A DNA stretch of 64,000 nucleotides from Amia ocellicauda (taxonomy: Eukaryota > Chordata > Actinopteri > Amiiformes > Amiidae), in the NCBI RefSeq assembly GCF_036373705.1, contig NC_089867.1:21782323-21846322 (forward strand), read 5' to 3'. This document shows, in pieces, positions 1 to 64,000 of this stretch. A model generated the notes under the pieces. The model searched no databases and was not told the DNA's origin. It saw only the letters and a list, made by a program, of their open reading frames with translations. Both the position numbers and the translations under genes were made by a program. Each line of letters opens with the position of its first letter. Within the stretch, counting starts at the first letter, position 1.

Positions 1-216
1 CAGCCCGGCGCTGGCCTTGTCTTTGCGCCCCCCATGCCGGCGATGTTGTCCGCTCCGCTGGGGCCACAACTCCAGGGACTGGAGGGTATTGGTGCCCCCG
101 GGAGCGGGCTGGGCCAGGGCTTTTTTCACGTTTCTAGATCCGGGCTCGGCGCTGTCCGAGAGTACCAACGTGGCAAGGAGCAGAGTGGCACACCGACACC
201 AGGAGAGAACCGCCAT
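1..216 (-). CDS. draxin: Draxin-like secreted axon-guidance protein, first coding exon (partial)
   Basis: Reading the minus strand, an ATG at 216-214 opens 72 codons that run off the left edge. Residues 1-23 look like a signal peptide: a short N-region, a hydrophobic run (TLLLATLVL), then a small-residue cleavage area (SDSA). Further on comes LELWPQRSGQHRRHGGRKDK, which resembles the N-terminal LW-x-P...HRR-G-x-KK stretch of vertebrate draxin, a secreted repulsive guidance cue and Wnt antagonist of the dorsal neural tube. A pyrimidine-rich tract ending in AG at 239-238 is a good acceptor, so the exon is 1-237 with 21 nt of 5' UTR and at least one upstream noncoding exon at higher coordinates. 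The cysteine-rich C-terminal domain that would settle the identity lies outside the window. Alternative: another secreted protein with a basic N-terminus. Confidence 0.68.
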   Translation of the reverse strand, partial: MAVLSWCRCATLLLATLVLSDSAEPGSRNVKKALAQPAPGGTNTLQSLELWPQRSGQHRRHGGRKDKASAGL

Positions 217-237
217 CCTGTTAGCACCGTGCACCTG

Positions 238-1981
238 CTGGAGAAGAACAAGGAGGTGTGAGAAAGATTTGACTACCTGTCCAAAAGTGCATGTGTGGAT
301 TAAGGGAAGCTCTTTTGACATGGCAGACTCTGACAGATACGGTCTACAGATCTTTGCCTAGTCCTATCATCTCTCCATGTTGATGCTTCAGATGTCATTG
401 GTTAGGCGGATATACTGTTCTTCTCCAAGAGCACAAAGTGAAGTCAACAAAAACATTTCTTGGGTAATAAGATTTCAGGAAGGTAGGAAGCACTAAATCA
501 AATCCGGTATGTTCTATTTGAACACTATAATTTATATTTACAATAAGGCATGCATCTCCATACGTTTTCAAAAGGCGCAGATACACCACATCAGTCTGAA
601 AGCACGTATATATCGCAGGCAGTGTGCGAGAGGAAAGAGCAGCGACCTTGTGCCATAGAAACCCACCGAAGATCTGATGGCTGGGACTGAAGCCAAAGAG
701 CTAAAAGTGGGAGAGAGACAGAGACGGATCTATTCTGCTCAATCTCTGTGACAAGAACCTGCGCTGAAAGGTTCTCATCCCGAGCACCCGAACTCTCACT
801 CCAGCCCCAGATCACTGAAGCTCGGGTAATACTGGGAGGAGTGGCCTGTCATCTCCCATTACTCCAGAATCTGCCCAGTTATCGGGATATCCCAGAATCC
901 CTTTCTCACTCCCTTAGGGACCATACCAATAACAAGACAAGTTAGTAGCAGGGTTTCTGCACCAGCAACTACAAAAAAAGGATTAAAATGGCACGCAATA
1001 ATTGTACTCGAGGTCCTTGGACAGTCATTAGAGAAAATTACAAGCATTATTGCCTAGATGATTTCATTCAGAATATACCTAAAAAGAGGCACTTCAGTTT
1101 TCAGGCACCATTTTACAATCAATGCCTGTAAATTGCATTGAAATATTTTTTTCCCATTTAGCCATCATAATACAAAATACTACATAGGGAGAAAACTACC
1201 TTATTAACTGACTTTATATAACCACATTCAAATGTCTATAGCAGCATAGATCAGATAGGATAGCTGTGTTGGCTTTTGGCTGTGCAACACTAGTGTTTTG
1301 ATTAAGCAATTTGTCATTCTGCTCTTTTTACGAACAGAATTCCCAGGCGACGCATCGTGCTTTTCTCCTGGTAGGAATTCAGTCCTATTTTAACACCAGG
1401 GACTGTGTTTGTCCGTGGAATTGATGTCTCAAGGAAGGAGAACAACACACTCAGGTTTGATATGCAATCTTGCTGACATGAACTATGGAAAAACATTAAT
1501 CAGTCACTCTTGTTTAAGCATATATGTCATGATCGTCAGATTCAGTACCAGCGAATTGGGAAGTCAACAAGACGTATAATGACTTGTGAATCACTGACTG
1601 TACTTTATTTGAAGAACCAGTACAGAAAAGCGGAGGAAAAATAATATGGAACCCAATAAAAAGGTATGGTGCTTCATACTCGGAAAGTAGGAAATATATG
1701 AAGTCAATTAAACTGCTGACTGATGTTTCCACTTCAGTCTTGGTCTGGACACATCAACAAGACATTTCAATTGTTTCATATAATTTGATTTATGTATAAA
1801 CACAGATGAATGAGAATAGCACATACTCAATAACTCCCGCCCAATGACAGCCAGGGAGGAGATCTCTAAAGCAGTAATCATTCTTTGGGAGATTGGGTAT
1901 AAACCAGAGTTTCAGACGAGATCTGCCCTGCTCCCACAAACTAGTCTACGATTAAAACACAAGATTTTGTTTCAGGCAACT

Positions 1982-2019
<38 letters not shown>

Positions 2020-4139
2020 GAAGTGGATGACCAAAGAGTGCTGTGATTCAAAGCTCCAAGCCACTTTCAATATGAATGTTTTTTAAGACTCAAAACAGAA
2101 GGGGCAAAAAGAGCAAGGATCAATAAAATCAGGCCAAGTGAAACATCGGCCATTGTGGCACCCAACACAGGCGAACCCCGGGCAGTTTGTCACTCGATGC
2201 AGAAGGTGGCTGGAGGAACACGGATGTCAATCCACTCTGAAGCGGTCAGACTTCCTCCCTGTGTGATCCCCGCTGCCGAGGAGAAGAAAGCTGATTTTCC
2301 CAGCTGGAGACGTCAGCAGGTATTGGAAATCGATAGCAGCCGAGCGTATGATGTTGTATCGAGTCGGCGTCGTGCGGTAGGATGTGGGTCAATGAACAGC
2401 ACAGCCTCCTCACTTCTCCAGTCTCTCCGCCTCGGGAAGAGTGTGTGTGTGCGGAGTTTGTGTGCGGGTCTGGGTTAATACAGTGCCAGGAAGAGCAGAC
2501 GGAATCAAGGAGGGAAAATAAATAGACTTTCATGACCTGGCAGACATCTGAGAAAATGTCAAAGCAGGGGAGTAAAAGAAAACCAAAGCTAAGCAAACAA
2601 AGCAAGAGAGAAATATGCTCTGTTTTCAGTAGTGTAGGAAAAGGACTGGACTCCACATCCTAATTTAGCAGTTAAGTGTAAATGAGACTCCTGTATCCTA
2701 ATCTGAGGAGCACAGGGGGTTGTTGTGCCAGAAAGTGCCCAGTTGCTCCCCCTATTTCAGTCATGTGCTACACACAATGTTGGGCCAGTTGAGGTGAAAG
2801 GTCAGTCGACCCACAAGGACAGAGAAGAGGTTAATCTGGTCTGGAGGAGGAGGCTGGGAGGTGCAGATGACAAAGCTGAGGCAAATGAGGAACTCTGAAA
2901 ACGGAAGAGGTAAAAAGCCTGAGAACCACTCACAACACAATACGCTTTAACAGAAACCAAACACTGCCTGTAATGGGAATTATACAGGTTGTCACAGATT
3001 CATTTATTAGGGATTAGTTGAAAATATACAAATGCAATCAGAAATCCAGCCACGCAAATCGCATTCTCTCAAGGTCCCATTCACTTCGGCATTGCTGCTG
3101 CTCCGTCAAGCCTGAAATGCCCGGGCTTGTGAAGACAAACAAGATGACCAGGGCTCCATCGTTAACATGCATCCCACTGATGAGCAGCTAGCCTGCCGAG
3201 ATCTTTGTGATGTTCCCCCTTGGAAGATCACAGGCGTTCCCGGAGAGAGACCACGAAGAATGGATAGGTAACATCTGGAGGTGGCTCGAAGCGAATGGTG
3301 TCCAGACCACAGCTTCTCACATTAGGCAGCGTGTGGAAGAGAGAGGCAGGGGGTGTCCTCAAATTGTCATATAGAAGAAAGCTCTATAAGCTGCACCCCC
3401 CTCAACAGACAGAGTACAAAGGCACTGCCTACGAGCATGGCTTCTTCCTCACGGTGTTCACTAAACAGCACAGCAGCACTTCAAAGATACACACACCTCT
3501 TTGTCCGTCCACAAGCGGTTTCACAGTTACCAGCGGTGAAACAGATGCATCTTGTCAATCTGTATTTGGAAAATAATAATAACCGAAGAGTAAGGAATTA
3601 AAGCACCTGGATTGGTCATTCAAGTGTGGAATAGAGCAACACAAAACGGCATGAATCTCTTTTAGGATTAAATGGTTCTTCTGGTTATGGTTCGAGACTC
3701 TATTCAATGTCAAGGATAAAGGGACCAAAGCGAGATATTTTCCGAAACTCAATTTGACTTGGAGACTAACCCATCAAAAGATCACATCCTGGGCAGCTCA
3801 CCTTCACCAGCAATGTCATTCCACACAGTCTACGAAGTCCAAAAGTTGGGTATTGTCAGTGCTTTAACTGTAGGAGAGACGCGATGAGTTGGAGGACACA
3901 AACTGTGTTCAAAGTCAAGTCTAAAAAGAAACAGAAAAGCACACCATACAAGTTTCATTTTAATATAAACTGTCATTCCAGGGCTTTGGGCTAATCTGGA
4001 ATCCCAGTGTGGGGTTCTTGTCTTATTTTATTTCATATGTGGGAATGATTCGCATGTGGCGAGGGAATGGGGGTGACGGGTGGGGGGTGGGCGAGAAATA
4101 ATGGAATTTCTCACATGACTGATTAGGATGTGAAGCTCC
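238..4139. other. Noncoding sequence, probably draxin 5' intron
   Basis: No open frame here has recognisable protein similarity or paired splice sites around a conserved block. The stretch begins with the polypyrimidine tract of the draxin acceptor and has one GA microsatellite. It is probably intron between a noncoding first exon and the coding exon at the left edge, but I could not place that first exon. Confidence 0.6.
1986..2012. repeat. (GA)n microsatellite
   Basis: Uninterrupted GA dinucleotide run of about 27 bases, followed by an imperfect purine-rich tail. Confidence 0.95.
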
Positions 4140-4600
4140 TGGGATAAAGCGATGGCGGGCCAACATCGGCATTGTGCGCTACAGTGTGAATGGCGCACAG
4201 AGATGAATGGTCAGTGGATGGGCTGGGGGTTGTGGGGGGGGGGGACGCCTCAGCGGGAGGGAAAGAGGCTGTGTGAATGGGGCCGCGGCGCGCTCCATGG
4301 CTGTGTGGCGGGACTCAGGACTGCGCGGGCCCAGCAGCGCGGACGGCATTGTGTGCGTTAATGACTGTAGGGCTCCACCTGCTGAGCACACGTCTCGCAA
4401 TAACCATCTGGTCCCGAAATCTCTAATAGCAACCGGTGCGGCGGCTCTAGGCCCGCAGCCCATGCCCAGCAGCCACAGCAAAAACCATAAAGAGAAAACA
4501 AAACGAGACGCACACAAAAAAACGAGAGCCTCGCTCCCTCTGTGCGTCGCACCGCCTCCGCCACGGCCCCGTCACAATTCAACAGGAAACCTAGGCAGCA
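4140..4600. promoter_or_regulatory. GC/CpG-rich patch
   Basis: GC-rich with frequent CpG compared with the AT-rich flanks, including a GGCCGCGGCGCG core near 4280. It contains an AGATGAATGG/TGTGAATGG-rich segment and no convincing coding frame. It could be a noncoding first exon/promoter of draxin or an unrelated CpG island. Confidence 0.35.
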
Positions 4601-7600
4601 AAGACAATCCCAGCAAATATACAGCAGCCCAAATTGGATTTAATTAGGTTCTGGTCAGATGAACGTCATTCAGAGAGAGAGATATTTGGACAGATTTGAG
4701 TTTCCTTAGCCTAAGTCAACTGTCTTTTGTGTATTCCCTTCCCCAAAAGGGAATAAAAGGACTGTTTTCCAAAAGCTATTCGGCTCATAAACATCTTGCG
4801 TCTTTCCTGAGAGCGAGCTGGCAGTGCGATTTGAAGGGGGTGTTTCGGCTGGTCAGCGTGCAGCCCACTGATGTGTCAAACGTGCTTTTATCACCTATTC
4901 ACACCACCATGTAGAGGGAACCTACAACATCTGAGGTGCAATCTAGCAATCTGGGATGTTTTGCATCAACATAGCAATCAAACACTTCAGGGTAAGATAA
5001 ACTAAATTCTAATAAGAATAAGCTAAAACAAAAACGCTGTCAAACACATAATTGAGAATTCTATCCATGATGTCATTTTCTTGGCTAACATAAATAGAAG
5101 GCAAAGAAGGGAGAATTAAAATAATGATAATGACAACAAAAATAACGCTTTAATAAAAGATTTTCCCTAAGCGTTTTATCATTCGTTTTGTGGACCACAC
5201 ATTTACTTTGTATTCACCGTCCTTTCCAAATGCAAACGAAGCGTTTCAAAATGTAAAAAACAATGATTTCCCTGGCTTAAACGCTTCGATGGGCACCCAT
5301 TTCTCAATAATGTGGTTAAAAAGAAAGAAAGACATCCTTACAGCAAGGATTAAATAATACAATCTGAAGAAATGAGGACAGAAGGGAGAGACTGGGGTGA
5401 ACAGCCACAGTGAGATGCGATTTCTGCGCAGCGCCCTGCAGGACGGAGGAAGACGTCTCAGGGATCAGGTCCATCTTGGTTCTTCTGCCCCAAAGACAGG
5501 AGGGCGAGCTGAGAGCTGCAGAGGTTGTTCTCCACAGCAAGCAGATTAGACACAGCGAGGGACAGGCGTGGAAAATTGGCCAGGCCGGCTTTGTGCTTCT
5601 CGCTGAGGACAATAGTTCGACACAGCGCAACAAACTACACAAAACAAACAGACAAGCAAGCTTAGCCCTTTATCTCCCAGAAATTCACTTGATAACTGTA
5701 TCAGCAGGAAAAAAAACAGGGGTAACGAGGCTCTTCCCACGCCGAGGGCAGGCACACAAAGATTAAGACGTGCATATCAAACAGTGGCGACGCCATGAGT
5801 AATCAATGGTGCTCTCGCTCTCCACACTGCCGGGAAGTGTCTGCAGGACAAACGGGTTCAAATCTCAAACTCTCTCCCTCTCTCTCACTCGGCCATTTGT
5901 ATCCTTTCTCCAGGTATCAAAGGAAGATTGAAAACATGAGTCAAAAGGCAATCAGCTTGCATAGGCAAAGCCTGGGTAAATATCCTGTACACTCTACCCC
6001 ATTGTCAACAGGAGGGACTTCATCTGAGTACAGTCGTTTATTTGCAATTCATATCTAATACACATTAGACTTGGAGTCGCTCAGAACAGCTTAGCTGCTA
6101 AAGCTGCCATAAGGACAGCCCATCTGCCTCTAAGGGTGTTCGCTGAGAGATGTATAAATCGTGATTTTCGCCCTCGTTGCAGCAGGTATGACAGATGCCA
6201 GGTACAATTTAAAAGCGCTGCCATTTGACAACAACATCACAGCCTGCCTGAGATCTGATACTTATCATCCACTTAAGCGTGTCTGCAATTTGCACACAGC
6301 AGGCTGCCACTGGATGCCGACTCCAGCCCTCCCTAATGAGCCGTGTTATTTTAATTAAACCGTCCACTTTGAGGGACACGCAGTACCGAGATGATCGCTT
6401 TATTAGGCAAGTTGGTAGGGATCGTAAAGAGGGACTTTTGATAGTTGCTGGGGCTTTAGTGTACTGGCCTGTCTCATCTCAACTGGAGTGGAAGTACAGC
6501 TCATCCCTGTACCATGAGGTGATTGCACTCATGCTAATGTAGTACAAACATTGCAAACGGCACTGCTGGAAGAGAGACAGAGCTACAGATGCTCACAGAA
6601 AGACTGGGCTCAAGATTTCACGTAGTCACATCCCTAATAGGGCTTTTCCAGTTAACTGTTAAGCCTTGCAGACAGCTTCACAGATAATGCCTGCCCCTAT
6701 TCCCACAGCACACTTTAGTGCGTTAGTCTAGATAGTCCAATGAACTTAATGGCATGGCTATACCCACGACGCTTTCCCTGCTCAGCCTCCCCGATGGCGA
6801 CACGCACTATTCAGATGGACTGTTTTGCTCACCTCCACTGCTCTACTTCTGAGGACAAGGCGTGCTTCTGAATAGGCCTCATTATGGTTGCCTGCCAACA
6901 ACTACGAGTCTGCTAAGAATTAACCTCATTTGATTAATTTTCTCCGCTAGCTTTTCAGTTCTTCAAGCTCGCCCGTGTCACACTGCTCGCTATATCACAG
7001 CACAGTACTGCTGCAGTCGGCTCAGAAACTGTGAAGAACACCGCTCCCAGGGAGAATATTTATCTTTTGCTTTCGCTCGTCTTCTTTCTCCTCAAAGCTG
7101 CTTTCCTCAAAACCCTACGCTATAAAAACACATAAAATCACCCTCCAGAGATTGTAAATTGTATGGCCATTAGGTCTGAATGAGCACAGATTTTTTTTTT
7201 TTTTTAAGGGAAAGTGTCTTGCGAGGCAAACAATCTTCAACAACAAAGCCTCCACAAAAAAAAGCAACAACGGGCAACATCAGGTTGGTCTTAATTAAAT
7301 GATGGTGGTAATTAGATTCACCCTTTATTAGAAGCTGTTGAGAAAACATCTGTTTTCAGCAGATGCTGGTCTGTCATAATCCATAAGCCTTTCGTATACT
7401 TTCCATGAGAAAAAACAGAAGGCACCCCAGGTGAGAGAAAAAGATATTGCACATTTGTCTTCAAATACATCACCGAGGACAGGAAAACACAACGCGGTTC
7501 ATTACAATACACAGATGACATCCACAAGAATAAATAAGATGATCTCAGCCAAGGTGGAAACTGACACGAACGAAACCCCTTCCTGAGTCTAGTGAGAACT

Positions 7601-8955
7601 TTAAAGTTTGATGAGAGGACAACCTTGTGGGTACCTGGGACGACACATATTGTTATCAGCGTGTGGTCAAGATTGAAGATTGTGGGAGACCGAGGCGAGA
7701 CAGACAACCCTGCCTCTGCCACTGACAGTTACGTAACAAACTGAATCGCTTAGTGCGTTTAACTGCAATGACTTAAACCCCGATTTAATCTATGCTTTGG
7801 AACCACAGTGCTTAAACATACATCGGCCTTTTAAAGAAACTCTAAGAGATCGTTTTTATTCTTGTAGTGCGGACGCTCACATCACAATGCTGCCGTCAGA
7901 GGGATACACTGCAATGGTATTGAAAAAGTCCCTGCGATAAACAGCGCCAGACACTTTGCCATGTATATGAAGGTACATTTGATGGCCTAACACTGCTGTA
8001 CTGATGTGAATAGGCAAGCTTTCTCTGCACTTGAACCACATGCATATCAGAAAGCTATAAACCTGTGCAATTCCTCACTCTACTCTAGCAGATCAGTGCC
8101 CCTGTGGTAAAGAGGCCTGGGACTGGGTCACATGTGTAACACTGTATTTATTTTAGATTCAATTAACACATCATCAGCAATGATGTAGGTATGAATATGA
8201 ATAATAGTCATTTTATATTCACTTTTAATTGCATTATCGCTGCCTTCCTCCCCCTGCCCCAAAAGATCCCCTCAGGCAAACATAGTAGTTGAATTAGAAT
8301 TACAGAAAGGCAGCTCTTCGTTTTAACATAAAGTAAACATTAACATGATGAATGCTTTTGCAAAAGAGAGAAACATCTGCCTTGATCTTGTTTTTGAATT
8401 ATTATTCTCTTTTACTTCACATGTGTATTTTACTGTTCCAATTAGACCTTTTTTGGCATTCAATGGGTTTGGCAAAGGAGCTGGGCAAATTAAATTAGAA
8501 TTATATTGCATATTGAATAAAGTGAAACAGGCAGTGGGGGGACAGCGGCAGGGGGTCTCAGCCTGAAGGTGACACACGATATGATGAAAAGATAACCATG
8601 AAAGCAGTTAGTGGATACAATCTTAGTATTTGAAAACCGTAATTCCCTGTTGTAAACTAATTGCAAGTTTCATCATCTTGCCAAGGCTGAACTTGATCTA
8701 TTTCATGCAAGTATGAAAGCTCGTCACACTCGGTAATTGAATAATAGGTGGTTAATATTGGGGAAATTGCTGCTACAAACCAAATCGACTATCCTATACG
8801 AAACGTAGATTGACTATTTAACTTTTAAAAAATAAATAGTTCAATTAAACTATTTAAATTGCGTTAGGCAAATGTGGACGCTATACTGTATATGTATATA
8901 TTTTAATAGATTCTAAAAAAACCTGCCAATACAGCGTTAAAACATTACTTTTATT

Positions 8956-8959
<4 letters not shown>

Positions 8960-8986
<27 letters not shown>

Positions 8987-8992
8987 AATAAT
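8960..8992. repeat. (ATT)n/(AAT)n microsatellite
   Basis: ATT triplets switch to AAT triplets, making a short self-complementary trinucleotide tract. Confidence 0.9.
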
Positions 8993-9388
8993 AGTTCATG
9001 AGGTGCCGAGTTAAACTGATTTGATGTAATCTGCTAAACACGACTATCTGCTGTACAGATCTCGTATCAGTATGTAAAGGAATAATATTGTGCCTGTGGT
9101 CCGAGTTGACTGGAGATTGAGTTCATCCCAGCGGTGCTCCCATGGCAGATCACAGTGTAACCCGGGCGGCAATATAATACATAAGACGGCTGTCTGATCA
9201 ATGGCCCTGTACCTTTGGCTGCCCCGGGGCATTATTATGCACAGATACATGACGTCCCCGTTTATTGAAAAGGCGAAACAATATCAAATTGATATTTAGT
9301 CATTCGATAAGCAGATCCTGGCCGAGTAGTGCTTCTTTTTTGTCTAAAGGCACAATATTTAGCTCAATTATGTCGAAAATGTAGAACT

Positions 9389-9389
<1 letters not shown>

Positions 9390-9447
<58 letters not shown>
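9390..9447. repeat. (AAT)n microsatellite
   Basis: About 19 perfect AAT triplets. On the opposite strand it reads as poly-Leu, which is only a shadow of the repeat. Confidence 0.97.
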
Positions 9448-9448
<1 letters not shown>

Positions 9449-10369
9449 CATAAACAACAAATGAAAGCCAGTTAATCGAACACATACACAATTAGACCGA
9501 TTTCCTGTTCATAATTTTTATTATTGGAAATAAAAGTATCGATGCACATAAAATGACTTAGGTTGCATTCTGGAAGCAAGCAAACAAACAAACAAACAAA
9601 AAGACCTTAGTAAAAGCCCGAAGCGAGCTCAGTGTGAAGGAGGTTTCCAAGAAAGACAGGGTCCCCAGTACAGAATTTGTCATATAGGATTTCTTTCCAA
9701 ATGGGCTGCATTCTATGGCGCTGCATTTGGCACGAAAATGCGCACAAGATCTTTAACCACTGTGCCAAAGCGAATGGCCTTCAATGAATGACCCTAATGA
9801 GATATTTAATTGTGTTTGATATCATGTTTAATGTCCAAGACTCCTATGATGTATTCTGTTGAGTCCTGCATCGGCAGCTTTATAAGTTCCTTTTAATATC
9901 ACTCATATAATAATAATAATAATAATACCAATGGACATTCTAACACAATGCAGAAAATAATCACCGCTTTGCTATTTCGAGGCTGAATAAAGAGTCATGC
10001 CTTCAAACCGATATTAAGGAAGTAAACGCTGGCGAATTCAAGTGGCTGCGAGCTTTACATGAATGAGGACACTAGTCATTAGCATGGGGTTACATATCAC
10101 ACAGTAAGCACGCCATTATTTGTATTGGCAATGCATGTTCAAAACAGTTTCCAACAGATTCAGTACATATTATAGGATGCCATTCTTATTTCCACTCAAT
10201 TCAATTCTATATACAAAATGTATCACAAATATGGACCCTGAAGCTTTTTGCTCGGGCTGTGTAATCCAATACAGTACCTGTATTTCTCCTAATATTCCAA
10301 CACAGCCTGTGTGTTAAAGTGAACATAAAACGTGGTCCTTAATGTCCCTCAGTAATGTGTAACAGAGCA

Positions 10370-10454
10370 AGCCTTCAGATTGGGGTGCTGTCCACTTTGT
10401 GCCCTGCGGTCCTTGCGTCCTGTGGTTATTGAAAACGGATGGATGGATGGATGG
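10370..10454 (+). repeat. Probable LINE/SINE 3' tail with (TGGA)n
   Basis: A short stretch with the wording of a degraded fish non-LTR 3' end (around CCCTGCGGTCCTTGCG) runs into GAAAACGGATGGATGG and a (TGGA)n tail at about 10437-10454. Such tandem 4-mer tails are typical of RTE/CR1/L2-like insertions. No coding part remains. Confidence 0.35.
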
Positions 10455-11182
10455 ACGGCACGTTGTGCATTGTTTTATTCAGTTTAATCATTACATTAAA
10501 ATCCTAAACAGGCCTAATAAATTGAGGACATAAAAAAGTAATAGAGGTTCAGCTTCTCGGCTGTATTAGTATTTAGAAATTGATAAGTTACATGCTGGAA
10601 ATGTTTTGTGGTTTTATTTTAAATTAATGTATTTGTCCTCTCTCTTCTTTCAAATATATGGTCATCACTGTAGACCAAACCCATGCAGCTCAAGACCAGC
10701 AAAACGGACAGCCCCTAGCCCCGACACAAAGTCTTATTATCTCACAAGTTAGCTTTCTAGCAGCGTTGCGATTATGGTGCGATTACAATGTGTCCATGTT
10801 TCCAGTCCGTGTCCGTCAATTGATCAGCAGCAACGAGCAGAGCATCTGTCCGGCCGACCGCTGGCTGAGCGACGCTGATCCGACGTGACTCCTAATTATT
10901 GAATGAAGTAATTAGCTCCCGTGTCGCAAAGATAATGTGCTTAAATCAAGAGCAGTCTGGAGTCGAGACACCAAGTGGGAAATAAAGCACTTTTTGGGCG
11001 GAAAATCGGGAGTGTTTCCATGTAGTGTAAACAGTGCAATCGCAGGTAACAACTGAACATTGCGGCAGCGTTGCAAAAATGTGGCAGAAACGTTCGGGAT
11101 ACAAAATGTATTATAACAACAACGACAACATACACATTCGTGCATAAAAAGTAACTTTAACCAAATAATCTTAATAATACCA

Positions 11183-11206
11183 ATCATCATCATCATCATC
11201 ATCATC
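11183..11206. repeat. (CAT)n microsatellite
   Basis: Eight CAT/ATC triplets in a row. Confidence 0.93.
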
Positions 11207-11229
11207 AAAGCAATCGCATCCTCCTTACC

Positions 11230-11580
11230 CGTGACTGGATTCGTTATCCCAGGCGGTAAGTGTCGGTCGGACCGGTGCAGAAGATCCAGAGTTAGGCTGA
11301 GCGCACGGCGGGAGTGCATGTGTGCGTGCGTGCGCCCGCTTATTATATCTGTGCGCGCCCCCGAGAGAGACACGCGCGTCCCTGTGGAGTGGGGGGGGCA
11401 GGGGGCGCGCCTGGAGTGGGGAGTGGGGGGGGGACTGCTCGGGACAGGGAACAAAAGAGACACCAGTGGTCCACTCGGGGACAAAGGCGCCCCTTAATGA
11501 TGCGCAGGATGTCCCAGTGACTCGGGGAGGCGGCATGTGGGAGAGCACAGCGTCGCAAACTGCACCCGGGGCTGGAAACT
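11230..11580. promoter_or_regulatory. GC/CpG-rich patch, G-rich on plus strand
   Basis: Distinct CpG-rich patch with GTGCGTGCGTGCG, GCGCGC and several poly-G runs on the plus strand (possible G-quadruplex potential). Overlapping open frames occur in several frames on both strands, as expected of GC-rich noncoding DNA, and none has recognisable domains. Candidate alternative promoter or noncoding exon. Confidence 0.35.
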
Positions 11581-13847
11581 AAAAATCTGTAATGTAATTA
11601 GCCTCGCATAATGAAATGCCAAGACGCTGAAGGGCATTTATCATGGATGGAAACCACATGAAAAGGTGCTAATGACACCGCTTACCAAAAAAGACAGTCT
11701 TTGTGAGCTTCTTCAGCTGGTTCACAGTCAGGGCATGACAGAAGCATAGCAGGGCACAGGCGACACCGGCGTGCCCGTTTTACAAAACGCCAATCGTTTA
11801 TGAGCCGGACAGTGTGGCCTTTTTTAATTAAATATTTATTTTATTGATTTATTTAGCCAGAAAATGAAGCCTGTATCATTTATAAGGGCTTATTCTGTGA
11901 TATACAGCCAAGGCCATTGCGTTTCAGACTGAGACTATTAACCTAGCTTCGCCTGTGACCTGGAGAGCATCTTAATGCAGGGGTTAAAAACGCCCAACTG
12001 CTTTTCTGTGTGTATCACTGGAAGACATTTGTATAAAAAAGAACAAAACAAACAATTAGATCCATTTTTTTCAATCACAAATAAAAGATTTTAAAATAAA
12101 CGCAGCTGAGCCACAGCATGCTCTGCCCTACGAAAATGCAACGAAGATATAATTAGACAACAAAAAGATGCCTGGACATGTATTACTTCCCTGCTCAGGT
12201 AATAGGACACGGCGAGCTTTAAACAGCATTTTAAACCTGTTTCACGCTGGCAGTATCACTATATATCGCCGAACGCAATGTTGCACAGCTCTTCCAAGTT
12301 GAAACATTACTCACACACACTCGTATTGCAAGTGCTTTGCTGTGGAAACCCTACCAGTCGGTGATGCTGTCTCCTCCCTCCTTCGGTGGTGTGAATAACA
12401 AACGCAGTCCAGAACCCCAGGGCCGTCCAGGCATCACCAGGGGAGCCGGTTTGGGCAGCTAGTGAGCACGAGGTAATAAATCAACCGTTAATAACGCAGA
12501 CACATGCGGAGATGGGAGCACTCCGGCGAGATTTAATCGCATTTGCTGATTATACTGCTTACAACTAAGAAAAAGGTGTCGTTTTGTGTTTCACTCTTTG
12601 CATTTCCTTGTTCTGGATGCAGGGGTTTCGTTTGTGTAGTTAACCAAACATCGGTTGCTCAAATGTCTGTTCTGGTAATGTTGTGCGGGTTTAAGAATAG
12701 ATTTCTGATGCAAGAGCTGACCCAACAAAATATTATATGTGTTTGTTTGTTTTGTGCATCACAACCCTCTCTCATTCACATCTTGGCTCAAATGCAGTGT
12801 GGGTAAAGTGCCAATTTATTTTCTTTACTTCAAAGCTGCCACCTTACTGGATTCGCTGCTATGGAGGTTCCACGAGGAAGCAGAGACTGGAAACATTAGA
12901 AATCTGCAATACTGCTTAATTACGGGTCTTTAGAGTAACCATGAGGGATGCTGGCAGTGCCGGCGACCGTGGCATTGAAAACGAACAAGCAATCCAGCAT
13001 TGCTAGGCAGCAGAACATGAGAAAGAGCCATAAAAGGTATTTATCTACTGTACCATTGGGAAATAACCGCTTCTCTCCCCCAGCGACCAGTAAGCAATAT
13101 TTTAATCTCTGAAAGCCAAGCCGCAGTGTACCTGTAAAGACTAGAGCCAGTTTCTCGTTGCCACCACCGCCAAGCAAAAGAACCGGACTTGACTGGCACG
13201 GCTCTAATTGCGTACCCCCGTGGTCACGTGACGAACTTGAAGGCCCATGCGAACCACGCAGTCTCCTGCAGTTGACATTTAAATAAGAGAAAGGGAGCTC
13301 TGTTAGCATTGTTCTCTGGCAACGTAACCCTTCCAGGCGTCGTTTTTATTCCACCTCGTCTGCGAGACGGCAATTTACCGAACTGGAGGGAAGAGGCTGT
13401 TTATAAGGACAGTGGCTGGGTGCCAGAGAGAGACAGAGACAGAGCCAAGCACAGTGACGTGTGGAAGGAACAAAGGAGGAAGCGCACTGGCCTGTCCGTA
13501 CGTCTCCGCGCAGCCAGGGGGCTTTGGCACGCTGGCCAGCGCATCGCCTTGATGGTGAAAAGGGAACAAATGAGGAACAAGACACAGCAGAGGCGCTGCC
13601 AGCTCTCTGGCTTCAGACAGGGAGGCTCATCTTATTTCCAGAATCATTTACATGAAGAAGCAGACCTGCCAACTGCCCCACTAACCTGTACAGCAACGCA
13701 GCCACCGACACCGTAACAGCTCCTACTCTTCGACTGGCAGAGCCCTAATACACGTATGCAACTAAGCCTGTCCAATTTTTAAATCTAAAACAATACGACA
13801 ACAATAAGACAAATACTATTCTCTGAAATAGGTGGCTTACTCTATAA
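11581..13847. other. Noncoding stretch
   Basis: No gene recognised. A moderately GC-rich block at about 13130-13620 carries unsupported open frames on both strands. The rest is AT-rich. Confidence 0.5.
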
Positions 13848-14037
13848 CAGTGGTTTTCAAACCGGTCCTGGAGTACCCCCTGCCCGGCTGGTTTTCGTTC
13901 CAACTGAGGTCTTAATTACTTAATTAAATTAAATATTTTTATTAGTTAAATTAAGGATTCAATTAAACAATGAAGAGCTCGGTTGGAACACAAAACAGCA
14001 GGACTGGGGAACTCCAGGACCAGTTTGAAAACCACTG
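13848..14037. mobile_element. Non-autonomous hAT-type MITE (fold-back element)
   Basis: Begins CAGTGGTTTTCAAAC and ends with the reverse complement GTTTGAAAACCACTG. Inverted repeats of about 60-70 bp, including CTGGAGT and GTTCCAAC blocks, face each other around an AT-rich centre. The 8 bases on the left (CTCTATAA, 13840-13847) and right (CTCTATAC, 14038-14045) agree at 7 of 8, as expected of an 8-bp hAT target duplication. CAGTG...CACTG termini fit hAT. No transposase is encoded, so it would have depended on an autonomous relative. Confidence 0.85.
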
Positions 14038-14045
14038 CTCTATAC

Positions 14046-16084
14046 TATTAATTCCACAAATGTTGTGATTCACACTCGATATTTCACTGAATTTAAAATC
14101 TCTCTCTCTTTTTTTATATATGCACACCCAGTTTAATAAAGGAATGTGAAACTGTATCAAAGTGTTCAATGTTAATGACTCACCTTGAGCCCCCCAATTC
14201 CATCTTATTAATATAGCACGACATATTGGCGCAAAAGAAACTTGGTATCACCTTCTTTCTGCCGTTCATTAATTCATTTCCCCTTTGATCTGATGCAGTT
14301 GCCTGCTAAGCAATAGGAGATGGGCCAAGTGGTGCACAGAGTACTGCAGGCCTGTCATCTTCTGGTACACTGAGCATTTGGGAAGTAATCTGAGATTTGT
14401 CTTTCAAGACGGCTGTTTCTGATTCCAACGGGTGTGTCAGAAGGGAAGGGTTGAACTGACACCATTATGGATTTTCTACACATAGAGATTCACTTAAAAA
14501 CACGTCTTTAACATACAAGATGATGAAAGCTTGAAGAGCAAATATCAGTGCTGTGAAAAATAAATCACCTGGTGCTGCAATAAGTGAAGATGTCAGTTAA
14601 GAAACACGTGAAGTAAATCATAATATAAAAACAGCCTTTAAATGAGGGAAGAGAGAGGATTCCTCATCATGATGTTTTTGAGATCCGGTTTCTCTCACAG
14701 CAGGTGAACTCGTATCTTCACAATTCTGCTTCTCTTCCAATCAAACTTTTTCATATCACGTGTAAGAAATTCTGGTTATGTAAAGATGTCCTTGCTTACT
14801 GTATCCCAGCCACAAATATCCATGTGGTATGAGAAAATGTTCTACTATGTGTGGATCACTGCTGGCACACGAGCCTGGAAGACGATCAAACTGCCCCCTC
14901 ACTTGACTGGAACGAGACTGAGCATCACTAACAGTCGGGCAAGGCTGGGGAGCATCTTCGGTACAAACCCGGGCTTCGATTGCATCCATAACCTCTCTTC
15001 TCCAAAATAAAAACACCATTAAAAAAAGCTAGTCAGGATATTTTAACAAAGATGTCCTCCGTGTAATTTGACCGTGGAAGTGTGGTTGCATACCTGATGT
15101 GGCAGATCCGCTGAAGTCTCTCTCGACATGATACCAGCGTCAATCTGGCCAAGCCCGAGCAGCACGCAGCGCCATCCGAGCACGCTCTGTAATCCCCCCG
15201 ATAAAACCACTGCGGACAAGAAGGAAATACGAGAAGCCGGCAGACCGAGCTGTACATCCCGTCTCTGAAACGTTATCATCTGAGTTATCGGTTTTTCCAT
15301 CCGTGGGCATTATGGCTCAACCTCTTTCGTATAGACTTCTTGGTCTTAGTCAATTTCAACCATGTGCCTAAAATATAAGACAAATGTCCAATTATACAGT
15401 ATTAACATTTTTAATAGTTTCATTCCAGTGTTGATCGGTGCTGGGGTGAGTGGAGTGGGGGCTGACATTTTATTTTCCACATTACAAGTAGGAAATTATA
15501 TCATGAATTCTATTAAGAACTAGTTTGTAATCAATTCTACCATATATTCCACACACACACACAGACATTAAGTTTCTTTTAAATAATGCACTTTTGTGCA
15601 TTTGGTTTCGCACTGCAAATGGGAAATTTAACAATCAATCAACTCTTATGAAATAGTCTTCTTTTTCCTATTAAAAATCCAATTATACTGAGGCTCAATC
15701 CCACTTCTGCAGTAGAGAAGCTCATGATTCTTAATAGGAAGCTCAGGATGATCCAGAGAGAAAAACAACACACCCAGTCTCCTTGCGGACGGCTTCCATA
15801 CGAACAGCTAGTGCTCTCGAATCCGGCCGTCCACCATGACCTGTCAAAAACAAGAACCATCCAAACTAACCTGCTCTTCACGAATAATTAATGTAAAATG
15901 GTCAACTTGTGGTTAAGTTCACGTGAGGCAAACATAGCATGTTGGTTTTCCTTACAACGTCAGAGAACTCATATGGATTATATATAAGACCACGCCCACC
16001 GAGTTTCTTGCATTTAAATGAGAATTTATTTCCACTTACCTACACAGCATACTCCAAACTGTTAAGGGGAAAAGTTTTAAAGGT
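14046..16084. other. Noncoding stretch
   Basis: No gene or repeat recognised beyond short CA/CT simple runs (for example about 15551-15564). Open frames at 14756-15300 on both strands lack domains and splice logic. Confidence 0.5.
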
Positions 16085-16243
16085 TACAAATTTTATTAAA
16101 ATACAAAACTGAAATATAATTGGATAAGTCTCCACCCCCGGGTTAATACTTGGTGGAAGCACCTTTGGCAACAATTACAGCTGCGAGTCTGTTGGGATCG
16201 GTCTCTGCCAACTTTGTACACCTAGATTTAGCAATATTTCACC

Positions 16244-16259
16244 ATTCTCCTTTATAACA
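16244..16259 (+). repeat. 16-bp target site duplication, left copy
   Basis: ATTCTCCTTTATAACA immediately left of the LINE; an identical copy flanks the other side. It belongs to the Tc1 transposase sequence. Confidence 0.93.
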
Positions 16260-19175
16260 CCTCCCTGCTCGATGACCCTCGTGTTATTAAGACCTTTAGC
16301 AGACGCCTCGAGGAGTGGAGGACCCTGAAGGACCTTTTTGATTCTCCCATAGAGTGGTGGGAGATGGTGAAGAAAAGAACCAAGGGCTACTTCATTCAGC
16401 TGGGGAAATGGAAAGCTCGTGAGAGGCAGGCGAGATATTCCCATCTAAACGCCCGCCTCCAGCGCCTGAGTCTTTTACAGCTCAGAGGCTTCGACCTAGC
16501 TGAGGAGGTGGCCCGGGTCAAACTGAGTCTCTCCGCCCTCTATCGGGAGGAGCAAGAGAAGATCAAGGTCCTTTCCAGGGTCCGCATCATGGAGGACGAT
16601 GAGAAATGCAGCCGCTTCTTCTTCAAGAAAACGAAGGAGAGGCGGCCTGCAATGTCCTCCATGATCGACTCCTCGGGGCAAGAGGTGGAGGGCAGAGAGG
16701 CTGTTGAGACAGTGGTGCGGGATTTCTACAGGGAGTTGTACGATCAGAAGGTGGTGGATCAAAATCTGATCCATCACTTTCTGTCCCTGTTGGAGTCCTG
16801 CAATGAGGGGGACGAGGAGGATCCAGAGATCACCACCACTGAACTCTCCCAGGTGATAAAGAGTCTTAACTCTGGAAGGACACCGGGTCCCGACGGGATC
16901 CCTGCTGAGTTCTATAAGATCTTTTGGGAGGTGCTTAAAGAAGATCTGGCCCAGGTCTTGGGGTCGATGTACAGAGAGGGCAGATTGGCCCCTTCTATGA
17001 AGAAGAGTATCCTCTCCCTTCTTCACAAGAAGGGAGACCAAAAAGATCTGAGGAACTGACGGCCGGTCAGCCTCCTGTGCACCGACTACAAGATACTGGC
17101 CAAAGCACTGACGCTCCGGCTGCAGCGGCCACTCCCTCAAGTCGTGGGTCGCGACCAGGTCTGTGGTGCCCGGGGGAGATCGGCGGCCGACAACGCCATG
17201 CTGCTCAGGGATGTCGTGGCCTACTCGAACGAGAGAGGGCTTCCCCTGGTCCTAATCAGCTTGGACCAGGAGAAAGCCTTCGACAGAGTGGGCCACGAAT
17301 ACCTGCAGCTCGTCATGGAGAGGATGGGTCTCGCTCTTGGCCTGAGGAAGTGGGTTAAGATCATCTACAGCGGTCTAAGCAGCAGGGTCCTTGTGAACCG
17401 CCACCTGACCGAACCATTTCCGGTCAGGTCGGGGGTCCGGCAGGGTTGTCCCCTGTCGGCCCTGCTGTACGTCCTCTGCTTGGAGCCGTTCATGCAGGCG
17501 ATCCGCCGGGACGTCCGGGTGACAGGTTTCCATCTCCCGGGTTCCGGCGGAGAGCAACTGAAGGCCCTGGCCTATATGGACGACGTGGCCATGGTTTGCA
17601 CGGACGCTCCGTCCGTGGCCAGGGTCGAGGAACTGCTGGACGGCTTCTGCAGGGCAACGGGGGCCGCTGTCAACAAGGCCAAGAGCGAGGTCTACCTCTC
17701 CAGGGCATGGCCTGTCGGCCGGGGCCCGCCGACCGTGTTCCCTGTGAAGCCGTCTGTCAAGGTTCTGGGGATCACGATCGACGGGACCAACACGGGCACC
17801 CGGAGCTGGGAGGAGGCCATAGCGAAGGTCCAAAAGAAGATCCACGGCTGGAGCACAAGGACCTTGACGATGGCTGGTAAGGTGCTGGTCGTAAAGGCCA
17901 TTCTCTTCCCGATACTCCTCTACGTAGGAATGATCTTCCCCCCAGACAAGGTCATCGCAAAATTAGTGACCTGAATTATATTTCGGTTTGTCTGGGGGAG
18001 CAAAATGGAGAGGCTGAAAAGAGTGCAGATGGTGAAGGGTACCCTGGATGGAGGCAGGGGGGTCCCGGACGTTGTGCGGCTGATAAAGGCGCAGGGGCTG
18101 GCCTATGTGGTCAAGAACATCCAGGCTGCTGGCAAGAAAGTGAGTTTCATGAACCGCTTTTATTTTGACAGCAGCCTGAGACCATTCGGCCTCTGCGCCA
18201 TGGATAACACCAGGCCGCACTCGTGGGATCCCCCGCCGTTCTACAGGGCACTCCGAGCCTTTGCGCTCGAAGTAGGCCTCCATAAAGTCGTGCTGGCCTC
18301 CTGGGATTATAAGACCATCTGTAGCCAGATGAGATCTACCCAGGAGACCAGCCGGATAGAAGATTTCCCTCCCGAAACCTGCCGGTTTATCTGGGCTAAC
18401 GCTACGCACGTTTGCCTCACGAATACGCAGAAAGATGTCTCCTGGATGGCTGTGAGTCGGTGTCTCCCCACCCAAGTGTTCATGCACAGAAGGGGCATAG
18501 CTCCTTATGACACACTTGTCATCGCGCGGAAGGGCATGGTGCTCGTAAGGGACTATGTCAATCTGGAGGTCCATCAGAGGGGCAAGGAGGAAGCCTACAA
18601 GATCTGGCACATAAGAGATCTGGGGGAGCTCAGGATCCCATGATGGGACCCACCTCCGGGGACGGTCAGTTCCCCCTGCTGGAGCCCGAGTCCAAGATCT
18701 TTTAAATATTTTATGGATGATTGTTTTTAAAACTATTTTAAAAATGAATCTTAATTGTTTTTAAAGATTTAGTTTTTAAATCACTAATTGTTTAGGGGTT
18801 TTTTGGTTTAGTTTTGTTATATTCCTTTGTCAAATACATTGTCTGTCTTGGATTTAATTTTAAATGCATTGGACCTTTTTTGTTTGTTTTTTATTTTTAC
18901 CTTTTTAATTGTTTCTTTATTTTGTCCAATGCATTTTCAGTTATTTTCAATGTATTTGACTTTTATGTTGGTGAGCAGTTTTGTTTCAATCACATTTGTT
19001 TTGTTGTTTTGGGCACGTTTATTTTAAGTTAATTGTTTTGTTTTTCGTTAAAATCACAAAGATTTTAAAAATTTTAAGTGATTTTAAGAATTGATTTTTA
19101 AAGATTTTAATCATAAGTATTAAAAAATTGAATTGTTTTTATGTAAATGTAAAATACTACACCCAATAAAATAGT
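16260..19175 (+). mobile_element. 5'-truncated non-LTR retrotransposon (Tx1/L1-like LINE)
   Basis: Plus-strand LINE bounded by perfect 16-bp direct repeats. It begins inside ORF2 (the endonuclease is missing), carries reverse transcriptase and the C-terminal region, then a T-rich 3' UTR of about 530 bases ending near AATAAAATAGT with no clear poly-A tail. Wording such as LDQEKAFDRV and GVRQGCPLSALLYVLCLEPF is typical of Tx1-group elements in the L1 superfamily; clade assignment is inference. Confidence 0.9.
16262..18643 (+). pseudogene. LINE ORF2 reverse transcriptase, two in-frame stops
   Basis: One frame stays open from the 5' truncation to a final TGA at 18641-18643, interrupted only by TGA at 17057-17059 (in the LRN-x-RPVSLL block) and TGA at 17972-17974 (before IIFRFVWGS). 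RT landmarks in order: TPGPDGIPAEFYK (about 16880), LDQEKAFD (about 17262-17285), RQGCPLSALLY (about 17440) and the catalytic YMDD box (about 17573-17584). The usual box here is YADD, so YMDD is slightly unusual. Few disabling changes suggest a fairly recent insertion. Endonuclease and ORF1 are absent. Confidence 0.9.
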
Positions 19176-19191
19176 ATTCTCCTTTATAACA
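19176..19191 (+). repeat. 16-bp target site duplication, right copy
   Basis: ATTCTCCTTTATAACA directly after the LINE 3' end, identical to the left copy, after which Tc1 transposase sequence resumes. Confidence 0.93.
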
Positions 19192-20250
19192 TTGTTCAAG
19201 CTCTGTCAGGTTCCTTGGGGAGCGTTGATGGACAGCAATCTTCAAGTCATGCCACAATTTTTTGATTGGCTTTAGGTTGGGGCTCTGACTGGGGCCACTC
19301 AAGGAGATTTACTTTTTGTTCCTTAGCCACTCCAGTGAAGATTTGGCTGTGTGCTTCGGGTCATTGTCATTCTGAACAGTGAACTTCAGTCCCAGTTTCA
19401 GTTTTCTTGCAGAGGGCAGCAGGTTTTCCTCAAGGACTTTTCTGTACTTCGCTCCATTCATTTTCCCCATCTACTCTGACAAGTGCCCCAGTCCCAGCCA
19501 ATGAGAAACATCTCTATAACACGATGCTGCACCACCATGCTTCACAATAGGGATGGTGATCTTTGGGTGATGGGCTGTGTTGGGTTTGCGCCAAACATAA
19601 ACGCTTTGCATTTTGGCCAGAAAGTTCCACTTCAGTTTCGACACATTTTGGCCACATGTCTACAGAACCTCCGGAGTGTTTGGGTGGGCTTTCTTGAGAA
19701 ATGGATTCCTTCTTGCCACCCTACCTTACAGGCCGGATTAGTGGAGGGCTTGTGATATTATTGTCACATGCACATTTTGACCAGTCTAGGCCATAAAAGC
19801 TCTTGTAAAGTAGCCTTTCGCCTCTCTGATCAGTGTCCTTGCTCAGTCATCCAGTTTGGAGGGATGTTCTGATCTAGACAGGGTCTTGGAGATGCCATAC
19901 ACCCTCCACTTCTTTATAATCATCTTGCCCAAGGGACGTACAGTGCATTTTATTGTATTTTTATGTTTTTTATACCCATCCCCTGCTCTGCACCTTTCAA
20001 CAACTTTGTCCCAGAGTTCTTCTGAAAGCTTCTTGGTGCTCATGGGTGAGTCTTTGCTTTGAAATGCACGGCCCAACAGAGGGAACCAGAAGGAACGGCT
20101 GAATTTCTTCTGAAATCATGTCAATCACTACAATTTAACAGAGCTGGAGCCCACTTAACTTGGCCTGTGACACTGAAGGTGATTTCTTACACCTGAGCTA
20201 ATTTAGGATTGCTGTTACAAAGGAGGGTGGACACATACCAGAAACAAACA

Positions 20251-23200
20251 TACCAAAACTAAACCAAAGCAAGGAGGAAACAAACCGGCATTGAATGATT
20301 TCTTTCCATTTCACCCTTCAGTGCCTCACTCGAGCAAGATGAGACACTGCTTTAATATTCCAGATCCATTTCATAAAACAAGAAAAAAGGAGGCTGATGC
20401 AGTACAGCACCTCCAGCTAAATAAAGTTAGAAATGGAGCAATTAAGTTGGAAAGAAAAAGCTGCCATTCAGCAGAAACGTGCAGGTGGCTGGAGACAGAC
20501 CCCCCGCCTGCCCCGTTGCGCTCTTATCGGTGTGCTCTTATCGGTGTGCTCCTCCCCGGCGCGGGGCTTCGGCGCACGCTGCGCTCATTACGATCCGCCG
20601 CCGCCCTGGGCCGCGTGCTGCTTTGATGGTGGCGCGGCAGCCGGCACCGCGGGTGTCGTGGGGCCTGTGCGCGGATCTGCTTCCCGGGCACCCGCTGCCT
20701 GCTGGGGAAGCAGAGTGGGAGTGCCGTCGTTCTCTAGCGCCCCGCGGCCCCGGCCCCCCGCTTCCCTCCCGAGATGCAAAGCGACCGCAAAGCAAACCAG
20801 ATGAGGAGGGAGACGGCCAGAAGATGCAGCCATGAAAAATAACACATTTTCTGTCATGCTATTGCCACCAGTTTGTGTTGCGTTTCTCTCTTTTTGTGCC
20901 ACTGAGAAAAAAAAAAAAAAAAAAGCTAACACAGCTCCTCACGGATTCTCCACATCTGCCTGTCTTTGTCCCCGGCCTTAAGCACTTCTGGGAAAGTGTG
21001 CCAAAGGGTGACATGGTATTCAAGTGTGCTTTGACTCCTGTGGTTTCCTCCCTTAAGAACAGCAAATTGCTTTAACCTGCATCCGTGACCCGATTTGAAC
21101 ATCGAAAGGTTCAAAAAGCCCAGATCATTCACTTAATCCCACAGGGGCTTGGGCTACTCCGAGCCCCAATATAAATTTCCTCTTCAACAAAAAAAAACTT
21201 TTGAAGAAGTAAGAATACGGCGCCACATGGCGATGTGCGTTATGGTTCAGTACTATTTGCAAACAGGACTGGATTGTCAACATTATTCCAGCATGACTCG
21301 CAAGTCTAAACAGTCGCTCAAAATGTGAAAAGGTTGAGCAGTAATATACCAAGACACCACATTTTTGGAGTGAAGACATTTAAAAATATATTTGACATTT
21401 AAATACATGTGATTGTCAAAGAACAGCTGATTTTTTTATTTTTACACAAACACTAAATCTTAAAATAAACATCTCAAGATACATGAAATGAATTGTATAT
21501 ATATGTACACACTTACAGTATATATACATATATATATAATGATTATACAGAATCTCACTAGGTGAGCGCACAAAGGTTGCAACAAAGCTTTTGACAACTT
21601 CCAGTATTTATTAATTTTGTTTGAAGAAAATTATTTTAACACCAGATTTCGTCGTCTTTGAAATTACAGAAACCCATCCAAACTTTTGCCAACCTCTGCC
21701 AACCACCGGACGATATTTATATATGCTATCTTATTGCTTTGCTCACAAAATTTGGAAAAAACACATCCTTGGTGCTATGCAAGCTTTGTTCTTCACTGCT
21801 GCGATACAAAAAATACATTTCATCGCTGTGCGCATGGAACGGACATGGCCTTTCGGATTTCAAGTCTGTAACGCTGCTTTGAAAAGACGACGAACGGCCG
21901 ACGCTTCCCCCGAATCCGGAGCGAACCCGGCAGAGAGATCGAGGCAACACTGCCCTGCGCGCAGCGTGGAGCTTATCAAGACTTTCAGAGCCCGAGATTA
22001 AAGTGCTGTGACCGTACTTTGGAAACACGCATGCAAACGAAGATGAAAGACAAACGAGAGCTCAACAGTCTTAATTTGGAGATAGAAGCACCAATTAGCT
22101 TTTGTTACTTAAAAAAAGAAAAATCCCTGGAGAGACAAGTGCTACTGTTAGATAGTAAGAGAGCAGACTGACATTGAACGAACACACACATGGCTTTGTG
22201 AGTCTTTCCCTTTGTGAGCGTGGAAGAAAGAACCCCCCCCAGAAGTATTACAACTAGAAGATGTATATAGGGACACACTGGCACCTAGCAGCCATTAAGA
22301 AAACTGAACAAATCCCGTTCTCTTGTGAGGGGGCATGCTTAGATTCATTTAAACAATGAAGACCATGACCCATGACAGATCACCAGGTAACCAGACCAGC
22401 TCTTCTCTGCTTTGGTTTGAATGTCTCCTTTGATGGGAAGACCCCTACGTGGACTGCAAAATCGGTGCCCCCCCGAAGACTGCACTACGGACACTAAGTC
22501 ACTTTTAAAGCTCCTCACAATCCCTACAGTTCCATAAAACCCCACTTCCCAGGCAGGCACAGGAAAAGCGGACAAACTGAACCCAAACCACTAATACAAG
22601 GAATTCAACTTCAATAAAGAGAACAAAAAAATTCCTGCCGATATGAAAACATTCAGCATCTCATACACTGAAGAATAATCTCTCTCATCTTTCTTTACAC
22701 ACTGGAAGAAAATGTTGAAACCACTTTACATCAGATCAATTACTGAAAGCTCGAAGGCACGTTAACCAGTAAAAACGGTATGTTTACAGAGGACAGTCAG
22801 ATTTCAAAAGCCTCTCTTGGGAACGAGACGCAGGAACGAAAGCATCATCCGAGAGAAGGAGGACCAACGATAGAAGGACGACCTGCGCATTTCTGAACGA
22901 GACACCGCGGGGCGAAAGCGGAATCGCATTGGATGAGTAACTGCCGATACAGAGCGCGCACGTAGGACCGGACTGAGACGGATCCTGAAAACGTGACGTG
23001 GCAGCAGCTAAAGAAAAGCGAGATTTTGGACGGGACTGGATGTCAATGGCAGTATTGTAGCAACAGCAGCAGCAAATTAAACCCCATAACACTGATTCAG
23101 ATTTGGTGTATTTGATGAAAGAGCAGAAAATAAGATCCCTTTTGAAAGCATATGCCAAGCAAGCCGGCACAGGACTCCAATCTCGCTCACTCTCGAATTC

Positions 23201-23471
23201 TGCACTACATCCACACGGTTGATTTTGTCTGTCATCGTTTTTTTGGTTTGCTTTTAGCTTCCCGTTGGAGAAACGAAACTAAACTAATCCCTTATTAATG
23301 ATCAGATCCTCAAGACCATTTCTTTTCCCCCTTCGTGATTAAAAAACAAAAACCTGAATAAAAGGAATCGAAAGAATAGGTCCTTTGCACACTTGCCTGG
23401 CCCTTCCTAACCCCCCACCTCGTTCCTTCGACAAATCAGAGCGTGTGAGCGTGTGTGCGCGTGCGTGTCCA
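20251..23471. other. Noncoding region downstream of pank4
   Basis: No gene recognised. The right part should include the pank4 3' UTR. TTTATT (AATAAA on the minus strand) at about 21433 and 21607 are candidate polyadenylation signals, but nothing closer is convincing. It also contains a poly-A run at 20906-20923 and TA-rich repeats at 21498-21540. I looked for PLCH2 exons, expected here from human synteny, and saw none. Confidence 0.45.
20510..20790. promoter_or_regulatory. Strongly GC/CpG-rich island
   Basis: The most CpG-dense patch of the left 23 kb (CCCCGGCGCGGGGC, GCCGCCGCCCTGGGCCGCG). All six frames are partly open and no product is recognised. It may be the distant draxin promoter/noncoding first exon or an orphan island. 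Confidence 0.4.
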
Positions 23472-33978
<10,507 letters not shown>

Positions 33979-33987
<9 letters not shown>

Positions 33988-34045
33988 CTTGGTTATTTGC
34001 CTTGGAAACCGTACGCCGGGGGCGACCTGCTGACGTATGACGTTA
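33979..34045 (-). promoter_or_regulatory. pank4 core promoter/start element: YY1-like site at the ATG plus CRE-like sites
   Basis: On the minus strand the start codon lies within AAGATGGCGGCG (33990-33979), the YY1-type element seen at TATA-less housekeeping promoters; it also gives a good Kozak context. Upstream, TGACGTAT (34031-34038) and TGACGTTA (34038-34045) are CREB/ATF-like sites. No TATA box was seen. Confidence 0.55.
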
Positions 34046-34354
34046 AATACGCGACGTAGGACACGTCCCACTCGGGTGAAAGTTTTACATTTTATACGAC
34101 ACAAATAAAAATAAAGTTGGTCTTTAAAATAGGAACTCATTTGTATGCACACACACACATATATATTGCAGTCATATTTTGGTAAAAATAATACTTTTCA
34201 ATAATTTTATTTTAACTACAGCAGAACATGTCATAGTTCACAGTTCTCCCAATCGCGGTAAAAGAGTGACACCTAGTGCGAAAAAAATAAACTACACTTA
34301 CAGAACTGTGTGACTCTTCTGCCACCATTGGCATCTTATTGAGATTTCACTGTA

Positions 34355-35252
34355 CACCGATCAGCCATAACATTATGACCAGCTGCCTAATATTGTGTAG
34401 GTCCCCCTTTTGCCGCCAAAACAGCCCTGACCCGTCGAGGCATGGACTCCACTAGACCTCTGAAGGTGTGCTGTGGTATCTGACACCAAGACATTAGCAG
34501 CAGATCCTTTAAGTCCTGTAAGTTGCGAGGTGGGGCCTCCATGGATCGGACTTGTTTGTGCAGCACATCCCACAGATGGTCGATTGGATTGAGATCTGGG
34601 GAATTTGGAGGCCAAGTCAACACCTTGAACTCGTGATTCATCAGACCAGGCCCCCTTCTTCCATTGCTCCGTGGTCCAGTTCTGATGCTCATGTGCCCAT
34701 TGTAGGCGCTTTCGGCAGTGGACAGGGGTCAGCATGGGCACCCTGACTGGTCTGCGGCTACGCAGCTCCATACGCAACAAACTGCGATGCACTGTGTGTT
34801 CTGACACCTTTCTATCAGAACCAGCATTCACTTTTTCAGCAATTTGAGCTACAGTAGCTTGTCTGTTGGATTGGACCACACGTGCCAGCCTTCGCTCCCC
34901 ACGTGCATCAATGAGTCTTGGTCGCCCATGACCCTGTCGCCGGTTCACCGCTTTTCCTTCCTTGGACCACTTTTGATAGGTACTGACCACTGCAGACCGT
35001 CAACACCCCACAAGAGCTGCAGTTTTGGAGATGCTCTGACCCAGTCGTCTAGCCATCACAATGTGGCCCTTGTCAAAGTCGCTCAGATCCTTACGCTTGC
35101 CCATTTTTCCTGCTTCTAACACATCAACTTTGAGGACAAAATGTTAACTTCCTGCCTAATATATCCCACCCACTGACAGGTGCCATGATAACGAGATTAT
35201 CAGTGTTATTCACTTCACCTGTCGGTGGTCATAATGTTATAGCTGATCAGTG
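34355..35252 (-). mobile_element. Tc1-derived internal-deletion element, copy 2 (upstream of pank4)
   Basis: 898 bp, same orientation and architecture as the intron-3 copy, flanked by TA (34353-34354 and 35253-35254). The transposase would start at 35104 ([20 protein letters not shown]), has an in-frame TGA after ALVGC, and has the identical middle deletion (WSDES joined to GAGTTCAAGGTG). It starts about 370 bp upstream of the pank4 start codon, so it sits next to the promoter. Confidence 0.93.
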
Positions 35253-36029
35253 TAGACGTATATATTAATTTAGATATCCATATATATTAGAACAATGTAT
35301 AATATTTCTGCTATGTAATGTTATACAGTTCAATGGTGAATTTTAGCAAAAAAGATGAAGAGAGAAACAAAGAAAATGTATCTCACATCAATTTAATTTA
35401 ATTTGTTAGCCTTATTTCCCAAACCAGAGACTAGAGGAGCCACTCAGACTCCCTGTTTAGAAGAGTCATACAAACTATGGCTTTCGAGCAGCAGAATACG
35501 TCCCTCTGCCTGTATTCAATTATGGGGTTATGGGGCAGACAATAGAAAATTACAATTGCCCGTATGTAGCATGGGATTATAAACACCCTCTGAATAACAA
35601 TCGGACTGAGACGGACACAGAGACTACAGGCGAGCCATGTGTTCTTGCTTTTCCTTCCAGGTTCTCCCTTTGACAGGAGCCCTTCACACATGACTTACAG
35701 TAACAGTTCACATGAACAGACGTCTGTACTCGTCCAGCTGTGGCTGAAGAGACGCAAACCCAGGAGAGTTATACACTGAGAAAAAGAAAAGGAAAGGAAT
35801 TGAGTGTGACACTCAAATAGCCCCAAGCTGATATATGTTGAAGGTTTATTGGCTCTAGTGTCTACAATCTGACCCTTTCCTCAAACAAAAAAATATGAAA
35901 AAAAACTAAAAACCCCTTCCCACTCTGCTGCAGTCCCACCCTGCAGGTCTTTCCCAGGAGTGGAGAGTTTTCCTCGCCCGCTGAGCAGTGAGCAGCTGTC
36001 TGCACTGCCTTGTTGGGGCCCTGACTGAC

Positions 36030-36140
36030 CGGCAGCACAATGGCGCGATCAGACAACAGAGCTTCGCCCGCCGTTTACCACGGCACATGTCCATTGTGCT
36101 GCCCCTTCAATGCCCACAGTGGCAGAGAGTGTGGGAACCA
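36030..36140 (-). promoter_or_regulatory. Candidate Notch/SOX enhancer module D (single copy, reversed)
   Basis: Read on the minus strand: TTCCCACA (36137-36130, CSL/RBPJ type), a 32-bp gap, ACAATGG (36097-36091, SOX type), a 47-bp gap, then CCATTGTG (36043-36036, inverted SOX). The order and spacing match modules A, C and E. It differs from them in having GTAAAC instead of a TTAG core. Confidence 0.6.
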
Positions 36141-36913
36141 CGCGGGGTGGCTCTACTCACAGACTGGGTAGCAGTTGGCAGAATAAAGAGAATGGCATTA
36201 ATTGAGAGCGCTTTCCTGGCTGGCAGACTCAGATGAGGAGGTAACCAGCGGCCGTTAAGACAATGACTGGGGTCGGTCAGTCTAATACACTGCATGCCAA
36301 TGGCAGGATATATCAGTATATTGTCCACAGCGATGTCGTGCCACTCTTGGGCAGGGGCCGGTTATTGGGGGCCACAGCTGTGGGCAGTAAGGGCTGTGCA
36401 GAGATACGGTGGCACAGTAGCTTGGCTCGGGTCTCCTATCTGACTCGCTGCCAGAACAGAAACTGACACATCTGGAATAGGGGAGGAGACAGACACATCT
36501 GGACCAAGGACGGAAGGTGGTTTAGTCTTCACGGCTCAGTGGCACAACATTACAGTCAGTTGGGGTAGCAGTGCCAGAATGATAAAGATACATAAAGTTT
36601 AATTATAATCGATGAATCTAAGTTCCACACCATTAAATTTAACATCCTGGAGCTGAAGGAGAATTAGGCAGAGCTCAGAAGGTCAATTTAAGATTAAATG
36701 CTGGATTAAACTGGAATTTAGAATCTCCCAGCTATGTTTAATTACGCCCAGACGTTCAAAAAACAAATAAAATAGTATTACTATCTATATGTGTGTGTAT
36801 GTTTTTACATGTTGCAGAGGTGCAGTTGTTCCGCTAACATCTGGCAGGAGCACAGCTGCGCAGACCCCCCCCCAGCTCATTATCCTCTGCCTTGTGAGAG
36901 TGCGCTTGATGGA

Positions 36914-37020
36914 GTTTCCCACACACTCCTCCATTCACTGCGTCTAAACACAGGAACAAAAGGAGCGTGCCTTGTTACATATCACATTAGTGCTGCTGCC
37001 CGCCTGCCTATTGTGCCCGG
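36914..37020 (+). promoter_or_regulatory. Candidate Notch/SOX enhancer module E (single copy)
   Basis: TTCCCACA (36916-36923), 32-bp gap, ACAAAAG (36956-36962), 22-bp gap, CATTAG (36985-36990), 19-bp gap, ATTGTG (37010-37015). It aligns along its length with module C of the tandem units (shared CATTCA, a purine-rich SOX block, CTT-T-TTACA, a TTAG core and ATTGTG), so the two look like old duplicates. Confidence 0.65.
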
Positions 37021-38499
37021 GTGAAATGTGCTCAAAGACCATCTGGGGAGCAGCTCTGGGACAGAGAAAAAGAAAAGTAAAAAGTAAAGAATTGTTTTCT
37101 TACGCCTCCTTGTTGTAAAAGGCAGAAGTTGCTGCAATTCTCCTGTGAGGACAACGGTGAAGGACAAAGAAAAATGTCTCTTTGCTAGCATAAAAGATTA
37201 AACTATCGTAGGATGGCAATGTGGTGCGTTGCAACATTAGGACCTTTTATGAAAGTTTTTATTTTCTCTTTCTAAACTCATGACCCAGTGACCTCCAGGG
37301 TTTGCCCCCTGTGATTGCCCCCGGGGTTAATTCAATTTAGAAGCCAATTTATCACTATCACTGATACACACCGAATTTAACAAAGCCAAAGACTGGGTCT
37401 GCTGTAACAGTATTAATCTTAATCCTTTCAAATTGTTGCCTATTAACATACAGTAAAGACTATCCTAACAGTAGATTATTTTACTATTCACCATATAAGT
37501 TATTCACCACAATGTTACAGTGGTGGCACATCAGTTTTATTGGTGCAAAGTGGATTTCTGCAAGAGTAAAGGAAAACACATCAGAACTTATATTTTCATT
37601 GATTTATTTTCTTATTTTTCAGTTCAGGAAGATCATCAACATGATGATTGATCACATAATAAACAACACTGACAGCAATGCAGTGAAAAAAAGCAATAAC
37701 AGTAAATACAGGATATAATTCCTTGATAAAGGCTACATATCACACAGTTACTCTGCATTGGATTGAAATTTACAAAACCATTACCAGACCTTAAACAGAA
37801 TTTCAAGGCCATACTTTAAAAATACTCACCAGAAGGTAGATACACTTATCACATCGCATTAGAAACACCACAGTGAAAACAAACACTAGAGTTTCTTTAT
37901 ATGACAAGCTGCTCTTGTGTAACAAGATACCATTGGAGTTTGGCCTTCACAGAAGACCTAATTTTAAACATTTGTTCATACAAAACATTTCACAATTGAG
38001 AAATACATTCTCAGCATCATATATATTGCTTGCACGGCAAGATATACATCAGGTCTCCTCAGAACAGACACACATCAGGGACTGCTTGAAATGATTCCTA
38101 ACTGAACAAATTTCAACACAGATTTGAAAACATTTAAAAATTTATAGCAACACGTCCACACACTGGTGTGAAATATGATTAGAAATATCCTGCCTTCACA
38201 GAAGACACACATTGTTAGAAGCTGCCCTGATTACTTCAGAGGCACAAGTGGAAACAGAAATAATCTCTTCCACACATACACACGTCTTGTATAACAAGGA
38301 GAACAGCAGTCATACTGTTGAGCACAGGTGTGTTGAATCGTGCATGTTCTTTCTGTCAAAGACAGAGCTCTTTAAAACCTTCCACACAGGCAGAAGAGGA
38401 AGGAAGACACTTCCTACACGCTGAGAATTACTGTCCATGCCCGTCTTAGACAGGCCGGTCCAATTCTGGGGTCTGAGTCCAGTGCCCGTCCGCAGGGCT

Positions 38500-39108
38500 C
38501 TACCAGGGCCGCCAGAGGGCGCCTTTAGCCGGACTCTCCTGTTTGATGGTGCTGTGGCGGGCTGGGGAGCTCAGCTGGGGCAGGGCGCTCGGACAGCTGG
38601 CCTTATCAGAGGACTGCTGCCCGCTCCGGAAATGGCTCAGCAGTCTTCGCCGGGACTCGGTCTTCACTTGGTCCCGGGACAGGAAGCGCACGATTTCTTG
38701 GGCACACCTGGAGTAGCCCTCGCCTGCAGCCGCAGGCCCGGAGGAGGCGCTAGCGAGCTGCTGCTGGCACCGCTGTCTCAGGTAGCACACCGTCATTTCC
38801 AGGATGTCGGCTTTCTCCAGCTTGGAGTCGGGCTGCTGGCTCAGGAAGTCGCCGGCCAGGAGAGACTTGAGCTGCTCGATGCTGCTGTTGATGCGATCTC
38901 TGCGCATTCGCTCAACCATCGGCTTTCTCAGCTGGAGAGACAAGACAAGACGTGGGTTAGTCATCAGGCTCTGGGAGGCAACCTGGATGAAATCACTGAC
39001 AGATGAAATCAGGGCATTTCTCCACAGGTCAGGTTCTCAACTTACTTTGTGGCTCAGGGTGGCGTGCTCCTTTGAGTATCCCATTGCTGCAGCGAGTGTC
39101 GGTGCCAT
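38500..39108 (-). CDS. hes5: Hes5/Her4-like bHLH-Orange repressor, copy 1
   Basis: Exon 1 is 39108-39046 (MAPTLAAAMGYSKEHATLSHK), intron 114 bp (GTAAGT...CTCTCCAG), exon 2 is 38931-38500; 164 residues. Basic region from residue 22 with the Hes-specific proline (LRKPMVERMRRDRIN), helix-loop-helix to about residue 78 (SKLEKADILEMTVCYL), an Orange-type segment at about 92-107 (EGYSRCAQEIVRFL) and the C-terminal WRPW (161-164) that recruits Groucho/TLE. Such proteins are nuclear Notch targets that bind N-box/E-box DNA, repress proneural genes and keep neural progenitors undifferentiated. Residue 75 is Arg. The start is supported by the Kozak context (GCCATGG) and the TATA box 70 bp upstream. The pank4 neighbour matches human HES5 synteny. 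The helix-loop-helix is uninterrupted by an intron. Confidence 0.96.
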
Positions 39109-39172
39109 GGCTGGAGCTGGGCTGTAGTGCTCTCTGTGTAGAGTGAGTGTGACTGCTGCTGCTCTCGGCTCT

Positions 39173-39330
39173 GCTATTTATAGTCCCCAATCTGCATCCC
39201 AATGTGTGGGTCTCGGGCTCGTTGCAGTTTCTCACAGTCCGTAGCCAATGGGCGAGCTCGGGGAGACAATGGGGACGCTGGAATTGCCACATGCTCAATG
39301 AAGTGCTTATTGCCCGGGGACAATGGCCAT
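39173..39330 (-). promoter_or_regulatory. hes5 copy 1 promoter: TATA, CSL paired site, CCAAT, SOX sites
   Basis: CTATAAATA (39183-39175, minus strand) lies 70 bp upstream of the ATG. TGTGGGTC (39205-39212) and TTCTCACA (39229-39236) form an inverted pair with a 16-bp gap, the geometry of a Su(H)/CSL paired site; the left half is imperfect in its last two bases. CCAAT (39245-39249) and two ACAATGG SOX-type sites (39266-39272, 39320-39326) follow. Confidence 0.65.
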
Positions 39331-39865
39331 GTCTCTGGGGAACAGGTGGAGGGGTGGGGCGATGGCGAGTGCCTCACGGAGCACTGTGTGAATCTGGGAA
39401 AGTGGTGACCCCCGTGCAGAGAGCAGATCTGCCGCCTGATGTTGGGATCAGTGATTCGTGTTTAGAGAGCACACGTGTGTAAGTGCACACGTCCTGCACC
39501 ATGAAGGCTTTAAAGCACCGAAGCCCACACTCGGCTCTGCATGCTGTTTGCAGTGAACACTGATGCTTCCAGGATTGTTCGATGTCTGTGAGATATTAAG
39601 CCGATGAGATCTGTTTGACCTCAGCCCCAGCTGCAGGTGTTGAACTGTATGTGCGCGGCTCGCTGGGGTATGATTATAATTACCCTGAATAAGCCCTAAT
39701 CGCACCCATGTACTTTTATTATGATCATTATTTATTCATTGAGCAGACGTCTTTTTAATAATGCCTTCCATATCATCCGCATATTGATTTCAAGGGTTTC
39801 CTGGTGACAGTAAAGAAAATAGAACATTCAGCACTTCGTATTAAATGGGAGAGAGAGAACAACAT

Positions 39866-39913
39866 CAATAATAATAATAATAATAATATTAATAATAATT
39901 ATCATTATTATTA
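39866..39913. repeat. (AAT)n/(ATT)n microsatellite, unit 1
   Basis: AAT triplets followed by interrupted ATT triplets about 760 bp upstream of hes5 copy 1. The same site has different lengths in the other units. Confidence 0.95.
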
Positions 39914-40399
39914 TGATTTGTGTTCTTAGTGGATCAGTGCTGTTCATTCTTACATTATATATCTTTGAGAGCAAATACACAATTTAATGTTGCTTCACAT
40001 ATAAGCAACATGTCTATATTAAGCCACTCCTTTTTAAACTAACTAGCATTTTTATACAGTCAACTGGGCTCTGTGACTAAAGTACACCAAGTCTCCTGAG
40101 ATTACGAATGGACAGTTCAAAGCGATTGCTTGGTAATTCATGAACTGAAAAGATTGAATTAAAAGGTTGAGGTTAATCATTAAGATGAATTTATAAATTA
40201 GTCTTCAAATTGAAAATTATTAATTAAAATTCCCAGATTGCACCTCCGTATCCCAGATTGTGGCTGACAGGGTCTAATCAGTTATCACTGTCAGGGGGAT
40301 AGTCAGCAGATATGTGTCAATCCACAGAGCAGTGTGTCCAGATGTCCCAGATGTGTCTCAGTCCTGCGGCTGCTGGGCTCTGTGAGTAGAGCTGCCCGG

Positions 40400-40522
40400 T
40401 CTTTCCCACACTGCGTCCTGTGTGCTGGGCTCCACACACAACAAAAGCAGCCAGGCGCGCTGAATGGGGCATTAGTGACGCCAATTGGCTCTGTATTGTG
40501 GGACGGGCAGCGCATGACGTCA
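40400..40522 (+). promoter_or_regulatory. Candidate enhancer module A, unit 1 (CSL-SOX-TTAG-SOX plus CRE)
   Basis: TTCCCACA (40403-40410), 30-bp gap, ACAAAAG (40441-40447), 22-bp gap, CATTAG (40470-40475), 19-bp gap, ATTGTG (40495-40500), then a perfect palindromic CRE, TGACGTCA (40515-40522). About 1.3 kb upstream of hes5 copy 1. Confidence 0.65.
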
Positions 40523-41090
40523 CACGCCATCTGGAGGGAAGGCCGATCAATGGCTGACATCTTATCAATACATCTGTACCTGTGCGCATCAACAGGGCCT
40601 CACAGCACCACAGTCAGTCATGACATCAGGACCGCAGCAGCTGACTGGGGGAGGCGGGGCTAATGGACAGGGAAACCCAGATTATACCTGTCGGGCAGGT
40701 GATCAGGTGACCTCAGCACACTGCGCTGTGATTGGCAGAGGAGGAGGAGAGTCTGACAGAGTGACACACAGGTATTGTGTGTCTTATTGTGCGACTGTTG
40801 TCCTCAAACACACAGCAATAGTAAAACAGCCTGATGACACTGCAGGCACTTCTGCTCTGAATGGTGTATCGAACACGTCCCCTCAGCCGTCCTCCTGCTC
40901 AGTGCTCAGCTTCTCCACACCTTCCTGCTCCCCGTGCCTTTGCCATGACTGAGCCACAGAGAGGGGCTCCCAGGTGCCCAGTGTCAGAGAGCAGCCCCCC
41001 CACCGTGTCCAGCCCCAGATAAAGGCCTCCAGATGCTGGTGGGGTTGAGGAGTCGTAATGGCCCTGGAACTGAGACTCTGCTCTCCAGAG

Positions 41091-41152
41091 CTTTCCCACA
41101 CTCTGCCCATTGAGAGAGCGACAATAGAAGTGTGCCGATTGAATGCTAATTT
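41091..41152 (+). promoter_or_regulatory. Candidate enhancer module B, unit 1 (CSL-SOX-POU)
   Basis: TTCCCACA (41093-41100), 20-bp gap, ACAATAG (41121-41127), then ATGCTAAT (41143-41150), an octamer-like POU site. It shares TTTCCCACACTCTGCCCATT and ACAATAGAAGTGTG with module C but has a 10-bp shorter gap and no inverted SOX site. Confidence 0.6.
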
Positions 41153-41428
41153 GGTTTCAAACCATCAGCCCCTGAAAATCCTCTAGAGGATAAAACTTGT
41201 TAGTTAAAGTGCTTTCATCAAGGGCCAGATGAACACACACATGTAGAGAGCATGGCGTCCAGCGGAAGTGTGTTAGTAGACATCAGCGCTCATGGGAAAT
41301 CGTCAGTAAAGCATGTGATATCAGCGTCTGAGACCCAGAGTAAATCATAAGCAATTCAAGACAATATAATGGAAACTCTTATGTACCAGTCTTATTCACT
41401 GAGAGCCATTATTCTTCTTATTATTATT

Positions 41429-41437
41429 CATCTTCTT

Positions 41438-41499
<62 letters not shown>
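41429..41499. repeat. (TTC)n(TTA)n microsatellite, unit 1
   Basis: TTC triplets run straight into TTA triplets. The tract length varies in units 2 and 3, and the tract is absent from unit 4. Confidence 0.95.
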
Positions 41500-41574
41500 A
41501 TGACTAATCAAAACTACTCAGCACTTTTAAAGTAATCTTTTGCATCCACCAAAATAATAGAATTATTTCCCTCC

Positions 41575-41605
41575 TCCATTATATAGCGCCTTTCACTCCA
41601 CCAGT
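41575..41605 (-). repeat. Possible SINE/L2-type 3' end remnant
   Basis: The minus strand reads GAAAGGCGCTATATAATGG, wording shared by 3' tails of many fish SINEs and L2-like LINEs. Present in units 1-4 and next to the TTC/TTA tract. Too short for assignment. Confidence 0.35.
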
Positions 41606-41860
41606 GTTCTCAACAGCCTTTCCCAGTCACAGCCCAGCTGCTCAACGCTTTACTCTGAGAATCACACAATGCACCTGGGCCTGATATTTCATCAGCGATA
41701 TGAGACACACAGCAGAACCTCGTCAACATGCAACATGTGCCGTGTTTAATATGGCAACAAAACAGACCCCACCTCCCCCTCCCCCCATTCCTGGTGTGCA
41801 GCTCTGTGGGTCGACTCACTAGGGATTGTCCCCTCCGGCCCTGTGAGTGAGTTTTCCTCT

Positions 41861-41970
41861 GTTTCCCACACTCTGCCCATTCAGCACGTCCAATAGGGAG
41901 ACAATAGAAGTGTGTCTTATTACACATCGCGTTAGCGACGGTGTTTGATCTGCCATTGTGGGGTAGGGCA
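41861..41970 (+). promoter_or_regulatory. Candidate enhancer module C, unit 1 (CSL-SOX-TTAG-SOX)
   Basis: TTCCCACA (41863-41870), 30-bp gap, ACAATAG (41901-41907), 23-bp gap, GTTAGC (41931-41936), 18-bp gap, ATTGTG within CCATTGTG (41953-41960). Closest relative in the window is single-copy module E. Confidence 0.65.
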
Positions 41971-44189
41971 GCCACAGTGCGTGTCACTGTGCAATTTCAG
42001 GCAAACTTCTGAAACTTGTATCAGCTCAGCCTGATTTAGTGTCCAGCTGACTGTCCTGGATTACACCTCTTCAGCTTATAGTTTAGTAAACAAGGATGTA
42101 GAAACCAGCACAAGAGCAGCAGCATTGACTAATGCACTCAATTAACAAAATAATCTTCATTACCATGTTAAAACAGTACACTGAGACCAGGGTGGGCTGT
42201 AAAAACAAGGTACCAAATGAACAAGCATGCATACCTTTCATACACAGATTACTTCGATTAATAATCTAATACCAACACAGAGCTCCTATATACATCCACA
42301 CAGACATATATAGTGAGATACACAAGCTATAATTATTATTATTATCATTATTATTATTATTATTGTTCATCTGTTTTTTTATACAGTGTGAAGCTGCATC
42401 TTGAAGTTGACTGATTGTAATGATTTCTTATAATGATGATGATTTTGTATTTAACGTAGGAAGTCAATTAGACAATATCAGACAATTTAAATATTCATGT
42501 TTTGTCATCGTTTTCTCAGTGGATTCTCTATGGCGTAAGGAAGGAGTCCTTCTATGAGTCTTAAACTTCTCAACTACTGTCTGGTATTCTGTTCTAGTAC
42601 ATCACAGTTAAGTATATTTAAAAGGGGTAATGACGATGCAGAACATGTATTCAAGAAGATGATACTGGTCGCTCTTCTCATCGAGGACAATTAACTGTGT
42701 TAGTGCGTGATGTCATACTCGCAAGAAACCTAAACTGATTACTTTCTCTATTCAGTACCTTAAACAGCGCCAACAAAGCAGCATCCAAAAAGCAAATGAA
42801 GAAAGCACGATCAATATATTTATTACTTTCTAGTTTTACTAATTATGATGATATTAATAGGGTGAAATACGTATTTAGTGTTATGAAAATAAACGATTTA
42901 TCTAAATATACGTCACACTTTATTGATAGTCAGAGAGCCTCGATTAAATCACACATTATATATGTAATATGCAATGTAGTGTAATATGTAATGTGTATCA
43001 ATGTGGGTCTGATATAGAAATAAAGTAAATTAATCAATTTTGACCGTTAATTGCATTTTAAACATTGCCTTTCAATTTCCTGTACTGTAATAAATTCACA
43101 TGTGTATGTGATTCCTCATTATTATTACGATTGCATGTATTGGATTTAAAGAAGAGAAAACAAGGACATGTGAAGTTGATTTCATTTTTATTCTTCATGT
43201 TCTTCTTCTTGAAGTGAAATGCACAACAATTGAATATGATTCACAGAATCAGTACGGTTTCATGAGCACTGTATGTTCATGAACAGCTACAATAAGAGCC
43301 AAGGTGAGAGTCTGGGTCTACAAACACATGAGCCACACACTGAAAACAACATCACTAGCAAAACCTGAAGACATCTCCAAGACACAATATTCCATCACAC
43401 AGACACACCGTGGACAGTGTGAACACATTGAGAAACAGCCTTCATAGAAGACACACATATACTTGAATAATAAACACGCTAACCTTTCTCCGAGTCAGAA
43501 ATAATTATATTTCAATTGAATAAATACATATTTCTTATGTAACAAAGCAATGCTAATATAGGCCCATTACTGAAACATATTCATTATTAATCATTCATTA
43601 TAGTAGCCTAATGCTCAAACTTGAGCATCGCACACTGCTTTATTCAAAGCATAGGGAAGCACACACGTCTTGTGGAACAAGATACAATCATACCTTCTCG
43701 GAAGGCAAGTGTCTAAGATAGAAATTAATTTCTTTAAAACATGAAAAAACACATCAATGGACTAATGTGAAATGAAAACATCACATTTGTACTTTTCTGC
43801 AATCAGAAATAACCTTTGAGCTATGAAAAATTCATAGCAACACGTCCACACACTGGTGTGAAATATGATTAGAAATATCCTGCCTTCACAGAAGACACAC
43901 ATTGTTAGAAGCTGCCCTGATTACTTCAGAGGCACAAGTGGAAACAGAAATAATCTCTTCCACACATACACACGTCTTGTATAACAAGGAGAACAGCAGT
44001 CATACTGTTGAGCACAGGTGTGTTGAATCGTGCATGTTCTTTCTGTCAAAGACAGAGCTCTTTAAAACCTTCCACACAGGCAGAAGAGGAAGGAAGACAC
44101 TTCCTACACGCTGAGAATTACTGTCCATGCCCGTCTTAGACAGGCCGGTCCAATTCTGGGGTCTGAGTCCAGTGCCCGTCCGCAGGGCT

Positions 44190-44798
44190 CTACCAGGGCC
44201 GCCAGAGGGCGCCTTTAGCCGGACTCTCCTGTTTGATGGTGCTGTGGCGGGCTGGGGAGCTCAGCTGGGGCAGGGCGCTCGGACAGCTGGCCTTATCAGA
44301 GGACTGCTGCCCGCTCCGGAAATGGCTCAGCAGTCTTCGCCGGGACTCGGTCTTCACTTGGTCCCGGGACAGGAAGCGCACGATTTCTTGGGCACACCTG
44401 GAGTAGCCCTCGCCTGCAGCCGCAGGCCCGGAGGAGGCGCTAGCGAGCTGCTGCTGGCACCGCTGTCTCAGGTAGCACACCGTCATTTCCAGGATGTCGG
44501 CTTTCTCCAGCTTGGAGTCGGGCTGCTGGCTCAGGAAGTCGCCGGCCAGGAGAGACTTGAGCTGCTCGATGCTGCTGTTGATGCGATCTCTGCGCATTCG
44601 CTCAACCATCGGCTTTCTCAGCTGGAGAGGCAAGACAAGACGTGGGTTAGTCATCAGGCTCTGGGAGGCAACCTGGATGAAATCACTGACAGATGAAATC
44701 AGGGCATTTCTCCACAGGTCAGGTTCTCAACTTACTTTGTGGCTCAGGGTGGCGTGCTCCTTTGAGTATCCCATTGCTGCAGCGAGTGTCGGTGCCAT
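44190..44798 (-). CDS. hes5: Hes5/Her4-like repressor, copy 2
   Basis: Exon 1 44798-44736, exon 2 44621-44190. The predicted protein is identical to copy 1, including Arg75. One base differs in the intron (GAGAGGCAAG for GAGAGACAAG). The promoter keeps the paired CSL site (44895-44926) and the TATA box. Nothing disables it, so it should be functional if transcribed. TTTATT at 43197-43202 (AATAAA on the minus strand) is a candidate polyadenylation signal about 1 kb past the stop. Confidence 0.95.
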
Positions 44799-44862
44799 GG
44801 CTGGAGCTGGGCTGTAGTGCTCTCTGTGTAGAGTGAGTGTGACTGCTGCTGCTCTCGGCTCT

Positions 44863-45020
44863 GCTATTTATAGTCCCCAATCTGCATCCCAATGTGTGGG
44901 TCTCGGGCTCGTTGCAGTTTCTCACAGTCCGTAGCCAATGGGCGAGCTCGGGGGGACAATGGGGAAGCTGGAATTGCCACATGCTCAATGAAGTGCTTAT
45001 TGCCCGGGGACAATGGCCAT
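44863..45020 (-). promoter_or_regulatory. hes5 copy 2 promoter
   Basis: Same elements as copy 1; CSL paired site halves at 44895-44902 and 44919-44926. Confidence 0.6.
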
Positions 45021-46090
45021 GTCTCTGGGGAACAGGTGGAGGGGTGGGGCGATGGCGAGTGCCTCACGGAGCACTGTGTGAATCTGGGAAAGTGGTGACC
45101 CCCGTGCAGAGAGCAGATCTGCCGCCTGATGTTGGGATCAGTGATTCGTGTTTAGAGAGCACACGTGTGTAAGTGCACACGTCCTGCACCATGAAGGCTT
45201 TAAAGCACCGAAGCCCACACTCGGCTCTGCATGCTGTTTGCAGTGAACACTGATGCTTCCAGGATTGTTCGATGTCTGTGAGATATTAATCCGATGAGAT
45301 CTGTTTGACCTCAGCCCCAGCTGCAGGTGTTGAACTGTATGTGCGCGGCTCGCTGGGGTATGATTATAATTACCCTGAATAAGCCCTAATCGCACCCATG
45401 TACTTTTATTATGATCATTATTTATTCATTGAGCAGACGTCTTTTTAATAATGCCTTCCATATCATCCGCATATTGATTTCAAGGGTTTCCTGGTGACAG
45501 TAAAGAAAATAGAACATTCAGCACTTCGTATTAAATGGGAGAGAGAGAACAACATCAATAATAATAATAATAATAATTATTATTATTATTATAATTATAA
45601 TAATTATAAAATCATCTATGTGGATCAGTGCTGTTCATTCTTACATTATATATCTTTGAGAGCAAATACACAATTTAATGTTGCTTCACATATAAGCAAC
45701 ATGTCTATATTAAGCCACTCCTTTTTAAACTAACTAGCATTTTTATACAGTCAACTGGGCTCTGTGACTAAAGTACACCAAGTCTCCTGAGATTACGAAT
45801 GGACAGTTCAAAGCGATTGCTTGGTAATTCATGAACTGAAAAGATTGAATTAAAAGGTTGAGGTTAATCATTAAGATGAATTTATAAATTAGTCTTCAAA
45901 TTGAAAATTATTAATTAAAATTCCCAGATTGCACCTCCGTATCCCAGATTGTGGCTGACAGGGTCTAATCAGTTATCACTGTCAGGGGGATAGTCAGCAG
46001 ATATGTGTCAATCCACAGAGCAGTGTGTCCAGATGTCCCAGATGTGTCTCAGTCCTGCGGCTGCTGGGCTCTGTGAGTAGAGCTGCCCGG

Positions 46091-46213
46091 TCTTTCCCAC
46101 ACTGCGTCCTGTGTGCTGGGCTCCACACACAACAAAAGCAGCCAGGCGCGCTGAATGGGGCATTAGTGACGCCAATTGGCTCTGTATTGTGGGACGGGCA
46201 GCGCATGACGTCA
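46091..46213 (+). promoter_or_regulatory. Candidate enhancer module A, unit 2
   Basis: CSL site 46094-46101 and CRE TGACGTCA 46206-46213, all internal motifs conserved. Confidence 0.62.
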
Positions 46214-46781
46214 CACGCCATCTGGAGGGAAGGCCGATCAATGGCTGACATCTTATCAATACATCTGTACCTGTGCGCATCAACAGGGCCTCACAGCACC
46301 ACAGTCAGTCATGACATCAGGACCGCAGCAGCTGACTGGGGGAGGCGGGGCTAATGGACAGGGAAACCCAGATTATACCTGTCGGGCAGGTGATCAGGTG
46401 ACCTCAGCACACTGCGCTGTGATTGGCAGAGGAGGAGGAGAGCCTGACAGAGAGACACACAGGTATTGTGTGTCTTATTGTGCGACTGTTGTCCTCAAAC
46501 ACACAGCAATAGTAAAACAGCCTGATGACACTGCAGGCACTTCTGCTCTGAATGGTGTATCGAACACGTCCCCTCAGCCGTCCTCCTGCTCAGTGCTCAG
46601 CTTCTCCACACCTTCCTGCTCCCCGTGCCTTTGCCATGACTGAGCCACAGAGAGGGGCTCCCAGGTGCCCAGTGTCAGAGAGCAGCCCCCCCACCGTGTC
46701 CAGCCCCAGATAAAGGCCTCCAGATGCTGGTGGGGTTGAGGAGTCTTAATGGCCCTGGAACTGAGACTCTGCTCTCCAGAG

Positions 46782-46843
46782 CTTTCCCACACTCTGCCCA
46801 TTGAGAGAGCGACAATAGAAGTGTGCCGATTAAATGCTAATTT
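46782..46843 (+). promoter_or_regulatory. Candidate enhancer module B, unit 2
   Basis: CSL site 46784-46791; SOX and octamer-like sites conserved, with ATTAAATGCTAAT in place of ATTGAATGCTAAT. Confidence 0.57.
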
Positions 46844-47144
46844 GGTTTCAAACCATCAGCCCCTGAAAATCCTCTAGAGGATAAAACTTGTTAGTTAAAG
46901 TGCTTTCATCAAGGGCCAGATGAACACACACATGTAGAGAGCATGGCGTCCAGTGGAAGTGTGTTAGAAGACATCAGCGCTCATGGGAAATCGTCAGTAA
47001 AGCATGTGATATCAGCGTCTGAGACCCAGAGTAAATCATAAGCAATTCAAGACAATATAATGGAAAACTCTTATGTACCAGTCTTATTCACTGAGAGCCA
47101 TTATTCCTCTTATTATTATTCATCTTCTTCTTCTTCTTCTTCTT

Positions 47145-47203
<59 letters not shown>

Positions 47204-47564
47204 ATGACTAATCAAAACTATTCAGCACTTTTAAAGTAATCTTTTGCATCCACCAAAATAATAGAATTATTTCCCTCCTCCATTATATAGCGCCTTTCAC
47301 TCCACCAGTGTTCTCAACAGCCTTTCCCAGCCACAGCCCAGCTGCTCAAAGCTTTACTCTGAGAATCACACAATGCACCTGGGCCTGATATTTCATCAGC
47401 GATATGAGACACACAGCAGAACCTCGTCAACATGCAACATGTGCCGTGTTTAATATGGCAACAAAACAGACCCCACCTCCCCCTCCCCCCATTCCTGGTG
47501 TGCAGCTCTGTGGGTCGACTCACTAGGGATTGTCCCCTCCGGCCCTGTGAGTGAGTTTTCCTCT

Positions 47565-47674
47565 GTTTCCCACACTCTGCCCATTCAGCACGTCCAATAG
47601 GGAGACAATAGAAGTGTGTCTTATTACACATCGCGTTAGCGACGGTGTTTGATCTGCCATTGTGGGGTAGGGCA
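47565..47674 (+). promoter_or_regulatory. Candidate enhancer module C, unit 2
   Basis: CSL site 47567-47574; the rest of the module is unchanged from unit 1. Confidence 0.62.
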
Positions 47675-49892
47675 GCCACAGTGCGTGTCACTGTGCAATT
47701 TCAGGCAAACTTCTGAAACTTGTATCAGCTCAGCCTGATTTAGTGTCCAGCTGACTGTCCTGGATTACACCTCTTCAGCTTATAGTTTAGTAAACAAGGA
47801 TGTAGAAACCAGCACAAGAGCAGCAGCATTGAATAATGCACTCAATTAACAAAATAATCTTCATTACCATGTTAAAACAGTACACTGAGACCAGGGTGGG
47901 CTGTAAAAACAAGGTACCAAATGAACAAGCATGCATACCTTTCATACACAGATTACTTTGATTAATAATCTAATACCAACACAGAGCTCCTATATACATC
48001 CACACAGACATATATAGTGAGATACACAAGCTATAATTATTATTATTATCATTATTATTATTATTATTGTTCATCTGTTTTTTTATACAGTGTGAAGCTG
48101 CATCTTGAAGTTGACTGATTGTAATGATTTCTTATAATGATGATGATTTTGTATTTAACGTAGGAAGTCAATTAGACAATATCAGACAATTTAAATATTC
48201 ATGTTTTGTCATCGTTTTCTCAGTGGATTCTCTATGGCGTAAGGAAGGAGTCCTTCTATGAGTCTTAAACTTCTCAACTACTGTCTGGTATTCTGTTCTA
48301 GTACATCACAGTTAAGTATATTTAAAAGGGGTAATGACGATGCAGAACATGTATTCAAGAAGATGATACTGGTCGCTCTTCTCATCGAGGACAATTAACT
48401 GTGTTAGTGCGTGATGTCATACTCGCAAGAAACCTAAACTGATTACTTTCTCTATTCAGTACCTTAGACAGCGCCAACAAAGCAGCAACCAAAAAGCAAA
48501 TGAAGAAAGCACGATCAATATATTTATTACTTTCTAGTTTTACTAATTATGATGATATTAATAGGGTGAAATACGTATTTAGTGTTATGAAAATAAACGA
48601 TTTATCTAAATATACGTCACACTTTATTGATAGTCAGAGAGCCTCGATTAAATCACACATTATATATGTAATATGCAATGTAGTGTAATATGTAATGTGT
48701 ATCAATGTGGGTCTGATATAGAAATAAAGTAAATTAATCAATTTTTACCGTTAATTGCATTTTAAACATTGCCTTTCAATTTCCTGTACTGTAATAAATT
48801 CACATGTGTATGTGATTCCTCATTATTATTACGATTGCATGTATTGGATTTAAAGAAGAGAAAACAAGGACATGTGGAGTTGATTTCATTTTTATTCTTC
48901 ATGTTCTTCTTCTTGAAGTGAAATGCACAACAATTGAATATGATTCACAGAATCAGTACGGTTTCATGAGCACTGTATGTTCATGAACAGCTACAATAAG
49001 AGCCAAGGTGAGAGTCTGGGTCTACAAACACATGAGCCACACACTGAAAACAACATCACTAGCAAAACCTGAAGACATCTCCAAGACACAATATTCCATC
49101 ACACAGACACACCGTGGACAGTGTGAACACATTGAGAAACAGCCTTCATAGAAGACACACATATACTTGAATAATAAACACGCTAACCTTTCTCCAAGTC
49201 AGAAATAATTATATTTCAATTGAATAAATACATATTCTTATGTAACAAAGCAATGCTAATATAGGCCCATTACTGAAACATATTAATAATGAATCATTCA
49301 TTATAGTAGCCTAATGCTCAAACTTGAGCATCGCACACTGCTTTATTCAAAGCATAGGGAAGCACACACGTCTTGTGGAACAAGATACAATCATACCTTC
49401 TCAGAAGGCAAGTGTCTAAGATAGAAATTAATTTCTTTAAAACATGAAAAAACACATCAATGGACTAATGTGAAATGAAAACATCACATTTGTACTTTTC
49501 TGCAATCAGAAATAACCTTTGAGCTATGAAAAATTCATAGCAACACGTCCACACACTGGTGTGAAATATGATTAGAAATATCCTGCCTTCACAGAAGACA
49601 CACATTGTTAGAAGCTGCCCTGATTACTTCAGAGGCACAAGTGGAAACAGAAATAATCTCTTCCACACATACACACGTCTTGTATAACAAGGAGAACAGC
49701 AGTCATACTGTTGAGCACAGGTGTGTTGAATCGTGCATGTTCTTTCTGTCAAAGACAGAGCTCTTTAAAACCTTCCACACAGGCAGAAGAGGAAGGAAGA
49801 CACTTCCTACACGCTGAGAATTACTGTCCATGCCCGTCTTAGACAGGCCGGTCCAATTCTGGGGTCTGAGTCCAGTGCCCGTCCGCAGGGCT

Positions 49893-50501
49893 CTACCAGG
49901 GCCGCCAGAGGGCGCCTTTAGCCGGACTCTCCTGTTTGATGGTGCTGTGGCGGGCTGGGGAGCTCAGCTGGGGCAGGGCGCTCGGACAGCTGGCCTTATC
50001 AGAGGACTGCTGCCCGCTCCGGAAATGGCTCAGCAGTCTTCGCCGGGACTCGGTCTTCACTTGGTCCCGGGACAGGAAGCGCACGATTTCTTGGGCACAC
50101 CTGGAGTAGCCCTCGCCTGCAGCCGCAGGCCCGGAGGAGGCGCTAGCGAGCTGCTGCTGGCACTGCTGTCTCAGGTAGCACACCGTCATTTCCAGGATGT
50201 CGGCTTTCTCCAGCTTGGAGTCGGGCTGCTGGCTCAGGAAGTCGCCGGCCAGGAGAGACTTGAGCTGCTCGATGCTGCTGTTGATGCGATCTCTGCGCAT
50301 TCGCTCAACCATCGGCTTTCTCAGCTGGAGAGACAAGACAAGACGTGGGTTAGTCATCAGGCTCTGGGAGGCAACCTGGATGAAATCACTGACAGATGAA
50401 ATCAGGGCATTTCTCCACAGGTCAGGTTCTCAACTTACTTTGTGGCTCAGGGTGGCGTGCTCCTTTGAGTATCCCATTGCTGCAGCGAGTGTCGGTGCCA
50501 T
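49893..50501 (-). CDS. hes5: Hes5/Her4-like repressor, copy 3
   Basis: Exon 1 50501-50439, exon 2 50324-49893. Same 164-residue protein as copy 1 except Gln at residue 75 (CAG for CGG), just after the second helix. The change is shared with copies 4 and 5, defining two subgroups (1-2 and 3-5). Splice sites, WRPW and promoter are intact. Confidence 0.95.
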
Positions 50502-50565
50502 GGCTGGAGCTGGGCTGTAGTGCTCTCTGTGTAGAGTGAGTGTGACTGCTGCTGCTCTCGGCTCT

Positions 50566-50723
50566 GCTATTTATAGTCCCCAATCTGCATCCCAATGTGT
50601 GGGTCTCGGGCTCGTTGCAGTTTCTCACAGTCCGTAGCCAATGGGCGAGCTCGGGGGGACAATGGGGAAGCTGGAATTGCCACATGCTCAATGAAGTGCT
50701 TATTGCCCGGGGACAATGGCCAT
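50566..50723 (-). promoter_or_regulatory. hes5 copy 3 promoter
   Basis: CSL paired site halves at 50598-50605 and 50622-50629; TATA, CCAAT and SOX sites retained. Confidence 0.6.
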
Positions 50724-51258
50724 GTCTCTGGGGAACAGGTGGAGGGGTGGGGCGATGGCGAGTGCCTCACGGAGCACTGTGTGAATCTGGGAAAGTGGTG
50801 ACCCCCGTGCAGAGAGCAGATCTGCCGCCTGATGTTGGGATCAGTGATTCGTGTTTAGAGAGCACACGTGTGTAAGTGCACACGTCCTGCACCATGAAGG
50901 CTTTAAAGCACCGAAGCCCACACTCGGCTCTGCATGCTGTTTGCAGTGAACACTGATGCTTCCAGGATTGTTCGATGTCTGTGAGATAGTAAGCCGATGA
51001 GATCTGTTTGACCTCAGCCCCAGCTGCAGGTGTTGAACTGTATGTGCGCGGCTCGCTGGGGTATGATTATAATTACCCTGAATAAGCCCTAATCGCACCC
51101 ATGTACTTTTATTATGATCATTATTTATTCATTGAGCAGACGTCTTTTTAATAATGCCTTCCATATCATCCGCATATTGATTTCAAGGGTTTCCTGGTGA
51201 CAGTAAAGAAAATAGAACATTCAGCACTTCGTATTAAATGGGAGAGAGAGAACAACAT

Positions 51259-51371
<113 letters not shown>

Positions 51372-51843
51372 ATAAAAACATCTAAGTGGATCAGTGCTGT
51401 TAATTCTTACATTATATATCTTTGTGAGCAAATACACAATTTAATGTTGCTTCACATGTATATTAAGCCACTCCTTTTTAAACTAACTAGCATTTTTATA
51501 CAGTCAACTGGGCTCTGTGACTAAAGTACACCAAGTCTCCTGAGATTACGAATGGACAGTTCAAAGCGATTGCTTGGTAATTCATGAACTGAAAAGATTG
51601 AATTAAAAGGTTGAGGTTAATCATTAAGATGAATTTATAAATTAGTCTTCAAATTGAAAATTATTAATAAAAATTCCCAGATTGCACCTCAGTATCCCAG
51701 ATTGTGGCTGACAGGGTCTAATCAGTTATCACTGTCAGGGGGATAGTCAGCAGATATGTGTCAATCCACAGAGCAGTGTGTCCAGATGTCCCAGATGTGT
51801 CTCAGTCCTGCGGCTGCTGAGCTCTGTGAGTAGAGCTGCCCGG

Positions 51844-51966
51844 TCTTTCCCACACTGCGTCCTGTGTGCTGGGCTCCACACACAACAAAAGCAGCCAGGC
51901 GCGCTGAATGGGGCATTAGTGACGCCAATTGGCTCTGTATTGTGGGACGGGCAGCGCATGACGTCA
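51844..51966 (+). promoter_or_regulatory. Candidate enhancer module A, unit 3
   Basis: CSL site 51847-51854; CRE 51959-51966. Confidence 0.62.
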
Positions 51967-52534
51967 CACGCCATCTGGAGGGAAGGCCGATCAATGGCTG
52001 ACATCTTATCAATACATCTGTACCTGTGCGCATCAACAGGGCCTCACAGCACCACAGTCAGTCATGACATCAGGACCGCAGCAGCTGACTGGGGGAGGCG
52101 GGGCTAATGGACAGGGAAACCCAGATTATACCTGTCGGCCAGGTGATCAGGTGACCTCAGCACACTGCGCTGTGATTGGCAGAGGATGAGGAGAGCCTGA
52201 CAGAGTGACACACAGGTATTGTGTGTCTTATTGTGCGACTGTTGTCCTCAAACACACAGCAATAGTAAAACAGCCTGATGACACTGCAGGCACTTCTGCT
52301 CTGAATGGTGTATCGAACACGTCCCCTCAGCCGTCCTCCTGCTCAGTGCTCAGCTTCTCCACACCTTCCTGCTCCCTGTGCCTTTGCCATGACTGAGCCA
52401 CAGAGAGGGGCTCCCAGGTGCCCAGTGTCAGAGAGCAGCCCCCCCACCGTGTCCAGCCCCAGATAAAGGCCTCCAGATGCTGGTGGGGTTGAGGAGTCGT
52501 AATGGCCCTGGAACTGAGACTCTGCTCTCCAGAG

Positions 52535-52596
52535 CTTTCCCACACTCTGCCCATTGAGAGAGCGACAATAGAAGTGTGCCGATTAAATGCTAATTT
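52535..52596 (+). promoter_or_regulatory. Candidate enhancer module B, unit 3
   Basis: CSL site 52537-52544; SOX and octamer-like sites conserved. Confidence 0.57.
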
Positions 52597-52903
52597 GGAT
52601 TCAAACCATCAGCCCCTGAAAATCCTCTAGAGGATAAAACTTGTTAGTTAAAGTGCTTTCATCAAGGGCCAGATGAACACACACATGTAGAGAGCATGGC
52701 GTCCAGTGGAAGTGTGTTAGAAGACATCAGCGCTCATGGGAAATCGTCAGTAAAGCATGTGATATCAGCGTCTGAGACCCAGAGTAAATCATAAGCAATT
52801 TAAGACAATATAATGGAAAACTCTTATGTACCAGTCTTATTCAATGAGAGCCATTATTCTTCTTATTATTATTCATCTTCTTCTTCTTCTTCTTCTTCTT
52901 CTT

Positions 52904-52934
<31 letters not shown>

Positions 52935-53314
52935 TTATTATTATTTTTATTACATGACTAATCAAAACTACTCAGCACTTTTAAAGTAATCTTTTGCATC
53001 CACCAAAATAATAGAGTTATTTCCCTCCTCCATTATATAGCGCCTTTCACTCCACCAGTGTTCTCAACAGCCTTTCCCAGCCACAGCCCAGCTGCTCAAA
53101 GCTTTACTCTGAGAATCACACAATGCACCTGGGCCTGATATTTCATCAGCGATATGAGACACACAGCAGAACCTCGTCAACATGCAACATGTGCCGTGTT
53201 TAATATGGCAACAAAACAGACCCCACCTCCCCCTCCCCCCATTCCTGGTGTGCAGCTCTGTGGGTCGACTCACTAGGGATTGTCCCCTCCGGCCCTGTGA
53301 GTGAGTTTTCCTCT

Positions 53315-53424
53315 GTTTCCCACACTCTGCCCATTCAGCACGTCCAATAGGGAGACAATAGAAGTGTGTCTTATTACACATCGCGTTAGCGACGGTGTTT
53401 GATCTGCCATTGTGGGGTAGGGCA
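53315..53424 (+). promoter_or_regulatory. Candidate enhancer module C, unit 3
   Basis: CSL site 53317-53324; the module is unchanged. Confidence 0.62.
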
Positions 53425-55632
53425 GCCACAGTGCGTGTCACTGTGCAATTTCAGGCAAACTTCTGAAACTTGTATCAGCTCAGCCTGATTTAGTGTCCAG
53501 CTGACTGTCCAGGATTACACCTCTTCAGCTTATAGTTTAGTAAACAAGGATGTAGAAACCAGCACAAGAGCAGCAGCATTGACTAATGCACTCAATTAAC
53601 AAAATAATCTTCATTACCATGTTAAAACAGTACACTGAGACCAGGGTGGGCTGTAAAAACAAGGTACAAAATGAACAAGCATGCATAAATTTCATACACA
53701 GATTACTTCGATTAATAATCTAATACCAACACAGAGCTCCTATATACATCCACACAGACATATATAGTGAGATACACAAGCTATAATTATTATTATTATC
53801 ATTATTATTATTATTATTGTTCATCTGTTTTTTTATACAGTGTGAAGCTGCATCTTGAAGTTGACTGATTGTAATGATTTCTTATAATGATGATGATTTT
53901 GTATTTAACGTAGGAAGTCAATTAGACAATATCAGACAATTTAAATATTCATGTTTTGTCATAGTTTTCTCAGTGGATTCTCTATGGCGTAAGGAAGGAG
54001 TCCTTCTATGAGTCTTAAACTTCTCAACTACTGTCTGGTATTCTGTTCTAGTACATCACAGTTAAGTATATTTAAAAGGGGTAATGACGATGCAGAACAT
54101 GTATTCAAGAAGATGATACTGGTCGCTCTTCTCATCGAGGACAATTAACTGTGTTAGTGCGTGATGTCATACTCGCAAGAAACCTAAACTGATTACTTTC
54201 TCTATTCAGTACCTTAGACAGCGCCAACAAAGCAGCAACCAAAAAGCAAATGAAGAAAGCAAGATCAATATATTCATTACTTTCTAGTTTTACTAATTAT
54301 GATGATATTAATAGGGTGAAATACGTATTTAGTGTTATGAAAATAAACGATTTATCTAAATATACGTCACACTTTATTGATAGTCAGAGAGCCTCGATTA
54401 AATCACACATTATATATGTAATATGCAATGTAGTGTAATATGTAATGTGGATCAATGTGGGTCTGATATAGAAATAAAGTAAATTAATCAATTTTGCATT
54501 TTAAACATTGCCTTTCAATTTCCTGTACTGTAATAAATTCACGTGTGTATGTGATTCCTCATTATTATTACGATTGCATGTATTGGATTTAAAGAAGAGA
54601 AAACAAGGACATGTGACGTTGATTTCATTTTTATTATTCATGTTCTTCTTCTTGAAGTGAAATGCACAACAATTGAATATGATTCACAGAATCAGTACGG
54701 TTTCATGAGCACTGTATGTTCATGAACAGCTACAATAAGAGCCAAGGTGAGAGTCTGGGTCTACAAACACATGAGCCACACACTGAAAACAACATCACTA
54801 GCAAAACCTGAAGACATCTCCAAGACACAATATTCCATCACACAGACACACCGTGGACAGTGTGAACACATTGAGAAACAGCCTTCATAGAAGACACACA
54901 TATACTTGAATAATAAACACGCTAACCTTTCTCCAAGTCAGAAATAATTATATTTCAATTGAATAAATACATATTTCTTATGTAACAAAGCAATGCTAAT
55001 ATAGGCCCATTACTGAAACATATTAATAATGAATCATTCATTATAGTAGCCTAATGCTCAAACTTGAGCATCGCACACTGCTTTATTCAAAGCATAGGGA
55101 AGCACACACGTCTTGTGGAACAAGATACAATCATACCTTCTCAGAAGGCAAGTGTCTTAGATAGAAATTAATTTCTTTAAAACATGAAAAAACACATCAA
55201 TGGACTAATGTGAAATGAAAACATCACATTTGTACTTTTCTGCAATCAGAAATAACCTTTGAGCTATGAAAAATTCATAGCAACACGTCCACACACTGGT
55301 GTGAAATATGATTAGAAATATCCTGCCTTCACAGAAGACACACATTGTTAGAAGCTGCCCTGATTACTTCAGAGGCACAAGTGGAAACAGAAATAATCTC
55401 TTCCACACATACACACGTCTTGTATAACAAGGAGAACAGCAGTCATACTGTTGAGCACAGGTGTGTTGAATCGTGCATGTTCTTTCTGTCAAAGACAGAG
55501 CTCTTTAAAACCTTCCACACAGGCAGAAGAGGAAGGAAGACACTTCCTACACGCTGAGAATTACTGTCCATGCCCGTCTTAGACAGGCCGGTCCAATTCT
55601 GGGGTCTGAGTCCAGTGCCCGTCCGCAGGGCT

Positions 55633-56241
55633 CTACCAGGGCCGCCAGAGGGCGCCTTTAGCCGGACTCTCCTGTTTGATGGTGCTGTGGCGGGCTGGGG
55701 AGCTCAGCTGGGGCAGGGCGCTCGGACAGCTGGCCTTATCAGAGGACTGCTGCCCGCTCCGGAAATGGCTCAGCAGTCTTCGCCGGGACTCGGTCTTCAC
55801 TTGATCCCGGGACAGGAAGCGCACGATTTCTTGGGCACACCTGGAGTAGCCCTCGCCTGCAGCCGCAGGCCCGGAGGAGGCGCTAGCGAGCTGCTGCTGG
55901 CACTGCTGTCTCAGGTAGCACACCGTCATTTCCAGGATGTCGGCTTTCTCCAGCTTGGAGTCGGGCTGCTGGCTCAGGAAGTCGCCGGCCAGGAGAGACT
56001 TGAGCTGCTCGATGCTGCTGTTGATGCGATCTCTGCGCATTCGCTCAACCATCGGCTTTCTCAGCTGGAGAGACAAGACAAGACGTGGGTTAGTCATCAG
56101 GCTCTGGGAGGCAACCTGGATGAAATCACTGACAGATGAAATCAGGGCATTTCTCCACAGGTCAGGTTCTCAACTTACTTTGTGGCTCAGGGTGGCGTGC
56201 TCCTTTGAGTATCCCATTGCTGCAGCGAGTGTCGGTGCCAT
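55633..56241 (-). CDS. hes5: Hes5/Her4-like repressor, copy 4
   Basis: Exon 1 56241-56179, exon 2 56064-55633. Protein identical to copy 3 (Gln75). It has one synonymous change in the RDQ aspartate codon (GAT for GAC), also present in copy 5. Splice sites and WRPW intact. Confidence 0.95.
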
Positions 56242-56305
56242 GGCTGGAGCTGGGCTGTAGTGCTCTCTGTGTAGAGTGAGTGTGACTGCTGCTGCTCTCG
56301 GCTCT

Positions 56306-56463
56306 GCTATTTATAGTCCCCAATCTGCATCCCAATGTGTGGGTCTCGGGCTCGTTGCAGTTTCTCACAGTCCGTAGCCAATGGGCGAGCTCGGGGGGAC
56401 AATGGGGAAGCTGGAATTGCCACATGCTCAATGAAGTGCTTATTGCCCGGGGACAATGGCCAT
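56306..56463 (-). promoter_or_regulatory. hes5 copy 4 promoter
   Basis: CSL paired site halves at 56338-56345 and 56362-56369; TATA and SOX sites retained. Confidence 0.6.
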
Positions 56464-56999
56464 GTCTCTGGGGAACAGGTGGAGGGGTGGGGCGATGGCG
56501 AGTGCCTCACGGAGCACTGTGTGAATCTGGGAAAGTGGTGACCCCCGTGCAGAGAGCAGATCTGCCGCCTGATGTTGGGATCAGTGATTCGTGTTTAGAG
56601 AGCACACGTGTGTAAGTGCACACGTCCTGCACCATGAAGGCTTTAAAGCACCGAAGCCCACACTCGGCTCTGCATGCTGTTTGCAGTGAACACTGATGCT
56701 TCCAGGATTGTTCGATGTCTGTGAGATAGTAAGCCGATGAGATCTGTTTGACCTCAGCCCCAGCTGCAGGTGTTGAACTGTATGTGCGCGGCTCGCTGGG
56801 GTATGATTATAATTACCCTGAATAAGCCCTAATCGCACCCATGTACTTTTATTATGATCATTATTTATTCATTGAGCAGACGTCTTTTTAATAATGCCTT
56901 CCATATCATCCGCATATTGATTTCAAGGGTTTCCTGGTGACAGTAAAGAAAATAGAACATTCAGCACTTCGTATTAAATGGGAGAGAGAGAACAACATC

Positions 57000-57038
<39 letters not shown>

Positions 57039-57538
57039 TTTTATTATTATTATAATTATAATAATTATAAAATCATCTAAGTGGATCAGTGCTGTTCATT
57101 CTTACATTATATATCTTTGAGAGCAAATACACAATTTAATGTTGCTTCACATGTATATTAAGCCACTCCTTTTTAAACTAACTAGCATTTTTATACAGTC
57201 AACTGGGCTCTGTGACTAAAGTACACCAAGTCTCCTGAGATTACGAATGGACAGTTCAAAGCGATTGCTTGGTAATTTATGAACTGAAAAGATTGAATTA
57301 AAAGGTTGAGGTTAATCATTAAGATGAATTTATAAATTAGTCTTCAAATTGAAAATTATTAATTAAAATTCCCAGATTGCACCTCAGTATCCCAGATTGT
57401 GGCTGACAGGGTCTAATCAGTTATCACTGTCAGGGGGATAGTCAGCAGATATGTGTCAATCCACAGAGCAGTGTGTCCAGATGTCCCAGATGTGTCTCAG
57501 TCCTGCGGCTGCTGGGCTCTGTGAGTAGAGCTGCCCGG

Positions 57539-57661
57539 TCTTTCCCACACTGCGTCCTGTGTGCTGGGCTCCACACACAACAAAAGCAGCCAGGCGCGCT
57601 GAATGGGGCATTAGTGACGCCAATTGGCTCTGTATTGTGGGACGGGCAGCGCATGACGTCA
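57539..57661 (+). promoter_or_regulatory. Candidate enhancer module A, unit 4
   Basis: CSL site 57542-57549; CRE 57654-57661. Confidence 0.62.
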
Positions 57662-58229
57662 CACGCCATCTGGAGGGAAGGCCGATCAATGGCTGACATC
57701 TTATCAATACATCTGTACCTGTGCGCATCAACAGGGCCTCACAGCACCACAGTCAGTCATGACATCAGGACCGCAGCAGCTGACTGGGGGAGGCGGGGCT
57801 AATGGACAGGGAAACCCAGATTATACCTGTCGGGCAGGTGATCAGGTGACCTCAGCACACTGCGCTGTGATTGGCAGAGGAGGAGGAGAGTCTGACAGAG
57901 TGACACACAGGTATTGTGTGTCTTATTGTGCGACTGTTGTCCTCAAACACACAGCAATAGTAAAACAGCCTGATGACACTGCAGGCATTTCTGCTCTGAA
58001 TGGTGTATCGAACACGTCCCCTCAGCCGTCCTCCTGCTCAGTGCTCAGCTTCTCCACACCTTCCTGCTCCCTGTGCCTTTGCCATGACTGAGCCACAGAG
58101 AGGGGCTCCCAGGTGCCCAGTGTCAGAGAGCAGCCCCCCCACCGTGTCCAGCCCCAGATAAAGGCCTCCAGATGCTGGTGGGGTTGAGGAGTCGTAATGG
58201 CCCTGGAACTGAGACTCTGCTCTCCAGAG

Positions 58230-58291
58230 CTTTCCCACACTCTGCCCATTGAGAGAGCGACAATAGAAGTGTGCCGATTAAATGCTAATTT
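58230..58291 (+). promoter_or_regulatory. Candidate enhancer module B, unit 4
   Basis: CSL site 58232-58239. SOX and octamer-like sites are kept although divergence begins immediately to the right. Confidence 0.57.
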
Positions 58292-58424
58292 GCTTTCAAA
58301 CCATCAGCCCCTGACAGGCCTCTAGAGGATAAAACTTGTTTGTTAAATATGCTTTAATCAAGGGCCAGATAAACACACACATGTAGAGAGCATGTAGAGA
58401 GTAAATCATAAGCAATTCAAGACA

Positions 58425-58878
58425 ATGTAATGTAATCATTATATTTAAAGGCTCTGCAAGGACATCAGACATATTGAGCAGAGATACAGTGCTATGCTCT
58501 GAGTTGCGTCTTATGAATGATTATAAGCTCTGTCAGGATATGCTGCTGTTGGACTCTGACTTTCATTTGGGATTCCTCAAGTACTGAGGGGAGCAATGAA
58601 AGGTTGTAGGAACTTCAAAACATCTAGAAGAATGCACTATACTTCAACACTGGACTGTTTAACTCCCCAAACACTGTATTATGACATTCTTAACTCTCCC
58701 TATCCTTGTTGTGTTTCCTGTCACAAGTTAAGTTGTGATTTTGCCTTTTGATGTGACTCCTCAGAGCTGATGAAGTGCACATCAAGAGGGTGTCACTACC
58801 ACAACAGTGCCCCAAAATGAGCATATCACCCAACAGTTCTGTTTCAGATCCCAAGGAATGAACACTGCAGACAGAATC
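58425..58878. other. Unit-4-specific segment of unknown origin
   Basis: About 450 bp not found in the other units of this window, replacing the TTC/TTA tract and its flanks. No terminal repeats, target duplication or coding frame recognised. It could be an older spacer version retained or imported by conversion, or an unrecognised insertion. Confidence 0.8.
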
Positions 58879-59171
58879 TCCCTCCTCCATTATATAGCGC
58901 CTTTCACTCCACCAGTGTTCTCAACAGCCTTTCCCAGCCACAGCCCAGCTGCTCAAAGCTTTACTCTGAGAATCACACAATGCACCTGGGCCTGATATTT
59001 CATCAGCGATATGAGACACACAGCAGAACCTCGTCAACATGCAACATGTGCCGTGTTTAATATGGCAACAAAACAGACCCCACCTCCCCCTCCCCCCATT
59101 CCTGGTGTGCAGCTCTGTGGGTCGACTCACTAGGGATTGTCCCCTCCGGCCCTGTGAGTGAGTTTTCCTCT

Positions 59172-59281
59172 GTTTCCCACACTCTGCCCATTCAGCACGT
59201 CCAATAGGGAGACAATAGAAGTGTGTCTTATTACACATCGCGTTAGCGACGGTGTTTGATCTGCCATTGTGGGGTAGGGCA
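59172..59281 (+). promoter_or_regulatory. Candidate enhancer module C, unit 4
   Basis: CSL site 59174-59181. The module is intact only about 290 bp beyond the replaced segment. Confidence 0.62.
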
Positions 59282-61483
59282 GCCACAGTGCGTGTCACTG
59301 TGCAATTTCAGGCAAACTTCTGAAACTTGTATCAGCTCAGCCTGATTTAGTGTCCAGCTGACTGTCCTGGATTACACCTCTTCAGCTTATAGTTTAGTAA
59401 ACAAGGATGTAGAAACCAGCACAAGAGCAGCAGCATTGACTAATGCACTCAATTAACAAAATAATCTTCATTACCATGTTAAAACAGTACACTGAGACCA
59501 GGGTGGGCTGTAAAAACAAGGTACAAAATGAACAACCATGCATACCTTTCATACACAGATTACTTTGATTAATAATCTAATACCAACACAGAGCTCCTAT
59601 ATACATCCACACAGACATATATAGTGAGATACACAAGCTATAATTATTATTATTATCATTATTATTATTATTATTGTTCATCTGTTTTTTTATACAGTGT
59701 GAAGCTGCATCTTGAAGTTGACTGATTGTAATGATTTCTTATAATGATGATGATTTTGTATTTAACGTAGGAAGTCAATTAGACAATATCAGACAATTTA
59801 AATATTCATGTTTTGTCATAGTTTTCTCAGTGGATTCTCTATGGCGTAAGGAAGGAGTCCTTCTATGAGTCTTAAACTTCTCAACTACTGTCTGGTATTC
59901 TGTTCTAGTACATCACAGTTAAGTATATTTAAAAGGGGTAATGACGATGCAGAACATGTATTCAAGAAGATGATACTGGTCGCTCTTCTCATCGAGGACA
60001 ATTAACTGTGTTAGTGCGTGATGTCATACTCGCAAGAAACCTAAACTGATTACTTTCTCTATTCAGTACCTTAGACAGCGCCAACAAAGCAGCATCCAAA
60101 AAGCAAATGAAGAAAGCACGATCAATTATTACTTTCTAGTTTTACTAATTATGATGATATTAATAGGGTGAAATACGTATTTAGTGTTATGAAAATAAAC
60201 GATTTATCTAAATATACGTCACACTTTATTGATAGTCAGAGAGCCTCGATTAAATCACACATTATATATGTAATATGCAATGTAGTGTAATATGTAATGT
60301 GTATCAATGTGGGTCTGATATAGAAATAAAGTAAATTAATCAATTTTGCATTTTAAACATTGCCTTTCAATTTCCTGTACTGTAATAAATTCACGTGTGT
60401 ATGTGATTCCTCATTATTATTACGATTGCATGTATTGGATTTAAAGAAGAGAAAACAAGGACATGTGAAGTTGATTTCATTTTTATTCTTCATGTTCTTC
60501 TTCTTGAAGTGAAATGCACAACAATTGAATATGATTCACAGAATCAGTACGGTTTCATGAGCACTGTATGTTCATGAACAGCTACAATAAGAGCCAAGGT
60601 GAGAGTCTGGGTCTACAAACACATGAGCCACACACTGAAAACAACATCACTAGCAAAACCTGAAGACATCTCCAAGACACAATATTCCATCACACAGACA
60701 CACCGTGGACAGTGTGAACACATTGAGAAACAGCCTTCATAGAAGACACACATATACTTGAATAATAAACACGCTAACCTTTCTCCAAGTCAGAAATAAT
60801 TATATTTCAATTGAATAAATACATATTCTTATGTAACAAAGCAATGCTAATATAGGCCCATTACTGAAACATATTAATAATGAATCATTCATTATAGTAG
60901 CCTAATGCTCAAACTTGAGCATCGCACACTGCTTTATTCAAAGCATAGGGAAGCACACACGTCTTGTGGAACAAGATACAATCATACCTTCTCAGAAGGC
61001 AAGTGTCTAAGATAGAAATTAATTTCTTTAAAACATGAAAAAACACATCAATGGACTAATGTGAAATGAAAACATCACATTTGTACTTTTCTGCAATCAG
61101 AAATAACCTTTGAGCTATGAAAAATTCATAGCAACACGTCCACACACTGGTGTGAAATATGATTAGAAATATCCTGCCTTCACAGAAGACACACATTGTC
61201 AGAAGCTGCCCTGATTACTTCAGAGGCACAAGTGGAAACAGAAATAATCTCTTCCACACATACACACGTCTTGTATAACAAGGAGAACAGCAGTCATACT
61301 GTTGAGCACAGGTGTGTTGAATCGTGCATGTTCTTTCTGTCAAAGACAGAGCTCTTTAAAACCTTCCACACAGGCAGAAGAGGAAGGAAGACACTTCCTA
61401 CACGCTGAGAATTACTGTCCATGCCCGTCTTAGACAGGCCGGTCCAATTCTGGGGTCTGAGTCCAGTGCCCGTCCGCAGGGCT

Positions 61484-62092
61484 CTACCAGGGCCGCCAGA
61501 GGGCACCTTTAGCCGGACTCTCCTGTTTGATGGTGCTGTGGCGGGCTGGGGAGCTCAGCTGGGGCAGGGCGCTCGGACAGCTGGCCTTATCAGAGGACTG
61601 CTGCCCACTCCGGAAATGGCTCAGCAGTCTTCGCCGGGACTCGGTCTTCACTTGATCCCGGGACAGGAAGCGCACGATTTCTTGGGCACACCTGGAGTAG
61701 CCCTCGCCTGCAGCCGCAGGCCCGGAGGAGGCGCTAGCGAGCTGCTGCTGGCACTGCTGTCTCAGGTAGCACACCGTCATTTCCAGGATGTCGGCTTTCT
61801 CCAGCTTGGAGTCGGGCTGCTGGCTCAGGAAGTCGCCGGCCAGGAGAGACTTGAGCTGCTCGATGCTGCTGTTGATGCGATCTCTGCGCATTCGCTCAAC
61901 CATCGGCTTTCTCAGCTGGAGAGACAAGACAAGACGTGGGTTAGTCATCAGGCTCTGGGAGGCAACCTGGATGAAATCACTGACAGATGAAATCAGGGCA
62001 TTTCTCCACAGGTCAGGTTCTCAACTTACTTTGTGGCTCAGGGTGGCGTGCTCCTTTGAGTATCCCATTGCTGCAGCGAGTGTCGGTGCCAT
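61484..62092 (-). CDS. hes5: Hes5/Her4-like repressor, copy 5
   Basis: Exon 1 62092-62030, exon 2 61915-61484. Protein identical to copies 3 and 4 (Gln75). It has the most silent changes: GAT for Asp as in copy 4, plus third-position changes in the Ser of HFRSG and in the Gly preceding ALWRPW. Every coding change apart from residue 75 is silent. Confidence 0.95.
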
Positions 62093-62156
62093 GGCTGGAG
62101 CTGGGCTGTAGTGCTCTCTGTGTAGAGTGAGTGTGACTGCTGCTGCTCTCGGCTCT

Positions 62157-62314
62157 GCTATTTATAGTCCCCAATCTGCATCCCAATGTGTGGGTCTCGG
62201 GCTCGTTGCAGTTTCTCACAGTCCGTAGCCAATGGGCGAGCTCGGGGGGACAATGGGGAAGCTGGAATTGCCACATGCTCAATGAAGTGCTTATTGCCCG
62301 GGGACAATGGCCAT
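62157..62314 (-). promoter_or_regulatory. hes5 copy 5 promoter
   Basis: CSL paired site halves at 62189-62196 and 62213-62220; TATA, CCAAT and SOX sites retained. Confidence 0.6.
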
Positions 62315-62850
62315 GTCTCTGGGGAACAGGTGGAGGGGTGGGGCGATGGCGAGTGCCTCACGGAGCACTGTGTGAATCTGGGAAAGTGGTGACCCCCGTG
62401 CAGAGAGCAGATCTGCCGCCTGATGTTGGGATCAGTGATTCGTGTTTAGAGAGCACACGTGTGTAAGTGCACACGTCCTGCACCATGAAGGCTTTAAAGC
62501 ACCGAAGCCCACACTCGGCTCTGCATGCTGTTTGCAGTGAACACTGATGCTTCCAGGATTGTTCGATGTCTGTGAGATATTAAGCCGATGAGATCTGTTT
62601 GACCTCAGCCCCAGCTGCAGGTGTTGAACTGTATGTTCGCGGCTCGCTGGGGTATGATTATATTTACCCTGAATAAGCCCTAATCGCACCCATGTACTTT
62701 TATTATGATCATTATTTATTCATTGAGCAGACGTCTTTTTAATAATGCCTTCCATATCATCCGCATGTTGATTTCAAGGGTTTCCTGGTGACAGTAAAGA
62801 AAATAGAACATTCAGCACTTCGTATTAAATGGGAGAGAGAGAACAACATC

Positions 62851-62929
<79 letters not shown>

Positions 62930-63407
62930 ATAATTATAAAAACATCTAAGTGGATCAGTGCTGTTAATTCTTACATTATATATCTTTAAGAAAAAATACA
63001 CAATTTAATGTTGCTTCACATGTATATTAAGCCACTCCTTTTTAAACTAACTAGCATTTTTATACAGTCAACTGGACTCTGTGACTAAAGTACACCAAGT
63101 CTCCTGAGATTACAAATGGACAGTTCAAAGCGATTGCTTGGTAATTCATGAACTGAAAAGATTGAATTAAAAGGTTGAGGTTAATCATTAAGATGAATTT
63201 ATAAATTAGTCTTCAAATTGAAAATTATTAATTAAAATTCCCAGATTGCACCTCCGTATCCCAGATTGTGGCTGACAGGGTCTAATCAGTTATCACTGTC
63301 AGGGGGATAGTCAGCAGATATGTGTCAATCCACAGAGCAGTGTGTCCAGATGTCCCAGATGTGTCTCAGTCCTGCGGCTGCTGGGCTCTGTGAATAGAGC
63401 TGCCCGG

Positions 63408-63530
63408 TCTTTCCCACACTGCGTCCTGTGTGCTGGGCTCCACACACAACAAAAGCAGCCAGGCGCGCTGAATGGGGCATTAGTGACGCCAATTGGCTCT
63501 GTATTGTGGGACGGGCAGCGCATGACGTCA
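63408..63530 (+). promoter_or_regulatory. Candidate enhancer module A, unit 5
   Basis: CSL site 63411-63418; CRE 63523-63530. Confidence 0.62.
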
Positions 63531-64000
63531 CACGCCATCTGGAGGGAAGGCCGATCAATGGCTGACATCTTATCAATACATCTGTACCTGTGCGCATCAA
63601 CAGGGCCTCACAGCACCACAGTCAGTCATGACATCAGGACCGCAGCAGCTGACTGGGGGAGGCGGGGCTAATGGACAGGGAAACCCAGATTATACCTGTC
63701 GGACAGGTGATCAGGTGACCTCAGCACACTGCGCTGTGATTGGCAGAGGATGAGGAGAGCCTGACAGAGTGACACACAGGTATTGTGTGTCTTATTGTGC
63801 GACTGTTGTCCTTAAACACACAGCAATAGTAAAACAGCCTGATGACACTGCAGGCACTTCTGCTCTGAATGGTGTATCGAACACGTCCCCTCAGCCGTCC
63901 TCCTGCTCAGTGCTCAGCTTCTCCACACCTTCCTGCTCCCCGTGCCTTTGCCATGACTGAGCCACAGAGAGGGGCTCCCAGGTGCCCAGTGTCAGAGAGC

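Follow-up and report, generated by a model that had tools for sequence, protein, structure and literature searches.

Predicted Notch- and SOX-responsive modules at promoters and distal sites of the hes5 gene cluster of Amia ocellicauda

The closest described counterpart of the locus analysed here is the Hes5 proximal promoter. In mouse and human, and similarly in chick, it contains a TATA box, a CCAAT box and a canonical CSL site with a degenerate head-to-head partner at a gap of 16 (available parts of PMC7685452 and PMC3201213). The available part of PMC3201213 names TATA, CCAAT and CSL sites as conserved in Hes5-like promoters. According to the available part of PMC7685452, the cryptic sequence-paired site (SPS) of Hes5, with its gap of 16 nucleotides, is not dimer-dependent in isolation, while the entire promoter is dimer-dependent (for Notch1); it is proposed there that cryptic-SPS promoters and enhancers be compared for common extra motifs. 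The locus of Amia ocellicauda resembles these mammalian and chick promoters by description, but the unit is also seen in distal elements here, and it comes with an E-box and with a SOX-type site for which one distance is preferred. In Drosophila, the SPS+A code of the E(spl) genes, described by Cave et al. in 2005, reportedly combines paired Su(H) sites with a proneural bHLH site. Predicted paired CSL/Su(H) sites occur together with a candidate proneural E-box here as well; unlike in the fly code, one half-site is degenerate, a SOX-type site is added, and the E-box lies 98–124 bp off and is seen in eight of 15 modules. Like the tandem hes5/her4/esr clusters of frogs, zebrafish and gar, the locus shows hes5 beside pank4 and a lineage-specific expansion (available part of PMC8320183). 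The same source reports the pank4-hes5 linkage on spotted gar LG25, and the word "promoter" is absent from its main text as far as available. The open full-text literature searched, which takes in little of the subscription work (such as that on the Esr promoters of Xenopus or the her4 promoters of zebrafish), yielded no account of distal hes5 modules with an SPS-SOX layout.

The window, which is the whole stretch of 64,000 nucleotides, covers part of a hes5 cluster linked to PANK4. Five matches to PANK-type exons (Fumble, PF03630) are located at 28678–31959 on the minus strand (C24:21811000-21814281), adjacent to the hes5 cluster, and are taken as PANK4, the conserved hes5 neighbour. On a single contig, the cluster contains nine near-identical hes5 copies, two diverged copies (45–48%) and one pseudogene, compared with four hes5-like genes on spotted gar LG25 in the available part of PMC8320183. 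The assignment to hes5 is based on matches to the HLH and Hairy_orange domains of Pfam. The first copy (38500–39108, minus strand) has a bHLH and Orange exon with a WRPW end, and its first coding exon (MAPTLAAAMGYSKEHATLSHK) corresponds to about 39046–39108 on the minus strand, with a predicted exon end.

A tandem array, not mentioned in the first-pass annotation, follows. Unit 2 (44190–48000) carries hes5 at 44190–44654 (minus strand), module P at 44918, A at 46094, B at 46784, and C at 47567. Unit 3 (49893–53750) carries hes5 at 49893–50357 (minus strand), P at 50621, A at 51847, B at 52537, and C at 53317. Unit 4 (55633–59600) carries hes5 at 55633–56097 (minus strand), P at 56361, A at 57542, B at 58232, and C at 59174. 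Unit 5 (61484–64000) has hes5 at 61484–61948 (minus strand), P at 62212 and A at 63411, and extends past the window end. The units are 97–99% identical across almost their entire length, as read from an assembly in which errors are possible. Modules A, B and C recur within the units. By this pattern, genes and candidate enhancers seem to have risen in copy number together in this Notch-target cluster.

The modules first noticed in 36030–41970 are all found where they had been placed. Module D (36030–36163, minus strand) is distal and reversed, and reads GTGAGTA, 16 bp, TTCCCACA (36130–36137), the SOX-type 7-mer ACAATGG, and ATTGTG. Module E (36890–37050, plus strand), also distal, reads GTGAGAG, 15 bp, TTCCCACA (36916), CATTCA, ACAAAAG, CATTAG, ATTGTG, and CCATCTG at +123. 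Module P (39170–39350, plus strand), a promoter version absent from the first-pass annotation, is the proximal promoter of hes5 copy 1, a minus-strand gene. It reads GTGGGTC, 16 bp, TTCTCACA (39229), with a TATA-like box at −53, CCAAT at +16, the SOX-type ACAATGG at +37 and CAGGTGG at +114. Module A (40377–40535, plus strand) reads GTGAGTA, 14 bp, TTCCCACA (40403), ACAAAAG, CATTAG, ATTGTG, and CCATCTG at +124. Module B (41067–41160, plus strand) reads CTGAGAC (four of five core positions), 16 bp, TTCCCACA (41093), ACAATAG, AAGTGTG, and ATGCTAAT; TTAG and ATTGTG are absent at the usual place in it. Module C (41837–41985, plus strand) reads GTGAGTG, 13 bp, TTCCCACA (41863), CATTCA, ACAATAG, AAGTGTG, GTTAG, and ATTGTG. 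The distances proposed for these modules agree with ours. From the end of TTCCCACA to the SOX-type 7-mer there are 30, 30, 32 and 32 bp in A, C, E and D, and 20 bp in B. ATTGTG starts 54, 54, 54 and 56 bp after the SOX start, and TTAG exactly 31 bp after it in A, C and E; apart from the end of the SOX site chosen for counting, these equal the earlier offsets of 45/45/45/47 and 22–23 bp. TTCCCACA followed after 28–34 bp by a SOX 7-mer occurs four times in 36030–41970 and never in 1000 dinucleotide shuffles, and all four occurrences have ATTGTG at SOX+54 to +56. TTCCCACA alone occurs 17 times in the window against a shuffle mean of 2.8; this excess is discounted because 10 of the 17 are copies of A, B or C in later tandem units and hence not independent.

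The same CSL-SOX layout is common to hes5 promoters and older distal elements, including nine more modules past the right-hand end of the window, new relative to the first-pass annotation (older ones at regional positions 102125–114143), which gives 15 non-redundant modules. The set leaves out the duplicates of A, B, C and P in the array, the older C1, C2 and q89, and the older copies of A, B and P from the inverted part. D and q107 were entered by hand, their 9-mer or distance having been missed by the first scan. The presence of SOX is not independent evidence, because the modules were picked for CSL and SOX; SPS, E-box and CCAAT were not selection criteria.

A second CSL half-site, beyond what had been noticed before, is seen in most modules. 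GTGRG lies head-to-head with CSL at 13–17 bp in 10 of 15 modules, which so have the two predicted head-to-head CSL sites that define an SPS; 5000 single-base shuffles gave a mean of 0.20 and a maximum of 3. The CSL strand opposite GTGRG reads TTCCCAC, or TTCTCAC in P. The gap is 15–17 in eight modules (E, D, P, q107, q108, q109, P112, and q114), whereas A and C depart from the 16-bp optimum with gaps of 14 and 13. Full GTGRG at a gap of 13–17 is missing in B, q82, P102, P106 and q110, where a poorer core is seen at 16–17. No head-to-head GTGRG was found at the seven other regional TTCCCACA sites, which lack a SOX site and serve as negatives, or at 14 genome control sites. Judging from these motifs, CSL is usually one half of a putative Hes5-type cryptic SPS. 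The E-box CCATCTG or CAGGTGG, likewise new relative to the first-pass annotation, is seen in eight modules within the searched range of +85 to +130 (actual span 98–124 bp from CSL), against a mean of 0.09 and a maximum of 2 in 2000 single-base shuffles and one of the 14 genome control sites.

The association of CSL and SOX is not random and, in its ACAATAG form, is specific to hes5, in support of this part of the earlier reading. A scan of 988 Mb for TTTCCCACACN{15,42}ACAATAG finds 28 occurrences, 22 of them (nine distinct modules) in the hes5 cluster and six elsewhere; the reversed-pattern control gives six in all. The form with ACAAARG was rejected as specific evidence: 28 of its 40 matches are outside the cluster and 12 inside, against 34 for the control. 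An origin of the modules from a mobile element is unsupported, as the ACAATAG form stays at control level outside the cluster.

The modules are probably a family of Notch-responsive (Notch and SOX) neural cis-regulatory elements multiplied with the hes5 genes. Each would have one good predicted RBPJ/CSL site, and most would add a degenerate head-to-head CSL 13–17 bp off. In many, CCAAT follows in promoters or CATTCA in distal elements. A putative SOX site comes next, 37–40 bp from the CSL start, or 26–28 or 43–49 bp in some, and about half of the modules have a candidate E-box 98–124 bp out. NICD-RBPJ-MAML would assemble at the strong site, possibly pairing with a second complex bound to the cryptic one. 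A SOXB1 protein at the nearby site would confine the response to neural progenitors, and the E-box, read by a proneural or E-protein factor, could supply a third input. Joint copying of genes and elements would increase hes5 dosage along with the count of Notch-responsive elements. Which proteins bind, their cooperation, the neural activity and a common descent of the distal modules are what we infer from this layout.

It is possible, though we put it forward tentatively, that all hes5 promoters, and many of the distal sites, keep one composite element of cryptic SPS, co-spaced SOX, and CCAAT or E-box neighbour, and that the neighbours enable the weak Hes5 half-site. This would explain why the mammalian Hes5 SPS was no longer dimer-dependent once isolated in reporters, although the whole promoter was. 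The cluster provides 15 natural variants of the cryptic-SPS element in one genome, in which the weak SPS is accompanied by the candidate partners SOX, CCAAT/CATTCA and E-box and by natural spacing variants of 26–49 bp. With them one can test directly which of the neighbours makes a weak Notch dimer site work and whether their spacing matters. Promoters and distal elements with variants of one predicted Notch/SOX/proneural layout are a natural test set for site cooperation.

The first-pass annotation read the modules as separately assembled and converged on one spaced CSL-SOX-TTAG-SOX code, with geometry needed for function, a reading that we consider rather unlikely. The equal offsets of A, C and E (TTAG at SOX+31, ATTGTG at SOX+54) agree with it. 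TTAG at SOX+31 is seen in four of 15 modules, exactly so in the older q110 outside the window, and ATTGTG at SOX+54 to +56 in five (+55 in q108), all of them distal; in promoter P102, TTAG is at +29. CSL-SOX start distances cluster at 26–28 and 37–40 bp. The spacing is not rigid as claimed, however: the order of CSL and SOX is constant, but the distance varies among the 15 modules from 26 to 49 bp (mode 37–38, one module at 43), unlike in a rigid enhanceosome. The test for the claimed helical phasing gave R = 0.70 at 10.5 bp (P = 4e-4 against a uniform null); restricted to distinct values, P was 0.03, and periods of 11–11.5 bp gave a slightly higher R. Phasing of the CSL-SOX distance is only suggestive and was rejected as a law.

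Similarity after SOX among A, C, D and E is clear while sites remain unmasked. With the named sites masked, a harsh treatment that counts masked letters as mismatches, z is above 4 in six of 120 pairs, which involve only P, P102, P106, P112, q82 and q109. By this measure, homology among the promoter modules extends past the named sites. It argues against convergence, as does the C-E similarity that survives masking at a borderline z of 3.8. The A-C and D-C pairs are not in the 20 best pairs after masking, as convergence predicts; old descent with decay predicts the same. A single ancestor for all distal modules was rejected, as the unmasked comparison had kept TTAG, ATTGTG, AAGTGTG and E-box, and only C-E is borderline when they are masked. 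The distal modules may have been assembled separately, given that the C-E homology is borderline and none was seen for A or D.

The distal modules might instead be relic promoters of lost hes5 copies, now enhancers by promoter-to-enhancer conversion, which we consider unlikely. Promoters and distal modules have in common the SPS, the position of CCAAT/CATTCA and the SOX distance; A, B and C are oriented like the promoter of their gene. Two hes5 pseudogene pieces adjoin the promoter-like P106, TATA-like box included, while q82 and q109 are promoter-like after SOX, yet no hes5 match adjoins them. All four promoter modules have a TATA-like box near −53, and three have CCAAT at +16. P, P102 and P112 have TATA, CCAAT and CSL upstream of hes5 as in Hes5-type promoters; P106, at the pseudogene, has the TATA-like box and CSL, but CAAT in place of CCAAT. 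None of the 11 other modules, however, has a TATA-like box near −53. CATTCA, AAGTGTG and CCATCTG are shared by distal modules and missing from promoters, and tblastn found no hes5 remnant beside A–E. The sole promoter-distal links above z = 4, E-P (4.3) and P102-q114 (5.2), drop below z = 3 when masked.

The element may be a true Notch element whose "SOX" site serves a different HMG-box factor or an unrelated one (for example TCF/LEF, or a factor that uses ACAATAGAAGTGTG as one long site), but this too is improbable. AAGTGTG, which SOX consensus sites are not known to require, directly follows the SOX core in six distal modules (B, C, q107, q108, q110, and q114). Against this, the core varies among C and its older copies C1 (regional position 83063) and C2 (90554) as ACAATAG, ACAAAAG and ACAAAGG, all of which we take to be SOX-compatible by consensus.

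Three-way identity of C, C1 and C2 is 72–80% over −50 to +100, 42% at +100 to +150 and 2–28% per 50-bp bin farther out. Selection on module C is probable, as the old copies retain about 150 bp amid unalignable flanks. The footprint of C could partly come from short-segment copying; a copy of A at regional positions 91389–91570 is 100% identical over 182 bp with different flanks. Within the recent array copies, the count of variable columns (14 of 704 in modules against 164 of 4017 elsewhere, the excess being largely in microsatellite stretches) gave no convincing sign of constraint.

That the arrangement is a mere functionless by-product of recent tandem duplication is very improbable: it fits the 97–99% identity of the units and the lack of clear constraint inside the array, but leaves unexplained D, E, the older modules at 102125–114143, and the similar cores of C1 and C2 in unalignable flanks.

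The first hes5 copy of the window has an ORF at 38500–38964 on the minus strand, which matches HLH and Hairy_orange and has a C-terminal WRPW. The first coding exon is short and reads MAPTLAAAMGYSKEHATLSHK. A protein search of the 988-Mb genome yields 12 hes5 matches, all on C24, the contig on which the window occupies 21782323–21846322. Nine of them are copies at 99–100%, two more reach 48% and 45%, and the last is a fragment of 27 residues. PANK-type exons (window 28678–31959, one of four PANK loci detected) adjoin these copies, and the window contains the beginning of a tandem array of hes5. Its unit is ~5.7 kb, and the units are 97–99% identical across nearly their full length. Seven array copies are oriented leftward and two rightward, followed by two diverged hes5 genes and one pseudogene. 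A pank4-linked cluster of four hes5-like genes is described on LG25 of spotted gar (PMC8320183).

A scan of 143,678 bases for TT(C/T)C(C/T)CAC(A/G), a CSL (RBPJ/Notch) site, together with a SOX-type site finds 44 places. After array and other near copies (including q89 and C1 and C2, older copies of C) were removed and D and q107 were added manually, 15 non-redundant modules remain. These are distal elements of the window (A–E, of which A, B, and C recur per array unit), promoter-type modules (P, P102, P106, and P112), and further modules to the right (q82, q107, q108, q109, q110, and q114). P, P102, and P112 are located upstream of the array gene and the two diverged genes, while P106 adjoins the pseudogene. 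A sequence-only model was built from the 15, which match it by construction, with C1, C2, q89, and the array copies left out. In 144,000 bases it has 46 matches with E no higher than 1, none of them left of window 36080 or right of q114. Genome-wide, TTTCCCACACN{15,42}ACAATAG occurs 28 times; 22 occurrences, from nine distinct modules, belong to the cluster and 6 lie elsewhere, and the reversed-pattern control has 6. The ACAAARG form has 40, 12 in the cluster and 28 elsewhere against 34 for the control, and is thus informative only with its context. The module set is real, strongly non-random, and cluster-specific.

The first-pass annotation proposed a rigid, roughly helically phased array of CSL, SOX, and inverted SOX (ATTGTG) in A, C, E, and D, with TTAG in A, C, and E. 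All these sites and their spacings are present. CSL-SOX pairs with a gap of 28–34 occur four times in 36030–41970, versus 0 in 1000 dinucleotide shuffles, and all four also have ATTGTG at SOX+54 to +56. Offsets downstream of SOX are identical in A, C, and E (TTAG 31, ATTGTG 54). The helical part is only suggestive. The CSL-to-SOX start distances in the 15 modules (26, 27, 28, 37 in five, 38 in three, 40 in two, 43, and 49) show R=0.70 at 10.5 bp (P=4e-4 versus uniform 20–52), but P is 0.03 for the eight distinct distances only, and R is slightly higher at 11–11.5 bp.

A degenerate partner of the strong CSL site had been overlooked. GTGRG is seen head-to-head on its left with a gap of 13–17 in 10 of the 15 modules: C (13), A (14), E, q107, and q114 (15), D, P, q109, and P112 (16), and q108 (17). 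Counted per gap triplet, it peaks at 8/15 at both 14–16 and 15–17, with 5 on either side and 0–2 elsewhere. When the flanks were shuffled 5000 times by single bases, gap 13–17 had a mean count of 0.2 and a maximum of 3. The partner is absent at seven further TTCCCACA sites in the region and at 14 genome control sites, six of which are CSL-SOX matches outside the cluster. A 4-of-5 core is found at gap 16 in B, q82, P102, and P106, and a 3-of-5 core at gap 17 in q110. q82 has a perfect head-to-head GTGGGAA at gap 8, not 16. Two related promoter-like modules without an adjoining hes5 match are seen at 82000 and 89419 (window coordinates extended along C24, hereafter reg).

The same combination is known from the Hes5 promoter, where a canonical and a "cryptic" RBPJ site are separated by 16 nucleotides (PMC7685452). 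According to this source, Notch proteins favor gap 16 with little tolerance for variation, which makes the gaps of A and C unfavorable. The Hes5 sequence-paired site (SPS) in isolation is not dimer-dependent, the whole promoter is dimer-dependent for Notch1, and additional promoter elements are predicted (PMC7685452). The words "Sox" and "CCAAT" do not appear in its main text. The cluster elements can be regarded as a variant of the Hes5-type SPS element, which adds distal versions and a predicted SOX-type site.

Other sites accompany the pair. CCAAT is found at +16 from CSL in P, P102, and P112, and CATTCA at +13 to +17 in E, C, q107, q108, q110, and q114. Near −53, all four promoter modules have a TATA-like box, which the 11 others lack there. 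PMC3201213 names TATA, CCAAT, and CSL as conserved sites of Hes5-like promoters. CCATCTG is at +98 to +124 in E, A, q108, q110, and q114, and CAGGTGG at +111 to +115 in P, P112, and q109. Either E-box type occurs in 8/15 modules (2000 single-base shuffles: mean 0.09, maximum 2); among the 14 genome controls, one has either E-box and one has CCAAT/CATTCA at +10 to +20. NEUROG proteins prefer CADATG boxes, E proteins CAGSTG, and ASCL1 and ATOH1 CAGCTG (PMC6126921).

These predicted sites suggest that NICD complexes bind the strong, perhaps also the cryptic, CSL sites, with SOXB1 at the nearby SOX site and bHLH input via the E-box in half of the modules. The outcome would be expression in Notch-active neural progenitors. 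AAGTGTG directly follows the SOX core in B, C, q107, q108, q110, and q114; we know of no factor for it.

The resemblance could reflect descent or separate assembly. The comparison used the 90 bases that follow SOX in 16 modules including q89 (120 pairs, median z 0.4). Sixteen pairs exceed z=4. They connect P, P112, P102, P106, q82, and q109 into one group and A, C, D, E, q108, q110, and q114 into another, and two of the links cross between the groups (E-P 4.3, P102-q114 5.2). These 90 bases contain TTAG, ATTGTG, AAGTGTG, and E-boxes. When these are masked, six pairs still clearly exceed z=4 (P-P112 16.5), and each of them joins members of the promoter-like group, indicating that the promoter modules are homologous. 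E-C retains z 3.8, so C and E are probably homologous. The A-C and D-C similarity in these bases disappears upon masking, a result compatible for A and D both with separate assembly and with old descent followed by decay.

Three-way identity of C, C1, and C2 is 72–80% from −50 to +100 versus 2–28% per bin beyond, which makes selection on module C probable. An unbroken identical run spans the cryptic and strong CSL sites. Short-segment copying could mimic this footprint. A 182-bp stretch of A is repeated at 100% at reg 91389–91570 with different flanks, and the copy (reg 91389–91678) retains the E-box stretch CCATCTGGAGGGAA past the break, which suggests short-segment copying or conversion. Among the near-identical array units, no clear signal of constraint was found.

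The recent amplification spans window 38136–64000 and continues to C24:21869012, with nine near-identical copies. A truncated hes5 3' fragment lies near the inversion point of the array (reg 78959–79036), and exactly 7,500 N occupy reg 94001–101500, upstream of one diverged hes5 gene. The pseudogene consists of two pieces that match hes5 (reg 105703–105824), one with a stop; at C24:21888025–21888448 (reg 105703–106126), they adjoin a promoter-like module with a TATA-like box, CSL, and SOX. From there to a diverged hes5 gene (reg 106126–111691), orientation alternates among two promoters and four distal modules; the spacing is nearly symmetric, about 2.3 and 4.5–4.6 kb from each promoter, as if an inverted duplication had occurred. 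Reverse-transcriptase-like ORF pieces lie at window 16364–18643; the piece 16364–17056 has no Pfam match, and 17198–17971 matches RVT_1. A transposon-like repeat is present in two copies with 95% identity, one at window 30729–31632, between PANK exons, and one at 34349–35254, with a DDE_3 match inside the second.
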